From positions 124,001 through 188,000 of the forward strand of contig NZ_FNVS01000004.1 of assembly GCF_900108035.1 (NCBI RefSeq): a stretch of 64,000 bases of DNA, in the 5' to 3' direction. Of this stretch, positions 1-64,000 are shown piece after piece. The notes under the pieces are model-generated. The model worked only from the letters and a program-made list of their open reading frames with translations. It was not told the DNA's origin and did no database searches. Each line of letters begins with the position of its first letter. Position 1 is the stretch's first letter. Origin of the DNA: Parabacteroides chinchillae (GTDB taxonomy: Bacteria > Bacteroidota > Bacteroidia > Bacteroidales > Tannerellaceae). Both the position numbers and the translations under genes were made by a program.

Positions 1-622
1 CCAAAGCAGGAAGAACCTCACCTCCATTGTTTTTTGTAAAACCCGCACTGCGGTTCAGATACCAGTTTATCTGATCAAATTTGATATAATCATATCCATC
101 TACACCTTCCAGACCACTATAAGCATTAGAGTCAAAACAATACAGAACTGCAGCCGTTTTATTTCCATCCGAAGATTTAACCGGCAAAGCACAATTTCCT
201 GTGCCGGATATTTCGGGGACCTCATCTACAGTGATATTATAAGGCATATCCGCAACAGCAGCAAACAATTGATCGTTCGTCATCCCCTGTTCATGATCAT
301 GATTACCAAAAGTAATAGCAAAAGGTATTTTACGGTCGGACACGGTCTTCAGCACATTCCGCAAATTCTGGTCAGCAGGTTTGCTGTAAATTATATCACC
401 GGTAAAAACTACCAGATCCGGTTTTTCGACATCCAGCACTTGGTTCATACGTTCAAACGCAATGTCGGAACGTTGATCCTGCCACACAACATGCAAATCA
501 GTAAATTGTACGATTTTAAACGTTTTATCTTTGTTGAATTTCAGTTCCGGCTTCTGGGCATATCCCAGAGAACAAACGCCCAGGCACAATAAGCCTAATG
601 CAACAATTTTCTTTAAATCCAT
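1..622 (-). CDS. Metallophosphoesterase, secreted (C-terminus cut by window edge)
   Basis: Calcineurin-like phosphoesterase that probably cleaves phosphate esters in the periplasm; its substrate cannot be told. Reading down from the ATG at 622, a signal peptide with a hydrophobic core ends near AYAQ/GYAQ. The metal-binding blocks then follow: FTDLH (about residue 37), TGD (about 69) and FGNHDHE (about 105), then a variable region with LYCFDSN. The frame is open to base 1, so the C-terminal part with the GHDH block lies outside the window. It resembles the complete enzyme at 15042-16493 in its N-terminal half, but nothing shows whether this copy has the PA14 tail. It lies 32 bp downstream of the Gfo/Idh gene and is probably co-transcribed with it. 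Confidence 0.88.
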   Translation of the reverse strand, partial: MDLKKIVALGLLCLGVCSLGYAQKPELKFNKDKTFKIVQFTDLHVVWQDQRSDIAFERMNQVLDVEKPDLVVFTGDIIYSKPADQNLRNVLKTVSDRKIPFAITFGNHDHEQGMTNDQLFAAVADMPYNITVDEVPEISGTGNCALPVKSSDGNKTAAVLYCFDSNAYSGLEGVDGYDYIKFDQINWYLNRSAGFTKNNGGEVLPAL

Positions 623-654
623 TTCCTACGTATTTTATATAAGTTTGTAATATG

Positions 655-1809
655 TTACTCTATCATTTTCACCCATTTCTCCCCACTCGAACCTGCAGCA
701 ACCATTGTCTCAATAAATTGCATGCCGCGTACGCCTTCCTCCACTGAAGGGAAATCCGAATATTCCAACTTTGGGACTTCTCCTTTTTGTAAAGATCGCA
801 ATGCCAAAGAAAAATTCCGGTATATATTGGCAAAAGCTTCCAAATAACCTTCGGGATGCCCGCCTGGAACCCGTGAATTATGAGCGGCAATAGCCGACAT
901 ATACAAGTTTGATGTACGGACCATCTCTGCCGGACGACCGGGATAACGAAGAATCATAGTATTCGGTTCTTCCTGACGCCATTCCAAACCGCCTTTTTCA
1001 CCATATATCCGTATTGTCAAATCGTTTTCTACTCCTGCCGCAATCTGGGTGGCTGTTAACACGCCGGCAGCTCCGCCTTCATAATGAATAAAGGCGGCAC
1101 CGTCATCATCAAGACGGCGGCCAGGCACAAACGTATTCAATTCCGCACATATTTCAATTGCTTTCAATCCGGTTATATATTCCGCCAGGTTAAAAGCATG
1201 CGTACCGATATCACCCATACAACCGGCTTTTCCGGAACGCTTCGGATCTACACGCCAAGAGGCCTGCTTATTGCTTCCGGCACAATCATCATAAAGCCAC
1301 CCCTGTATGTAAGAGACATAAATACGGCGAATTTTACCTAAATCGCCCCGCCGTACCCGCAACCGGGCTTCTTTAACCATCGGATAGCCGGTATAAGTAT
1401 GGGTCAGGGCAAACAACAGGCCTGTATCTTTAACCTTTTGTTGCAACGATTTAGCTTCTTCCAAAGTAAAAGTCACCGGTTTATCCAACACCACATGGAA
1501 ACCATGTTCCAATGCCAACATTGCCGGGTCAAAATGAAGATGATTAGGCGTAACAACCGATATAAAATCCATACGTTCACCTACAGGAAGAGAGGCTTCC
1601 TTTTCTATCATCTCTTTATATGTATTGTAAATACGATTTTCTGGCAAGAACAAAGAAATACCTGTACGTCTGGAGTTTTCGGGATCGGAACTAAAACATC
1701 CGCAGACCAATTCTATCTGTCCGTCCAGGTTAGCCGCCATGCGATGAACAGCTCCAATAAAAGAGCCTTCGCCCCCACCTATCATTCCCATCCTAAGTTT
1801 GCGATTCAT
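655..1809 (-). CDS. Gfo/Idh/MocA family oxidoreductase
   Basis: NAD(P)-dependent sugar or inositol dehydrogenase-like protein of 384 residues, a usual length for the family. The N-terminus has a Rossmann nucleotide-binding loop (GGGEGSFIG, residues 11-19). The conserved lysine motif of the family appears as LDKP at residues 108-111, followed by the C-terminal substrate domain with GDIGTHAFNL near residue 200. There is no signal peptide, so it is cytoplasmic. The specific substrate cannot be assigned. It is followed closely by a secreted metallophosphoesterase, which suggests a small unit for processing a phosphorylated or glycosidic compound. A TAnnTTTG box lies 42 bp upstream at 1851-1858. 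Confidence 0.9.
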   Translation of the reverse strand: MNRKLRMGMIGGGEGSFIGAVHRMAANLDGQIELVCGCFSSDPENSRRTGISLFLPENRIYNTYKEMIEKEASLPVGERMDFISVVTPNHLHFDPAMLALEHGFHVVLDKPVTFTLEEAKSLQQKVKDTGLLFALTHTYTGYPMVKEARLRVRRGDLGKIRRIYVSYIQGWLYDDCAGSNKQASWRVDPKRSGKAGCMGDIGTHAFNLAEYITGLKAIEICAELNTFVPGRRLDDDGAAFIHYEGGAAGVLTATQIAAGVENDLTIRIYGEKGGLEWRQEEPNTMILRYPGRPAEMVRTSNLYMSAIAAHNSRVPGGHPEGYLEAFANIYRNFSLALRSLQKGEVPKLEYSDFPSVEEGVRGMQFIETMVAAGSSGEKWVKMIE

Positions 1810-1850
1810 GGTATTAACACTTTACACTACGATTAATTTCACGAGGTAAG

Positions 1851-1858
1851 CAAAACTA
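1851..1858 (-). promoter_or_regulatory. -7 promoter box for the Gfo/Idh gene
   Basis: Read on the minus strand this is TAGTTTTG, a match to the Bacteroidota -7 consensus TAnnTTTG. It lies 42 bp upstream of the start at 1809. No clear -33 TTTG was checked at the ideal spacing. Confidence 0.5.
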
Positions 1859-1915
1859 GATAAAAACAAAAGACCACTCTAATTTTCCGGCTTAATATTT
1901 TTTAAATACAGAAAT

Positions 1916-1938
1916 ATATGCTTCTTTTGTAAGCATAT
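1916..1938 (+). promoter_or_regulatory. Palindrome upstream of the Mfa2-like gene
   Basis: Eight-base arms ATATGCTT and AAGCATAT flank a 7-base centre CTTTTGT. The palindrome ends 22 bp before the ATG at 1960. The TTTTG centre resembles the end of a -7 box, so the palindrome could be an operator over the promoter or a 5' UTR hairpin. Which of the two is not decidable from sequence. Confidence 0.4.
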
Positions 1939-1959
1939 TTATATTAATCATTCCAAACT

Positions 1960-2886
1960 ATGAAAAAGAGAACGTTACTGGCTTTGGCCGGTATTTTTTA
2001 TCTGGCTGGTTGCCAAGCTTTGGATTCCGATGCCATTAAGACAGGTGAAAAACAATATCCAATCCGGTTTTCACTCCAGCTAAAAGAAGAAATCGTATCA
2101 TTTCCATCCGTACGAAGCATTCCGGACTTGTCAATTCCTGATCCAATTAAAACAAATAAATCTCCGGAAGCAGGCGACAATCTTTTCAACAAAATCGAAT
2201 ATATCGTATATGACAATTCCGAAAATCCTGAAAAATTTATCCGGCATAAACAGTTCACTTCGGCAGATGACGACTTTACCATTATTTATGATTCCCTTCC
2301 TGCAGGAAATTATAAAATAGCATTTCTCGCCCACTCTTCCGAAGTTGTTGAACTTTCCGGGAACATGTTTAAATCAGATCAAGTTTCAGATGTATTTCAT
2401 ATTTGCGAAATAATACCTGTAGGAACTAACGATATCAATAAAAGCATAGAATTAAAGCGTGTTGTCAGCCGGATAGAATTTGTATCGGAAGAAATGGTTC
2501 CTGCAACACTAAAAAGTTTCGACATCGAAGTCAAACCTTATTTTAACCAGATTAATATTTTTACAGGAGAAGGTGCTACACAAACAAATACATATACTTT
2601 CCCTCACCTGTTTACGGATGAAGAAAAAGGTACGAATAATTTTACACATAGCTTCTATACATTCATACCTTACGGCAACCAAACAATATCCGCAACCTTA
2701 ATTGCGACAGGCAATGATGGATCGCAGCATAAAAGGGAAGTCGGCAACATCACTCCTGTAATCAATAAAATCATTCGATATAGAGGAAAACTTTACTCAC
2801 TGAAGAGTCCGGACGAAACATTCAGTTTAAGCGTTATAAATAATGGGGCATGGGATCAACCGGACAATGATATTCCTTTAGAATAA
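1960..2886 (+). CDS. FimB/Mfa2-like lipoprotein
   Basis: Predicted outer-membrane lipoprotein of 308 residues. The signal peptide ends in the lipobox LAGC with Cys18. The rest is beta-rich with the layout of FimB/Mfa2 pilus anchor proteins: an early strand region (IRFSLQLKEE), a middle part reading LPAGNYKIAFLAH and the block ELKRVVSRIEF, which matches the strand that begins the second half of fimbrillin-fold proteins. No pilin gene is adjacent; the main pilus locus is 32 kb away. It is therefore either an orphan anchor or a fimbrillin-fold surface lipoprotein of other function. The gene is monocistronic and ends at a shared terminator. Confidence 0.6.
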   Translation: MKKRTLLALAGIFYLAGCQALDSDAIKTGEKQYPIRFSLQLKEEIVSFPSVRSIPDLSIPDPIKTNKSPEAGDNLFNKIEYIVYDNSENPEKFIRHKQFTSADDDFTIIYDSLPAGNYKIAFLAHSSEVVELSGNMFKSDQVSDVFHICEIIPVGTNDINKSIELKRVVSRIEFVSEEMVPATLKSFDIEVKPYFNQINIFTGEGATQTNTYTFPHLFTDEEKGTNNFTHSFYTFIPYGNQTISATLIATGNDGSQHKREVGNITPVINKIIRYRGKLYSLKSPDETFSLSVINNGAWDQPDNDIPLE

Positions 2887-2900
2887 ACAAAAAGTCAATA

Positions 2901-2948
2901 AAACCCTACCCAAGCCTACGATTTTTAACGCATTCCTGGGTAGGTTTG
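2901..2948. terminator. Bidirectional terminator between convergent genes
   Basis: Inverted repeat CCTACCCA (2905-2912) and TGGGTAGG (2937-2944), flanked by AAA on the left and TTT on the right. It lies in the 69-bp gap between two genes that end toward each other. Confidence 0.65.
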
Positions 2949-2955
2949 CATTCGG

Positions 2956-5403
2956 TTAATGCCCCAGTTTAGAAGCCGGATTTGCTGTTGCTGCACGATA
3001 ACTCTGGAATGTAACCGTTAATGATGTAAGCAAAGCGATTATTAATAATGCTACGATAAATACCCATAAATAAACAGGTGTCTTATAGGCAAAGCTTTGC
3101 AACCATATATTTACCCCATAATAAGCAACAGGAATTGAAATAACGAAACAAACGAGTGTAGCCCGAAGAAAAGAAGAGTTTAACATCCAAAGAATCTGTC
3201 GAACTGTAGATCCAAATATCTTACGTACAGCAATTTCTTTTTCCCGGTCTTGTAATTCAAAAATAACCAACCCGAATACTCCGACCAAAGATAAAAACAC
3301 CGCCAGAAGACATAGGATGGTAACCAATGCTCCTTGTTTTTGACTTTTATGGTAAAGCTTATCCAATACCGAATCAAAAAAATGAATATCGACCGGATAT
3401 CCAGGCATTAACTCTTCTGTCACTTTGTGGATATGTTCGATCGCCGCCCGCGGATCTCCTCCGGCTATTTTCACATACGAATATCTTTCCGGTACCGTAT
3501 GGCGATAATGATTCTTAGCCGATACCCAAAGCCCCAGCGGACGCAATTGCCTATACAAAGATTCATAGTGAACATCTTCAAAAATACCTACGATCTGCAC
3601 CGGTATGTTATTATCAGAAATGTTTGTACCTACTATATCCGAGAGATCATTTATTCTTCCGGAAGTAAAACGGGAAGCTATATCCTTTGCCGCAGTTTCA
3701 CTTAAGATACAGACAGGTTGACTATTACCCGGAGCTTCATCCGACGGACGGAAATATCGGCCGGCAATCATTTTAATATCCATTAATTCAGGGAAGCGAG
3801 AAGAAACACCAAACCAACTCATATAAGAATGTTGCCCCTCATAGCTATATCCTATAAAGGAACGGGACTCGTCCGAAACAAATTTAAACTCACTAAAGGC
3901 CACATCTCTGATATCCGGGCTCTCCAGAAGGCGGGCTTTGAACAGTTCACTTTTATTCAATGCCGCTCCCATACTTAATCTTACTTCCATGATATGGTCC
4001 TTATTAAATCCCAAATCAACATTTCCTATATATTTGTTTTGCAAAAAGACGAACAACGAACCGACAACCAATGTGATTGAAATAACAAACTGAAATCCGA
4101 TCAGCAATTTCCGAGTATTCTTCGCTCTATCACTAAGTGCGAAAGTTTTATTCAGAGCCATCACCGGAGGGAAGGAGGTGATATAAAAAGCGGGATATAT
4201 TCCGGCACACATACCACATCCTATCACAATTAATGACGTCATCGCTAAAATCCTCCAGTTGGAGAATAAATCTAACCGATGCCCCAACATATCTGCAATC
4301 CATTGAACATCACTTAAAAGAAAAACAAAAAACAGAGCTATAAAAAATGCCAGTACGGTAATTATTAAAGATTCCAGAACAAGATATCTCCGAAGCGTAG
4401 CATCCGAACTACCCAATACTTTTTGAATAGTAATCGACTTAGTGCGTATCGGAGCCAATGCAATAGAAAGGTTTATATAATTAACCATCGCAATACCAAT
4501 AATCAGGACGGCTACAAAAAATAACATATTCGTCCTTAACTTATTGCCGACAGGAGCCGCATCTGCGCGTACCTGCTGGCCAAAATAAAGTTCAGCCAAA
4601 GGTCTGAGACGAATATCTTCAATCGCGAAATTTTTAAGAAACTCCTTGTTATTGGTCATATATTGATCAATGGTTGCAGGAACTGCTTCAGGAGATGACA
4701 TCAACAGGTAACAATAATATGAACCGGTATTCCAATCATGCATCATTTCTTTTTCCATGATTGGAATATACAACGCATTTTTCAAACGGGTATTTCCCGG
4801 AAAATCACGATAAACCCCGCCGACTATATATGCCGGCTCAAAATGGAGTCCATATATGTCTGTACCTTCAGCACTTTCAAATTCTGAAAAGTAAACAGGT
4901 TTACCAACCGGATTACCTTCACCGAAAAATTTCCGGGCCATACTTTCCGATATCAATACCCCATCCGGATGGTTCAGGCAATCCGTACTACCGGCAACCA
5001 TCTCAAAACCAAAAACTTTTGTATATCCGATAGTTATTCGTTCCACTTGTTCCATATAGCTCTTACCATCAACTTCTTTGCTGGTAGAAACACCTAAACG
5101 GACAGAGGAGTAAACCAGATTATTTGTAATAGCAGCTGCTTCTATACCGGGTGAAGCCGCAATAAAACGTTCAAGCTGTGGGCGCGAGAAATTAGCTTCC
5201 CATATCCCATCATTACGCATATTCTCTAGTTGAAATATTCTCTCTCTATCGGGTATAGATACATCAAAATTATATTCATAACTTACATGTATCCAAATCA
5301 GAATAAATAATACAAAAGCAAAACTCAACCCCAAAAGGTTAGTGGCTGTAGCCAACTTATAACGCGTTAGAACGTAAAGCAAATTTCTGAATGTACTTTG
5401 CAT
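2956..5403 (-). CDS. FtsX/MacB-type ABC transporter permease
   Basis: Inner-membrane permease of 815 residues with the duplicated MacB layout common in Bacteroidota. There is one TM helix near residues 18-40, a periplasmic domain of about 240 residues, then three TM helices (about 290-430). A further TM helix near 430-450 is followed by a second periplasmic domain (about 470-670) and three final TM helices. The final FtsX domain contains EKEIAVRKIFGST, the signature just before the last helices. Partners would be an ATPase and a periplasmic adaptor, but neither is encoded nearby, so the substrate (often a peptide, lipid or lipoprotein-linked stress response) is unknown. Confidence 0.88.
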   Translation of the reverse strand: MQSTFRNLLYVLTRYKLATATNLLGLSFAFVLFILIWIHVSYEYNFDVSIPDRERIFQLENMRNDGIWEANFSRPQLERFIAASPGIEAAAITNNLVYSSVRLGVSTSKEVDGKSYMEQVERITIGYTKVFGFEMVAGSTDCLNHPDGVLISESMARKFFGEGNPVGKPVYFSEFESAEGTDIYGLHFEPAYIVGGVYRDFPGNTRLKNALYIPIMEKEMMHDWNTGSYYCYLLMSSPEAVPATIDQYMTNNKEFLKNFAIEDIRLRPLAELYFGQQVRADAAPVGNKLRTNMLFFVAVLIIGIAMVNYINLSIALAPIRTKSITIQKVLGSSDATLRRYLVLESLIITVLAFFIALFFVFLLSDVQWIADMLGHRLDLFSNWRILAMTSLIVIGCGMCAGIYPAFYITSFPPVMALNKTFALSDRAKNTRKLLIGFQFVISITLVVGSLFVFLQNKYIGNVDLGFNKDHIMEVRLSMGAALNKSELFKARLLESPDIRDVAFSEFKFVSDESRSFIGYSYEGQHSYMSWFGVSSRFPELMDIKMIAGRYFRPSDEAPGNSQPVCILSETAAKDIASRFTSGRINDLSDIVGTNISDNNIPVQIVGIFEDVHYESLYRQLRPLGLWVSAKNHYRHTVPERYSYVKIAGGDPRAAIEHIHKVTEELMPGYPVDIHFFDSVLDKLYHKSQKQGALVTILCLLAVFLSLVGVFGLVIFELQDREKEIAVRKIFGSTVRQILWMLNSSFLRATLVCFVISIPVAYYGVNIWLQSFAYKTPVYLWVFIVALLIIALLTSLTVTFQSYRAATANPASKLGH

Positions 5404-5524
5404 ATTTAATTAATTTAGTTTTACCTGTAATAGCTATGACTTTATTCATAAATAATCAAAAAGTATGCCAAAACAAACAAACTATTAATTATCAACACAT
5501 TAATATCACATATCACATTCAAAG

Positions 5525-5564
5525 GTGTCTAATTATTTGATAGTTGTGTAAAGAAATTAGACAC
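5525..5564. repeat. 10-bp inverted repeat upstream of the permease
   Basis: GTGTCTAATT (5525-5534) and AATTAGACAC (5555-5564) form perfect 10-bp arms with a 20-bp centre. It lies about 120 bp upstream of the permease start and beyond the terminator of the STAS operon. It may be an operator or a weak second terminator. Confidence 0.5.
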
Positions 5565-5581
5565 TTTAGATATTAAACAAA

Positions 5582-5612
5582 CTTGCCCAAGATTACGCTA
5601 AACTTGGGCAAG
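5582..5612 (-). terminator. Terminator of the STAS/kinase operon
   Basis: The perfect hairpin CTTGCCCAAG...CTTGGGCAAG is followed on the minus strand by TTTGTTT. It lies 60 bp after the STAS gene stop. Confidence 0.65.
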
Positions 5613-5674
5613 ATTTTGCAGATTACACCAGGAGACGATTTTAAATTCATCCCCTTTTCTTATATAATCTTTTA

Positions 5675-5986
5675 TTATTCAATTAAAAACAAAGCGGAAA
5701 AGCCAGTAACATCAAACACCTCTCTGATATCGTCATTCAGACCGTATAAACGCAATACTCCGTTTCGATGGGAAATTTTTTTCTGTAACAAAAGAAACAC
5801 TCTCAATCCGGAACTACTTATATATTTAAGATCAGAACAATCCACTTTTACTTTCAAAGCCGTTCCGTTAAGAACAGGTTCTATTGTTTTTTCAAAATCA
5901 GCACTGCTATTCGTATCCAATCTACCGGAAACAATTACTACAACTTCCGGTCCTTCCGTAACTGTTACTTTCATATTACCATTCAT
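5675..5986 (-). CDS. STAS-domain anti-sigma factor antagonist
   Basis: Single STAS domain of 103 residues, full length for SpoIIAA/RsbV-type proteins. The switch segment DLKYISSSGLRV carries serines 57-59, one of which would be phosphorylated by the partner kinase. The gene begins 3 bp after the HATPase gene stop, so the two are co-transcribed and probably translationally coupled. In known systems such a pair controls a sigma factor or another output by partner switching. No sigma factor or PP2C phosphatase lies nearby, so the target here is unknown. Confidence 0.85.
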   Translation of the reverse strand: MNGNMKVTVTEGPEVVVIVSGRLDTNSSADFEKTIEPVLNGTALKVKVDCSDLKYISSSGLRVFLLLQKKISHRNGVLRLYGLNDDIREVFDVTGFSALFLIE

Positions 5987-5989
5987 ATA

Positions 5990-6406
5990 TTATGCTTTTA
6001 TTTTTTTCTTCATAATCAAAACATTCTGTTTCTTTTCTCTCCTATAACTCACCTCATCCATTATCTGCTTAATTAAAAAGATCCCTAATCCGCCAATAGG
6101 ACGTTCTTCTGCAGACAAAGTAATATCGGGATTTTCGCGTTTGGTAGGATCAAAAGCAATACCCGAATCTGTTAACATCAGGGTCAGCCAGCCTTTGTCA
6201 TATGACACTACAATATTTATAGAACAACCTTTTTCGCCCGGTTTATATGCATAAAAAATAATATTGGATACTGCTTCTTCCAGAACCAGATTTAGTTTCA
6301 TCCGGAATGCAGACGGCAGATGGAACTCTTCATCCACGACCTCCAGAAAATCATTTATCCGGTCTAATTCCTTAATATCATTTTCAATACACAATGTCTT
6401 TTGCAT
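5990..6406 (-). CDS. Anti-sigma-factor-type serine kinase (RsbW/SpoIIAB-like ATPase)
   Basis: A GHKL ATPase of 138 residues with no other domain. The N box reads VLEEAVSNI (residues 41-49), the G1 box TDSGIAFDP (near 80) and the G2 box GGLGIFLIK (near 105). This is the HATPase_c_2 arrangement of RsbW-type kinases, which phosphorylate a STAS antagonist; that protein is encoded 3 bp downstream. It is cytoplasmic. The gene lies just downstream of tRNA-Arg and its terminator. A promoter was not clearly seen in the short gap. Confidence 0.85.
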   Translation of the reverse strand: MQKTLCIENDIKELDRINDFLEVVDEEFHLPSAFRMKLNLVLEEAVSNIIFYAYKPGEKGCSINIVVSYDKGWLTLMLTDSGIAFDPTKRENPDITLSAEERPIGGLGIFLIKQIMDEVSYRREKKQNVLIMKKKIKA

Positions 6407-6435
6407 ATATTCCCGAGTTTGGGGCTAAAGGTATC

Positions 6436-6485
6436 AAAAAAATAATTCCTTCCGAGAGAAAATAAAATTTCTTTCGGAAGGAATT
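6436..6485 (-). terminator. Terminator of tRNA-Arg
   Basis: Long hairpin with arms AATTCCTTCCG and CGGAAGGAATT extended by AGAAA/TTTCT, followed on the minus strand by ATTTTTTT. It lies 22 bp after the tRNA 3' end. Confidence 0.7.
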
Positions 6486-6506
6486 ATGATTTCTAGCGGA
6501 TGTAGT

Positions 6507-6576
6507 AGTCTCGCCGGGAATCGAACCCGGATCTAAAGTTTAGGAAACTTCTATTCTATCCATTGAACTACAAGAC
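6507..6576 (-). tRNA. tRNA-Arg (anticodon CCT)
   Basis: Read on the minus strand, a cloverleaf is clear. The acceptor arms are GTCTTGT and GCGAGAC, the anticodon stem GAAGT/ACTTT encloses the loop TTCCTAA with anticodon CCT, and the T arm is CCGGG-TTCGATT-CCCGG. The CCA end is not encoded. A -7 box (TACTTTTG, 6595-6602) lies 19 bp upstream. Confidence 0.93.
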
Positions 6577-6594
6577 CATTCCTTATTGGTGCGG

Positions 6595-6602
6595 CAAAAG
6601 TA
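6595..6602 (-). promoter_or_regulatory. -7 box of tRNA-Arg
   Basis: TACTTTTG on the minus strand, an exact TAnnTTTG match 19 bp before the tRNA 5' end. Confidence 0.5.
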
Positions 6603-6645
6603 TAATCTTTTCCGCAAACTGGCAAGTATTCAAAGAGCAAACTAC

Positions 6646-7371
6646 CTAATCAAACAGACTTTGCAACACCGAAAAAGATTTTATCTCCGGGAACTCCGGC
6701 AAATGCAACCGGTAATATTCTAATATACGCTCAATAATACGTACACGATCTTTACGGGAGAAGGTGAATAAGGACATATTTTCAAAGCTGATTTTCAACA
6801 AACGGGCAAATACCAGACTCTCTTCCCTGTTCAAATAATGACGGTGCACTGGTATTGAATCTATAAAAACCCCATTCAACATATCGAAATAATATCCCTG
6901 ATTATGGGAATCCGCATTCGGATAAATACCTAAATAATATAACAGGCGAAGCAAAAAAACAAGATGAAAATTGGCAACTCCTTCTTCCGAATACTCCAAC
7001 ATTTGAATGGATTCATAAAGAAATCCAAACAGGCGGGCATCGGGTTCCGTATCTTTCACTACCCGGAAAAGAACCTCCGATAAGAAAAGAGCCAGCACAT
7101 TTTTCACGGGATTGCAGAAAAGCGCTGTAAGCGGATAACATATTTTTGTTTCTTTAATCCGGTGCAAATCCCGCTTATTAAGATGCTCCACCTCCATTTC
7201 CAAGACGGACAAAGGCATAAACAGTGCTTTGGAAACCGTGCTTTTCTTTCCCCGGTTACGCGCAACCAGATAAGAAGCCCGTCCAAAAGCCTCCGTATAC
7301 ATATATATAATAGAATACTTATCGTTATACGGAATAGAATGCAAAACAATTCCCCGTGTTTTACTCAGCAT
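6646..7371 (-). CDS. recO: DNA repair protein RecO
   Basis: RecO loads RecA onto gapped DNA with RecF and RecR in recombinational repair. From the chosen ATG at 7371 the protein is 241 residues, a normal size. It begins MLSKTRGIVLHSIPYNDKYSI, the usual N-terminal OB-fold opening, with the phrase GRASYLVARN in the OB domain and a helical C-terminal domain. The frame is open 13 codons further upstream, but that extension is not RecO-like and covers the promoter. The zinc cysteines found in some RecO proteins are not evident. It is transcribed divergently from the DUF2721 gene. Confidence 0.9.
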   Translation of the reverse strand: MLSKTRGIVLHSIPYNDKYSIIYMYTEAFGRASYLVARNRGKKSTVSKALFMPLSVLEMEVEHLNKRDLHRIKETKICYPLTALFCNPVKNVLALFLSEVLFRVVKDTEPDARLFGFLYESIQMLEYSEEGVANFHLVFLLRLLYYLGIYPNADSHNQGYYFDMLNGVFIDSIPVHRHYLNREESLVFARLLKISFENMSLFTFSRKDRVRIIERILEYYRLHLPEFPEIKSFSVLQSLFD

Positions 7372-7378
7372 AAATTTA

Positions 7379-7399
7379 TATCTTTGTAGAGCAAAGATA
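7379..7399. promoter_or_regulatory. Symmetric divergent promoters (recO / DUF2721)
   Basis: TATCTTTG (7379-7386, plus) and its exact reverse complement CAAAGATA (7392-7399, minus -7 box) are separated by 5 bp. Each matches TAnnTTTG, giving two promoters whose -7 boxes form one palindrome. Only one can be bound by polymerase at a time. Confidence 0.6.
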
Positions 7400-7451
7400 C
7401 AAAACAACAAACTATTATGTGTATCATCAGTTACATAAAAAAGAACAGATT

Positions 7452-7841
7452 ATGTTAGATCTTACCACTCCATCATTATTGTTTTCGGCCATATCGCTCA
7501 TATTGTTGGCGTACACAAACCGGTTCCTGTCGTATGCAAGTGTAGTACGCAACCTGAAAGAAAAGCATCAACAGACACACGATCCGAAGGATTTTGCCCA
7601 GATAGCTAATCTGAGGAAAAGGCTTTATCTTACACGTTCCATGCAGATACTGGGTATTCTTAGTTTACTCTTTTGCGTCATCGCTATGTTCTTTATCTAT
7701 ATTTCATGGCAAATAATTGCAGCATGGATATTTGGTGTTGCACTCCTGTTATTAGCAGCGTCATTATGCGTATGCATCTGGGAAATAAATATTTCCGTAA
7801 AAGCATTGGAAATACATTTAGAGGATTTAGGTTCTAAATAG
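7452..7841 (+). CDS. DUF2721 family membrane protein
   Basis: Small inner-membrane protein of 129 residues from the ATG at 7452. A hydrophobic N-terminal helix (about residues 7-28) is followed by a charged cytoplasmic stretch and two adjacent TM helices (about 60-85 and 88-112), the pattern of the DUF2721 family. An 11-codon upstream extension from 7419 is possible but not hydrophobic and is less likely. Function is unknown. Confidence 0.75.
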   Translation: MLDLTTPSLLFSAISLILLAYTNRFLSYASVVRNLKEKHQQTHDPKDFAQIANLRKRLYLTRSMQILGILSLLFCVIAMFFIYISWQIIAAWIFGVALLLLAASLCVCIWEINISVKALEIHLEDLGSK

Positions 7842-7883
7842 AAGTTAAAACAAATACTTCTATTAAAATTTCCTTTGAAATGT

Positions 7884-7914
7884 TTTGGTAGTTTGACGAG
7901 ATGATCTATCTTTG
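7884..7914 (+). promoter_or_regulatory. Promoter of the tRNA-Glu/rpsT unit
   Basis: TTTG (7884-7887) and TATCTTTG (7907-7914) are separated by 19 bp, an ideal Bacteroidota -33/-7 pair. The tRNA-Glu 5' end lies 59 bp downstream. Confidence 0.75.
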
Positions 7915-7973
7915 CACTCGCAATCGAGAAATCAACATTCTCAGAGTGCTAAAAGTGAGAGCTTTGACAGTTT

Positions 7974-8045
7974 GGCCCGTTCGTCTATCGGTTAGGACGC
8001 AAGATTTTCATTCTTGAAAGGGGGGTTCGATTCCCCCACGGGCTA
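7974..8045 (+). tRNA. tRNA-Glu (anticodon TTC), copy 1
   Basis: 72-nt cloverleaf with acceptor GGCCCGT/ACGGGCT, anticodon loop containing TTC and a G-rich T arm GGGGG-TTCGATT-CCCCC. It is identical to the copy at 8413-8484. It lies 43 bp before rpsT and probably shares its transcript. Confidence 0.95.
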
Positions 8046-8088
8046 CAATAAACAAGATTAAAGAATAAATAGAGAGGATATCTAAGAA

Positions 8089-8349
8089 ATGGCAAATCAC
8101 AAGTCATCAATCAAAAGAATCAGACAAACAAATGCAAAACGTTTGCATAACAGATACTATGCAAAAACTGCAAGAAATGCAATGAGAGTTTTGCGTGCTA
8201 CCGAAGACAAGAATGAAGCTCAGGCTCTGTTCCCGAAGGTATGCTCAATGTTGGATAAACTTGCCAAGAAAAACATTATTCATAAGAATAAGGCAGGTAA
8301 TCTGAAGTCAAAGTTGGCTAAGCATGTCAACAAACTTGCACAAGCATAA
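8089..8349 (+). CDS. rpsT: 30S ribosomal protein S20
   Basis: Primary 16S rRNA-binding ribosomal protein of 86 residues, lysine-rich and all helical. It opens [18 protein letters not shown], the S20 signature, and ends with the usual [15 protein letters not shown] strong terminator follows 25 bp after the stop. Confidence 0.97.
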
Positions 8350-8373
8350 GGTAAATACTTTATATAAAGTGTG

Positions 8374-8403
8374 AAGCCGGACTCTATTAAGCCCGGCTTT
8401 TTT
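8374..8403 (+). terminator. rpsT terminator
   Basis: AAGCCGG (8374-8380) pairs with CCGGCTT (8393-8399), followed by a T run. Confidence 0.85.
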
Positions 8404-8412
8404 AAACCTGAC

Positions 8413-8484
8413 GGCCCGTTCGTCTATCGGTTAGGACGCAAGATTTTCATTCTTGAAAGGGGGGTTCGATTCCCCCACGGGCTA
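8413..8484 (+). tRNA. tRNA-Glu (anticodon TTC), copy 2
   Basis: Same 72-nt sequence as copy 1. It sits 10 bp after the rpsT terminator, so it depends on readthrough or on a promoter not seen. A hairpin follows directly. Confidence 0.95.
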
Positions 8485-8490
8485 CCCGAT

Positions 8491-8522
8491 AAAGAGGACA
8501 AAGTTTAAATTTTGTCCTCTTT
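8491..8522 (+). terminator. Terminator after tRNA-Glu copy 2
   Basis: Perfect 12-bp arms AAAGAGGACAAA (8491-8502) and TTTGTCCTCTTT (8511-8522). Confidence 0.7.
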
Positions 8523-8553
8523 ACGTATTTATAGTTACTGTAATTATTGTCGT

Positions 8554-8772
8554 TATTTTTTCATCCCGAACTGCCTAAAAAAACGACGGCACATACCAAG
8601 GAGAATTTCCTCAAATCCCAGCTTGCCATCTTCGGCATAAGTAGTCAAATGCTCCTGTTCCATCCGGCAAAGACTATGAAGCATACCGGTACAAAATAAA
8701 ATATAAACATGAGTACTGGTTACCAAGACCAAACGGATATTCCGAAGCGGAAGTGGAGATATCTTACTTCAC
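8554..8772 (-). pseudogene. Possible remnant of a regulator gene (3' end only)
   Basis: A minus-strand frame bounded upstream by a stop encodes about 70 residues ending FEEILLGMCRRFFRQFGMKK. It begins as an alternation of hydrophobic and basic residues (RLVLVTSTHVYILFCTGMLH) typical of a helical C-terminal domain such as those of TetR regulators. No plausible start or DNA-binding domain remains. The TetR link is a guess from style only. It could also be an open frame by chance. Confidence 0.3.
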
Positions 8773-8822
8773 GGTAAAATCAGATGCTTTTCGGACAGTT
8801 CAAATGTACATAAGGGTGGCAC

Positions 8823-8882
8823 GAACATTTAATATCAGTGATCAAAAATTTCCAGTTTTTCGCTTCTGATAATTAAATGTTC
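8823..8882. repeat. Long inverted repeat in the gyrB upstream region
   Basis: GAACATTTAATATCAG (8823-8838) and CTGATAATTAAATGTTC (8866-8882) are inverted copies that differ by a single-base indel, with a 27-bp centre. It belongs to no obvious gene. Confidence 0.6.
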
Positions 8883-11090
<2,208 letters not shown>

Positions 11091-11152
11091 ACAGTTGACA
11101 GGTGACAGGTGCGCAAGTGGTATTTTAACTGTCAACTGTCAATTGTCAACTT
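11091..11152. repeat. GTCAACTG-type inverted and direct repeats after gyrB
   Basis: ACAGTTGACAG (11091-11101) and CTGTCAACTGT (11129-11139) form perfect 11-bp arms. The unit GTCAA(C/T)TG recurs three times to 11152. It may act as the gyrB terminator although there is no T run. Confidence 0.6.
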
Positions 11153-11161
11153 AAAAAGAAT

Positions 11162-12940
11162 ATGAATATGAAGATCCGTCGTCCGAATTTAGAAACCTTA
11201 TATAGGGAAGTTGATCAGTTTATACCGTTAAAAGGAAGCCTTCAACCTCCACGCATAGGAATTTCGGCTAATCGGAAAGACGGACTTTCCTGTATAGCCG
11301 AAACATACGTACAATCCGTACTGGCAGCCGGAGGAGCTCCGGTTCTTATTCCGGTCATTACGGATCTGGCAGCACTAACAGCTATCATTTCCAACCTGGA
11401 CGGGCTATTAATGAGCGGAGGTGGAGACATCAACCCGCTTTATTTGCTTGAAGAACCGATACCCCAGCTACAGGATGTGGACACATACAGGGACGAATTC
11501 GACTTGATCCTGCTCCGCCTTGCAATCAACCGCCAATTGCCTATTATGGGCATATGCCGCGGGCATCAACTTATCAATGTAGCATTCGGAGGCAGTATTT
11601 ACCAGGATATTCATTCGCAAAGCGACCATAAATTATTAAAACACAGCCAGAGTCTGGCACGTGAATTTGCTTCGCATACCGTCAGTCTGGACGAAAGCGA
11701 AAGCAAACTCGGCAAGATATTAAAGGAAGACCCGATACTCGTAAACTCTTTCCATCACCAAGCAATAAAGGAAGTTGCTCCTGAGTTTATCGCTACGGCA
11801 ACGGCTCCCGACGGAATCAACGAAGCGATAGAACATCCGGAAAAAACAATTTTCAGTGTACAATGGCATCCTGAAGCCATGGCACCAAATGGTGACGAAC
11901 AGATGCTGAAGCTATTCAGATATCATGTTGATACAGCCCGTACATTTGCCCGGGCGAAAGAGATTCACAACCGTAACGTCACTATAGACTCGCACACAGA
12001 CACGCCGATGATATTTCCGGGCGAATTCAATATCGGCATGAAAGAAGGCGGAAAGGTGAATCTTCCTTTTATGGAGGAAGGGTTGATCGATGCGACCTTT
12101 ATGGTTGCCTATATTCCACAAGGACCAAGAGACGATATTTCTTCACAGAAAGCCACCGACTTGGCAATAAACCGTCTCCTTGAAATCCGCCGCCAGCACA
12201 TGTTGAACCGTACACGTATGTGCATTGCCCATTCTCCGCAGGAAGTACATGTACTAAAAGCCGCCGGCAAGAAGTCCATTTTACTAGGTGTGGAAAACGG
12301 ATATGCCATAGGTAAGGACATTGCGAACATTGCACGCTTCAAAGAACTGGGTGTAACTTATATTACCCTTTGCCATAACGGTGATAATGATATTTGCGAT
12401 TCTGCCCGGGGAAATGGAGAATGGAACGGCCTCAGCCCCTTCGGAAAAGAAGTAATACATGAAATGAACCGGCTTGGTATCATGGTAGACGTCTCGCATG
12501 CTGCCGAAAGCACATTCTATGATGCGCTGGAAACCAGCCGTTATCCGATTATCGCTTCCCACTCTTCTGTCCGTGCCCTTTGCGATCATCCGCGTAATCT
12601 GACGGATGACCAGTTGAAAGCACTGGCCGAACACCAGGGAGTGGTACAACTCTGCCTTTACAAAGGTTTTATCAATAAAGATTCAGAAAAGGCTTCACTC
12701 AGTGATGCCATCCGCCATATCAACCATATCGTAAACCTGATTGGAATAAACCACGTAGGCATTGGTTCTGACTTTGACGGCGACGGCGAGCTAATCGGTT
12801 GCCGTGCAACCAACGAGTTGATAAACATCACAGTTCGTCTGCTGGAAGAAGGATATACTGAAAATGAAATAGCTAAAATATGGGGCGGCAACCTGCTGCG
12901 TGTAATGAACAAAGTACAATACGGCCCCGATCACGAATAA
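11162..12940 (+). CDS. Fused class-I glutamine-amidotransferase-like hydrolase (C26) and membrane-type dipeptidase (M19)
   Basis: Two hydrolases in one chain of 592 residues. Residues 1-260 form a peptidase C26/PuuD-like domain with the nucleophile in GICRGHQ (near 130), SFHHQ and the catalytic pair QWHPE. These enzymes cleave gamma-glutamyl amides. Residues 270-590 form a renal-dipeptidase (M19) domain with the metal ligands DSHTDTP, DVSHAAE, ASHSSVRAL and GSDFDGDG. There is no signal peptide, so it is cytoplasmic. The joined parts suggest sequential attack on gamma-glutamyl peptides and the released dipeptides, which is an inference. The gene is followed at 30 bp by an M28 lipoprotein. Confidence 0.88.
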   Translation: MNMKIRRPNLETLYREVDQFIPLKGSLQPPRIGISANRKDGLSCIAETYVQSVLAAGGAPVLIPVITDLAALTAIISNLDGLLMSGGGDINPLYLLEEPIPQLQDVDTYRDEFDLILLRLAINRQLPIMGICRGHQLINVAFGGSIYQDIHSQSDHKLLKHSQSLAREFASHTVSLDESESKLGKILKEDPILVNSFHHQAIKEVAPEFIATATAPDGINEAIEHPEKTIFSVQWHPEAMAPNGDEQMLKLFRYHVDTARTFARAKEIHNRNVTIDSHTDTPMIFPGEFNIGMKEGGKVNLPFMEEGLIDATFMVAYIPQGPRDDISSQKATDLAINRLLEIRRQHMLNRTRMCIAHSPQEVHVLKAAGKKSILLGVENGYAIGKDIANIARFKELGVTYITLCHNGDNDICDSARGNGEWNGLSPFGKEVIHEMNRLGIMVDVSHAAESTFYDALETSRYPIIASHSSVRALCDHPRNLTDDQLKALAEHQGVVQLCLYKGFINKDSEKASLSDAIRHINHIVNLIGINHVGIGSDFDGDGELIGCRATNELINITVRLLEEGYTENEIAKIWGGNLLRVMNKVQYGPDHE

Positions 12941-12970
12941 AAATAATTAACAGGTTATAATCCCAAACTT

Positions 12971-13969
12971 ATGATAAAAGTGGTTTCTATTTTACTAAGT
13001 ATCATATTGTTTTCATGCGGCCAGAAAGGAACCGGCGAAACAACGGCTCCGGTTGCCGAATTGAAGAAAGCCCCGACAACTATCACTCCTTCCTTCGATG
13101 CAGACAGTGCATACGCCTATGTTGAAAAGCAAGTGTCGTTCGGCTACCGTATTCCGAACACGTCGGCTCATAAAGCTTGTGGCAATTATCTGGTCTCCGA
13201 ACTAAAACGCTTCGGGGCACAAGTATACGAACAGGAAGCAACACTGACGGCATACGACGGAACTCCATTGGAATCGCGTAACATAATCGGTTCCTTCAAT
13301 CCCGATAAAGAGAAACGCATCCTGCTTTTCGCCCATTGGGACACACGTCCTTACTCGGATCACGATCCCAACCCTGCCAATTACCGGAAACCGCTGGATG
13401 GTGCCGACGATGGTGCAAGCGGAGTAGGTGCCCTGTTAGAAATAGCCCGCCAGATGGGAATAAGGACTCCCGACGTGGGAGTAGATATCATCTTCTTTGA
13501 TGCGGAAGATTACGGAGTACCCGAATTTGCGAAAGAGAAATATGGAGACAGTAGCGATACCTGGTGCCTGGGCAGCCGTTTCTGGGGAAAAAACCCGCAT
13601 AAACCGGGCTACAAGGCAGAGTTCGGCATCCTGCTCGACATGGTAGGAGCCAAAGATGCCGTATTCTATAAAGAATATATCTCCATGCGCCATGCAGCAC
13701 GTTATGTGGACGAAGTATGGGAAGTTGCCCGTAAGTTGGGATATGGCAAGTATTTTATCAATGCAAACGGCGGAGGTGTAACAGACGACCATGAAGCTGT
13801 TATTGAAGAAACCGGTATTCCCTGCCTGGACATTATCAATTATGATCCGGAATCGGCCAAAGGCTTCAGCGACCATTGGCATACACAGAACGATAACATG
13901 GGCAATATAGACAAAAACGTACTGAAAGCCGTAGGCCAAACAGTACTTGAAGTAGTATATAACAGATAA
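12971..13969 (+). CDS. Glutaminyl-peptide cyclotransferase-like M28 lipoprotein
   Basis: Zinc enzyme of the M28 fold, 332 residues, exported as a lipoprotein (FSCG, Cys16). Motifs match Bacteroidota glutaminyl cyclases: LFAHWDTRP, DGADDGASGVG (zinc Asp), IIFFDAEDYG (catalytic and zinc acids), a WCLGSRFW block and the C-terminal DHWHTQNDNMGNID with the zinc His. Such enzymes form N-terminal pyroglutamate on exported proteins, often after signal peptidase I cuts before Gln. An aminopeptidase role remains possible. It lies in a plus-strand run after the C26-M19 fusion and 13 bp before sufE. Confidence 0.82.
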   Translation: MIKVVSILLSIILFSCGQKGTGETTAPVAELKKAPTTITPSFDADSAYAYVEKQVSFGYRIPNTSAHKACGNYLVSELKRFGAQVYEQEATLTAYDGTPLESRNIIGSFNPDKEKRILLFAHWDTRPYSDHDPNPANYRKPLDGADDGASGVGALLEIARQMGIRTPDVGVDIIFFDAEDYGVPEFAKEKYGDSSDTWCLGSRFWGKNPHKPGYKAEFGILLDMVGAKDAVFYKEYISMRHAARYVDEVWEVARKLGYGKYFINANGGGVTDDHEAVIEETGIPCLDIINYDPESAKGFSDHWHTQNDNMGNIDKNVLKAVGQTVLEVVYNR

Positions 13970-13982
13970 AAGATAGAAGACA

Positions 13983-14408
13983 ATGACAATAAACGAACTT
14001 CAGGACAACGTAATAGAGGAATTCTCCGCTTTTGATGACTGGATGGACAAGTATGCGTTGTTGATAGACCTGGGCAACTCCCTTCCTCCGCTGGAAGACA
14101 AGTACAAAACAGAATCGAACCTTATTGAAGGCTGCCAGAGCCGTGTTTGGCTGCAAGCCGATTATGTGGATGGAAAGCTCGTTTTCCAGGGCGAAAGCGA
14201 TGCTGTTATCGTAAAAGGGATCGTTTCCCTCCTGATCAACATACTATCGGATCACACACCGCAGGAGATACTGGATGCCGATCTGTATTTTATTGAGAAA
14301 ATAGGCCTGAAAGAACACCTATCGCCTACCCGCTCCAACGGCCTGGTTTCCATGGTGAAGCAGATGCGCATGTACGCACTGGCTTTCCGTACGAAAGAAA
14401 TGGAATAA
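13983..14408 (+). CDS. sufE: SufE-type sulfur acceptor protein
   Basis: Accepts persulfide sulfur from the cysteine desulfurase SufS and passes it to the SufBCD scaffold. It is 141 residues, full length for the family, with the acceptor Cys51 in EGCQSRVW. The partner sufS is at 16529-17743 and sufBCD at 21500-25061, all on the other strand. It follows the M28 gene by 13 bp and ends 1 bp before the rnhB stop, tail to tail, with no room for a separate terminator. Confidence 0.9.
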   Translation: MTINELQDNVIEEFSAFDDWMDKYALLIDLGNSLPPLEDKYKTESNLIEGCQSRVWLQADYVDGKLVFQGESDAVIVKGIVSLLINILSDHTPQEILDADLYFIEKIGLKEHLSPTRSNGLVSMVKQMRMYALAFRTKEME

Positions 14409-14409
14409 A

Positions 14410-15009
14410 TCAGAACTGCAGTTCAAGTTGTTCGGGCAATAAGGTAAAGGTCTTACGATGGTAAGGGGTAATACCCAACCGGCGAATCGCTTCACGGTGT
14501 GCACGTGTAGGATAGCCTTTATTCTCTGTCCAGAGGTAACCCGGATATTCTTCAGCCAAGCCATTCATATAATCATCACGATATGTCTTAGCAAGAATAG
14601 AGGCGGCGGCAATCGAAAGATATTTGCCGTCGCCTTTTATAACTGTCGTATGCCGGATATCCGGATATGGATTGAAGCGGTTGCCGTCTATCAAAAGGTG
14701 TTCGGGTTTTACTTTTAACTGCCCTATGGCACGGTGCATCGCCAGAAAAGAGGCATTAAGTATATTGATACGGTCTATTTCTTCCGGCGAAACAATACCC
14801 ACCGCCCAAGCCAATGCCTCCTGTTCGATAACAGGGCGCAAGGCATAACGCTTCTTTTCGCTAAGCTGTTTACTGTCGTTCATATCTTCATTCTGAAAAT
14901 CGGGTGGCAAAATAACAGCAGCGGCAAATACCGCACCAGCCAGACAACCACGTCCTGCTTCATCACAGCCGGCCTCTATCCGGCCGGCTTCCATATAGGG
15001 TAATAACAT
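14410..15009 (-). CDS. rnhB: Ribonuclease HII
   Basis: Cleaves RNA in RNA-DNA hybrids and at single ribonucleotides. The 199-residue protein has the type 2 RNase H acidic residues in [11 protein letters not shown] (Asp16, Glu17), LLIDGN (near 107) and the [21 protein letters not shown] block near 125-145. The start at 15009 gives the usual N-terminus. It is the last gene of a minus-strand run behind the PA14 metallophosphoesterase (32-bp gap). Confidence 0.95.
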
Positions 15010-15041
15010 ACTAACCTGTCTCTTTTCTTTTTGTCCGTTAT

Positions 15042-16493
15042 TTATTCGGGAAGATACAACATATCATCCGGCAACACAGATTCTTTTATCTTACGGCTGG
15101 AAACGCCTACTTCCAGCATCTCTCCCATATAATCTTCAAAATACAGAACACGCAATTCGTGGAAACCGGCTTTAAGGGCTACCATTCCCTTCCTCTGCCT
15201 GTCGTTGTGTCCGCCATCGTTATCCACTACCATATGTCCGTCAATAAACAATTTGGAACCGTCGTCGGAGAAGGTGTAGAAGCGGTAAACGCCATCTTCA
15301 GGGATATTGACCAACGTACGGAAATCATAAGCAAAATGATCTTTGGCAGGAGCTTCTTTGATAGAGAAATTTTTCATCGTTCCCTCTTTCAGCTTAGTGC
15401 CGGCGGCTATCTGATCGGTCTGTTTAAACTTACCTTCGTAATAAGTATAAGCAACGCCATGCTGTTTAGGTTTTACATTCTTAGCCGGAAGGTAGGTCAT
15501 CGTTTCCTCGTCTTTTGAATTAAGGCCGGAAGGATAATAGTAAACATATTCGCGGCCGGCAGGGGTAGTGATCCATGTGTCGAATCCGCGCTGTCCTTCG
15601 CTTAACTCAATAACACGTCCGCCTCTTACCAGGTCGCCATAGGCATCGGCACCTGTTACGCGACCGTATGCCAAAGCTATATCAAAGTTCAAGCCGATAA
15701 AATCGTTGTCGTGGTCGTGTCCGGCAAAGACACCCATAACATCACCCATTTCGATAAAAGAAGCAAACATGCCCGTGTTAATGTCCGGCGAAGCAACGGC
15801 GCCTTCGTTCATAACACCCAGCTTCGTATCGGAACGGCCTACTTTATAATATTCGGGAAGCGGAATGTGGAAGAAAGCCAGGGCAGGGTAAGTTTTTCCC
15901 CCGTTAGCCTGCGTATATTTTGTACTTTGGTCACGGTACCAGGCAATCTGATCGAAATGAATCCAGTCATAATGGCCATACTCTTTCAGTGTAGGATAGT
16001 CGTTGGAGTCGATACAATATAGCAGTGCAGCTATTTTTTGTTTATTCTTCGAGCCATAAACAGGCAAGATATAATTTCCGCATCCGCGGATATTTTCCGG
16101 TCCTTTCGCACCAACGAAATAGGGCGACCGGAGCAGCATATCATATATTTCTCCTTTTGCCACAACTTCGGCGTCATGATTCCCCATAAGAACGGCATAA
16201 GGTATTTTAGCTCCGTCAAATATATTGATTATAGCTTTCCAACCTTCAACACCCGGAGCCGATGTTACTACATCACCCGTAAGGATTGCCACATCCGGTT
16301 GTTCCGCCTTTATCACGGACTGGATAGTTTCTGCCGTTTTTGCAGAATTGGGAGATTTATTGTCCCAGTGTATATCCGTAAACTGAACGATTTTAAACTT
16401 ACCGTTCTTAAAAGACAACTGCCCGTTATAGGCCGACAGGGACAGCGGAAGACAAAGCAGGCAGACAACTGCCAGTAATAAGATTTTTTTCAT
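15042..16493 (-). CDS. Secreted metallophosphoesterase with C-terminal PA14 domain
   Basis: 483 residues with a signal peptide ending near LSAYNG. The phosphoesterase metal ligands are FTDIH (near 40), TGDVV (near 74), GNHDAE (near 104), FFHIP and FAGHDHDND (near 260). A second domain (about 345-475) has PA14 features: [40 protein letters not shown] and [17 protein letters not shown]14 domains bind glycans, so the enzyme probably acts on a phosphorylated or sugar-linked compound in the periplasm. Its first half resembles the truncated gene at 1-622. It lies 35 bp after sufS. Confidence 0.88.
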
Positions 16494-16528
16494 GGCATTT
16501 AATTTTATACATTATAGTAAAAAATACA

Positions 16529-17743
16529 TCAGAACATTTTCCGTACCCGCTCTACTCCGGCAACAAAAGCATCGATTTCTTCCTTTGTGTTATAAAAGGA
16601 AAATGAAGCACGAACCGTACCTTCGATACCTAACACCTGCATAAGAGGCTGCGCACAATGATGGCCGGTGCGGACGGCGATCCCCAGGCGATCCAGCAAC
16701 ATTCCCATATCGTAATGGTGGATATTACCTACAAGGAAAGAAATAACAGCCCCTTTATCGACCGCTTGTCCAAAGATGCGCATGCCTTCGATCGCATTCA
16801 GTTTGTCAGTTGCATAAGTCAGCAGTTCATGCTCGTAAGCAGCAATATTGTCCATCCCCAGGCGGGTAACATAATGCAGAGCTTCGGCCAGGGCTGTGCT
16901 ACCGATATAGTCGGGTGTTCCGGCTTCAAACTTAAACGGAAGTTCATTAAACGTTGTTTTCTCAAAAGAAACGGTAGCGATCATCTCTCCCCCACCCTGA
17001 TAAGGAGGTAGTTTTTCGAGCCATTCTTCTTTACCGTACAGGACGCCTATTCCGGTAGGCCCATACACCTTATGTCCGGAAAAGACATAAAATTCGGCAT
17101 CCAACGCCTGTACATCCACAGCCATGTGCGGAACGGACTGTGCACCATCCACTAAAACAGGAACACCGTTGCGATGAGCCTCTTCTATCATTTCGGCTAC
17201 CGGATTTATCGTACCCAGCACATTCGAAACATGAGTTACCGACACGAGGCGGGTACGGTCGGAAAAAAGCTTACGATACTCATCCAGCTTCAATTCTCCT
17301 TTCTCGTTCATCGGAATCACTTTCAACGTGATGCCTTTCTTTGCAGCTTGTATCTGCCAGGGCACAATGTTGGAATGATGCTCCATGACAGAGACGATCA
17401 CCTCATCGTTGGCCGACATACATTCGTCTGTAAAGCTTGAAGCAACCAGATTGATGGCTTCTGTTGTGCCGCGGGTGAAGATTATTTCGTTGGAAGAACG
17501 AGCATTCAGGAAATGTTGTACCGTGCGACGGGCGTCTTCGTGTGCTTCCGTAGCTGCCTGGCTCAGAAAGTGAACTCCACGGTGGATATTGGCATTTACG
17601 TTATAGTAACCGTTTTCAATCTTCTCTACAACACAACGCGGTTTTTGTGTAGTTGCCGCATTATCGAAGTAAATAAGGGGTTTATCATACACCGGATGCC
17701 TCAGGATTGGAAAATCGGACCGGATTGCATTAATGTCTAACAT
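16529..17743 (-). CDS. sufS: Cysteine desulfurase SufS
   Basis: PLP enzyme that takes sulfur from cysteine for Fe-S cluster assembly. The 404-residue protein has the PLP lysine in FSGHKVYGPTGIGVLYG (near residue 225), the His-stacking block MEHHSNIVPW and the active Cys363 in RTGHHCAQP, the group II arrangement that needs SufE. It is separated from sufBCD by a three-gene block with its own promoter. A TATCTTTG box lies 33 bp upstream. Confidence 0.93.
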   Translation of the reverse strand: MLDINAIRSDFPILRHPVYDKPLIYFDNAATTQKPRCVVEKIENGYYNVNANIHRGVHFLSQAATEAHEDARRTVQHFLNARSSNEIIFTRGTTEAINLVASSFTDECMSANDEVIVSVMEHHSNIVPWQIQAAKKGITLKVIPMNEKGELKLDEYRKLFSDRTRLVSVTHVSNVLGTINPVAEMIEEAHRNGVPVLVDGAQSVPHMAVDVQALDAEFYVFSGHKVYGPTGIGVLYGKEEWLEKLPPYQGGGEMIATVSFEKTTFNELPFKFEAGTPDYIGSTALAEALHYVTRLGMDNIAAYEHELLTYATDKLNAIEGMRIFGQAVDKGAVISFLVGNIHHYDMGMLLDRLGIAVRTGHHCAQPLMQVLGIEGTVRASFSFYNTKEEIDAFVAGVERVRKMF

Positions 17744-17775
17744 AACAATTTTTTATTTAATCGTATAACACGTAC

Positions 17776-17783
17776 CAAAGATA
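17776..17783 (-). promoter_or_regulatory. -7 box of sufS
   Basis: TATCTTTG on the minus strand, 33 bp before the sufS start. Upstream of it, GTTGCCTA-type repeats on the minus strand occur at 17824-17831, 17916-17923 and 17938-17945, the last two 22 bp apart as before gyrB. Confidence 0.6.
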
Positions 17784-17967
17784 CGATGTTTATTTTAACA
17801 ACGATAATTTATTTATTCATACCTAGGCAACCACATCAAAATTAACTACTATAAAGGCCATTTTATATTCCACATTACCACCTTCCGTTGATCCCAGCAT
17901 TCGATCTTATTTGAATAGGCAACTATTTTCCGAAAGGTAAGCAACCAAATACTTTTTTACTAACACA

Positions 17968-19569
17968 TCAGAAGCCGTCCAGCGGAACCAACACCGTAGG
18001 GATAAGCAACAACATACCCATGACAATAAAAAGTAACAGAATGCGGAAGAACCACTTCACCCACACTTCATAAGGAATGCGTGCCATCCCCAGTGCCCCC
18101 ATCAGCACGCCAGAGGTGGGTGTAATCATATTCGTGAAGCCGTCGCCAAACTGGAAGGCCAGTACGGTTGCCTGGCGCGATATGCCAATCACGTCGGAGA
18201 AGGGTGCCATAATAGGCATCGTGAGTGCTGCCTTGGCTGAACCGGAAGGGATGATAATATTGATAGCCGTCTGGATCAGGTACATCACGCCCAGCGAAGT
18301 AATACGCCCCGCTTCTCCCATCAAGGCTGCAAGGCCATGCAGAATAGGGTCAATAATCCGCCCCTCCTGCAAAATCTGGATAATACCACCGGCAAGACCG
18401 ACCACCAAAGCGGCCGACAACATATCTTTGGCTCCCGTAAGGAACTGGCCAATCAACGTATCTGCATTCTCATTATTGGCAAAACCGGAAAGAACCCCCA
18501 TCGCCAGAAAGATGGCGGATATTTCCACCAGATACCATCCATACCCCATCACGCCGGTTACCAGAAACACAATGGTAAATCCCAGCAGATTCAAGATAAA
18601 AAGCTGGTTGCTTTTGCGCAAAGCTACAAAGCCGGAAAAGGCAAACAGAGCGGAAAACACAGGTATCGCCGGAAAAGAGAGGCTTCCCTCTCCCACAGTA
18701 AACGTTGTCTGCGGGTAGTTTACGGAAAAGGCTATCAAGGCAATCATGATAAGGGCATATACAATCCAGGCAGAACGTGTGGTGGGTACCTCCAACGTCT
18801 CCCCGGATGCCTCTTCCCCCCGTTCACGCCAATAGGCATCGGCTCCATACATAAGGGAACGCTCCGGATGTTTGTATATCCGGTGGGCATACCGAAGAAC
18901 AACCACAATCAATATAGTTGTCAATATAACCCAGCAAAACAGACGGTAGCCGAAGCCCGAGAACAACGGCAAATCCGACAAACCCTGTGCAATACCGATA
19001 GTAAACGGGTTAAGCACAGCCCCCGAAAAGCCCACATGTGCGGCCACATACACCATACAGAGTCCCGTTATGGAATCATATCCCATCGAAATGGCAAGTG
19101 GCACAATAATAATGACAAAAGCCAGCGTCTCTTCGCTCATGCCAAAGATCGCCCCGAAAGCGCTGAACAAAATGATAATGAAAGCTACCACCACATTATT
19201 CACCCCCAGCCGACGGAACAGGCCGAAACGTTCAATCCGCCGCGAGTTGCGGAGAAAGGAGAGAATACCGGCATCTATCGCCCGGCTGCTGTTCATAATC
19301 TGGAATGCCCCACCTATAATTAACAGGAAGGCGATAATACCCGATTGCTTCTCAAATCCCTCCATCAATGCACCGAACACCTGCCAACTCTGTGGGGAGG
19401 CTTCGACAGGATGGAAAGAATGATCAACGATCACCGTACGTTCGGAACCGTTCACCTCCACCGTCTCCCGGGCATATTCTCCGGCAGGAATCACCCACGA
19501 CAAGGCGGCGCAAATTAGTATGACTACGGAAATAATAGTATAGGTATGGGGAATTTTATTCAGTTGCAT
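17968..19569 (-). CDS. YfcC-type basic amino acid / C4-carrier family permease
   Basis: Inner-membrane carrier of 533 residues with about 12 TM helices. It opens with the family pattern of a first helix ending WVIPAGEY, followed by a periplasmic loop and a second half with GLAGGIIQILQEGRIIDPI and the re-entrant-like block NIIIPSGSAKAALTMPIMAPFSD. Members (YfcC/DcuC/ArcD relatives) move amino acids, peptides or dicarboxylates, and the substrate here is open. It is the last gene behind a VOC protein and a sulfatase. The sequence looks more GC-rich than the pilus region, which may hint at transfer, but no count was made. Confidence 0.83.
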   Translation of the reverse strand: MQLNKIPHTYTIISVVILICAALSWVIPAGEYARETVEVNGSERTVIVDHSFHPVEASPQSWQVFGALMEGFEKQSGIIAFLLIIGGAFQIMNSSRAIDAGILSFLRNSRRIERFGLFRRLGVNNVVVAFIIILFSAFGAIFGMSEETLAFVIIIVPLAISMGYDSITGLCMVYVAAHVGFSGAVLNPFTIGIAQGLSDLPLFSGFGYRLFCWVILTTILIVVVLRYAHRIYKHPERSLMYGADAYWRERGEEASGETLEVPTTRSAWIVYALIMIALIAFSVNYPQTTFTVGEGSLSFPAIPVFSALFAFSGFVALRKSNQLFILNLLGFTIVFLVTGVMGYGWYLVEISAIFLAMGVLSGFANNENADTLIGQFLTGAKDMLSAALVVGLAGGIIQILQEGRIIDPILHGLAALMGEAGRITSLGVMYLIQTAINIIIPSGSAKAALTMPIMAPFSDVIGISRQATVLAFQFGDGFTNMITPTSGVLMGALGMARIPYEVWVKWFFRILLLFIVMGMLLLIPTVLVPLDGF

Positions 19570-19605
19570 GTATATTATATCTGTTATCGTTCGTATCGCG
19601 TTTAT

Positions 19606-21027
19606 TTACTTGTCTCCTTCCCTGCCGAAATTAAAGTAAGGAGATTCCGTACGGGCACCGTCCATCAGGGCGGCAAGTTCTTCTACTTTGTCCGGAAACT
19701 GTGAGGCAAGATTATGGTCTTCATGAATATCTTTGCTTAAGTCATAAAGTTCCAGGATTGTTTCACCTACAACCGGCTGGCGTATCAGTTTCCAGTTGCC
19801 GGCACGAAGGGCTTCGCGCCCGTTAAGTTCATGAAACTCCCAATATAGGTAATCGTGCTGTTTCTGTTCTCCCTTTCCAAACAAGGTGGGCAAAAAAGAG
19901 ATTCCATCGCCCGGCTGGAGAAGGGTTGTACCGACCAGCTCCGCCAGAGTAGGCATCACATCCCAGAATGCACAAACCTGATCTGTTTTCTTACCCGATT
20001 TGATCTTTCCGGGACACCAGGCCACCATAGGCACACGGATGCCGCCTTCGTATATATCACGCTTAATTCCTCTTAAAGGGCCATAACTACGGAAGAAGTC
20101 CGGGTCGGCACCTCCTTCATGATGAGGGCCGTTATCGCTGGTAAAGATCACCAGCGTATTTTTATCGAGTCCCTGCGCTTTCAGTTCAGCCAATACCTCG
20201 CCCACATACATATCGAGCCGTGACACCATAGCGGCAAAAGAGGCTTTGGGTTGTTCCGAAGTATTATAACCTCCCATCACTTTATCAAACTTGCCGATAT
20301 AAGGTGTTTCATCGAATTTATTTTCATACATCCTGTAAATGGAATCATGCGGCAAGTTGAGTTCGGCATGTGGCAAAGTGTAAGTAAGCATGGCAAAGAA
20401 AGGCCTGTCCCTATTGTCGCGGATAAACCGGAGGGCCTGCTGGTGAATAAGGTCTTGCGAATAGGTTACACATGCATTGTCATTATTCTCCGGCAAAAGC
20501 ACCTTATCTTCATTATGCCACAAATGATCCGGATAAAAAGTATGAGACTGGCGCTGGCAGTTATAACCGTAGAACTCGTCGAATCCCATCTTATTCGGCA
20601 CAGAAACAGAGCCGGGATTACCCAATCCCCATTTACCGAAAATACCGGTTACATACCCAGCCGATTTCATCATCGTTCCCAGTGTATAAGTATCGGCCTC
20701 CATTGGCTGCTGTCCTTCCGGTTTAATCTCTCGGTTACCGCGCACCTGCGAATGTCCGGTATGCAATCCTGTCATTAGTGAACAACGCGAAGGTGCGCTC
20801 ACGGTACAACCAGCATAGTGTTGGGTAAACAAAAGACCTTCCTTCGCCATCCGGTTAATATTAGGCGTTTTAATAATTCGCTGGCCATAACAGCCCACAT
20901 CGCCATACCCTAAATCATCGGCCAGAATATAGATTACATTCAGGGGAACTTCGGGTTTTCCTTTACAACCGACCAGTCCTGCCAACAGGGCGGAACTGAT
21001 TATACATGCTTTTGCCTGTGTTTTCAT
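19606..21027 (-). CDS. Sulfatase, Ser-type (S1 family), lipoprotein
   Basis: Removes sulfate from a sulfated glycan or similar. It is 473 residues with a lipoprotein signal (LVGC, Cys21). The metal site begins at ADDLGYGDVG (Asp37, Asp38). The formylglycine motif is Ser77-A-Pro79-S-Arg81 followed by CSLMTG. A serine takes the place of the cysteine usual in aerobic enzymes, so activation would need an anaerobic radical-SAM maturase (anSME); none is in the window. Cys74, three residues before, is not in the motif. The start overlaps the stop of the VOC gene by 4 bp. Confidence 0.92.
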   Translation of the reverse strand: MKTQAKACIISSALLAGLVGCKGKPEVPLNVIYILADDLGYGDVGCYGQRIIKTPNINRMAKEGLLFTQHYAGCTVSAPSRCSLMTGLHTGHSQVRGNREIKPEGQQPMEADTYTLGTMMKSAGYVTGIFGKWGLGNPGSVSVPNKMGFDEFYGYNCQRQSHTFYPDHLWHNEDKVLLPENNDNACVTYSQDLIHQQALRFIRDNRDRPFFAMLTYTLPHAELNLPHDSIYRMYENKFDETPYIGKFDKVMGGYNTSEQPKASFAAMVSRLDMYVGEVLAELKAQGLDKNTLVIFTSDNGPHHEGGADPDFFRSYGPLRGIKRDIYEGGIRVPMVAWCPGKIKSGKKTDQVCAFWDVMPTLAELVGTTLLQPGDGISFLPTLFGKGEQKQHDYLYWEFHELNGREALRAGNWKLIRQPVVGETILELYDLSKDIHEDHNLASQFPDKVEELAALMDGARTESPYFNFGREGDK

Positions 21028-21407
21028 CTCGTTACAATTTCAACACGGTTTCCATCCGGATCCAATATCACACCTTCATAATATCCGTCTCCGCTCACGC
21101 GGGTTTCGCCGGCAATAACACAACCATCCTCCCTGAACCGTTCCATCATACAGTCTACCTGATCGCGCGTATCTGCATGGAAAGCCAAGTGAGCCAAACC
21201 GATATGTTCGGGCAGATAAAATTCCGTAATATCATTCCGCTGCATAATCTCCAAGGAGGGTCCACTCTCGAAAGAGACAAAATAGGAGGAAAAACCTTTC
21301 TTGGGATTCACATATTTTTCATTGCTTTTCCCGTCAAAATACTGTACATAGAAATCGCGGAGGCGTTCCGGATCATTTGTCCAGAGAGCAATGTGAGTGA
21401 GTTGCAT
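21024..21407 (-). CDS. VOC (glyoxalase/bleomycin-resistance) family protein
   Basis: A 127-residue metal-dependent VOC fold with paired beta-alpha-beta modules. It starts MQLTHIALWTNDPERLRDFY and has the ligands His5, an internal HLAFHAD and the C-terminal DPDGNRVEIV. The reaction cannot be named. It is the first gene of the VOC-sulfatase-YfcC block and overlaps the sulfatase start by 4 bp, so the two are translationally coupled. Confidence 0.85.
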   Translation of the reverse strand: MQLTHIALWTNDPERLRDFYVQYFDGKSNEKYVNPKKGFSSYFVSFESGPSLEIMQRNDITEFYLPEHIGLAHLAFHADTRDQVDCMMERFREDGCVIAGETRVSGDGYYEGVILDPDGNRVEIVTR

Positions 21408-21430
21408 AATAATCAGATTTTAATGATTCA

Positions 21431-21438
21431 CAAAAGTA
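21431..21438 (-). promoter_or_regulatory. -7 box of the VOC-sulfatase-YfcC operon
   Basis: TACTTTTG on the minus strand, 24 bp before the VOC start and just after the sufD terminator. The accessory block therefore has its own promoter. Confidence 0.55.
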
Positions 21439-21441
21439 AAC

Positions 21442-21482
21442 AAAAAACCCGGATAACATATAACGACTGTTATCCGGGTTTT
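21442..21482 (-). terminator. Terminator of the suf operon
   Basis: Perfect hairpin AAAACCCGGATAACA...TGTTATCCGGGTTTT, 18 bp after the sufD stop, with T/A runs on both sides. Confidence 0.8.
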
Positions 21483-21499
21483 CGGTATTGTTTATCTTA

Positions 21500-22843
21500 T
21501 TATTTGCAAATACGGCAACTGGCACATTTGGTAAGTTCCCCTCTGAAACGTTTCTCTACCAACTTATGCAAACGGTCTTTCAATACATCCAGGCGTACGT
21601 GGTCTATCACGTCTGCCGTGAAAGCAACGCTCAACAGCATACGTGCTTCATCACGTGGAATACCGCGGCTTTGCATATAAAAGAGAGCATTCTCATCCAA
21701 TTGTCCTGTCGTCATACCGTGCGAGCACTTTACATCGTCAGCATAGATTTCCAACTGGGGTTTACTGTACATACGCGCTTCGCGGGTGGCACACAGATTC
21801 CGGTTGGTTTGGTAAGCTTCCGTCTTCTGGGCACCCTCTTTTACAAAAATACGTCCGCTGAAAGCACCTACGGCACGATCGTTCAACACATTCTTGAATA
21901 GTTCGTTGCTGGTGCAATGAGAAACGGCATGCGTTATGTGGCTATAGGTATCCACTTGTTGCTGCTTATCCAAGATAGACATACCGCACAAGTTAGTCTC
22001 GGCATTCTCTCCGTTCAATTCGATATAGTAATTATTACGGGTAAGGCCGTTATTCAAAGTAATGCCGTTTACCAGCACATTTGAGGAGGCCTCCTGTTTT
22101 ACATGAAGTGAAGAGAAGCGAGTAGTAGACTCACTACTTTCTTCCAGATCGTAATAATCAAAATAAGCACCTTCGCCTGCGAATATCTCAATCACCTGGG
22201 TAGACAGGAATTTGACATCATCAATACTATGATCACAAACCAGCAACTTTGCCTCGGAATGAGGTTCCATAATCACCAGAATACGGCGATTGGCCATCGT
22301 GTCCACGTCGCTGCGAAATATATTAACCAACTGGATAGGGCGTTCTACCACCACATTCTTTGGTATATACAAAACAAAACCGTCCTGAGCCAGCATCGTG
22401 TTCAAAGCTATAATGCCATCTTTACTGCTCGAGGCAGCCTTACCATAGTAACGGGCTGCTATTTCCGGATGTTGTTCGGTAAAAGTTTTCAATCCTCCGA
22501 CATAGACCCCTTCCGGCAAATTTGCTTTGGGCAATTCTTTATCATAAAAAGAATCATTTACAACAAAATAAAGGGAGGTACTCATATTCGGTACATCACA
22601 GCGAAATACATCATACGGGTTTACAGGAATATCCAAACGGTTGATATTGATCCCGTAATCCGGAGTAAATGCCAGAGCTACATCCGTATATTTATAATCT
22701 TCGCCCTTTACAGAAGGAAAGCCCAGCCTTTCAAAATCAGCTAATGCCTGTGCACGCGGAGCATTCATCACCTCCGAGGCATGACGGCATACAAGGTCTT
22801 CACATTGTGCAAAAAGCTCGATATACTGCTGTTCTGCTTTCAT
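21500..22843 (-). CDS. sufD: Fe-S cluster assembly protein SufD
   Basis: Scaffold partner of SufB in the SufBC2D complex. From the chosen ATG at 22843 (MKAEQQYIELF) it is 447 residues. The frame is open upstream into sufC, and an alternative ATG at 22852 overlaps the sufC stop. The right-handed beta-helix core contains the conserved C-terminal DDVKCSHGMTTGQLDENALFYMQSRGI. It is the last gene of rimP-nusA-infB-cvpA-sufBCD and has a strong terminator. Confidence 0.93.
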   Translation of the reverse strand: MKAEQQYIELFAQCEDLVCRHASEVMNAPRAQALADFERLGFPSVKGEDYKYTDVALAFTPDYGININRLDIPVNPYDVFRCDVPNMSTSLYFVVNDSFYDKELPKANLPEGVYVGGLKTFTEQHPEIAARYYGKAASSSKDGIIALNTMLAQDGFVLYIPKNVVVERPIQLVNIFRSDVDTMANRRILVIMEPHSEAKLLVCDHSIDDVKFLSTQVIEIFAGEGAYFDYYDLEESSESTTRFSSLHVKQEASSNVLVNGITLNNGLTRNNYYIELNGENAETNLCGMSILDKQQQVDTYSHITHAVSHCTSNELFKNVLNDRAVGAFSGRIFVKEGAQKTEAYQTNRNLCATREARMYSKPQLEIYADDVKCSHGMTTGQLDENALFYMQSRGIPRDEARMLLSVAFTADVIDHVRLDVLKDRLHKLVEKRFRGELTKCASCRICK

Positions 22844-22844
22844 A

Positions 22845-23600
22845 TTATTCATCCCCCATCTCTTTCTTGATCCAGTCGTAACCCTTTTCTTCAAGTTCGA
22901 GAGCCAGTTCGGGACCGGCTGTCTTCACAATACGCCCTTTGTAAAGAACGTGTACCACATCCGGCTTAATATAATCCAGCAAACGCTGATAGTGAGTAAT
23001 TACAATTGCTGCATTTTCAGGAGTTCTCAGCTTGTTTACTCCATTAGCCACAATACGCAGGGCATCAATATCCAAACCGGAATCGGTTTCATCCAGAATT
23101 GCCAGTTTAGGTTCGAGCATTGCCATCTGGAATATTTCATTACGTTTCTTTTCACCACCAGAGAAACCTTCATTCACACTACGGTTTGCCAGCTTATTAT
23201 CCAGTTCGACAATTGCACGCTTTTCACGCATCAACTTCAGGAAATCGGTAGCCGATACAGGAGGTTGGCCATTATACTTACGATGTTCGTTCAAAGCAGC
23301 ACGCATAAAGTTCACCATACTTACACCCGGGATTTCCACCGGGTATTGAAAGCTCAGGAAGATACCTTCCCTACTGCGGTCTTCGGGCGAAAGCTCCAAC
23401 AAATCCTTGCCATTGAAAGTGACTTCCCCTTCGGTCACTTCAAAAGCAGGATTCCCCACCAATACACTGCTTAACGTACTTTTGCCGGAACCGTTCGGTC
23501 CCATGATTGCATGTATTTCACCGGCCTTAACCGACAAGTTTATACCTTTCAATATCTCTTTGCCATTTACATTGGCATGTAAGTTCTTTATCTCTAACAT
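22845..23600 (-). CDS. sufC: Fe-S cluster assembly ATPase SufC
   Basis: ABC-type ATPase that drives shape change of SufBD. The 251-residue protein has Walker [10 protein letters not shown] (near residue 35), an unusual signature [14 protein letters not shown] and Walker [17 protein letters not shown], all diagnostic of SufC. It is cytoplasmic. It begins 15 bp after the sufB stop and ends at the sufD start. Confidence 0.96.
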
Positions 23601-23615
23601 ACATTTATATTTTTA

Positions 23616-25061
23616 TCATCCTACACTACCTTCCAACGATATAGTCAACAATTTCTGTGCTTCGACAGCAAATTCCATCGGAAGTTTGTTCATAACCTCA
23701 CGGGCATACCCGTTTACAATCAACCCAACTGCCTCTTCAACCGAAATACCGCGTTGCTGACAATAGAACAACTGCTCTTCACTAATCTTGCTGGTAGTTG
23801 CTTCATGCTCTACCACAGCTGTCTCATTCTGAATATCGGCATACGGAAAAGTATGGGCACCACAAGTAGAACTCAGCAATAAACTGTCACACTGGCTATG
23901 GTTGCGTGCACCCTCCGCACGGGGTGAAACCTTAACCAACCCGCGATAGCTGTTCTGACTATGACCGGCAGAAATACCTTTAGAAACAATCGTACTACGT
24001 GTATTCTTTCCCAAATGGATCATCTTCGTACCTGTATCGGCCTGCTGATAATTATTTGTGACAGCCACTGAATAAAATTCGCCAACCGAATTATTTCCTG
24101 CTAAAATACAACTTGGATATTTCCAGGTAATAGCAGATCCGGTTTCTACCTGTGTCCAGGATATTTTACTACCCTCACCCTTACATAAACCACGTTTGGT
24201 AACGAAATTATAGATACCGCCTTTTCCTTCTTTATCGCCTGGATACCAGTTCTGTACCGTAGAATATTTCACCTCTGCATGTTCTTTTGCTACAATTTCT
24301 ACAATTGCCGCATGCAACTGATTCTCGTCACGCATCGGAGCCGTACATCCTTCCAGATAACTTACATAAGCCTCATCATCGGCAACAATCAATGTACGTT
24401 CAAACTGTCCGGTATTGGCTGCATTGATACGGAAATAAGTACTTAGTTCCATCGGACAACGGACACCTTTCGGTATATATACAAACGAACCGTCCGAGAA
24501 AACGGCAGAGTTCAAAGCTGCAAAGAAATTATCACGATAACCAACCACACTTCCCAAATATTCCTGTACCAGGTCGGGATGATGTTGAACAGCTTCGCTA
24601 AAAGAACAGAATATAACCCCCTTCTCCGCCAAGTTTTCTTTAAAGGTAGTTTTAACAGATACACTGTCCATGACGGCATCTACAGCCATGCCGCTTAAAT
24701 GCTTCTGTTCTTCCAACGGAATACCTAATTTATCGAATGTTTTCAACAATTCCGGATCAACCTCATCCAGGCTCTTCGGGCCTTCTTTCTTTTTTGGAGC
24801 TGCATAATAAATAATGTCCTGGTAATTTATTGCCGGAATCGTAAGGTGAGGCCATTTAGGCATTTCCAGTGTAAGCCAGTGGTGGTATGCCTTCAGGCGG
24901 AACTCGAGCAACCACTCGGGTTCATTCTTTTTAGCAGAAATAATACGTACCGTCTCTTCATCCAGCCCCCGGTGAATCGTTTCCGTATCAATCTCGGTAA
25001 CAAAACCGTATTTATAGTCGCCACTTGTTACCTCATTAATTATATCATTTGATTCTTGCAT
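23616..25061 (-). CDS. sufB: Fe-S cluster assembly protein SufB
   Basis: Main scaffold subunit on which Fe-S clusters are built. The 481-residue length is normal. Recognisable blocks include [34 protein letters not shown] (conserved Cys), and the C-terminal core [11 protein letters not shown] with the cluster Cys. It starts 2 bp after the cvpA-like gene. Confidence 0.96.
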
Positions 25062-25063
25062 AT

Positions 25064-25579
25064 TTATATATTTGATTTTATACCATTTACTCCTTCTTTA
25101 AAAAACAAATTATCAAAGTAAATGGTTGGAATAATCTTTATCACGGTATGATAAAACCGGGATTCTACCTTTGCCTGTCTCGGTATAAGGACCGAACCTT
25201 TGTCTACCTCTTCCAGACCGTTCAGTATTAAACTTACAAATCCCATCATAAAACATAGCCCCAACACTCCACCGGCCAGATGGTTCAATACCCCCAACGG
25301 AGTAACGCCTACTATACGGCTTACTACTTCCCCGGCCAATAACACAACTCCTACAATCAACAAGAATCCTGCCACATAGCTGAGAATTGTTACACCTTCC
25401 GCCGGAAACCAATCCAAAGCAATGATATATCCTTTTAGCCAAGAAGCTACCCGGGTACAAAAAAAGATTGCAACAAAAAGGGCTATAAGCGAAACAACCT
25501 GTTTGATGACTCCATCAAACAGGCCCTTTACAAATCCTATTCCTGCCAGACATAGTAATGTAATGTCCAACCAGTTCAT
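25064..25579 (-). CDS. CvpA family membrane protein
   Basis: Inner-membrane protein of 171 residues with four predicted TM helices, opening [23 protein letters not shown] as CvpA proteins do. CvpA is linked to colicin V export and to bile or envelope stress; its exact role is unsettled. It sits between infB and sufB with 2-bp gaps on each side, so it is part of the same operon. Confidence 0.88.
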
Positions 25580-25581
25580 AG

Positions 25582-28521
25582 CTATAACGTCTTTTTTACT
25601 TCTGTTTCTTCGTATGACTCGATGATGTCACCCACCTGAATGTCGTTGAAATTAGTAATATTCAAACCACAATCCAAGCCGGAAACCACCTCTTTCACAT
25701 CATCTTTGAAACGTTTCAAAGATCCCAGTTCTCCGGAATAGATTACGATACCGTCACGAATCAAACGAATCTTATTCGTGCGCTTGATCTTACCTTCCCG
25801 AACCATACATCCAGCAACCGTACCAACCTTGGTAATCTTGAATACCTGCTGAACTTCCACGTTGGCCGTAATCTCTTCCTTAATTTCAGGAGAAAGCATA
25901 CCTTCCATTGCACTCTTCACTTCTTCTATTGCATCGTAGATAATTGAGTACAGACGGATTTCAACGCCATCTTTTTCCGCATTACGGCGAGCCTGTACAG
26001 ACGGACGCACCTGGAACCCGATAATAATAGCATTTGACGCAGCAGCAAGTACTACATCCGATTCGGATATCTGACCAACAGCCTTATGAATTACATTCAC
26101 CTGGATTTCTTCGGTTGACAAACGTATCAGTGAATCTGACAAAGCTTCTACAGAACCATCCACGTCACCTTTAACAATCACATTCAGTTCCTGGAAGTTT
26201 CCAACAGCTATACGGCGGCCTATATCATCCAGTGTCAGCATCTTCTGAGTACGAATACCTAATTCACGCTGCAACTGTTCACGACGCGTTGCGATCTCAC
26301 GTGCTTCCTGTTCCGTTTCCAATACATTAAATGTATCACCGGCCTGAGGCGCACCGTTCAAACCTAAAATCATAACCGGTTCTGACGGACCTGCTTTTTC
26401 AACGCGCTGGTTACGCTCGTTAAACATCGCTTTGATACGTCCGTGATGGGTACCGGCCAATACAATGTCACCCATCTTTAATGTACCGTTTTCTACCAAC
26501 ACTGTCGATACATAACCACGTCCTTTATCCAGCGATGATTCAATAATTGAACCGACAGCACGCTTCTTCGGATTGGCTTTCAAATCTAACAAGTCGGCTT
26601 CCAACAATACCTTTTCAAGCAATTCTTCGATACCAACACCTTTTTTGGCTGAGATCTCCTGGCTCTGGTATTTACCACCCCAGTCTTCCACCAGATAATT
26701 CATATTTGCCAGCTCTTCCTTGATTTTCTCAGGATTTGCATGTGGCTTATCGATCTTATTAATTGCAAATACGATAGGAACACCTGCAGCCGATGCGTGG
26801 TTAATCGCTTCAATAGTCTGTGGCATCACGTTATCATCGGCAGCAACAATAATAATTGCAATATCCGTCACCTTCGCACCACGGGCACGCATGGCAGTAA
26901 ATGCCTCGTGACCCGGAGTATCCAGGAATGTAATACGTCGGCCACTTGCCAACTTCACATTATAAGCACCGATATGCTGCGTGATACCTCCGGCTTCACC
27001 GGCAATCACATTCGCGCTACGGATATTATCCAGCAAAGATGTTTTACCGTGGTCTACGTGTCCCATCACTGTTACGATAGGCGGACGCGAAACCCAGTCA
27101 TCTTCATTATCTTCATCTGCGTCTGCCTTAATGGCTTCTACTACTTCAGCACTCACATATTCAGTTTTGAAACCAAATTCTTCTGCTACGATATTGATTG
27201 TTTCGGCATCCAAACGCTGGTTTATAGAAACCATCATGCCGATACTCATACAAGTACCGATAACTTGTGTCACCGGAACATCCATCATATTAGCCAAATC
27301 ATTAGCCGTAACGAACTCTGTAAGTTTCAATATTTTGCTTTCACGTTCTTCCTGTTCCTGCAATTCGTGTTCACGTTTTTGAACAGCATCACGTTTATCA
27401 CGGCGATATTTAGCACCCTTATTGTTCTTATTACCCTTATTCGTCAGACGTGCCAACGTTTCTTTAATTTGTTTCTGAACATCCTCTTCGCTAACTTCGA
27501 CCTTTACAGGTTTCTTCAGACGAGGCTTACGTTCATCACGCTGAGCACGGGTAAAGTTTGTCCCCGGAGTGTTGTTTACATCCACCCGATCTTTTTTGAT
27601 GCGTTTACGTTTTTTCTTCGCATCATTTTCCTCACCGGCTTTCACCGGCGTACCTGGCTTAGGAGCGGCATTTGCATCCTTTGGACCTTTAAACGGGCCA
27701 TTCGGATTATTCGGTTTATTTCCGGCAAATTTTTGCTTCTCATCCCGCTCTTTTCTCTTTTCCTCTTTCGTCTTCTTTTTAGGACGGGTTGATTGATTCA
27801 GAGCATTCAGGTCTATCTTTCCGGTAACTTTAATTTTCGATTCAAACTTCGGAGTATTGAGTCGGAAAACAGCCTCGTCAGAGTCATCACTAGAGGCAGT
27901 AGTGTCGTCTTTTATTTCGACTTCTTTACCAGAGTTTACTTTTTCAGCACCAACTACAACCTCGGGCTGCTTCTTTTCGGCTTTTTCTTCTTTCACAACT
28001 ATAACTTTTTCTTCTTTTTTCTCCTCAGCTTTAAATTCCTGTACAACAGCTGGTTTTTCTACCGGCTTCTTTTCCACAACAGGAACAGGTTTAGCAACCG
28101 GAACATCCTGTAAAGGCTTTGTATGCTCTTTTACAGCAACCGGTTCTTCTTTTTTCACTACAGGTTCTTCTTTTACCGTAGGCTTTTCCTGTGTTTTTTT
28201 ATGGGAGTTATCCAGATCTATCCGTCCTTTAGTCACAAACTTAGGTTTCAAATCTTCCGGAATTTCCGTTTTAATTTCTGAAGGCCTCTCTTCTTTCACA
28301 GAAGGAGTCTCTTTTTGGACGCGTTCTGCCGCAAAACGATTATAATAATCTTTCTCCGGCATATCTTTTCCAAACTCTTTTACGAGCAAAGCATACTGTT
28401 CATCACTGATTCTCGTATTGGGATTATCCTCAACCGAGAACCCTTTTCGGTGCAGGAATTCAACAACCGTGTTGATTCCCACGTTTAATTTTCTCTGTAC
28501 TTGAATTAATTTTATAGGCAT
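25582..28521 (-). CDS. infB: Translation initiation factor IF-2
   Basis: GTPase that places initiator tRNA on the 30S subunit. At 979 residues it has the long charged N-terminal region (about 60-400, rich in Lys, Glu and Pro) usual in Bacteroidales. The G domain holds GHVDHGKTS (near 487), [12 protein letters not shown] and NKIDKP, followed by the C-terminal IF-2 domains. An IF2-N helix module opens the protein ([15 protein letters not shown]). It lies between nusA (20-bp gap) and cvpA. Confidence 0.97.
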
Positions 28522-28541
28522 ATCTAACTTTGTCGTAATAC

Positions 28542-29810
28542 TTATTCGTTGTCTCCATCATCCTCAAATTCGGCAGATAAAATAGCAAGTACCTCGTCGA
28601 CTGTTTGTTCTTCAAGGTCAGCACGTTCCACAATCTCGTCGCGATTCATAGCAAGAACACCTTTTGCTGTATAGCAACCTATGTTCTTAAGCGCATCGAT
28701 TACCCAGCTGTCTATTTCATCTGCAAATTCATCCAGATAAATATCTTCTTCATCAGCACCTTCTATATCCCGGAATACATCAATTGTATATTCGGTCAAC
28801 ATACAAGCGAGTTTAATATTCAAACCGCCTTTACCGATAGCTAATGAAACTTCTTCGGGACGAAGATAAACCTCTGCCTTACGTTCTTCTTCGTTCACAC
28901 GTATAGATGAAATCTTTGCCGGGCTTAATGCTCGTTGTATGAACAACGACACATTGGATGTATAATTAATTACATCGATATTCTCGTTTCTTAACTCACG
29001 GACAATTCCGTGAATACGAGAACCTTTCATTCCAACACAAGCGCCCACCGGGTCAATACGGTCATCATATGATTCCACTGCAACTTTGGCTCTTTCACCC
29101 GGGATACGGGCAATAGCCTTAATGGTAATCAGACCATCATTAATTTCCGGCACTTCCAATTCAAAAAGACGCTGCAGGAACACTTTGTCTGTACGCGAAA
29201 GTATAATTTTCGGATTATTGTTATAATTATCCACTCGTTGTACAATAGCACGAACGGTTTCTCCTTTACGATAAAAATCGGTAGGGATCTGTTCCGATTT
29301 CGGGAGCAGCAACTCATTTCCCTCATCATCCAGCAACAGAATCTCTTTTTTCCATACCTGATATACATCAGCCGCAATAATAGATCCGATTCTGTCTTTA
29401 TATTTCGCGTATAAACTATCTTTTTGCAATTCAAGTATTTTAGAAGCCAAAGTTTGACGCAGGTTCAGGATAGCACGACGGCCAAAATCTGCAAAATGTA
29501 CTTCATCCGTTACTTCTTCACCCACTTCACAGTCGGCATCAATCTTACGGGCCTCGGTCAAAGTAAGTTGCAGGTTAGAGTCTTCCAATTCATCATCTGC
29601 TACCACCGTACGGTTTCTCCAAATTTCAAAGTCACCTTTTTCGGGGTTGATAATTACATCATAATTTTCATCAGTGCCAAACATCTTAGCTATAACGTTT
29701 CGGAAAGAGTCTTCCAATACGCTAATCATTGTCTCCTTATCTATATTTTTCAACTCCTTGAACTCCGCAAGGGTGTCAATCATACTGATTGTTTCCTCTT
29801 TTCTGGCCAT
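28542..29810 (-). CDS. nusA: Transcription termination/antitermination factor NusA
   Basis: RNA polymerase-associated pausing and antitermination factor of 422 residues, shorter than the enterobacterial form and lacking its second C-terminal repeat. It shows the N-terminal polymerase-binding domain, the S1 domain (near 130-200), KH1 with [14 protein letters not shown] (near 245) and KH2 with [13 protein letters not shown] (near 315), plus an acidic tail. It starts 3 bp after rimP. Confidence 0.95.
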
Positions 29811-29813
29811 AAT

Positions 29814-30281
29814 TTACTTGAATCTTATTAAGTATTTTGTATATTTTATTTCATCAAATGTATACGACTGATCATCCTGCACAGTTACTTTTCGCTTTGC
29901 ACCTTCCGGTTTGATCTGCTTTTCAACGGTAACAACCACACCGGTTTCATCCGCCGATTTCAGCACACCTGCCAACTTGACTCCGTTTTTAAGCAACATT
30001 TCCACTTCATTGCCAATATTCTTAACATATTGGCGAAGAACCTTAAATGCAGATGTGATGCCCGCCGATCCAACTTCCAGTTCATAGTCTTCCACATCCC
30101 GGTCCAGATGTTCTTCCAGATAACGGCTCAATTCTGCACAGTCGTCAATACAAACACCCTCATCATTATCAATCTCGACAATAATAAGATTTCCCGGTTT
30201 AATAACTATATCCACTAAAAAATTGTCTGAAGAGGCTAATTTTTCCTCGACCAACTGGCTTACTACACTTTTTTCAATCAT
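29814..30281 (-). CDS. rimP: Ribosome maturation factor RimP
   Basis: Assists assembly of the 30S subunit. The 155-residue protein starts at the ATG at 30281 (MIEKSVVSQLV); the frame also has a TTG two codons upstream, which is less likely. Typical blocks are DCAELSRYLEE and DYELEVGSAGI, the latter being the RimP signature. It is the promoter-proximal gene of the long rimP-sufD operon. Confidence 0.94.
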   Translation of the reverse strand: MIEKSVVSQLVEEKLASSDNFLVDIVIKPGNLIIVEIDNDEGVCIDDCAELSRYLEEHLDRDVEDYELEVGSAGITSAFKVLRQYVKNIGNEVEMLLKNGVKLAGVLKSADETGVVVTVEKQIKPEGAKRKVTVQDDQSYTFDEIKYTKYLIRFK

Positions 30282-30347
30282 ATACAAACAGTTGAGAACA
30301 AAAGAAGGGGACTACCCGCCCCCTCCTCATCTTCGCTTAATCGCTTG

Positions 30348-30355
30348 CAAATATA
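30348..30355 (-). promoter_or_regulatory. -7 box of the rimP-sufD operon
   Basis: TATATTTG on the minus strand, 67 bp before the rimP ATG. It is the only good TAnnTTTG match seen upstream of this run; all internal gaps are 20 bp or less. Confidence 0.55.
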
Positions 30356-30391
30356 CAAATTGTCAACGACTTTACAAAGAAATATGTATTT

Positions 30392-30422
30392 TTTGTGCAA
30401 ATACTCTTTTTCATTATCTTTG
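30392..30422 (+). promoter_or_regulatory. Promoter of the thiamine operon
   Basis: TTTG (30392-30395), a 19-bp spacer and TATCTTTG (30415-30422). Transcription would begin about 5-8 bp later, just at the 5' edge of the TPP riboswitch. Confidence 0.75.
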
Positions 30423-30431
30423 CCACCGAAT

Positions 30432-30530
30432 ACAAAGGGGTGCTTGTACCGATTCGTTCTGATAAGGTTGCAGGCTGAGATTATACCCATAGAACCTGAT
30501 ACGGGTAATGCCGGCGCAGGGAAATTGAAT
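30432..30530 (+). promoter_or_regulatory. TPP riboswitch (THI element)
   Basis: The conserved THI blocks are present in order: AAGGGGTGC at 30434-30443, GGCTGAGA at 30473-30480, ATACCC near 30483-30488, GAACCTGAT at 30492-30500 and CGGGTAATGCCGGCGCAGGG near 30502-30521. It binds thiamine pyrophosphate and represses the genes below. It ends about 55 bp before the receptor ATG; no clear terminator hairpin lies between, so control may be of translation. Confidence 0.95.
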
Positions 30531-30585
30531 CAATACTCACTCCTCCACTATTCAACCATTTCGTTTTAAATAAAAAGGCAAAAGG

Positions 30586-32805
30586 ATGAAAAGTGTTTTA
30601 ATCGTAATGGCCGCTTCACTGGTCATTCCTAATGTACAGGGCAAATCCCATGAAACGGTAGACTCCCTGAAAATCGCCAAAGACATATCATTGGATGAAG
30701 TTGTGATCACCGCTACCAAAGCTGTAAAAGGAACCCCCGTTGCTTACACGGATATTTCCGGAAAAGAGCTTAACAGTAAAAACGACGGACAAGGTATTCC
30801 GTATCTTATCTCCCAATCTCCGTCTGTTATTATGACTTCCGATGCTGGAACAGGCATTGGTTACTCCGGTTTCCGTATCCGGGGAACAGATGCAAACCGT
30901 ATCAACATTACAGTAAACGGGGTTCCCATGAATGACCCCGAATCGCACACCTTGTTTTGGGCAAACATGGCAGACATCGCTTCTTCCGTAGAAAGTATTC
31001 AAATCCAACGCGGAGCAGGTACATCTACAAACGGAGCTGCTTCTTTTGGAGCTACGGTTGCCATGCAGACGCAAAAGCCGGCCTTACAACCATACGCCGA
31101 ATATTCTATTTCAGCCGGTTCTTTCGGTACTGTAAAAAATACGGTAAAAGGCGGAACCGGGCTATTATACGACCATTTTGCTTTTGATGCCCGATATTCA
31201 AATATCCGTAGCGATGGCTACATAGACCGCGCTTTCGCCCGGATGAGTTCTTATTATGTATCGGCAGCTTTTTATGCTTCCAATACATTAATCAAATTTC
31301 AGACCTTCGGCAACAACGAAAAAACATACCAGGCATGGAACGGTGTACCGGCAGACAAGCTGAAAACAGACCGGACTTATAATTCATGCGGCGCATATGA
31401 AGAAGACGGCGTAACCAAATTCTACGATAACCAAACAGACAATTATTGGCAGCACAATTATCAACTAATGGCAAGCCAACGTCTTAACGATTTCTGGAAT
31501 ATGGCACTCACTCTCCATTACACAGATGGTAGCGGCTATTACGAAGATTATAAAGCCGGAGCCAAATATGAAAAATACAAACTTCCCAATTATATTGACC
31601 CGTCCGGTAAAGAGGTTAAGAAAACCGACCTTGTCCGCCGCAAATGGTTAGATAACGATTTCTACGGTGCTGTATACAATGCTAATTATCGCAGCGAAAG
31701 CATGCAAATAACGTTGGGTGCTGCCGCCAATAAATATGCAGGAAATCATTTTGGCCGTGTTATATGGGCAAAACAAGTTAACAGCCTTCCGAAACCGGAT
31801 TACGAATACTATCGCAACACCGGAGATAAAACAGATTACAATGCATATGCAAAAGTAAATTATCTCTTCACCGACTATTTTAACGGATATGCAGACCTGC
31901 AATACCGAGGCATAGATTATACAATTAAAGGGAACGACGATAAAGCCGGAGACAATCTTTATGTCAATCGTCATTGGAACTTTTTCAACCCCAAAGTCGG
32001 ATTCAATTTCAACAAAGGATTCCATAATGCATTTGCCTCTTTCTCTGTTGCCCATCGCGAACCCAACCGCGACAACTTCACCGAAGCAGGTATTAATGAA
32101 CGCCCTGTTCCCGAAAGATTGTTCGACTACGAAGCCGGATACAGCTTCACACATCCACGATTCCACCTGGGTGCCAATTTCTATTTTATGGATTACAACA
32201 ACCAGCTTATTCTGACCGGAAAAATCAGCGAAATAGGAGAAGCTCTCACATCCAATATAAAAGAAAGCTACCGTATGGGAATTGAACTGACGGCCGGCAT
32301 AACCATCACCAAATGGTTATTATGGAGCGGGAACGTTACCTGGAGCCGGAATAAGATAAAAAACTTCATCGAAACGGTAAGTAATCTGGACAGCAACTGG
32401 GACCCTGTGCCCGGGCAAGAAGAAGTTCAATTTCAATTTGGTTCTACAGATATTGCTTTTTCTCCAAATGTAATAGCAAACAGTATGTTCAATTTTAACT
32501 GGAAAAACTTTTCTGCCGGTTTTAATTCGCAATATGTAAGCCGTCAGCATTTGGATAATACATCCAGCAAATCCCGCTCCATCGATCCTTATTTTATCAA
32601 CAGTTTACGTGTTGGTTACATCATAAAGCCCAAGTTCTTAAAAGAAATCGGGGTGGATGTAACCGTCAATAATCTATTTAATACCGAATACGAAACAAAC
32701 GGAAACGTATATTCGTCTATCGTAGATGGCAAACGCATCGATTCCGCCGCTTATTTCACACAAGCCGGTATCAATGCCATGGCACGTCTTACTTTAAAAT
32801 TCTAA
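30586..32805 (+). CDS. TonB-dependent outer-membrane receptor, probably for thiamine
   Basis: Outer-membrane beta-barrel of 739 residues with a signal peptide ending near VQGKS. The plug domain follows (about 40-165), with FRIRGTDANRINITVNGVPMNDPES and IQRGAGTSTNGAASFG. The 22-stranded barrel ends in a final aromatic strand closing with Phe (LTLKF). The TPP riboswitch in front and the PnuC and thiamine pyrophosphokinase genes behind make thiamine the likely substrate, as in the described Bacteroides thiamine operon. This is inferred from context. Confidence 0.9.
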   Translation: MKSVLIVMAASLVIPNVQGKSHETVDSLKIAKDISLDEVVITATKAVKGTPVAYTDISGKELNSKNDGQGIPYLISQSPSVIMTSDAGTGIGYSGFRIRGTDANRINITVNGVPMNDPESHTLFWANMADIASSVESIQIQRGAGTSTNGAASFGATVAMQTQKPALQPYAEYSISAGSFGTVKNTVKGGTGLLYDHFAFDARYSNIRSDGYIDRAFARMSSYYVSAAFYASNTLIKFQTFGNNEKTYQAWNGVPADKLKTDRTYNSCGAYEEDGVTKFYDNQTDNYWQHNYQLMASQRLNDFWNMALTLHYTDGSGYYEDYKAGAKYEKYKLPNYIDPSGKEVKKTDLVRRKWLDNDFYGAVYNANYRSESMQITLGAAANKYAGNHFGRVIWAKQVNSLPKPDYEYYRNTGDKTDYNAYAKVNYLFTDYFNGYADLQYRGIDYTIKGNDDKAGDNLYVNRHWNFFNPKVGFNFNKGFHNAFASFSVAHREPNRDNFTEAGINERPVPERLFDYEAGYSFTHPRFHLGANFYFMDYNNQLILTGKISEIGEALTSNIKESYRMGIELTAGITITKWLLWSGNVTWSRNKIKNFIETVSNLDSNWDPVPGQEEVQFQFGSTDIAFSPNVIANSMFNFNWKNFSAGFNSQYVSRQHLDNTSSKSRSIDPYFINSLRVGYIIKPKFLKEIGVDVTVNNLFNTEYETNGNVYSSIVDGKRIDSAAYFTQAGINAMARLTLKF

Positions 32806-32811
32806 TTAATA

Positions 32812-32853
32812 ATATGCCAACTATCATTTGCCAACTATCATCTGTCAACTTTT
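32812..32853 (+). repeat. 14-bp tandem repeat over the pnuT start codon
   Basis: TGCCAACTATCATT, TGCCAACTATCATC and a partial TGTCAACTTTTT occur in a row. The start ATG reads into the first unit. 14 is not a multiple of 3, so a change in unit number would shift the frame. Confidence 0.7.
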
Positions 32854-33446
32854 TAGAGTATTTCGGCGTTATCACCGGTTTGCTTTATCTTATTCTTGAG
32901 ATAAAACAACACCGGGCCATGTGGGTGGTAGGATTTCTCACGTCGCTGGTTTATGTGTTCGTATTTTTCTTCTCAAAAATATATGCTGATATGGGACTTA
33001 ACATGTATTATGTCGGCATAAGTATTTACGGCTTCTGGCAATGGACCCGGAAGAAAAACAAATTTCTTCCGGAAGAAAATAAAAATTCTTCCGAAAGAAT
33101 AATATACCGTCATCTGACACCTAAGCTTGCTGTGGGAGTCGGTATCGCTCTATTAACCATTTTTATTATGATCTGGTATGTATTGAATAATTTTACAGAT
33201 TCTCCGATCCCGATAGGTGATGCCTTCACCACTGCAGTCGGTATCGTAGCTACCTGGATGTTGGCACGACGCATTATTGAACATTGGATATTCTGGATCG
33301 TGGTAAATTTCGTTTCCGTTTATCTTTTTTATATACGCGGATTATATCCCACAATGTTTCTCTATATTTGTTACGCCTTGCTGGCCATTGCCGGATGGCA
33401 TACGTGGAAAAAGAAAGGAATAAAAACAGATGACAGTACCTTATGA
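32814..33446 (+). CDS. pnuT: PnuC/PnuT family transporter, probably thiamine
   Basis: Inner-membrane facilitator of 210 residues with seven TM helices. It has the PnuC features VGFLTSLVYVFVFFF, YGFWQW and the C-terminal LAIAGWHTW. It lies 8 bp after the receptor and overlaps the thiamine pyrophosphokinase by 17 bp, so it is probably the thiamine-specific PnuT type with kinase trapping. The first 13 or so codons fall in a 14-bp tandem repeat, which suggests the N-terminus is newly made or variable. Confidence 0.85.
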   Translation: MPTIICQLSSVNFLEYFGVITGLLYLILEIKQHRAMWVVGFLTSLVYVFVFFFSKIYADMGLNMYYVGISIYGFWQWTRKKNKFLPEENKNSSERIIYRHLTPKLAVGVGIALLTIFIMIWYVLNNFTDSPIPIGDAFTTAVGIVATWMLARRIIEHWIFWIVVNFVSVYLFYIRGLYPTMFLYICYALLAIAGWHTWKKKGIKTDDSTL

Positions 33447-34065
33447 TTGCATAATTGTAGCAAACGGTAGTTTTCCAACGACAGCCCGTCCTTTGGAATT
33501 ATTACACCAGACTCCGATCATTATTGCCTGCGACGGTGCTGTACAGGCACTTTATGACAGAGGCCTGGCTCCCACAGCCATTATAGGGGATATGGATAGT
33601 ATTCCTCTTTCTCTGAGAGAACTATATGCCGACCGCATCCATATTGTAGAAAACCAGGAAATAAACGATCTTACCAAATCTGTTTTCTATGCACATGAAG
33701 CCGGATATAAACATATACTGATTTTGGGAGCTACCGGTTTACGTGAAGATCATACACTCGGTAATATTTCTCTATTACTGGAACACGCTCCATTATTCGA
33801 CAGGATAGAAATGCTTTCCGATTACGGCCTATTTATTCCTTTAACGAAAACAGCAACTTTAACAAGCCGGCCCGGACAACAAATATCAATCTTCTCAATG
33901 TACCCTTGCGGAGAAATAAGTACGGAAGGATTACGCTGGCCTATCCATAATCGTAAACTTACCGCCTGGTGGCAAGGAACACTAAACGAAGCTTTAGGTG
34001 ATACGTTCACCATCACTTTGACAGAAACAGCACGCATAATTGTTTTTTGCGCATCCGGAAAATAA
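33430..34065 (+). CDS. thiN: Thiamine pyrophosphokinase
   Basis: Converts thiamine to thiamine pyrophosphate with ATP, trapping imported vitamin. The 211-residue protein has CDGAVQAL, IIGDMDSI (the conserved Asp motif) and GATGLREDHTLGN, all signatures of the family. It starts inside the end of pnuT (17-bp overlap), and is the last gene of the riboswitch-controlled operon. Confidence 0.93.
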   Translation: MTVPYDCIIVANGSFPTTARPLELLHQTPIIIACDGAVQALYDRGLAPTAIIGDMDSIPLSLRELYADRIHIVENQEINDLTKSVFYAHEAGYKHILILGATGLREDHTLGNISLLLEHAPLFDRIEMLSDYGLFIPLTKTATLTSRPGQQISIFSMYPCGEISTEGLRWPIHNRKLTAWWQGTLNEALGDTFTITLTETARIIVFCASGK

Positions 34066-34106
34066 AAAAGCTCCGGAAGCGTCTTCAACAGATCAACTTC
34101 CGGAGC
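34064..34106 (-). terminator. Terminator for the minus-strand gene at 34161
   Basis: GCTCCGGAAG (34070-34079) pairs with CTTCCGGAGC (34097-34106). On the minus strand TTTTTT follows the stem, so it ends the hypothetical gene; it could also stop plus-strand readthrough from thiN less well. Confidence 0.8.
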
Positions 34107-34160
34107 AAATACACCCTCAATTTTACAACTTAGTATATAAGATTCTCACGAACCCTTATC

Positions 34161-34505
34161 TCATGCAGGTAATCTTACCAGCTGAGATTCCTTCCATTCG
34201 GAAAATCCTTCGATTACTTTATTCATCCGAAACAACAACCGGTCGTCTGCAACCAGCTTCAAAACAGTATTAGGCGATAAAAGCAAATACATATTATCCG
34301 CCGGCAACATAGCCTTTAATAATACGACATCGTATCCGTCACGAACGACTTCCCTTTTTAGCTTAACCGGCACATCCAATGATGCCAAGTAATAAGCAGA
34401 ACGTTCATAAGCACACCATTCATTGTCCTCAAGATACAAATAGACCCCATCGGAATTATCAATTTCAGATGTCAGAACCCGCTCTACTGTAGTCGAGCTT
34501 TCCAT
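34161..34505 (-). CDS. Hypothetical protein
   Basis: Acidic cytoplasmic protein of 114 residues from the ATG at 34505; a TTG three codons upstream could also serve. No domain is recognised. It alternates hydrophobic strands and charged helices (VYLYLEDNEWCAYERSAYYLASL, then NMYLLLSPNTVLKLVADD). It stands alone between the thiamine operon and the pilus locus and has its own terminator. It is kept as a real gene because of the terminator, the good codon pattern and lack of a better frame on the other strand. Confidence 0.65.
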   Translation of the reverse strand: MESSTTVERVLTSEIDNSDGVYLYLEDNEWCAYERSAYYLASLDVPVKLKREVVRDGYDVVLLKAMLPADNMYLLLSPNTVLKLVADDRLLFRMNKVIEGFSEWKESQLVRLPA

Positions 34506-34589
34506 ATCCCACAATTTTTTACATGCATATTAGTACTACAAATATATTTTCTTTGTCTGCCAGTTAAAGTAGGTAATTACATCAATTTT

Positions 34590-36062
34590 CTAGTTAAAAC
34601 TATCAAATAGTACATTATCATCCCGTTTTTTCTGCAATTCTATCAAATTAGCATCCGCTTCTTTCACACCGGCGGCTTTTGCCTGCTTCAACAGGATTTC
34701 GGCCTCATCCAAATTACCTTGCATCAGGTTCAAAACACCACGTGAATGAATGGCTTCCGGCGAATTAGCGGCTTTTTTCAAATAGCCTTGTGCAACATCG
34801 AAATCTCCTTTTGTCAAAGCAATATTTGCAGCATTCAGATTGGCTACCGGATCATTCGGATAAATACATACAGCTATATCAAATACTTCATTATACTCTT
34901 TACTACCGGTTTCATAGCTATTAGCCACTGCAAACATTTCACTCAGGCTTAATTGCTTCGGATTCGTTTTAATCACTTCACGTCCTTCTTCCACAGTAAA
35001 GAAACGAACCGTATAATCCACTTTATAATCCGAGCGACGAAGTGAAGGATAAATATTCTGCAAGACATAGCGATAAGGAACGCCACCATCAAGTGCCATC
35101 AATTGCGCATCTTTTTTATCAGGATCGATATTGCTTTCGATAATAGCCAGCACTTTATCCCGTGAAGGAACAGACTGATCCGCCAGTACCTTTTCACGGA
35201 AACCGCCCCAATCCTCAGAACCATTTTCTGTCAGGATTATCCCTTTTGGGAAATCATGCTTTTTACGGACATATTCGGCCAAAGCTTTTACACGATTTTC
35301 TGCCAATACCGTATTCGATTTATAAGAACCTTCCGGTGAAGCATATCCTTTAAGGACAATATCTCTCAATTTTACATTTTTATCGTTCACAATCACACCG
35401 ATTGAATTATCGATTTTAGACAATTCTGTAGCATTATTACGAAAGTCCGGCAAAATCTGGTATTTGTTTACAACAAACTCCAAGTAAGCTGTACCCACTT
35501 CTGCCCGATGTTTTTCAGTTTCTGCCACCGGTGAAATATAAACCAGCGTAGTAGCCACCTGATAACGCTCATCAGGACGCATACGAACTTTATCGGCAAC
35601 CAACAACGGAGTACCCGGTGTTTCTTTACCACAACCACACAAATCCTGGTCCAAAACCAGTTTGGCATTTTTCATCCAAGGTTCAAAGGGTATATCCAAT
35701 TTATAATTAACCTGCTGCATTCCATCAGAAACCTTCAACACCGTATAACGAGGTTCATCTTGTAAATTATGCAAAGCAATTTCACGGTTATATACCTTCT
35801 GGCGGTTTTTGCCATTAATCAAAACAGAAGGTAAACCATTCTTTTGCGTAGAACTTTCAAGAACAGGAGTTAATGTCAGCGAATTCCTAGACTTTACCAC
35901 ATCTGCAGGAATCATAATAACCGCATCGATATAAAGCCGTCCACCTTTTTCCACCAAATCGTTACAAACAACCTTCACCGGCGAACCAACCGTCTGAGCC
36001 ATAGCCAGCGGTGAACCCAAAGCCAGCAAGATTACCAGCATACATATATTTATCTTTTTCAT
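34590..36062 (-). CDS. DUF3868/OmpA-like pilus-locus accessory protein
   Basis: Envelope protein of 490 residues with a signal peptide ending LAMAQ. An N-terminal DUF3868-type region of about 200 residues is followed by an OmpA-like segment (LKGYASPEGSYKSNTVLAENRVKALAEYV, near 240-270) that could bind peptidoglycan. A C-terminal helical part (about 380-475) resembles TPR-type repeats (NLNAANIALTKGDFDVAQGYLKKAA). Proteins of this type accompany fimbrillin operons in Bacteroidales, but their job is not settled. It starts 7 bp after the DUF3575 gene and is the last gene of the locus. Confidence 0.75.
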   Translation of the reverse strand: MKKINICMLVILLALGSPLAMAQTVGSPVKVVCNDLVEKGGRLYIDAVIMIPADVVKSRNSLTLTPVLESSTQKNGLPSVLINGKNRQKVYNREIALHNLQDEPRYTVLKVSDGMQQVNYKLDIPFEPWMKNAKLVLDQDLCGCGKETPGTPLLVADKVRMRPDERYQVATTLVYISPVAETEKHRAEVGTAYLEFVVNKYQILPDFRNNATELSKIDNSIGVIVNDKNVKLRDIVLKGYASPEGSYKSNTVLAENRVKALAEYVRKKHDFPKGIILTENGSEDWGGFREKVLADQSVPSRDKVLAIIESNIDPDKKDAQLMALDGGVPYRYVLQNIYPSLRRSDYKVDYTVRFFTVEEGREVIKTNPKQLSLSEMFAVANSYETGSKEYNEVFDIAVCIYPNDPVANLNAANIALTKGDFDVAQGYLKKAANSPEAIHSRGVLNLMQGNLDEAEILLKQAKAAGVKEADANLIELQKKRDDNVLFDSFN

Positions 36063-36069
36063 CGCTTCG

Positions 36070-36627
36070 TTATTTAATAAAGTAAATAATAGAAACAGCC
36101 GCTTTTGTCACACCAAAATAATCACGTGTTTCAGCAGGCAACTTATTTCCGCAGGTAGCACAAGGATATTCATTATCTTTCATGTGCGCCCAACCAAGAC
36201 CCAAAGCAGCTTCAATGCTCCATCTATTACTCAAAACCCATTGATAACCATAAGTCAAACCTGCACCATACAAATATCCCTGATAACGGCGGTTTTTCAG
36301 ACGATCACCCAAAAGGCTAAATCCACCCACATTATAATCTGCATAATGTGCATGTAAACCAAAGAAATGGCCATTGAATTTCTCACATAACCAGTAACGT
36401 GCTTCAGGTTGCACCATCCAATGCTTCCACCTGGCCTGGTCACCCATCATCCAGCCATTATAGTTGCCGGATATGTCAAGAGACCATTTTTTACCCAGCC
36501 CTATTTCCGCTCCCAAATTTATAGTAGCCGTAGCGTCATAGAGCAAGTTCGATTTCACTGCAAACTTCTGTCCGTATGCGCTCGACATACCAACTAGAAG
36601 GAGAAAGAGGAAAAGGACTTTTTTCAT
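36070..36627 (-). CDS. DUF3575 outer-membrane barrel-like protein
   Basis: Exported protein of 185 residues with a signal peptide ending AYGQ. It has alternating strands and aromatic girdles (FAVKSNLLYDATATINLGAEIGL, WSIEAALGLGWAHM) and a final aromatic strand, as in 8-stranded barrels. DUF3575 proteins are regularly found in pilus loci of this order; whether they anchor, export or stabilise the pilus is unknown. It lies 69 bp after the tip gene and 7 bp before the DUF3868 gene. Confidence 0.8.
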   Translation of the reverse strand: MKKVLFLFLLLVGMSSAYGQKFAVKSNLLYDATATINLGAEIGLGKKWSLDISGNYNGWMMGDQARWKHWMVQPEARYWLCEKFNGHFFGLHAHYADYNVGGFSLLGDRLKNRRYQGYLYGAGLTYGYQWVLSNRWSIEAALGLGWAHMKDNEYPCATCGNKLPAETRDYFGVTKAAVSIIYFIK

Positions 36628-36696
36628 ATATCTTTTGTTTATATTTTCCAGATTAAAACCAAAACTACAACAAGGTTATTTAAAGCATTGCGTACG

Positions 36697-39447
36697 TTAT
36701 TCAACACAATCACGAACACAACGCACAAATCCATATCTTGTATCGGTAGTACGGGTAATTCCTAAACCACCTTCGCTAAAGAAGAAGCCTTCGCATGTAC
36801 GTCCTAAATAATCTTTACCTGAATTATTTTTACCGGAGAATTTTGTACGGGCTACATAATTCATATAATTCCCGCTTGTTCCCTTTGATATATCCAGCGC
36901 TCTCACTAACAAAGTAAGTTCCCGCTGATTCGGAATACGCCAACCTTTCGGACACCCTCCTTGTTCTTCTGTTTTTGGTATATAATTAGGTGATACTCCG
37001 TTTACATCACTCCATTTTCCACCTGTCTTATTTTCATTATAAATCAAAAAGGATTTGTATGGCTTTGTGTTTTCAGAAAGTTCAGTGTGCATAGCCAATT
37101 GATTACCACCATCAGAAGAACTGCGAAGTGCCTTCTTATCCATATATCTCAATTCCAACTTATCATAATTTTCTCCATTATAAATCTTTTTACTCTTAGA
37201 CCAAATTTGAATTTTACTATCGTCCGGTTTATCAATCCGGCCTAAATAACGTGCACAACGGACAGAATGCCGATGCCGTTTCTCATATTCAGCATAGTCA
37301 CTCGTAGAAATGCCTTCTTCCGCCCATAATATATTTCTGAAATTTTCCGCTTCGGCACCTTTGCTATTTGCATAATAATGTAGTGTATTCTCACTATTAG
37401 CCGGAAAAAGGATAGCCGCCGGGTCATACGCATCTTGTCCCATAACGAAATCCTGGTATTGAGACAAAGATGGTAAAAACCACTTTATTTCATTTTCCTT
37501 AACCTGATCGGAAATATTTCCCATATTTCTGTTACGAGACATACATGCATTATATGCCTTTGTATAATTACTCAAATTTCCTGATAAATAAGGAACACTG
37601 TTCCAGTTGGGCCACCGAACTTCCGAATGAGATAATACAGTCAATTCCCTTATCATATTAGCACGCCCATCCGTTGTTTGCCCCCAACCATAAGGATTTC
37701 CATAAGAATATTTTCCGTTACCATTGTTACTAACAGCAAATTTTTCAAACATATCCGTCTCATTCACCCACTCTATTCCAATTGCATATTCAGAAGTACC
37801 ATCTGTCGAATAATAAGTTTGAATAGAACGTTGTGAAATAACATAGGCTGCATCCGTAAGCGAACTACTATTAACACTATCAGAATAAAACTTTGTTTTA
37901 CAAAGAATCAACATCTCACGATTCGGTTTATTCGCAAATTCCCACCAATTCAAATTATCATAATAATATTCATCAACAAATGCAGTGACAACAAGTTTAT
38001 TATTTGTATATGAATCTTCATTCTTCAATTTTTCAACTAATTGTTTAATAGTAAGTAAAGAGGAAGATCCGTCTCCCGGATAATTAGCTTTTTGGGTATC
38101 ATTATCATTATTTACTACAAAATGTATCCAGTTATCATCCAAGTCTGCAGAATTATCGTCCGGCCCTAACACCTGAAAATCATTTACCGGAGTCTTAACT
38201 TTGTATGTAGGTTTCCATTTTGCATCAGTTCCTATTATATCTGCTTTTGTAAAAGTCAGTACCCTTGCTTCATAATGAGCATCACACAATTGAATCGGCT
38301 GAGTAGCCTCCGTATAAATAAAATTACCATCCGCTACCGATGTCGGTTCCTTCTTAACAACTTCCAATACAATATCATTAATTCCCTTCACTTTAACATT
38401 ATATGTATACCGGGTATTACGTATTGTTTTGTAATCCTCTAAATTTGAAGCAGAAGAACCGCCATAGCTAGCTTCGCCAAGAGGAATATAATAAGTAACG
38501 TCTCCCTCAACTTGTGAAGTAGAAGGCTTTTTGCCCGGATCAAAATCTTGATATTTATCAGCAGGCCCTTTATAATATCCTTTCAAGATAATATAAGTGG
38601 CATTCTCCGGCTTTTTACTATACCGCTCTTTATACGAAATAGATTCAGACAAAGTCTTGCGGTTTTCCATCATATAAAACGTGAAACCTTTCTGTCCCAC
38701 AGCAAAAGGATATTCCTGAGCAGAAAAATAAGAAATATCTCCATTAAAGTCCTCTTCACGTTCAAACAAATAGCACTTGTCCGGTATTTCTGCAACCTGC
38801 CATGTCTGAGGCGTAAAGGAACCATTACCAGGAATCTTCGATACTATTTGAAAAGAAACAGAGGCTACTACACGATGTAACCAAATCTTACCGGCGAGTG
38901 TTTTTGCTGTCGAAGAAATCGATACGCTCCCCATGGTGTTTCCTTCTGAAGCGACAGAATCATCATAAATACCGGCCATCAAGAACTTACCATCAATCAA
39001 GTCGATAGCCTGCTGTGATAAATCGGCTGTAGCCGACAGAAACTGTTCCTTTGTAATACAGTCTTTTAATTTCGCAGCTAATTTGGTATAATTTGCAGAT
39101 TCCAAATTGGCTACAGCATAAATATAATTTGTACCGGACAAGGTTTTAAATCCTGTTAATACACCTTCACCTGTAGCATCCAGACTAAAAGATTGATATC
39201 CGATGCGATCGCCTGAAGTATTAAAGGCAAATACCGTAATATCAGATACACGATCAGCATATTGATCCTGATTTTCCCCCGTTGCACGTGTTATCACCTC
39301 CGGCGTATTCGGCATGAACGATAAACTTAACGTAACAGGAATCCCTTCTTCATACGTCTCGCCCTTTTCCACCAGAGCATCCTCATTACAGGAAACAATA
39401 AAATATCCTCCGATAATCAATAGTACTATGTATATATATTGTTTCAT
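36697..39447 (-). CDS. Large pilus tip-type lipoprotein (DUF4906-like)
   Basis: Lipoprotein of 916 residues with Cys20 in the lipobox IVSC and Arg54 in VITRA, the likely protease-processing site. The first 350 residues have the fimbrillin N-terminal domain (SDITVFAFNTSGDRIGYQSF, YIYAVANL). The C-terminal 150 residues contain GGCPKGWRIPNQRELTLL and GFVRCVRD, a domain found at the end of large tip or adhesin proteins of such loci. It therefore probably caps the fibre and binds a ligand. It follows the pilin at 39466 by 18 bp. Confidence 0.75.
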   Translation of the reverse strand: MKQYIYIVLLIIGGYFIVSCNEDALVEKGETYEEGIPVTLSLSFMPNTPEVITRATGENQDQYADRVSDITVFAFNTSGDRIGYQSFSLDATGEGVLTGFKTLSGTNYIYAVANLESANYTKLAAKLKDCITKEQFLSATADLSQQAIDLIDGKFLMAGIYDDSVASEGNTMGSVSISSTAKTLAGKIWLHRVVASVSFQIVSKIPGNGSFTPQTWQVAEIPDKCYLFEREEDFNGDISYFSAQEYPFAVGQKGFTFYMMENRKTLSESISYKERYSKKPENATYIILKGYYKGPADKYQDFDPGKKPSTSQVEGDVTYYIPLGEASYGGSSASNLEDYKTIRNTRYTYNVKVKGINDIVLEVVKKEPTSVADGNFIYTEATQPIQLCDAHYEARVLTFTKADIIGTDAKWKPTYKVKTPVNDFQVLGPDDNSADLDDNWIHFVVNNDNDTQKANYPGDGSSSLLTIKQLVEKLKNEDSYTNNKLVVTAFVDEYYYDNLNWWEFANKPNREMLILCKTKFYSDSVNSSSLTDAAYVISQRSIQTYYSTDGTSEYAIGIEWVNETDMFEKFAVSNNGNGKYSYGNPYGWGQTTDGRANMIRELTVLSHSEVRWPNWNSVPYLSGNLSNYTKAYNACMSRNRNMGNISDQVKENEIKWFLPSLSQYQDFVMGQDAYDPAAILFPANSENTLHYYANSKGAEAENFRNILWAEEGISTSDYAEYEKRHRHSVRCARYLGRIDKPDDSKIQIWSKSKKIYNGENYDKLELRYMDKKALRSSSDGGNQLAMHTELSENTKPYKSFLIYNENKTGGKWSDVNGVSPNYIPKTEEQGGCPKGWRIPNQRELTLLVRALDISKGTSGNYMNYVARTKFSGKNNSGKDYLGRTCEGFFFSEGGLGITRTTDTRYGFVRCVRDCVE

Positions 39448-39465
39448 AAACCAATATTTTTCTTA

Positions 39466-40476
39466 TTAATTAAATTCTATATTTGTATTGACAGAAGGCC
39501 GCCAGCTACTGACTTTCCAATTTATGTTCATCTCTGCTTTATCGCTTACCGTCACTTTCACTTGCAAACCATATTTCTTACCGGCTACAACACCATAAGG
39601 CTCCATTATTCCATCTTGCTTGATTTTGAATGTCGAAGTTTTTTCCTCTTTACCATCTATCTTATAAGTTATTTCCAAAGCCGTTGCATTTAAACCGGTT
39701 TCTTTATTTGCAAATGTGAGGAACGCCTTATCTGGCAAGACATTCCCTCCATCAATTGCAGCAATCTTATTATCAATAATAGAAAGGTTATATTCTAAAG
39801 CTTTGTAAGTTGCAATGTTTTTCAAATACCCGCTCTGATTTGCATGCAATAGCCTGCAACTTTTCAATTCTACTTTTTTCACACGTGTCTTAAATTCATC
39901 AGAAACGCCTTCCGCATAAACGGCTTCAAAAGAACTGAATTCCACGCACGAAGTAACCTGGTCGACCTTAATTGTTACCTCCTCTGTAGGATATTCACCA
40001 CCTTGATATTTATCCGGAGTACTGGATACACCTTCTACAGTAAATTCAACAGCCTGAGGCTCTCCATTTACTTTAATCATAGCATCCAAGTCTTTCTTGC
40101 TTAGTTCAACGCTTCTCAACCCACTTAAAGTGGACTGTTCTTTCAATGCAGCGGTTGTTGCCTGAGAAGCATTTGCTATGGCAAGTACAGTCAAGTTTTT
40201 TCTTACTTTGGTAAGAACCTTACTATCATTATCTGCCCATCCAATAATATTATTACCTTCCAATAGAAAGTAGACAACAGAATTAATTGTTATTTCTGCC
40301 TGGGCTGCTCTTGCTTGCACTCCTCCTATATTAAAAGATACATAAGCCATTTTATCGCCGGTTACTATCCCTGGAGTTTCAGTTTTATCCATATCGTTTA
40401 ATACATCATCCTCGGATGTACAAGCAAACAGGATAACAGCCATAAAAAAGATAGTAAATATTGTTTTTAGTTTCAT
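39466..40476 (-). CDS. Fimbrillin-like lipoprotein (accessory pilin)
   Basis: From the ATG at 40476 it is 336 residues with lipobox LFACT (Cys19) and Arg56 in VQARA. It keeps the fimbrillin plan: MAYVSFNIGG, LTVLAIANASQ in the first domain and a final strand region with NINWKVSSW. Pilin-superfamily proteins are lipoproteins cut after an Arg by a trypsin-like protease, which exposes the donor-strand groove. An earlier in-frame ATG at 40497 is possible. It has its own promoter at 40517 and precedes the tip gene. Confidence 0.75.
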   Translation of the reverse strand: MKLKTIFTIFFMAVILFACTSEDDVLNDMDKTETPGIVTGDKMAYVSFNIGGVQARAAQAEITINSVVYFLLEGNNIIGWADNDSKVLTKVRKNLTVLAIANASQATTAALKEQSTLSGLRSVELSKKDLDAMIKVNGEPQAVEFTVEGVSSTPDKYQGGEYPTEEVTIKVDQVTSCVEFSSFEAVYAEGVSDEFKTRVKKVELKSCRLLHANQSGYLKNIATYKALEYNLSIIDNKIAAIDGGNVLPDKAFLTFANKETGLNATALEITYKIDGKEEKTSTFKIKQDGIMEPYGVVAGKKYGLQVKVTVSDKAEMNINWKVSSWRPSVNTNIEFN

Positions 40477-40516
40477 AACCCTATTATTTATATGCATTTC
40501 ATTTTCTTTTCTGTCA

Positions 40517-40602
40517 CAAAAGTAGAGCTATTATATAGGCATGGCTATAGGCGAAACTTTCAAGATTAATAGGTAAAAATAGCATACCGGCAGATTGATA
40601 GG
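40517..40602 (-). promoter_or_regulatory. Pilin promoter B with shared upstream motifs
   Basis: Minus-strand -7 box TACTTTTG (40517-40524). Upstream, CCTAT lies with exactly 22 bp between it and the box (40547-40551), TTTACCTATTAAT comes next (CCTAT at 40569-40573, 22 bp further) and CCTATCAATC at 40598-40602 and before. Another CCTAT is at 40535-40539. The same spaced set is found before the genes at 45534 and 46945. Confidence 0.65.
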
Positions 40603-40665
40603 CACACCCTTTAGATACGATAGAAACACCGTTTTTAAGATTAGGTACGGCCTGTATATATAAAA

Positions 40666-40708
40666 CAAATCATCCCGATGTTTTTTCAAAAACATCGGGA
40701 TGATTTTA
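40666..40708 (-). terminator. Terminator inside the pilus locus
   Basis: Near-perfect hairpin around ATCATCCCGATG / CATCGGGATGAT with A and T runs on both sides, 29 bp after the stop at 40737. It separates two pilin transcription units. Confidence 0.85.
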
Positions 40709-40736
40709 TAAAATGATCGGGGAGAAATTTTTATTA

Positions 40737-41999
40737 TCAATTTGCATCATTCTCTGCCTGATCTACAATTTGCCATAGATAGGCAACAACCGCTGCACTT
40801 ACATAAGCATTCATTTCTATATTATCCTCATCTCTGGAACCTTCACCCGTAATAATAACTTCTATCCGATACACATGATTAGGCTTTACTTTTATTGGCT
40901 CATCATTGTCTTTCAGGAGAACGCGGAAATGTCTTTCTTCTTCTATTCCTGCATTTTTAAAAAATCCGGAGATAACCAATGCTGTTTCACATACATTTAC
41001 ATTATCTCCTTTCTCAGGATTAGCAAACGTATATCTGAAAAATTTATCAATAGCAGAATTATCTGTCCAATCACCAACCAGTCCTTTTGTATAACCGGTA
41101 GTATATTTCTTATACAAAGCAGGAACCACTTCAGAGCCGGGTTGTATCCAACCAGCCCGGTCTCCAGGTTTAAGTTTGTCAAACATGGCAGATTCATATC
41201 CTTTATAATAAACATAGCTTGGGTTGTTTATAGAATTTATAGACGAAACGCTACGGGCATTTGCCAACCACAGTCCTGTTAATTTAAACTCCGCATTCTT
41301 ATATGTTTCTTCTTGAAAACTTACGGTTATTTTATCTACCTGAATACGGGCAACTAAACGATTTAAAGCTATTGTTCCTGCAGCCTGCTGAGTTGTTTCC
41401 GTATAAACGAAAGCGGATGTAGACGATTTAATCCAGTTTTCATTTCTAGTAGTCTGCGTCGTTCCATTTTCTGTCTTTTTCACTGTAGGACGCACGCCTG
41501 TGAATTGGATTGTATCGCTTGCCATAGGCAAAACGTCTCCTATCTGGTATTGGTCGCAACTTTTTGTAACAACAACCGTATTAAAGTCGTCCATACTATA
41601 GATAGAAGCAACATTATCTGTGGCATTCGCAACCAATACAGCATAGAATTTATCATTTGTAGCACCTCCTTTTTCATCTACCGGGGTAACTTTTATAAGT
41701 ATATCTTTGATCTCGGATATACCATTCTGGTTCGTCTCATCTTGATAAGCTACACGTTTTCTGGTAGCAGCGTCAAATATAAGGGCTGTCAGACGAGTTA
41801 TTTTCGTTTCATTGTTCAAATTTTGTTCACCCTTGTCATCCGTTATGGATCTTGTCTGGGTATTCGATTTTGCAACAAACGATATATATGCATCCACCGG
41901 TTCCTTCGGTATATTATTATCAATAATATCGTCTTCGTTAGAGCAAGCGCCAAAAGCAATTAATGCCATAAGCGAGAAAAATAAATATCGTAGTTTCAT
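40737..41999 (-). CDS. Fimbrillin (FimA/Mfa1-type pilin)
   Basis: 420-residue lipoprotein with lipobox FGACS (Cys19) and Arg50 in TQTRS, the expected cleavage site of the mature pilin. The order of blocks is that of Bacteroidales type V pilins: ITRLTALIFDAATRKRVAYQ, FYAVLVANATDN, a second-domain strand TIALNRLVARIQVDKI and the C-terminal VVAYLWQIVDQAEN that would act as donor strand. It follows the gene at 42047 by 47 bp and is followed by a terminator, so it ends the anchor-containing unit. Confidence 0.82.
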   Translation of the reverse strand: MKLRYLFFSLMALIAFGACSNEDDIIDNNIPKEPVDAYISFVAKSNTQTRSITDDKGEQNLNNETKITRLTALIFDAATRKRVAYQDETNQNGISEIKDILIKVTPVDEKGGATNDKFYAVLVANATDNVASIYSMDDFNTVVVTKSCDQYQIGDVLPMASDTIQFTGVRPTVKKTENGTTQTTRNENWIKSSTSAFVYTETTQQAAGTIALNRLVARIQVDKITVSFQEETYKNAEFKLTGLWLANARSVSSINSINNPSYVYYKGYESAMFDKLKPGDRAGWIQPGSEVVPALYKKYTTGYTKGLVGDWTDNSAIDKFFRYTFANPEKGDNVNVCETALVISGFFKNAGIEEERHFRVLLKDNDEPIKVKPNHVYRIEVIITGEGSRDEDNIEMNAYVSAAVVAYLWQIVDQAENDAN

Positions 42000-42046
42000 A
42001 AATTATTGATTAAAATGTTTGTATTCTTTTTTACCCTTATATTGAA

Positions 42047-43150
42047 TTATTCATAAGAAGCCTCCTGGCGAATATTCCCCCAATTTGCAATAGATACGAC
42101 ACAGTCGAGCGTGATATCCACCGGAGTTGAAGGTATTGGAGGTGTAGGATATTGATCGCCGTCAAAACTATTTTTACCAAATGTAATGCCTATCTGGTAA
42201 ACATAATTTCTCTTTATATAATTATGATTATATCCTCTATCCTTGCCATTCTCATTAATTGTAACGAAAAATTGTTTTCTTTCAGACAGATAACCGCCTG
42301 AGGCCTGCAATGTTGCATCTATCACCAACTGAGTAGCATTTTCACTTGCTCCGTTTTCCATTACATAAGCATAATAAGAAGTATCGGTTATAGGTGTTTC
42401 TGCATTTACTGTCCTATTTAGAGTATTCCGGGCAACTTCGTCTGACAAATAACCAGGTATCTCAACCATTCCCCAATCTGCAGCACTGAAGTAACGGGAA
42501 GCTGTTTTTACTTTTGACAACCAAATATTATTCACCCTAACCGTACGCCCGGACAGTATCGAACCGGAGAAATTAGTACGGATACTCGCCACATCTATAC
42601 GGGCTGCAACACGCGTCAACAGGATCGGATCGTTCAAGCCGCCGACATTAGCCTGCGAAGTACCATACCCAATATAATTATCATCCGTATTCGATAGTAT
42701 AACAGAAATCAGCCGGCTACTCATTGTCAGGTTATTTTGCAATTGCGATGACAATTCTACTATTTTGTTTTCAAATGCAGTATAGTTATTTACATCCTCA
42801 AAGGAACCTTGAGGAACATTTGCAACAATGGCAATCTGTACATTACCGGTCTGCATCTCAACATCAGTGATTTCAGCAGTTCCATCGGCCCCAACTGTAG
42901 ACTGCCACTTAGAGCCTAACACTTGAGTACCATTTTCATTAAATATGATAGCAGTCAAATTATTAATTGCAGCTTCACCCGGCAGTTCATTCTTATCAGC
43001 AGCCCGCGTAGCTAAACCTCCTATCGCTTCTACTTTGACCGATATACGCCCTGTTTTTCCTGCTTGCGGTATTTCTGTTTCGTCATTTTTAGAACAAGAA
43101 GCGAAAGCTTGCAAAACAAAGAATATCAGTATTATATTTTTCAATTTCAT
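42047..43150 (-). CDS. Fimbrillin (FimA/Mfa1-type pilin)
   Basis: From the ATG at 43150 it is 367 residues, with lipobox FASCS (Cys19) and Arg49 in LATRA. The N-terminal domain has INNLTAIIFNENGTQVLGSK and QIAIVANVPQG; the second domain has PILLTRVAARIDVASI; the end is LDCVVSIANWGNIRQEASYE, a normal pilin tail. A TTG ten codons upstream is in frame but unlikely. It begins 32 bp after the FimB-type gene. Confidence 0.82.
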   Translation of the reverse strand: MKLKNIILIFFVLQAFASCSKNDETEIPQAGKTGRISVKVEAIGGLATRAADKNELPGEAAINNLTAIIFNENGTQVLGSKWQSTVGADGTAEITDVEMQTGNVQIAIVANVPQGSFEDVNNYTAFENKIVELSSQLQNNLTMSSRLISVILSNTDDNYIGYGTSQANVGGLNDPILLTRVAARIDVASIRTNFSGSILSGRTVRVNNIWLSKVKTASRYFSAADWGMVEIPGYLSDEVARNTLNRTVNAETPITDTSYYAYVMENGASENATQLVIDATLQASGGYLSERKQFFVTINENGKDRGYNHNYIKRNYVYQIGITFGKNSFDGDQYPTPPIPSTPVDITLDCVVSIANWGNIRQEASYE

Positions 43151-43182
43151 ATCGTGATAATTTTCGAATTTATTTAACAAGA

Positions 43183-44145
43183 TCAGAGCTCATGTTCTTC
43201 CTTCACCACACCCCAGGGACGTACACTAACTTTAACACCGGAAATCAATCCGTCTTCACCAAACTGAATCAGTACGTATTTTAACTGTCCGGGTTCGACA
43301 GTAATCGGATCATCTATCTGATCAGACTCTTTACGTCCAAGCAACTGCTTGTTAAGATTCAATGTCACATCCATTTTTTCACCGGGACAAAGACGATGGT
43401 TTTTAGGCGTGTACCATTCTTTACCAATCGTACTCGTACCCCAATCTCCCGCAGGATTATAATAGACACTATCACCAATAGTCTCTCCTTTATAATTATA
43501 TGAATCCAGGGTACGATTCAAATAGAAATTACACATCGGATCATCTGCTTTCAAGGTACGGGCATTAATAGCATATTGCAAACCTTCTGTCTCAATATGA
43601 ATCTCTCCCGTACGCGGTCTGACCACAATTGTATCATTTACAGTAATACCATCTCCTACCGAAGCACGAATCACTTCCAGCGAACCAAAATAAAGGTCGT
43701 CTGCCGAAGTTGCCATATCGGTTTTAGATGCATCTTCGGGATCTGTCGTACGGTTTATTGTCACTTTCAGATCAACGGCAGTCTTTAAACTTTTCGTAAC
43801 AGTTGTCTTATCGGCATCATCTATATTTCCCCAAGCAACAACCGTCAATTTTGCATCGGCAGAATAACCGTTCAGAACAATCTCCCGGCGTCCGGCAATA
43901 AAGTCCTGGTCAAGTGTGCGCGTTTCCAAATAATTGCCTTTTTCATCGAAAATGAACAGAGAGGCATTAGGCACGTCCCCCGGAACAGCCTCCGTAATGT
44001 CATCCCCTTCCGCATTGACAACCTTCAATGTCAATTTATAGCCCGGGCACGGATCAAGATCATCATAAATACTACAACCGGCCAGTAATATCGATATACA
44101 AAATGCAAAAAGCAACCGCCTGTTTATAACTGAAATATATTTCAT
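43183..44145 (-). CDS. FimB/Mfa2-type pilus anchor lipoprotein
   Basis: 320 residues, lipobox LAGCS (Cys24). It has the Mfa2 pattern with DPCPGYKLTLKVVNAEG, NASLFIFDEKGNYLETRTL, KLTVVAWGN and the end GVKVSVRPWGVV. Unlike the six pilins around it, no Arg cleavage site of the TRA type is seen at residues 49-56, as expected for an anchor that stays lipidated. Such proteins end fibre growth and hold it at the outer membrane. It lies between two pilin genes (33-bp and 32-bp gaps). Confidence 0.83.
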   Translation of the reverse strand: MKYISVINRRLLFAFCISILLAGCSIYDDLDPCPGYKLTLKVVNAEGDDITEAVPGDVPNASLFIFDEKGNYLETRTLDQDFIAGRREIVLNGYSADAKLTVVAWGNIDDADKTTVTKSLKTAVDLKVTINRTTDPEDASKTDMATSADDLYFGSLEVIRASVGDGITVNDTIVVRPRTGEIHIETEGLQYAINARTLKADDPMCNFYLNRTLDSYNYKGETIGDSVYYNPAGDWGTSTIGKEWYTPKNHRLCPGEKMDVTLNLNKQLLGRKESDQIDDPITVEPGQLKYVLIQFGEDGLISGVKVSVRPWGVVKEEHEL

Positions 44146-44178
44146 AATAATTTATTTTCCTTCTATATTTATATTACT

Positions 44179-45534
44179 TTAGTCTACCTCCGTACCACTC
44201 ATATCTACAATTTTCCAATTGCTAACCTTAACGGCAACACTTGCATAAGCATCTTGCAGCAAATCGAATGGCTTATCCGAGCCTGGTCCACGAATTATCA
44301 TATTGATTGTATAAAACTTATTTCGTTTTATATATGAATGTTCTATATCCGAGTAGTTTTCAACTTTACCGGTTTTGTTCACAATCAAAGTATAGTAGTA
44401 GTCATTTGAAACCTGCATACCTATCTTTTTATCTTTATAAGAAAGCCTGGCCTTCACAACCATAAGTGTAGGCATTTCTCCATCTTGATTTTCATAAACA
44501 TAAAACATACGTCCAAGCGGAAATCCTCCACCCACAGAAATATGACCGCCATCTTTTTTGCTTGGGTCCAGAACTTCATTGATTGGCAAAAACGCAAAAT
44601 ATCTATTTCGGAAACAAAGATCTACATTCGGTAAAAAATCTTTATATGTCTGATCGCTATTTATAAAATCATACCATAGCAGACTTTCATTCACACTATT
44701 CGCAAACTTCTTCATATTTCCGGTTTCATCTTTTACTGCCGGGTTACCACACCAAAACTGCAAAGGGATTTGATTCTTGTCTGTTTCTGTTTTAATTTCC
44801 AAAGCTCCACACGCATTTTCAGCTTCCATATAAGACGAATTCTTCACATTCGCCAGAAAAAGGGACAAAGGCATTAATGTTGCATTTTCGCTATATTCAT
44901 CTTTAGGTTCAAACCGAAGATTAGACAATTGTACCCGGGCTAATGCACGGTATAAAGGAATACCTGCATTTTTATCACCATCAACCCCGATTTTATTTTC
45001 CACATCAGCAAGGAGAGTAGTACTGATCACTCCGCTCGTCATTACAATATTTCCATTCAGCTCCCGATCCAAATGGAGAGTATCACCCATAAAAGCATCC
45101 AACGTTTTCAGGCCTTCAAATTTTAATACTGGCACATTTGCAAATACCAACAATTTCACTTTACCTGATTTTACAGGAATCTGTCCTAAACTTGTTACAC
45201 CTCCTTTTTCTGAGGTCACATCCAAAGAGTGCTTCAAAACAATCAGTTCACCGGAAACCATATCCGGATAAGCTCCATCATTAAACACTGCAACTGTCAA
45301 TGAATTTATATATCCCTCTGTATTTTTCACATCAACAATATCTCCCAAGCTTGATCCCGGATCAATCTCGGCCCGGGTTTGGAAAGCTCTTGTTTGAGCA
45401 GATTCATCCTTTACGGCTATCGATAGTGTTGCATCCGGAATATGTTTAACTTCTTCCTGTATTTTATCATCGCCCGAACAAGAGGAAAACAGTCCGCAAA
45501 TTGATAAGAATAATAGAAAAATATCCAGTTTCAT
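44179..45534 (-). CDS. Fimbrillin-like lipoprotein (pilin)
   Basis: From the ATG at 45534 it is 451 residues. The lipobox is FSSCS (Cys19) and two candidate Arg sites occur (Arg49 in AQTRA, Arg54 in FQTRA). The pilin blocks INSLTVAVFNDGAYPD, KLLVFANVPV, PLYRALARVQLSNL and the C-terminal YASVAVKVSNWKIVDMSG are present. The frame is open 52 codons further upstream, but that part covers the promoter and lacks a signal peptide. Promoter A at 45577 leads this unit, which also holds the anchor and two more pilins. Confidence 0.8.
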   Translation of the reverse strand: MKLDIFLLFLSICGLFSSCSGDDKIQEEVKHIPDATLSIAVKDESAQTRAFQTRAEIDPGSSLGDIVDVKNTEGYINSLTVAVFNDGAYPDMVSGELIVLKHSLDVTSEKGGVTSLGQIPVKSGKVKLLVFANVPVLKFEGLKTLDAFMGDTLHLDRELNGNIVMTSGVISTTLLADVENKIGVDGDKNAGIPLYRALARVQLSNLRFEPKDEYSENATLMPLSLFLANVKNSSYMEAENACGALEIKTETDKNQIPLQFWCGNPAVKDETGNMKKFANSVNESLLWYDFINSDQTYKDFLPNVDLCFRNRYFAFLPINEVLDPSKKDGGHISVGGGFPLGRMFYVYENQDGEMPTLMVVKARLSYKDKKIGMQVSNDYYYTLIVNKTGKVENYSDIEHSYIKRNKFYTINMIIRGPGSDKPFDLLQDAYASVAVKVSNWKIVDMSGTEVD

Positions 45535-45576
45535 TTGATATATTTTATACATGTTATCTACTTCATTTTTACGATA

Positions 45577-45663
45577 CAAAGATAAGATGCCCACAAGAGG
45601 TTGCAGATAGGTGGCTCTCTCTATATTAATAGGTAAATCCATCAACTTTTTCCGATTGATAGG
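45577..45663 (-). promoter_or_regulatory. Pilin promoter A with shared upstream motifs
   Basis: Minus-strand -7 box TATCTTTG (45577-45584). CCTAT with exactly 22 bp between it and the box (45607-45611), TTTACCTATTAAT with CCTAT at 45629-45633, and CCTATCAATC with CCTAT at 45659-45663. Spacings match promoter B to within 1 bp. Confidence 0.65.
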
Positions 45664-45701
45664 ATTGCCTGCATAATGCAATGTTTGCAATGCTTTACCA
45701 C

Positions 45702-45740
45702 AAAAAAAGATCCCCCGGAAATTTTACTATCCGGGGGATC
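45702..45740 (-). terminator. Terminator after the first pilin
   Basis: GATCCCCCGG and CCGGGGGATC form a strong hairpin followed on the minus strand by TTTTTTT, 24 bp after the stop at 45764. Confidence 0.9.
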
Positions 45741-45763
45741 TCTCACTATATTAATATACTACC

Positions 45764-46945
45764 TTATTCAAATTCGGCAGTTTGTTCGATTATTCCATAA
45801 GGAGCTACTTTTACGAAGCAATCAAGTGTAGCTGCTACCGGATCCGGGTCAGGAGTGTTGCTACCTGTGCCTGATAATGTCAAATCGATCTGATAACGCA
45901 TATTGCGATCAATTTTACCAGTTCCTTTGCTTGAATCGGAACCTGAAGAAAATGTACCCGTCTCATTCACAATAATCGTATAGCATCTGTTAGCTAAAGT
46001 CTTCTCAACACCATTTGCAGTTGTATACTTAACAGTACCTTTAACAATCAACCAAGTCTTATTATTTGTATTCTGATTTGCATATACATAGAATGAATCT
46101 GCCACAGCAAAAGCAGAGCCTTGAGACTGTATGTCCGTAATTACATTGCTTGAAGTATAAGGTTGAGCATAGTAAGCCAACGGATCTGCATCCCCTTTAG
46201 AACCTGAATAAAATCCGGTTGTTGTATAATAGGTAGAACCTTTAGCCTCCGTTCCTGCACCAATCAATAAAGTTTGTTTCGGAGCATTTTTCAAATAAAC
46301 ACTATCCAATGTAAATGTAGCATTTTTATATGCAACAGGATCTTTCATTTTTAATGAAATTGTATTTACTACCACCTTCGCTACATTACGATACAAAGTA
46401 ATATCAACGGAACCTACTTTATTATAACCTCCAATTGAGCTTGCCGCATACAAGTTTGGACCTGTAATTAAAGAGCCGGTTGTTATAACTTCGCTACTCA
46501 TAGTCAAACCTGCACTAGTTGCAACTTCAGAAACATCACTACCGTCTACAAGGTTCTGAGTTACCGTCTGAAACTCTCCGATTGTTGATTTTCCATTGAA
46601 ATCAGCAGCTCGTTTATTTGCAATAGCCAACACTTTATAGGTATTACCGGAAATCAAACTATTAACAGTAGGAGTACGTCTGATTGCACCGTTACTGGCT
46701 GTTGTATCCTTAACAGCAACAAGACTTCCGTCTGTATTAAAAACGGCAACAACTAACGAGTTGATTTGATCTTCTGTACTGGTCTCGGCAATAGCTCTTG
46801 TTTGAGTACTCGAACTAATCCCAATTACCAAAGAAGCATTCCCTTTATCCGGAGTCGGATTTACACCAATAACATCATCTTCCTTAGAACAAGAAGCGAG
46901 AATACATGCAATGACAGATGCATAAAGCAAATTTCTCATTTTCAT
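45764..46945 (-). CDS. Fimbrillin, likely major pilin
   Basis: 393 residues with lipobox LASCS (Cys19) and Arg50 in TQTRA. It is rich in Ser, Thr and Ala as major pilins often are. The blocks are INSLVVAVFNTDGSLV, YKVLAIANKRA, DITLYRNVAKVVVNTI and the tail LDCFVKVAPYGIIEQTAEFE. It has its own promoter (47084) and a strong terminator, which fits a subunit made in excess over those in the next unit. It is the first gene after the regulator at 47297. Calling it major is an inference from position and the separate transcript. Confidence 0.82.
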   Translation of the reverse strand: MKMRNLLYASVIACILASCSKEDDVIGVNPTPDKGNASLVIGISSSTQTRAIAETSTEDQINSLVVAVFNTDGSLVAVKDTTASNGAIRRTPTVNSLISGNTYKVLAIANKRAADFNGKSTIGEFQTVTQNLVDGSDVSEVATSAGLTMSSEVITTGSLITGPNLYAASSIGGYNKVGSVDITLYRNVAKVVVNTISLKMKDPVAYKNATFTLDSVYLKNAPKQTLLIGAGTEAKGSTYYTTTGFYSGSKGDADPLAYYAQPYTSSNVITDIQSQGSAFAVADSFYVYANQNTNNKTWLIVKGTVKYTTANGVEKTLANRCYTIIVNETGTFSSGSDSSKGTGKIDRNMRYQIDLTLSGTGSNTPDPDPVAATLDCFVKVAPYGIIEQTAEFE

Positions 46946-47043
46946 AATTTTAATTATTAATTTTGTGAATATTATTTTTATTTTCCTTTACTATATTATT
47001 ACGTACAATAATAACTGCAGCTTTTAGAACCTTAGCGGAACTT

Positions 47044-47058
47044 TGTATACCCTATACA
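47044..47058 (-). other. 5' leader hairpin with GGG loop
   Basis: Minus strand TGTATA-GGG-TATACA, a perfect 6-bp stem with a 3-base loop, 26 nt downstream of the -7 box of promoter C, inside the leader of the first pilin. A longer pairing GAACCT/AAGGTTC encloses it. Confidence 0.55.
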
Positions 47059-47083
47059 GGTTCGTTGTTTAAGTTTTACGATG

Positions 47084-47180
47084 CAAATGTATATTCCCCT
47101 CAAAAAACAACAGATAGAAAAATGTATCAATTAATATCGGTAAAAAAGTCAACCCGTTTTTTATCAGCACTTTGATAGAA
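47084..47180 (-). promoter_or_regulatory. Pilin promoter C with shared upstream motifs
   Basis: Minus-strand -7 box TACATTTG (47084-47091) and a TTTTTTG run near -33. TCTATCTG begins with the same 22-bp spacing to the box (CTAT ending at 47114), and TTTACC lies 26 bp above it, as in promoters A and B. A TCTATCAAAG site near 47175 is about 10 bp, one helical turn, further up than in A and B. The leader is about 130 nt. Confidence 0.65.
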
Positions 47181-47236
47181 ACACACTGTAAAAAGAGAGA
47201 AAATACAAGATTTATTTACAGGGCAGGCTAAAAATA

Positions 47237-47270
47237 AAAAACCTCTCCAATTTAAATTGGAGAGGTTTTT
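47237..47270 (-). terminator. Terminator of the hybrid regulator
   Basis: Perfect 34-bp palindrome with arms AAAAACCTCTCCAATTT and its complement, 26 bp after the regulator stop. Confidence 0.9.
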
Positions 47271-47296
47271 AAAATATGATTTTATTTGATACCGAT

Positions 47297-49162
47297 TTAT
47301 ACAGGCACACCATACTGGGAAGGGGTTACACCGTATTGTTCCGTAAAACGCTTACGGAAAGTAGCCGTATCATTAAATCCAACCATCTCTGCCACCTCTT
47401 GCACAGAATATTGTTGGGTAAGAAGAAGTTCTGCCGCTTTTTTAAGACGGACAGTCCGGGTTAACTCTAAAATACTACAATCCGAATATTGTTTTATTTT
47501 ACGGTATAATGTTGGCAGGCTCATATTCAATGAGTCTGCCAACACCTTTGCCTCAAAGGTGGAATCATCCAAGTGTTGTTCTATATTTTTCATTACTGCA
47601 TCCATAAACGGGTTGGAATTCTTACTATTTGAAGAAGATATATCAACGGTATCCTCTTCGCCGGAATTAACTCCTGCCGAACCGGCAAAATATTGCCAAA
47701 GTTCTTCACGGCGTTTCAATAATCCGTTTATTTTGGTACGAAGTATTTCTATATCAAAAGGCTTTGTAATATAATCGTCTGCCCCCGCTTCTATACCAAC
47801 AACAATATCTTCACTTTCCACTTTAGCCGTCAGCATAACAACAGGTATCTGAGCAGTACGGCTATCACTCTTAAGTTCGCGGCAAGTTTTTATACCATCT
47901 TTTACAGGCATCATTACATCACAAAGAATCAAATCCGGTAATTCCCTGAAAGCCACTTCAAGGCCTTCTTCTCCATTCCGGGCTTCCAGTATCTGATATT
48001 CTTTATTAAATATGTGTTTAAGAAACCAACGTATCTGATCGCTATCATCAATAATCAGCAATTTCTTTCCCATCGTAATTTTCTTTTGCGAAATAATCCG
48101 GATCAGATTTGCAATCTCTTCTTTTTGATCTTCATTCAATTTAACCAAATCAGCCTCCGGTTCAACAAATTCCACCCGTCTTTCGAGCAAATGTTGTTTC
48201 CCTAATGGTAGATATAATGTATAAGAGGTTCCATTATTATTAAGTTCGCGTTTATAAATCCCCCCTATATCATTCACCATATCAATAATCTGTTTCAAAC
48301 CACGACGAGCAGTTTCGTTTTCATCCAAACCTTCATCTTGAACAGATAAAGCACAATAAGCTTTCTTATCCTTACGAACAACAGAAATATCCAGAATAAC
48401 TTTTCCATAGCTAAAGGTATTTTTAAATGCATTTGTCAACAAAGTACGCAACGCATATTCAAACTTACGGCGGTCTAGCCAAAGCCACAGCATATCTGTC
48501 TGGGTATTAACTCTGAAATCTATATTATTCATAGCAACCCAATCCACAAACAAATCACAAATCTGACGAGACATATCGACCATATCATATCGGGCAATAC
48601 GCAAATAATTAGCTACATCATTATTAAAACGCGTTCCTACTAACTGATCCGCCAAATCTTGCAGAGCCAGCGTATTACGATAAGCAGAAAGTAGTTGAGT
48701 AGACATTTCTTCTCCCGGATTTTTATTTTGGACAATTAAGGCCAGAGAGCCTAATACCAAAGATAACGGAGTTCGCATCTCATGAACCGTTTCGACGAAG
48801 AAGGTATCTTGTATATTTTCGGCATCTTTTACAAGTTGGTTTGCTATTTCTTCTTTTTCGGTAACTTCACGCAACATGGCATCATTCTCTTTTATCTTGG
48901 CAACAAGCATTTGTTCCAACTCACGCTTATTACCCGACAAAGTAGAAATGGAAATTTCCTGTTGTTTCAGCTTTTCCTGTAATTCATTATTGATCGTTTT
49001 CAAACTCGCATTATCGCCTTCTTGTTCTGCAACTTTCATTTTCAATTTTTCATAATCAGACTGCATCTGCATAAAAATACTGACAGATGATTTTTGCCTG
49101 AATACATATATAAACAGGGTTAATGAAAATAAAGCCAACAAAATAATTAGAGTAACTTCCAT
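47297..49162 (-). CDS. Membrane-anchored hybrid regulator (degenerate histidine kinase, receiver, AraC HTH)
   Basis: 621 residues. Order: one TM helix (2-21), a coiled coil (about 27-118), a HisKA dimer with His127 in VHEMRTPLS, an ATPase-like part with N box TNAFKN (near 243-248), a receiver with IDDSDQ (371-376), phosphoacceptor Asp415 and the TKPF lysine, and an AraC helix-turn-helix (about 515-620). There is no large periplasmic sensor as in usual hybrid two-component systems. The ATPase lid is shortened: only DEGLD stands for the G1 box and no F box or normal G2 box follows. Its place between pilin operons and the divergent anchor gene suggests it controls them. Confidence 0.85.
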   Translation of the reverse strand: MEVTLIILLALFSLTLFIYVFRQKSSVSIFMQMQSDYEKLKMKVAEQEGDNASLKTINNELQEKLKQQEISISTLSGNKRELEQMLVAKIKENDAMLREVTEKEEIANQLVKDAENIQDTFFVETVHEMRTPLSLVLGSLALIVQNKNPGEEMSTQLLSAYRNTLALQDLADQLVGTRFNNDVANYLRIARYDMVDMSRQICDLFVDWVAMNNIDFRVNTQTDMLWLWLDRRKFEYALRTLLTNAFKNTFSYGKVILDISVVRKDKKAYCALSVQDEGLDENETARRGLKQIIDMVNDIGGIYKRELNNNGTSYTLYLPLGKQHLLERRVEFVEPEADLVKLNEDQKEEIANLIRIISQKKITMGKKLLIIDDSDQIRWFLKHIFNKEYQILEARNGEEGLEVAFRELPDLILCDVMMPVKDGIKTCRELKSDSRTAQIPVVMLTAKVESEDIVVGIEAGADDYITKPFDIEILRTKINGLLKRREELWQYFAGSAGVNSGEEDTVDISSSNSKNSNPFMDAVMKNIEQHLDDSTFEAKVLADSLNMSLPTLYRKIKQYSDCSILELTRTVRLKKAAELLLTQQYSVQEVAEMVGFNDTATFRKRFTEQYGVTPSQYGVPV

Positions 49163-49512
49163 AAGAGTTAAAATTGGTTGTAATTACAGTTTTCAATATC
49201 TCAAAATATCGTTCTTATTTTTAAGATACTACATATACAAAGGTCTAAATAAAAATTCATATCAGAAAGTAAATTAAAAGAAAGTTTTGCTATCAAATAA
49301 TCTTTATTTAATAACAAAAATATTCAACTGCAAATAATTGGATCACCACCTAATGCTATAGATACAAAATAAAACGAACACGCATGATTTTGACATGAAT
49401 ACACCCATATAGACACGTTTAGCACCTATTTTGAAACAATCACAACACATAAAACGCCATTAAACGACTCATTTAACATGTTTTATATTGTATTTTTTAA
49501 AATATCCCCAGT
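49163..49512. other. Gap between regulator and divergent anchor gene
   Basis: AT-rich stretch with no gene. It should hold the regulator promoter on the minus strand, but no exact TAnnTTTG was found at a sensible distance. CACCTATTTTG near 49421 resembles one half-site of the pilin promoters, without the partner sites. Confidence 0.4.
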
Positions 49513-49548
49513 TTATATTTGGAAGGATAGAAATAGTATCTACATTTG
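49513..49548 (+). promoter_or_regulatory. Two -7 boxes before the anchor-like gene
   Basis: TATATTTG at 49513-49520 and TACATTTG at 49541-49548, both exact TAnnTTTG matches on the plus strand. The 28-bp offset suggests alternative starts, each placing both leader hairpins in the transcript. Confidence 0.6.
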
Positions 49549-49569
49549 CAGCATAACGAGGCAAGAAAA

Positions 49570-49626
49570 CCGGATGAGGGTCCGGAATTCAAAGGAAGAC
49601 AAAAAGAATGAGGGTTCTTCTTCCTT
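49570..49626 (+). other. Tandem leader hairpins with identical TGAGGG loops
   Basis: Hairpin 1: CCGGA-TGAGGG-TCCGG (49570-49585). Hairpin 2: AAGGAAG and CTTCCTT (49592-49598, 49620-49626) enclose a 5-nt bulge and AAGAA-TGAGGG-TTCTT (49604-49619). Both loops are TGAGGG closed by A-T, although the stems differ, so the loop appears to be what is kept. Confidence 0.7.
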
Positions 49627-49667
49627 ATACAAGTTAAAATTTAATGCATATAAAAAATTCAAAGGTT

Positions 49668-50600
49668 ATGAAAAAAAACGGCATTTCTGCAAGCACTTTT
49701 TTTGCAATTACGTTATCATTTGTTATGATATTTTCATTCAATGCATGTTCTTCTGACAGTGAAGATGCTATAAGCAGTGGTATAAATGATACAAAATCAG
49801 AGCCTACATCCAATCCATATTCATTAGTAATTAAAACTTTAGCAAAAGGTCAAGATATTACAACAAAAGGCGCCGTTAAAAATGCGACCTTGTTTGTGTT
49901 TAATGAGAACAATGAATTTGTAAAACAGATCAACCTTGACAAATCAATTCTTTTACAACGCAAAGCAGTTTCTATAGATTGTCCGGATTCCGACCGGATC
50001 ACTGTCATTGCGTGGGGTGGTTTATCTGAAGGTGAAAATGTAGTCTCCCTGGATTCAGCAAACATTATTTCCGATTTAAAAATACAATTACAACAGAACA
50101 ATGGTGTTGTAACGGCTGCTCTCGGTGATTTATTCTATGGACAAATTACATTAAATCGTCCTGTAACCAAATCTTCTGACATTCAAACATTAAACATAGA
50201 GCGCAAAGTATCTTCTTTAGCAATCAATACAAAAGGAGTCAATAAAAAATATGGAACGACCGAAGGTTCTTATTATTACAAAGTAAAAAAATCCAAAAGT
50301 TCATTTAATTACAACGGAGAATTAACAGGTAATGAAGTTGAATATATTATTCCGGCCTATTTTAACGACAATAACGAGCTTGTTACAGAAACAACCCCAA
50401 TTTTGCCTGCCTATAATATCGTAATAGAGCTTTATAGAGACAATGAAATGATTTTTTCGAGTAAAAATGCAAAAAATGGCGAAATATCGTCAGCAAACGC
50501 AGGAGAACAGGTAAATGTAAATTTTAACATCACACTCAATAATTGTTCTATTAAAGTAACTCCCTGGAACACAATTATTCAAAATGTTACAGTAGGTTAA
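49668..50600 (+). CDS. FimB/Mfa2-like lipoprotein, divergent from the regulator
   Basis: From the ATG at 49668 it is 310 residues, lipobox FNACS (Cys27). It shows the Mfa2 order seen in the anchor at 43183: YSLVIKTLAKGQD, NATLFVFNENNEFVKQI, ITVIAWGGLSEG, GDLFYGQITL, and the end SIKVTPWNTIIQNV. No TRA-type site is seen. An upstream ATG at 49644 is in frame. It is a second anchor candidate for the locus, separately transcribed, with a structured leader and its own terminator. It is AT-rich compared with housekeeping genes here. Confidence 0.75.
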   Translation: MKKNGISASTFFAITLSFVMIFSFNACSSDSEDAISSGINDTKSEPTSNPYSLVIKTLAKGQDITTKGAVKNATLFVFNENNEFVKQINLDKSILLQRKAVSIDCPDSDRITVIAWGGLSEGENVVSLDSANIISDLKIQLQQNNGVVTAALGDLFYGQITLNRPVTKSSDIQTLNIERKVSSLAINTKGVNKKYGTTEGSYYYKVKKSKSSFNYNGELTGNEVEYIIPAYFNDNNELVTETTPILPAYNIVIELYRDNEMIFSSKNAKNGEISSANAGEQVNVNFNITLNNCSIKVTPWNTIIQNVTVG

Positions 50601-50634
50601 AAAAATAAGCATTCAATTTTTCATATGCATATCG

Positions 50635-50672
50635 GCGCACATTCGGATTATTCAGAATGCGCACTCTTTTTT
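50635..50672 (+). terminator. Terminator of the anchor-like gene
   Basis: GCGC and ATTC pair with GAAT and GCGC around a GGATTATTCA loop, then T8. The 40 nt at 50613-50653 recur at 51320-51359 with four differences. Confidence 0.75.
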
Positions 50673-50982
50673 TTCAAATATCCAAATCTTGGCAATAGGA
50701 ATACATATGTTTTTGATACTTTCGCATATGTAAATATTTGCTAATAAAAAAAACACATACATATACACTGATTGCAAATGTATCATATTGATACGAATAC
50801 ATACCAATATATATTTCCACCCTATAACAGGTAATACTATCAATGAGTGCAAAAATATCACCTGTGATTATTTTACACATATAAATAACACAGAATAAAA
50901 CACTGATAATACATTTGCATAGCAATATAATATGTTTAACATTTATTAATTATCACAATATACTTCATATAAAAAACTCCAT
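50673..50982. other. AT-rich gap, no gene seen
   Basis: Open frames here are short and unlike any protein I know. A TACATTTG box occurs near 50911-50918 on the plus strand. Confidence 0.4.
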
Positions 50983-50990
50983 TTATATTT
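50983..50990 (+). promoter_or_regulatory. -7 box of a possible non-coding transcript
   Basis: TATATTTG on the plus strand; the flanking CC-TTTATATTTG resembles the promoter at 49513. A transcript from about 50997 would run to the terminator at 51341. Confidence 0.5.
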
Positions 50991-50996
50991 GTAATG

Positions 50997-51380
50997 TTTA
51001 CGAGAGATTCTGAGTTTTAACAAGGGTTTATAACTCAATATGGATTTTTCTCGCAGAGTATAGGGTTTATTTTAAGCATATAAATAAAGGAATAGGAAAG
51101 GGTAAAATTTTCACAAATTGTTTTTGTTATAAAATATGCCTAATCCTTATTTGAGTTTATCAATAGTTAATGTGCTTTGAGAAAAGAAATTATCTGCTGT
51201 AAAATAAGAATATTCATATAATTTTTATTTTACGGAAGTTTTAATGTAGAACAAGTTTGCAAAGTAATTACAGACAACTTTACCAGATGTCTTTAATTTA
51301 CTAAACAAATATTGACCCTCAATTTTTTATATGCATATTGGCGCACATTCGGATTGTTCCGCGTGTGCGCTCTTTTTTTT
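50997..51380 (+). ncRNA. Candidate non-coding RNA or fossil transcription unit
   Basis: Between the promoter at 50983 and the terminator at 51341-51380 there is no convincing protein. The first 57 nt fold into CGAGA/TCTCG (51001-51005, 51049-51053) and GAGTT/AACTC (51012-51016, 51032-51036) with AAGGGT in the loop. A second AT hairpin TTTATTT/AAATAAA lies near 51065-51088. The terminator is a copy of that of the anchor-like gene. It could be a small RNA of the pilus locus or the shell of a lost gene. Confidence 0.35.
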
Positions 51381-51501
51381 TGCATTCGACACAAACACCT
51401 CGTTCTTATGATACAAATACACCTTCCGGGGAATTATCCGATAAACTATTTTTGCAAACAGAAGACACAATACAATTTGTGAAATTTTACCCTATACTCT
51501 G
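51054..51501. repeat. Interrupted 30-bp inverted repeat
   Basis: Left arm: CAGAGTATAGGG (51054-51065) and, after a 37-bp insert flanked by GGG, TAAAATTTTCACAAATTGT (51103-51121). Right arm (51472-51501) is the reverse complement of both parts joined without the insert. About 350 bp lie between. No target duplication, transposase or recombinase is seen. Confidence 0.7.
51341..51380 (+). terminator. Second copy of the anchor-gene terminator
   Basis: GCGCACA (51341-51347) pairs with TGTGCGC (51364-51370), then a run of T. It is preceded by the same 20-nt AT-rich lead as the copy at 50613. Confidence 0.75.
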
Positions 51502-51567
51502 TTTGTATAAATCCCTTAATTTGTACAAGCAAACCTAATTAATATAACCGTGAGGTTACATAATTAT

Positions 51568-51598
51568 AAACCCCAGATTGCTAAACAATCTGGGGTTT
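51568..51598. terminator. Hairpin terminator
   Basis: AAACCCCAGATTG and CAATCTGGGGTTT, perfect 13-bp arms with a 5-nt loop and T run at 51600-51605 on the plus strand. A TATTTTTG box at 51447-51454 is the only promoter-like site upstream of it on that strand. Confidence 0.75.
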
Positions 51599-51628
51599 AC
51601 TTTTTACGGTAGAATCTTAAGTTATACC

Positions 51629-51665
51629 AAAAAAAAAGGCCTCTGAATATTTCAAAAGCCTTTTT
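51629..51665 (-). terminator. Terminator of tRNA(CAT)
   Basis: AAAAAGGC and GCCTTTTT arms followed on the minus strand by a T9 run, 6 bp after the tRNA 3' end. Confidence 0.75.
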
Positions 51666-51670
51666 ATTTG

Positions 51671-51744
51671 TAGCGAGACCCGGGATTGAACCGGGGACCT
51701 CATGATTATGAATCATGCGCTCTAACCAGCTGAGCTATCTCGCC
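51671..51744 (-). tRNA. tRNA with anticodon CAT (elongator Met, or Ile2 after lysidine change)
   Basis: 74-nt cloverleaf on the minus strand: acceptor GGCGAGA/TCTCGCT, anticodon stem CATGA/TCATG with loop TTCATAA and T arm CCCGG-TTCAATC-CCGGG. The anticodon stem lacks the three G:C pairs of initiator tRNA, so it is not fMet. Confidence 0.92.
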
Positions 51745-51933
51745 ATCTTTTCTTTGATTGACGCTGCAAAAGTAGAAGTTATTTTTATATTATGCAACAT
51801 TTAAGCGAAAAAAATCAGCAATTTTCAAGCATTCCAAACTAAATTATTAACTGTGAGAAGTTTTTTTTCAAACAAACTATTGTCTGTTTTCAAATCTTTT
51901 GTGTATCTTAGTGCGCAATAAACAGTGTTACCG

Positions 51934-52317
51934 ATGAAAAAAGAAAAATTTCATATCGAATACGTTTTTGAAAAAGTCTCCAGAAGAAGTTTGTGGAATC
52001 ACCTCACTACCCCACCCGGATTGTCTGCATGGTTTGCAGACAATGTAATCGTAAATGATAATATATACACCTTTATTTGGAACAAAGATCAGGAAAAAGC
52101 AAAAGTGTTATCTATGAAAGCAGAAGCCAGCATCCGCTATCGCTGGATGGAAGAAGAAGACGAAAACGCCTATTTCGAATTCATTATACATACAGTGGAG
52201 CTCACCGGTGCCACTTCTTTAGAAATTACTGATTTTGCAGAACCTCATGAAAAAGCAGATTCTATTGAATTATGGGACTCGCAAGTAGAAGAATTGAAGA
52301 GAACCCTAGGGATTTAG
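51934..52317 (+). CDS. START-like (AHSA1-type) domain protein
   Basis: 127 residues from the ATG at 51934; the frame extends three codons to a GTG, which is not preferred. The sequence opens with FHIEYVFEKVSRRSLWNHLTTPPGLSAWFADNV, the helix-grip beginning of SRPBCC/AHSA1 proteins, and ends with the long C-terminal helix ADSIELWDSQVEELKRTLG. Such folds bind hydrophobic ligands; the ligand is unknown. It is cytoplasmic and lies 73 bp before the LptF/LptG gene, which has its own promoter. Confidence 0.8.
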   Translation: MKKEKFHIEYVFEKVSRRSLWNHLTTPPGLSAWFADNVIVNDNIYTFIWNKDQEKAKVLSMKAEASIRYRWMEEEDENAYFEFIIHTVELTGATSLEITDFAEPHEKADSIELWDSQVEELKRTLGI

Positions 52318-52360
52318 GGTAGTTTTAGAGAAATAGTAAGGTTCATATCGTTTTTTACGC

Positions 52361-52368
52361 TACTTTTG
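52361..52368 (+). promoter_or_regulatory. -7 box of the LptF/LptG gene
   Basis: TACTTTTG, exact TAnnTTTG match, 22 bp before the ATG at 52391. Confidence 0.55.
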
Positions 52369-52390
52369 TCACTCCAATGGAATAAAGGCA

Positions 52391-54313
52391 ATGTTGAAAA
52401 TAAAACGATTATATACATTTATGCTACAGACTTTCCTGCCGCTGTTTTTAATGACATTCGGCATCTGTCTGTTCATTGTATTGATGCAGTTTCTTTGGAG
52501 GTATATAGATGACATGGTTGGAAAAGGGTTAGGAATTCCCGTACTAGCGGAAATGTTTCTATATGCAGCTTTGTTTTTAGTACCTATGGCACTTCCACTT
52601 GCCATACTTCTCGCTTCACTGATGACTTTCGGAAATTTAGGAGAGCGGTTGGAATTGTTAGCTATGAAATCTGCAGGCGTATCACTTATACGCATCATGA
52701 AACCGCTTATAATAACAATCAGTTTTGTCTGCGTAGGTGCTTTTTACTTTCAGAATAACATCATGCCTATCGCACAGGTCAAGCTCTATACATTATTATA
52801 TTCCATGAGACAAAAATCTCCCGAGCTGGATATACCGGAAGGTGTATTCTATAAAGAAATCACCGGATTTAATGTATATGTACGCCATAAAGACAATTCA
52901 TCAGGATTATTAAAAGACATGATGATATACGACTATTCGGAAGGGTTTAATAATGCCCGTATTATTGTTGCCGACTCAGGCCGTCTGAAAACATCAACCA
53001 ACAAACTATACCTTATATTATCATTATTCAATGGCGAATCTTTTGAAAATTTGAAAAGCCAAGGCACTAACTTGCAAAACAAATCGGCCGTTCCTTATCG
53101 TAGAGAAAGCTTTAAAACCAAAGATATTCTGATTGAATTTGATGCCAACTTTACCCGTACTGATGAATCATTCATGCAGAACCAATACATGGGCAAAAAA
53201 TTGGATGATTTACAAACGTCCATCGACTCTATGACTATGCGATTGGACAGTATAAAGAAAATAAATGCCAAATCTATTGTCGAAAACTCTTACAAAAAGT
53301 CCTTAAAATCAAACAAAACCAGGAAAGAAAGCAACGAAACAACAATAGAAAAAAAAGAAGAACCTATTATTGTCATGAACTTTGACAGTCTTTATCTGGC
53401 ACAAACACCAGGTAGTAAATCGGGACTGCTAACAAGAGCCAAAGCTACTGTTGAAAGCACAAAAAGCGAAAATTATTTTAAAGCTATGACAATAGGCGAC
53501 GAAGCTTATAAACTCCGACGTCATATAATAGAATGGCACAAAAAATTCACTCTATCTTTTGCCTGCCTGGTATTCTTCTTTATTGGAGCTCCCTTAGGAG
53601 CTATCATCCGTAAAGGAGGATTAGGTATGCCTGTTATCATTTCCGTAATTTTGTTCATTTTCTATTATATTATTGATAACATTGGCTTTAAGATGGCCCG
53701 TGACGGTGTGTGGACTGCACTAGAAGGTATGTGGCTAAGTTCTGCCATACTTGCCCCACTAGGTATTTTCCTCACCTATAAAGCCGTAAATGATTCTGTA
53801 ATATTAAATGCAGACACTTACTTAAACGCAATCAAAAATCTGATAGGAAAACGTTCTGGACGCAAAGTTGAAAAGAAAGAAGTTATTATATACAACCCGG
53901 ATTATCAGAATCTTATTCCACGTATAGAAAAACTGGCGGAAGACAGCAAAATTTACATAGCCACCCATAAACGATGGTTAAACTACATCAAATTCTGGAA
54001 GCAAGGAGGCAAAGATCATACAGCCCGGAAATTAGCCGAAGAGATGGAAGCTATAGTCGAAGAACTAAGTAATTCCGATCAAAATCTGATTCTAAACAAA
54101 CTAATGGATTATCCCATAATAGGAAGTTATGCTAAGTTAAACGATAAAATGACAGGCAAAGTAGGATTGGCCATTGGTCTTTTCATACCAATAGGTCTAC
54201 CTGTATATTTATTAGCAACATATCAACGCAAATTACTGTGCCATGATATACAGGTGATACAAAAGACAAGCCTTGATTTATTACCTATGATTAATAATTA
54301 TTGCAAAGATTAA
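52391..54313 (+). CDS. LptF/LptG family lipopolysaccharide export permease
   Basis: Inner-membrane permease (YjgP/YjgQ family) that with LptB lifts LPS from the membrane. The 640-residue protein has three N-terminal TM helices (near 12-110), a periplasmic beta-jellyroll region that begins near residue 115 and includes a charged insert, and three TM helices (about 390-475: [20 protein letters not shown]). About 165 residues follow, with an extra hydrophobic segment near 605 ([18 protein letters not shown]). The tail is longer than in proteobacterial LptF or LptG. ribBA starts 11 bp downstream. Confidence 0.9.
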
Positions 54314-54324
54314 AAACAAACGAT

Positions 54325-55542
54325 ATGAGTGAAATCAAATTAAACACTATTGAAGAAGCAATAGAGGATTTTCGCGAAGGGAAATTCTTAATAGTAGTAG
54401 ATGACGAAGATCGTGAAAATGAAGGTGACTTTATTGTAGCAGCAGAAAAAATAACTCCTGAAAAAGTGAATTTTATGCTCACAAACGGTCGTGGCGTATT
54501 ATGTGCTCCAATTACGGAAGAACGATGTGAAGAACTTGAACTTGAAATGCAAGTTGCCAACAATACCTCTTTATTGGAGACACCATTTACTGTTACAGTG
54601 GACAAATTAGGAGGAAACTGCACAACAGGGGTTTCAATGTACGACCGGGCTGAAACAATACTAGCATTGGCAAACCCAGACACAAAACCTTCCGATTTAG
54701 GACGTCCGGGGCACATTAATCCGTTACGTGCCCGTTCCAGAGGTGTATTACGTCGTTCAGGACATACTGAAGCCGCTGTCGATCTGGCTCGTTTGGCCGG
54801 ACTATATCCGGCCGGTGCGCTAATAGAGATAATTAATGAAGACGGTACTATGGCACGCCTTCCCGAACTTATGGAAGTTTCCAAAAAATTCGGCATCAAA
54901 ATTATTTGCATCAAAGATTTGATTGCTTACCGCCTTCAAACCGAATCGATTGTTGAAAAAGGAGTAGAAGTAGATATGCCTACGCAATACGGACATTTCC
55001 GCCTGATCCCTTTCCGCCAGAAAAGTAACGGATTAGAACATATCGCTCTAATAAAAGGAGATATTAAAAAAGACGAACCATTATTAGTTCGTGTACATTC
55101 TTCTTGTGCAACGGGTGATATTTTCGGTTCTATGAGGTGCGAATGCGGAGAGCAATTGCATAAAGCTATGCGCATGATTGAAAAAGCAGAGAAGGGTGTC
55201 ATTGTATACTTAAACCAAGAAGGGCGCGGAATCGGTTTAATGGATAAAATGAAAGCCTACAAATTACAAGAAAACGGACTGGACACTGTTGACGCCAACT
55301 TACACCTCGGACATAAAGCCGACGAACGTGATTATGGAGTTGGAGCTCAAATACTACGCCATATAGGTGTACATAAAATGCGCTTAATGACTAATAATCC
55401 GGTAAAACGCGTAGGCTTGGAAGCATATGGTCTGGAAGTGGTGGAAAATGTCCCTATAGAGGTTTCGCCAAACCCATATAATGAATTTTACATGAAGACT
55501 AAAAAAGAACGTATGGGACACGTGCTGCACAACATCAAATAA
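54325..55542 (+). CDS. ribBA: Bifunctional 3,4-dihydroxy-2-butanone 4-phosphate synthase / GTP cyclohydrolase II
   Basis: Makes the two starting compounds of riboflavin. It is 405 residues from the ATG at 54325; the longer frame from 54301 overlaps the previous gene. The RibB half has [13 protein letters not shown] (near 25-37) and [14 protein letters not shown]. The RibA half has the zinc cysteines in [18 protein letters not shown] and the active block [12 protein letters not shown], then [22 protein letters not shown]. Both active sites look complete. Confidence 0.95.
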
Positions 55543-55576
55543 TTAACAAAATGTTGTAACAATCCCAATTATTGAC

Positions 55577-55584
55577 TAATTTTG
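55577..55584 (+). promoter_or_regulatory. -7 box of the aspartate aminotransferase gene
   Basis: TAATTTTG, exact TAnnTTTG match 38 bp before the ATG at 55623; a TTG near 55553 could serve as -33. Confidence 0.5.
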
Positions 55585-55622
55585 TTGCATCAATATAAAA
55601 CAACCTATACAAAAGCAATGTC

Positions 55623-56816
55623 ATGACACAAGTTTCAGACCGTTTAGCAAGTCTTTCGCCTTCCGCAACATTGGCGATGTCTCAAAAGAGCAATGAACTA
55701 AAAGCTCAAGGTATCGATGTTATTAACTTAAGTGTGGGAGAGCCAGACTTTAATACTCCCGATTACATCAAGAAAGCAGCCAAACAAGCGATTGACGATA
55801 ACTTTTCACGTTATTCTCCTGTACCGGGTTACCCTGCATTACGAAATGCAATTGTTGCCAAGCTGAAAAAAGAGAACGATCTGGAATATACAGCCAATCA
55901 AATCTCTTGTGCGAATGGTGCTAAACAATCCGTTTGCAACACAATCATGGTATTGGTTAATCCGGGCGACGAAGTTATCATCCCTGCTCCTTTCTGGGTT
56001 AGTTATCCAGAAATGGTAAAATTGGCAGAAGGGAAGCCTGTAATCGTTACAGCGGGCATCGAGCAAGATTTCAAAATTACTCCAGCACAGCTAGAAGCAG
56101 CAATTACTCCAAAAACAAAAGCATTAATTCTATGCTCCCCATCTAATCCGACTGGTTCCGTATATAGCGCAGAAGAATTGTCAGGCTTAGCTAACGTATT
56201 AAAGAAATATCCGAATATCATCGTAATAGCTGATGAAATTTACGAACATATCAATTATATAGGTAAACACAATAGCATTGCTTCTGTAGAAGGAATGAAA
56301 GATCGCACAGTGATCGTAAATGGTGTTTCCAAAGCATACGCAATGACTGGATGGCGTATCGGCTTCATTGCCGGTCCGGAATGGATCGTTAAAGCAGTTA
56401 ATAAACTACAAGGGCAATACACTTCCGGTCCTTGTTCCGTATCTCAGAAAGCAGCGGAAGCAGCTTATACCGGTACACAAAAACCCGTTGAAGAAATGCG
56501 TAAAGCATTCGAACGTCGTCGTGACCTAATCGTTAAGCAGGCCAAAGAAGTTCCAGGTTTTGAAGTAAACAATCCGGAAGGAGCTTTCTACCTGTTCCCT
56601 AAATGCAGCTATTATTTTGGAAAGACAGATGGCACTCATACAATCAATGATTCTGATGATTTAGCTATGTATCTTTTGGAAGTAGCTCACGTAGCTTGTG
56701 TTGGTGGTACATCTTTCGGAGCACCTGACTGTATTCGCATGAGTTATGCAACCAGTGATGAAAATATCACGGAAGCAATCAAGCGTATCAAAAAGGCTTT
56801 AGCCGCCTTGAAATAA
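55623..56816 (+). CDS. aspC: Aspartate aminotransferase (class I/II PLP enzyme)
   Basis: Moves the amino group between aspartate and 2-oxoglutarate. The 397-residue protein has NLSVGEPDFNTP at the N-terminus, CSPSNPTGSVYS, ADEIYEHINY and the PLP lysine in NGVSKAYAMTGWRIGFIAGP (near residue 238), then the C-terminal Arg in FGAPDCIRMSYATS. This is the subgroup I-gamma (thermophile-type) aminotransferase pattern; prephenate use cannot be ruled out. Confidence 0.92.
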   Translation: MTQVSDRLASLSPSATLAMSQKSNELKAQGIDVINLSVGEPDFNTPDYIKKAAKQAIDDNFSRYSPVPGYPALRNAIVAKLKKENDLEYTANQISCANGAKQSVCNTIMVLVNPGDEVIIPAPFWVSYPEMVKLAEGKPVIVTAGIEQDFKITPAQLEAAITPKTKALILCSPSNPTGSVYSAEELSGLANVLKKYPNIIVIADEIYEHINYIGKHNSIASVEGMKDRTVIVNGVSKAYAMTGWRIGFIAGPEWIVKAVNKLQGQYTSGPCSVSQKAAEAAYTGTQKPVEEMRKAFERRRDLIVKQAKEVPGFEVNNPEGAFYLFPKCSYYFGKTDGTHTINDSDDLAMYLLEVAHVACVGGTSFGAPDCIRMSYATSDENITEAIKRIKKALAALK

Positions 56817-56840
56817 GAAAAATTAAGTTCTTAATAAGAA

Positions 56841-56876
56841 AAGGGAGACTCTGATTAATTTCGGAGTCTCCCTTTT
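56841..56876. terminator. Terminator between convergent aspC and tsf
   Basis: AAGGGAGACTC (56841-56851) pairs with GAGTCTCCCTT, with T5 after it on the plus strand. Confidence 0.85.
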
Positions 56877-56900
56877 TATTTCATTCTTTGCTAACGCAAA

Positions 56901-57890
56901 TTATTCGGCACGCAAAGTGAAGCGTTTAAATGATAGTATTTGCAATTCAGGATCAATTTCCTTCATAGTTTCCTTCACTGTCTTCTTACCATCCATAATA
57001 TCTTCCTGGTTCAATAAGCAAACTTCCTTCAAGAACTTGCTCAGACGACCATTAGCGATATTCTGAATCATTTGCTCCGGTAAATTAGCAGCCTTTTCAG
57101 CAGAAACTGTAGCGATAATTTCCTTTGCCTTAGCAACGTCTTCAGCAGTAATCCACCCCTTAGCCATATTGCTTTCCATGTGGTCTTCGCTATCTACGTG
57201 TGAAGGATTAATACCTGCTTTCTTCAAAGCAGCTTCTACAGCCTTTTGCACCTGTTCAGCCTTTGTCTTTTCAATTGCCACCTGTATTTCAGCTTCTTTT
57301 ACTGATTCAGGAACGCCAGCTTCATCAATAGCAATAGGGTTCATGGCAGCGATCTGCATAGCGACGTTGTGAGCAGCTTCTTCTGATTCTTTGTTAAAAG
57401 CAACGATCGTACAAAGCTGGTTCTTGCCCATATGATTGTATACAGTAGTGTAAGCACCTTCAACTACGCTATAACCATCCAATTCCATTTTCTCGCCAGT
57501 GATACCGCTACGGTCAGTGATAGCTTCCTGGATAGTACCCTTACCCATAGGCAAAGCCTTTACTTCATCCAAAGTCTGACATTTATTAGCCACAGCAGCA
57601 TCCAGGATAGCCTGAGTCAGCGCTACGAAATCTTCATTCTTAGCCACAAAGTCTGTTTCGCACTTCAAAGCAATGATAGCAGCAAATCCACCGTCTTTTT
57701 TTGCCAACACGCAACCTTCAGCAGCTTCGCGGTCAGAACGTTTAGCAGCAATCGCCTGTCCTTTTTTACGGATAATTTCCATTGCCTTTTCGATGTCGCC
57801 ATCAGATTCAGTCAAAGCCTTTTTGCAATCCATCATACCAGCCCCGCTCATTTTGCGCAGCTTGGTAATATCAGCCATAGTTACAGCCAT
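56901..57890 (-). CDS. tsf: Elongation factor Ts
   Basis: Nucleotide exchange factor for EF-Tu. It is 329 residues, somewhat longer than the 280-residue enterobacterial form, as in other Bacteroidales. It has the N-terminal UBA-like helix bundle (ITKLRKMSGAGMMDCKKAL) and the contact motif CETDFVAKNEDF near residue 85, then the core and the C-terminal module. It lies 111 bp after rpsB behind a terminator-like hairpin. Confidence 0.96.
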   Translation of the reverse strand: MAVTMADITKLRKMSGAGMMDCKKALTESDGDIEKAMEIIRKKGQAIAAKRSDREAAEGCVLAKKDGGFAAIIALKCETDFVAKNEDFVALTQAILDAAVANKCQTLDEVKALPMGKGTIQEAITDRSGITGEKMELDGYSVVEGAYTTVYNHMGKNQLCTIVAFNKESEEAAHNVAMQIAAMNPIAIDEAGVPESVKEAEIQVAIEKTKAEQVQKAVEAALKKAGINPSHVDSEDHMESNMAKGWITAEDVAKAKEIIATVSAEKAANLPEQMIQNIANGRLSKFLKEVCLLNQEDIMDGKKTVKETMKEIDPELQILSFKRFTLRAE

Positions 57891-57931
57891 AATCTTTTTA
57901 TCTTTTTTTTAATTAGTAGTTAATAAAAAAA

Positions 57932-57984
57932 CGGTGTGCCAACCAGCAGCATAACTAAATGTTAACCGCAAAGTAGACACACCG
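57932..57984 (-). terminator. Hairpin between rpsB and tsf
   Basis: CGGTGTG (57932-57938) and CACACCG (57978-57984) with a 39-nt interior; on the minus strand T7 follows. It should lower tsf expression relative to rpsB, or stop the transcript unless antiterminated. Confidence 0.7.
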
Positions 57985-58001
57985 TAATATTTAAGAATGA
58001 G

Positions 58002-58841
58002 TTATTCTTCTATATCTTTAGCGTACTTATCGGCAACCTTAGCGTTTAACGCATCGTCGTCTTCTTTCTTCGTACGTTCTTTCTTTACCGCAGCTTTTGC
58101 TTTACGTTCTTTTTTAGAATCTTCACCAGCAGCTTCAGTATCGATCTTTTCAGCCTTACGTTCTTGCAAACCTTCATTCATTGCTTCGCAGATAGCACCT
58201 AAAATAACTTCTACAGATTTTGTAGCGTCATCATTAGCTGGAATTACGAAATCAATGTTATTCGGATCCGAGTTTGTATCAACCATACCGAATACAGGTA
58301 TACCTAAACGATTAGCTTCACGAACTGCAATATGTTCTTTCATCACGTCTACAACAAACAAAGCTGACGGAAGACGGGTAAGGTCTACGATAGAACCCAA
58401 TGTCTTTTCCAACTTAGCACGTTGACGAGTAATCTGAAGTTTTTCTCTCTTAGACAGATTATCAAATGTACCATCCTTTGTCATCTTATCGATAGTAGCC
58501 ATCTTCTTGATAGCTTTACGGATAGTCGGGAAGTTTGTCAACATACCACCCGGCCAGCGTTCGATAACGTAAGGCATGCCTATAGAAGCAGCCTTATCAG
58601 CGACAACTTGTTTAGCTTGTTTTTTAGTAGCAACGAAAAGTACTTTCTTACCTTGTTTAGCCAGGTTTTTCATTACTTCTGCTGCTTCATCTACTTTAGC
58701 AACTGTTTTATATAAATCAATGATATGAATACCATTGCGCTCCATAAAAATATAAGGAGCCATTGCGGGGTTCCACTTTCTTTTTAAGTGTCCGAAGTGA
58801 ACTCCGGCTTCTAATAACTGATCAAAATTAACTCTTGACAT
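58002..58841 (-). CDS. rpsB: 30S ribosomal protein S2
   Basis: 279 residues. The conserved start MSRVNFDQLLEAGVHFGHLKRKWNP and the block IERWPGGMLTNFPTIRKAI are diagnostic. A Lys/Glu-rich tail (about 225-275) extends beyond the usual core and is common in this phylum. It is third in rplM-rpsI-rpsB-tsf, with a 137-bp leader of its own after rpsI. Confidence 0.97.
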   Translation of the reverse strand: MSRVNFDQLLEAGVHFGHLKRKWNPAMAPYIFMERNGIHIIDLYKTVAKVDEAAEVMKNLAKQGKKVLFVATKKQAKQVVADKAASIGMPYVIERWPGGMLTNFPTIRKAIKKMATIDKMTKDGTFDNLSKREKLQITRQRAKLEKTLGSIVDLTRLPSALFVVDVMKEHIAVREANRLGIPVFGMVDTNSDPNNIDFVIPANDDATKSVEVILGAICEAMNEGLQERKAEKIDTEAAGEDSKKERKAKAAVKKERTKKEDDDALNAKVADKYAKDIEE

Positions 58842-58978
58842 TGTTTTCTTTTTAAAATCGTTTACATTCTTTGTTTAACTCAATCGTCAGGTAGTCCTCC
58901 GGCACATCTGCATGCAAAAGAAATCCCGATAATTTAGATACTAAACGCTTAGTCGTTGTAAGAAACTCACAAATAACA
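58842..58978. other. rpsI-rpsB spacer
   Basis: 137 bp without a convincing gene. It is unusually long for this operon and may hold a leader controlling rpsB; on the minus strand GTGCCGGAGGACTACC lies near 58889-58904. Confidence 0.35.
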
Positions 58979-59365
58979 TTAACGTTTGCTGAACTGGAAT
59001 CTCTTACGAGCTTTCGGTTGTCCCGGTTTCTTACGTTCAACAGAACGCGGGTCGCGAGTAACAAAGCCTTCTGCTCTCAAAGCAGGTTTGTCTTCAGGGT
59101 TAATCTTTACCAGTGCACGGGCAATTGCCAAACGAGCAGCTTCAGACTGACCTTTGAAACCTCCGCCATCAAGATTGATCTTAATATCATATTGTTCTGC
59201 AACGTTCAATTTTGACAACGGTTGCTTTACAATGAACTGAAGGATTGTAGAAGGAAAGTAATTAGCCAGATCACGCTTGTTGATAGTAATCTTTCCCGTA
59301 CCTTCGCTTACGAATACGCGAGCAACTGCTGCTTTACGTCTTCCTATTGCATTTACTACTTCCAT
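58979..59365 (-). CDS. rpsI: 30S ribosomal protein S9
   Basis: 128 residues, starting MEVVNAIGRRKAAVARVFV and ending KKPGQPKARKRFQFSKR. The basic tail ending in Arg reaches the P-site tRNA in known ribosomes. It starts 5 bp after rplM. Confidence 0.98.
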   Translation of the reverse strand: MEVVNAIGRRKAAVARVFVSEGTGKITINKRDLANYFPSTILQFIVKQPLSKLNVAEQYDIKINLDGGGFKGQSEAARLAIARALVKINPEDKPALRAEGFVTRDPRSVERKKPGQPKARKRFQFSKR

Positions 59366-59370
59366 AGTTA

Positions 59371-59826
59371 TTATTTATATGAGTTTATATCGATTGACTT
59401 AGGTTGCTGAGCTTCGTGTACGTGCTCTGTTCCTGTATATACATACAGATTCTTCAGTAACTTAGCACCCAGACGATTCTTAGGCAACATACCTTTAACT
59501 ACTTTACGGTACAGACGGTCTGCGCCTTTATCCAAAAGGTCAGCCGGAGTAAACTCGATCTGTCCGCCGGGATATCCGGTATATCTCACATAAACACGAT
59601 CGTTCCATTTATTTCCTGTCAGAACGATTTTCTCTGCATTGATGATAATTACGTTATCACCACAATCAACGTGCGGAGTAAAATTTGGTTTGTACTTACC
59701 GCGCAAAAGTTTTGCTACTTTTGCACAAAGGCGACCCAATGTCTGGCCTGTTGCATCTACAACAACCCATTCTTTGTTTACAGTTGCTTTGTTTGCAGAA
59801 ATGGTCTTAAAACTTAAAGTATCCAC
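59371..59826 (-). CDS. rplM: 50S ribosomal protein L13
   Basis: 151 residues, with DATGQTLGRLCAKVAKLLRGK and KAVKGMLP-like KVVKGMLPKNRLG, both L13 signatures. It is the first gene of the rplM-rpsI-rpsB-tsf cluster, behind a structured leader and a clear promoter. Confidence 0.98.
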   Translation of the reverse strand: MDTLSFKTISANKATVNKEWVVVDATGQTLGRLCAKVAKLLRGKYKPNFTPHVDCGDNVIIINAEKIVLTGNKWNDRVYVRYTGYPGGQIEFTPADLLDKGADRLYRKVVKGMLPKNRLGAKLLKNLYVYTGTEHVHEAQQPKSIDINSYK

Positions 59827-59834
59827 TGCTTAAA

Positions 59835-59947
59835 AATAATTTAATTAATAACTCAAAAACGCCTCAGCAACATTGCCACTACGGACACATGAAGTAACAA
59901 TGTGCTAAGAACTAAACTCTTAGTACAATTTGATAATAATCGGCTTG
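59835..59947 (-). promoter_or_regulatory. Structured leader of rplM (possible L13 ribosomal leader)
   Basis: The minus-strand leader folds into CTAAGA/TCTTAG (near 59909-59928), CACA/TGTG around ATTGTTACTTCA, and a further GC pairing near GGCAATGTTGCTGAGGC. L13 leaders have been described in Bacteroidia. I match this one by place and presence of hairpins, not by a model. Confidence 0.4.
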
Positions 59948-59977
59948 CAAAGGTACGGCTTTTCTTCTAAATACAAA
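59948..59977 (-). promoter_or_regulatory. Promoter of the rplM operon
   Basis: On the minus strand TTTG (59974-59977) and TACCTTTG (59948-59955) are 18 bp apart. Confidence 0.65.
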
Positions 59978-60137
59978 ACTTTTCCACATCTTTTATTATC
60001 TATGTGACTGAAAGTTGGAACAATATTTATTGGTTACACCTATTTTGTAGCTAAATCTATCCGAAACAGAATGAACGGTATTGGTAAAATACTCTATATT
60101 TATTTTCAACAAATTAAAATGATTCATTTATTCTTAC

Positions 60138-60145
60138 TATGTTTG
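60138..60145 (+). promoter_or_regulatory. -7 box upstream of the propeller gene
   Basis: TATGTTTG, exact TAnnTTTG match 129 bp before the ATG at 60275. The rest of the 60000-60274 gap holds no RiPP precursor or other gene that I can see. Confidence 0.4.
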
Positions 60146-60274
60146 TAACAAGGATGAATGACTCGCAAGTCAGATCAATTATTTTTCTTTTTCATTACAT
60201 GACCTTCATTTACCTTCATTCTTATTATCGGTAAAATAATAGCCTCATTCTATACATTACTTAATAAAATACTT

Positions 60275-61453
60275 ATGAAAACAAGACATTTCAGCTTACT
60301 AATATCCTTTTTTTTATTGGGAAGCCAAGTAGTAAATTCCCAATCAAAGGTGAGTAACTTGCCTGTATTTGATTTTTCAAAAAATTACCCTCAAAAAAAG
60401 ATGCGCCTGCAGGATATGGCAGATATTGAGTATGTACCATTGGAAACTACCGATGATATTTTATTGGGTAGAATGGCAACTCTTTCTGCTGTTACCGATA
60501 AATACATCCTCATACATGAACCTCAATTAGGTGATATTTTTGTTTTCAACCGCAATACAGGAAAACTATATTCTCATTTTAACCACAAAGGACAAAGTGG
60601 TCAGGAATATCTATGGATTAACAATACAATTTTAGATGATAAAAAGGATGAAATCTATGTGTGCTCCCAATTTATCCAGATTTATTCACTAAAAGGCAAT
60701 TATAAGCGAACGTTGAAAATAAAAGGATTTGGAAATAACATACAAATTCTAAACTATGATGACACATCTTTACTTATCTATGACGAAGTAATTATAGAGC
60801 CCGGACATGAGAACAAGACTAAAAAAGCCCCTTACCGACTTATGTCCAAAAAGGACGGCAGTTTGATTTCCATATTGAACTTAGAGTTCTCGAAAAGATA
60901 TTCAAATAAAATCGTCAAACATGAGGGTAATATGTGGAGACCCATTACATTTATTTATCCCCAAAACATGCATTATGGTTCAGATATCATAATCGCGGAT
61001 ATATCGTCCGACACATTATATCAACTATCTCCAAATAAGGGACTAATCCCTCTATTAACCCGTACTCCATCGACCCATGCCCATGAGCCTCGAAATATAT
61101 GGACACCTTTTTTAACAACCGACAAATTTATGCTGATAGGTACATTTCTTTTAGATTTTAATCCGAAAGGAGGAGGCCCGATTCCTTCGTTTATGCTTGA
61201 TTTTAAAACCGGGGAAATAAACAGAGTACCGATTTGGGATACAGAATATGAAACCAAGTCTTGGAGACAAGGGAAATGGACTCCAAATGGAACACCAGCC
61301 ATTGCAAAAAATATGGCTGCCGAACTGATTCAGGCATCATCAGTCATAGATGCTTACAAAGGCAAACGATTGAAAGGTAATGGCGAGAAAGTTGCGAAGA
61401 AACTTCTGGAAGATGATAATCCGGTAGTCAGGATTCTTAAATTCAAGCAATAA
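60275..61453 (+). CDS. Six-bladed beta-propeller protein (PF17170/DUF4934-like)
   Basis: 392 residues with a signal peptide ending near VNSQS. The opening MRLQDMADIEYVPLETTDD is the mark of Bacteroidales six-bladed propeller proteins, and each blade carries a short Tyr/Ile-rich strand set (YILIHEPQLGDIFVFNRNTGKLYSHF). Such proteins often sit in clusters for radical-SAM-modified peptides; here a broken maturase gene follows at 12 bp. Its function is unknown and, with the partner gone, may be vestigial. Confidence 0.75.
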   Translation: MKTRHFSLLISFFLLGSQVVNSQSKVSNLPVFDFSKNYPQKKMRLQDMADIEYVPLETTDDILLGRMATLSAVTDKYILIHEPQLGDIFVFNRNTGKLYSHFNHKGQSGQEYLWINNTILDDKKDEIYVCSQFIQIYSLKGNYKRTLKIKGFGNNIQILNYDDTSLLIYDEVIIEPGHENKTKKAPYRLMSKKDGSLISILNLEFSKRYSNKIVKHEGNMWRPITFIYPQNMHYGSDIIIADISSDTLYQLSPNKGLIPLLTRTPSTHAHEPRNIWTPFLTTDKFMLIGTFLLDFNPKGGGPIPSFMLDFKTGEINRVPIWDTEYETKSWRQGKWTPNGTPAIAKNMAAELIQASSVIDAYKGKRLKGNGEKVAKKLLEDDNPVVRILKFKQ

Positions 61454-61465
61454 AAAACAGGCATA

Positions 61466-62154
61466 ATGAAAACAATTGGCTTAATTGACGAAAAAGTAAT
61501 AAAACATAACTTGATTAACCTCAAAAATATAGTTTTCGAGGTTACTGAAAAGTGTAATCTGAAATGCAAATACTGCGGATTATCAGAACGACTATACGAA
61601 AAATACGATGTAAGAAAACACCGGAACTTACCATTCGAGAAAGTCCGGTTGATGATAGACTATCTCCTTAATTTATGGAAAGAAAACTATGTAGCAGAGA
61701 CAAATTCACCACTTATTGTGAGTTTTTATGGAGGTGAACCATTACTAAATATGCCTCTGATAGCAAAGAATCATCAATTTATATCGAAGAATCGAATATC
61801 GTCAGTCGAAAAATCTACTATTCAATGACCACCAATGCCATGCTACTGGATAAACATATTGATTTTTTGGCCGAAAAAATGAAATTTTTATACGGCAGGC
61901 GATAAATACCGAAGATTTTGAAAAGTTGACGATAATGCCTGACGGAAAGGTTTACGCAAATGTAAATGCACCGTCATTGGGCACTATCGACGATTCGACA
62001 TATTCAATTGTATACTGATGGACAATCTTGGTTTAGACTAAGGACCCAAATTCCATGCAATGACTGTATTTATCAATGGTTGTACCCTTCCCCATCCAAT
62101 TACGAAATAGTTTTGGATAGGCCGAACCTGTGCCATATAAAAGTTTTATCCTAA
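61466..62154 (+). pseudogene. Wrecked radical-SAM/SPASM peptide maturase
   Basis: The first 120-codon part has the radical-SAM cluster motif CNLKCKYC and FYGGEPLLNMP, then a frameshift near 61763. The neighbouring frame goes on with RKIYYSMTTNAMLLDKHIDFLAEK and stops at 61903. After an apparent deletion of several hundred codons a SPASM-like end follows in two more frames (KLTIMPDGKVYANVNAP, then QIPCNDCIYQWLYPSPSNYEIV). The ends may come from two different genes, a maturase and a pseudo-rSAM protein. It cannot be functional. Confidence 0.85.
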
Positions 62155-62302
62155 AGAAAAAAAAGTTTCATTAGGATGAAACTAAAGTTTCGCCGGTATA
62201 AAAAAACAAAACAGTATAGATAAATATGCTCAAATCTGATTTTTATCACTACTTTTACAGCATTCATATAATAAATCATATTTACTTAAATCTACATAAT
62301 AT

Positions 62303-63163
62303 ATGAAAAGCAAACTGATACTTGCCGTCATTTTTTGTTTCTGTTTCTGTTTTACCGGATATTGTCAGAGCAGCACATTCGAGTCGTTGAAGTTTCAAAG
62401 CAAAAAACTGGGGAAAGAGGTTTCCTACTCTATCTATCTCCCTTCCGATTATAAAACATCCGAGCGCAATTACCCCGTACTTTATTTATTACACGGATAT
62501 ACAGACGATGAAACAATGTGGCTACAGTCGGGTGAAGTAAAAGCAATTGCAGACCAAGCCATTGCAACAGGCAATGCTACCCAGATGATTATTGTTATGC
62601 CAAATGCATGGGATACTTTTTACATTAATCAATACGATGGCAAATTTCCATACGAAGATATGTTTTTTGAAGAATTGATTCCTTTTATAGAAAAAACCTA
62701 CCGCGCCCGTCCTCAGAAAGATTATCGTGCCATTGCAGGATTATCAATGGGAGGCTACGGTTCATTACTCTATTCGTTACATCATCCGGAATACTTCTCA
62801 GCTTGTGCACCACTCAGTGCAGCCATCTTTGACGATAATGTAATGAAACAAAGACAAGAATATTCACACAAGGAACTATTCTCCCGTCTATATGGTCCCG
62901 GGTTGGATTATTGGCACAAGAACAGTGTTCTGGAAATTTTATCTGGACTAAACAAAGATAATTTACCTCAGGTACGCTATTATATCGATTGTGGCGATGA
63001 CGATTATTTATTGGAAGGCAACTACCTGGCCCATAAAATAATGCAAGAAAAAGGGATAAGGCATGAGTTTAGAGTACGTGACGGAGGACATAGCTGGACT
63101 TATTGGAGAACAGCTTTGCCTGAAGTATTAAAGTTTGTAAGCCAATCTTTTACAAGAAGCTGA
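62303..63163 (+). CDS. Secreted esterase (alpha/beta hydrolase, esterase D-like)
   Basis: 286 residues with a signal peptide ending YCQS. The esterase fold shows YPVLYLLHGYTDDETMWLQSG (oxyanion region), the nucleophile Ser in AGLSMGGYGS (near 145), Asp in IDCGDDDYLL and His in RDGGHSWTYWR. The family includes feruloyl and acetyl-xylan esterases as well as S-formylglutathione hydrolases; the substrate is unknown. It ends 3 bp from the stop of the barrel gene, tail to tail. Confidence 0.88.
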   Translation: MKSKLILAVIFCFCFCFTGYCQSSTFESLKFQSKKLGKEVSYSIYLPSDYKTSERNYPVLYLLHGYTDDETMWLQSGEVKAIADQAIATGNATQMIIVMPNAWDTFYINQYDGKFPYEDMFFEELIPFIEKTYRARPQKDYRAIAGLSMGGYGSLLYSLHHPEYFSACAPLSAAIFDDNVMKQRQEYSHKELFSRLYGPGLDYWHKNSVLEILSGLNKDNLPQVRYYIDCGDDDYLLEGNYLAHKIMQEKGIRHEFRVRDGGHSWTYWRTALPEVLKFVSQSFTRS

Positions 63164-63166
63164 GGG

Positions 63167-63802
63167 CTAACGAAAAAAGTAGCCTAAAGAAAAGGTGACA
63201 TTATTCTGATAAACAGATGTTTCACCTTCATTTTTGGCAGCCCGTCTATCCAATGTCCCGCAAAAAGCGGCAATAGAGAAGAAAAAATTACTATACTCTA
63301 CCCCCAAACCGAGGTTAACACCTAAATCAAACGATTTCAAATCTTTATCTTTGGTTTGTCCAAACAAAATATCCGTGTCCGTTTCCTTATTTTTCATTTT
63401 GCCAAATAAGGAATAATCAAATGCAGGACCGGCAAAAATACTGAACCGGACATCCGTAAAAAGGAATGTATATGCCAAATTTACAGGAACTACAATGGAG
63501 TAATAAGAACATTTATTCAAATATCCCATACCCTCCATTTGGGGGGCCGAATAATAGGATCCGCCCTGATTAACAAAAGACAGCTCCGGACGAAGCGAAA
63601 ATCTTTTATACAAAGGTATATCAGCCAATCCCGCCACACTAAAGCCAAAACGGGCTCCCGAATTAAATTCGCCATCCACTTTCTGGATCAAAGACGAATA
63701 AGCTCCACCAAAACGTACACCATAAGTAACTTTGGCTGCTACCGGCATAACTAATACCGCCATAAGCAATACCAGTCCTATTTTATGTATAAATAACTTC
63801 AT
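63167..63802 (-). CDS. PorT-like outer-membrane beta-barrel
   Basis: 211 residues with a signal peptide ending VAAKV. Alternating strands such as TYGVRFGGAYSSLIQK, FGFSVAGLADIPLYKRFSLRPELSFVNQGG and a final FSLGYFFR with C-terminal aromatic residues fit the OMP_b-brl_2 (PorT) family of eight-stranded barrels. A TATATTTG box lies at 63825-63832. Its function is not known. Confidence 0.85.
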   Translation of the reverse strand: MKLFIHKIGLVLLMAVLVMPVAAKVTYGVRFGGAYSSLIQKVDGEFNSGARFGFSVAGLADIPLYKRFSLRPELSFVNQGGSYYSAPQMEGMGYLNKCSYYSIVVPVNLAYTFLFTDVRFSIFAGPAFDYSLFGKMKNKETDTDILFGQTKDKDLKSFDLGVNLGLGVEYSNFFFSIAAFCGTLDRRAAKNEGETSVYQNNVTFSLGYFFR

Positions 63803-63824
63803 AATTGTAGTTCTTTAGCTAAGG

Positions 63825-63832
63825 CAAATATA
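63825..63832 (-). promoter_or_regulatory. -7 box of the barrel gene
   Basis: TATATTTG on the minus strand, 23 bp before the start. Confidence 0.55.
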
Positions 63833-63943
63833 CATATTTCCACAGGGAGCAATATGTTTTAATCATATTTTAATATTAGAAGATGAGATTTTTGCTTTTT
63901 TCGCGTACCTTTACTAGCCAAATTTGATAGCTACACAAACAAA

Positions 63944-64000
63944 ATGGAACCATTCATACATCTACACGTACATACCCAGTATTCTTTACTTGACGGACAA
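63944..64000 (+). CDS. dnaE: DNA polymerase III subunit alpha (N-terminus only)
   Basis: The 19 codons read MEPFIHLHVHTQYSLLDGQ. The block HLHVHTQYSLLDG is the PHP-domain start of DnaE-type replicative polymerases. The gene continues beyond the window. Confidence 0.85.
   Translation, partial: MEPFIHLHVHTQYSLLDGQ

Follow-up and report, generated by a model that had tools for sequence, protein, structure and literature searches.

The window analysed here, a 64,000-nucleotide stretch of Parabacteroides chinchillae DNA, carries a cluster of lipoprotein genes with matches to PF06321, PF08842 and PF21489, which mark a Bacteroidales type V pilus locus. Its pilus genes are arranged in three units on the minus strand. 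The first holds the pilin gene pilA (45764..46945; Pfam matches PF06321 and FimA4_C). The second is headed by the pilin gene pilB (44179..45534; PF06321) and includes a Mfa2-family anchor gene (43183..44145), a Fim1C-like tip pilin gene (42047..43150) and a pilin/tip-type gene with a PF06321 match (40737..41999). The third is headed by a lipoprotein gene without a Pfam match (39466..40476, here p40476) and includes the gene of a 916-aa adhesin-like lipoprotein with weak FimA-type and FISUMP matches (36697..39447). A DUF3575-DUF3868 pair (34590-36627, minus strand) lies 70 bp behind this large adhesin gene. A candidate regulator of 621 aa, assigned by Pfam and alignment, is encoded at 47297..49162 (minus strand). 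It is adjoined by a divergent gene for a Mfa2-family anchor lipoprotein (49644-50600, plus strand), which stays there in most relatives and is a possible signalling partner of the regulator. RNA-based control of the locus was rejected, as positions 34000-51000 have no Rfam match.

The first genes of the three units are preceded on the minus strand by one promoter layout. Before pilA (gene 46945), half-site 1 is TTGACTTTTTTACCGAT (47136..47152), half-site 2 is TTGATACATTTTTCTAT (47114..47130) and the -7 box is TACATTTG (47084..47091), with TTTACC at 47144, TCTAT at 47118 and the box at 47091; an upstream element, TCTATCAAAG, lies at 47170..47179. Before gene 45534, the corresponding features are TTGATGGATTTACCTAT (45629..45645), TAGAGAGAGCCACCTAT (45607..45623), the box TATCTTTG (45577..45584) and the upstream element CCTATCAATC (45654..45663), with TTTACC at 45637, CCTAT at 45611 and the box at 45584. 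Before gene 40476 they are ATGCTATTTTTACCTAT (40569..40585), TTGAAAGTTTCGCCTAT (40547..40563) and the box TACTTTTG (40517..40524), with TTTACC at 40577, CCTAT at 40551 and the box at 40524. The upstream element of this promoter, again CCTATCAATC (40593..40602), is conserved among p40476-type promoters, and a second one, TCTATCGTAT (40615..40624), lies 22 bp above it. The spacings proposed in a sequence-only reading of this DNA were reproduced in full. The gap between (C/T)CTAT and TAnnTTTG is exactly 22 bp at all three promoters, TTTACC and (C/T)CTAT are 26 bp apart from start to start at all three, and TTTACCTATTAAT has the same letters at two of them. The upstream site lies 25 bp (40602) and 26 bp (45663) above TTTACC in two cases and 35 bp above it (47179) before gene 46945, about one helical turn further up. 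All three promoters have the TAnnTTTG -7 box of Bacteroidota sigma-A promoters. The distance from promoter to ATG is ~49-147 nt, the proposed gene starts are sensible, and each of the three first-gene proteins has a lipoprotein-type signal at its N-terminus.

For 26 aligned sites, which fall into four promoter classes, the consensus is TG-TA-TTTACC-AT-TAA--TTGA-AG----RCCTAT-N22-TAY-TTTG. The autocorrelation of the alignment columns has its maximum at 22 bp, a value equalled in none of 400 column shuffles. We read the core of the element as two 17-bp half-sites, TTGAnAG-N4-RCCTAT, in tandem direct repeat, placed 5 bp apart and thus with a 22-bp period. The TTGAnAG box of the first half-site is weak at some promoters (e.g. 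ATGCTAT before gene 40476). The bases between the boxes vary freely while their spacing is fixed, and neither the flanks nor the 22-bp gap are conserved. The Bacteroides promoter consensus comprises a -7 box, TAnnTTTG, and a -33 TTTG (PMC7366714). The -33 TTTG is absent in 26 of 26 sites, and the downstream end of the half-site pair takes its place, 22 bp above the -7 box. When half-site pairs with a 5-bp spacer were searched without the box, using only loci chosen by the regulator, the -7 box was found at exactly 22 bp in 22 of 24 pairs; one of the others has the box at 21 bp and one has no box. Counts of the spacing taken over every locus carry a bias, since the 22-bp pattern had itself been used to retrieve many of them. 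Further upstream there is a conserved CTATCAA element that is real but looser in position. In several pilB promoters and in most of the p40476 class it is 28-29 bp above the reference A; the distance is 38 bp in the window pilA promoter and in one promoter of a pilA-type gene from another genus (L040). Most p40476-type promoters have CTATCAA doubled, ~21-22 bp apart, and this doublet forms an upstream tandem pair in that promoter class. The earlier proposal of three half-sites is refined to a core of two 17-bp half-sites in place of three equal ones, CTATCAA being an extra, less regular site.

The two-part core, CTAT-N22-TAnnTTTG, has 23 matches in the genome against 20 for a reversed control; at this chance level it is worthless as evidence alone and was rejected as such. 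The three-part pattern, ACCKAT-N17-YCTAT-N22-TAnnTTTG, has three perfect matches in the 3.57-Mb genome, all at these promoters, and no one-mismatch matches in the whole genome; two-mismatch matches elsewhere number 10, against 2 for the reversed control. Since the pattern was fitted to these three sites, it is fairly judged only on sites outside that set. In regulator-bearing loci of other species, the window-derived pattern has 18 matches at <=2 mismatches, all preceding pilin-type lipoprotein genes; 15 lie inside 300-bp windows, where 0.8 are expected, and the other three precede pilin-type genes missed by the BLAST filter. The element is conserved out of sample at pilA, pilB, p40476 and DUF3575 promoters. 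Within the window no fourth copy precedes the DUF3575 gene (36627), though many relatives have one there. The upstream regions of the regulator gene and of the divergent mfa2-like gene (49644) also have no copy, so there is no autoregulatory signature, and autoregulation of the regulator was rejected.

The element is found together with the regulator across the family. Orthologues of the regulator in Parabacteroides species are 56-76% identical, and the usual order of the neighbourhood is regulator, pilA, pilB-mfa2-tip pilins, p40476-type lipoprotein and large adhesin, often with DUF3575-DUF3868. Within the genus, 13 of 39 genomes have the regulator; the element is present in 11 of these 13 and in 0 of the 26 regulator-negative genomes, the reversed pattern having 0 matches (Fisher 5e-8, overstated because related species are not independent and the regulator and pilus genes are linked). 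Among 125 genomes of the family, 20 have the regulator, 17 the element and 16 both, which places the element in 16/20 regulator-positive and 1/105 regulator-negative genomes (Fisher 1e-15, likewise overstated by shared ancestry and linkage). The single regulator-negative match (G045) has 3 mismatches and no pilin gene after it, and was treated as chance; the reversed pattern has three matches of this quality in the family. All assignable matches in regulator-positive genomes lie before type V pilin/adhesin operons or the DUF3575-DUF3868 operon, and the PF06321 pilins of regulator-negative genomes (e.g. G007, G016, G028, G032, G037) are without the element. Four regulator-positive genomes of the family have no element. 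G002 no longer has pilus genes next to its regulator, and G022, G073 and G074 are fragmented, incomplete or cut by contig ends. The G002 locus (L082, G002:C2:1749200-1769199) retains an intact 621-aa regulator, 72% identical to that of the window, in a genome without the element. As an orphan, this regulator provides a natural test case.

Because the regulator and pilus genes are linked, most of this co-occurrence could come from their being inherited together as one island. Two observations go beyond linkage. In G003, an element lies 1.1 Mb from the only regulator copy of the genome. The operon that it precedes encodes pilin-like lipoproteins of 368, 675 and 632 aa, and the surrounding 20 kb hold no regulator. 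The other observation is a second regulator subfamily, 57-58% identical, which two genomes carry alongside the first. Its pilin loci have half-sites of differing sequence, TTTAAAAATTACC/TGATAAATATACC, whereas the period and the 22-bp gap are unchanged, an indicative result as it comes from only four sites. Loci of this subfamily (L093, L094) have their own pilin cluster, and the second HTH of their regulators reads NDMATF, not NDTATF, a possible specificity change. In G072 the sites and the regulator lie on opposite strands. More distant relatives of the regulator in Bacteroides, 35-50% identical, were set aside as full-length HTCS or fragments next to housekeeping genes; they are not in pilus loci and have no element match. 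A mobile element of ~16-19 kb apparently lies between pilA and pilB in G003:C1 (L092, L127), where both promoters keep the element.

The 47297 protein consists of one N-terminal transmembrane segment, a coiled coil, a degenerate HisKA/ATPase region, a receiver and an AraC-type HTH, the AraC-type domain spanning about residues 515-621. Pfam matches Response_reg (2.3e-26) and HTH_18 (1.7e-20), places HisKA below cut-off and has no HATPase_c match in this protein. An HTCS combines a histidine kinase part, a receiver and, after the receiver, an AraC-type HTH in a single polypeptide, and this protein has that layout. The H-box HEMRTP, with its histidine, is retained; the ATP lid and the F/G2 region are deleted in all Parabacteroides-type orthologues aligned. 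Judged by its sequence, the protein lacks a functional kinase ATP-binding domain, and its kinase is probably degenerate. A periplasmic sensor is also absent: the 621 aa hold one transmembrane segment and a coiled coil, Bacteroides HTCS relatives have ~1,380 aa, and in orthologues there is nothing beyond a signal peptide and a short segment. In HTCS, a consensus receiver contact motif (S/CHIP) holds the DNA-binding domain inactive (PMC11253607). This motif reads AQIP here and SQTP, AQTP and similar in orthologues, with AHIP in L082 only. The best reading of the protein is that of a shortened, sensor-less HTCS/AraC relative. From the missing ATP lid we infer that little or no phosphorylation would be needed, and together with the off-consensus receiver motif this makes phosphorylation-independent action plausible.

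The DNA itself shows an element of rigid geometry that is confined to pilus genes and co-occurs with the regulator. From this we infer that the element is very probably the operator of a dedicated pilus regulon; the 47297-49162 protein would bind it as a tandem dimer and activate the regulon. The earlier proposal, that a single regulator reads one code of fixed spacing, withstood all computations run, on confinement, co-occurrence, unlinked operons and direct-repeat form. Two regulator monomers would occupy the tandem half-sites, 22 bp apart on the same helix face, and the proximal monomer, in the -33 region, would recruit polymerase to a promoter without a -33 element of its own. The downstream monomer would stand in the -33 place, always 22 bp above the -7 box, and this position alone suggests that the protein activates and does not repress, most likely through contact with RNA polymerase, as for AraC at I1-I2. 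The upstream CTATCAA copies may add affinity or tune strength. The predicted targets are pilA (46945), the pilB-mfa2-tip operon (45534) and the accessory lipoprotein/adhesin operon (40476), with the DUF3575-DUF3868 operon as a fourth target in relatives, and these units would rise and fall together.

Repression by the same protein, which would bind the half-sites and block polymerase until release or phosphorylation switches the pili on, is unlikely. The site does abut the -33 region, and an HTCS with atypical contacts between receiver and DNA-binding domain can repress (BT2391, PMC11253607), the receiver motif here being A/S-Q-I/T-P, not S/C-H-I-P. However, promoters without a -33 TTTG look activator-dependent, and a fixed 22-bp gap would suit polymerase contact better than steric blocking. 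It is quite improbable that the element, while pilus-specific, is bound by another transcription factor encoded elsewhere, with the 47297 protein a mere neighbour. The lack of an element copy before the regulator and the divergent mfa2-like gene would fit this reading, but 16 of 17 element-bearing genomes, from several genera, also carry a 47297-type regulator, the direct-repeat form suits an AraC/HTCS protein, and the diverged regulator subfamily has diverged half-sites in unchanged geometry. That the shared sequence is a relic of recent pilin promoter duplication, without regulatory meaning, is very hard to sustain: the pilins are paralogous within one cluster and TTTACCTATTAAT is identical at two promoters, but spacing is fixed over freely varying bases, the same columns are conserved over four promoter classes and several genera with neither flanks nor 22-bp gap retained, and DUF3575, which is no pilin gene, carries the element.

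Activation by a tandem dimer has a close parallel in AraC at E. coli araBAD I1-I2, where 17-bp direct-repeat half-sites lie two helical turns apart with the proximal one at the -35 equivalent. The window element likewise has 17-bp direct-repeat half-sites, with the proximal one at the -33 place. Unlike AraC, the system here has a Bacteroidota -33/-7 promoter, no sugar-binding domain and no looping evidence. HTCS share with the 47297 protein the combination of receiver, AraC-type DNA-binding domain and histidine-kinase-like part in one protein (PMC3878776, PMC11253607), and their genes also adjoin their targets. HTCS operators predicted by comparative genomics in Bacteroides polysaccharide utilisation loci are direct repeats of 12-16-bp sites averaging 21 bp apart (PMC3878776), whereas the units here are 17 bp with a 5-bp spacer and a period of 22. 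In contrast to HTCS, the 47297 protein has no periplasmic sensor and no ATP lid or G2 motif, and its receiver interface is off consensus. HTCS regulate glycan genes, whereas the targets here are pili in up to four dispersed units. It is possible, though doubtful, that an HTCS stripped of sensor and kinase activity has here turned into a membrane-anchored, phosphorylation-independent master activator, which would act on three to four dispersed units by way of a rigid tandem-repeat operator and take its input from the membrane or the Mfa2-like lipoprotein. If so, input from the divergent Mfa2-like anchor lipoprotein may couple pilus gene expression to assembly.

To our knowledge, what has been described of type V pilus control in gut Bacteroidales is largely limited to phase variation and, in an oral relative, the FimS/FimR system. 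In Porphyromonas gingivalis, FimS/FimR is described as binding and activating the mfa1 pilin promoter, with FimR binding independent of phosphorylation and fimA reached indirectly (PMC1974823). This system, too, is a two-component regulator acting on a type V pilus gene in the Bacteroidales. Its kinase and regulator, FimS and FimR, are two proteins, whereas the regulator here is a single hybrid chain, and the available part of that source mentions no direct-repeat site, whereas the window element is a direct repeat (PMC1974823). No paper on the present pilus circuit was found in the searched literature, which omits most subscription journals. The direct-repeat architecture of HTCS and AraC is known; what is apparently new is a pilus regulon with a stripped-down regulator. 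The two offer a concrete candidate operator, regulator and target list, shared by several genera within one family and directly testable, and would extend the HTCS/AraC scheme from glycan use to pili, raising the question of what a stripped-down regulator senses. In phase-variable Bacteroidales pilus loci, type V pilins are also controlled at their promoters (PMC12632263), but the window locus has no visible invertible promoter or recombinase. The same genome has a second pilin-type locus (L138, G000:C5:12000-26000), where the element has no match. It contains DUF3575, DUF3868-like and Mfa2-like genes and adhesins of 935 and 712 aa, lies downstream of a recombinase-like gene and may be phase variable.
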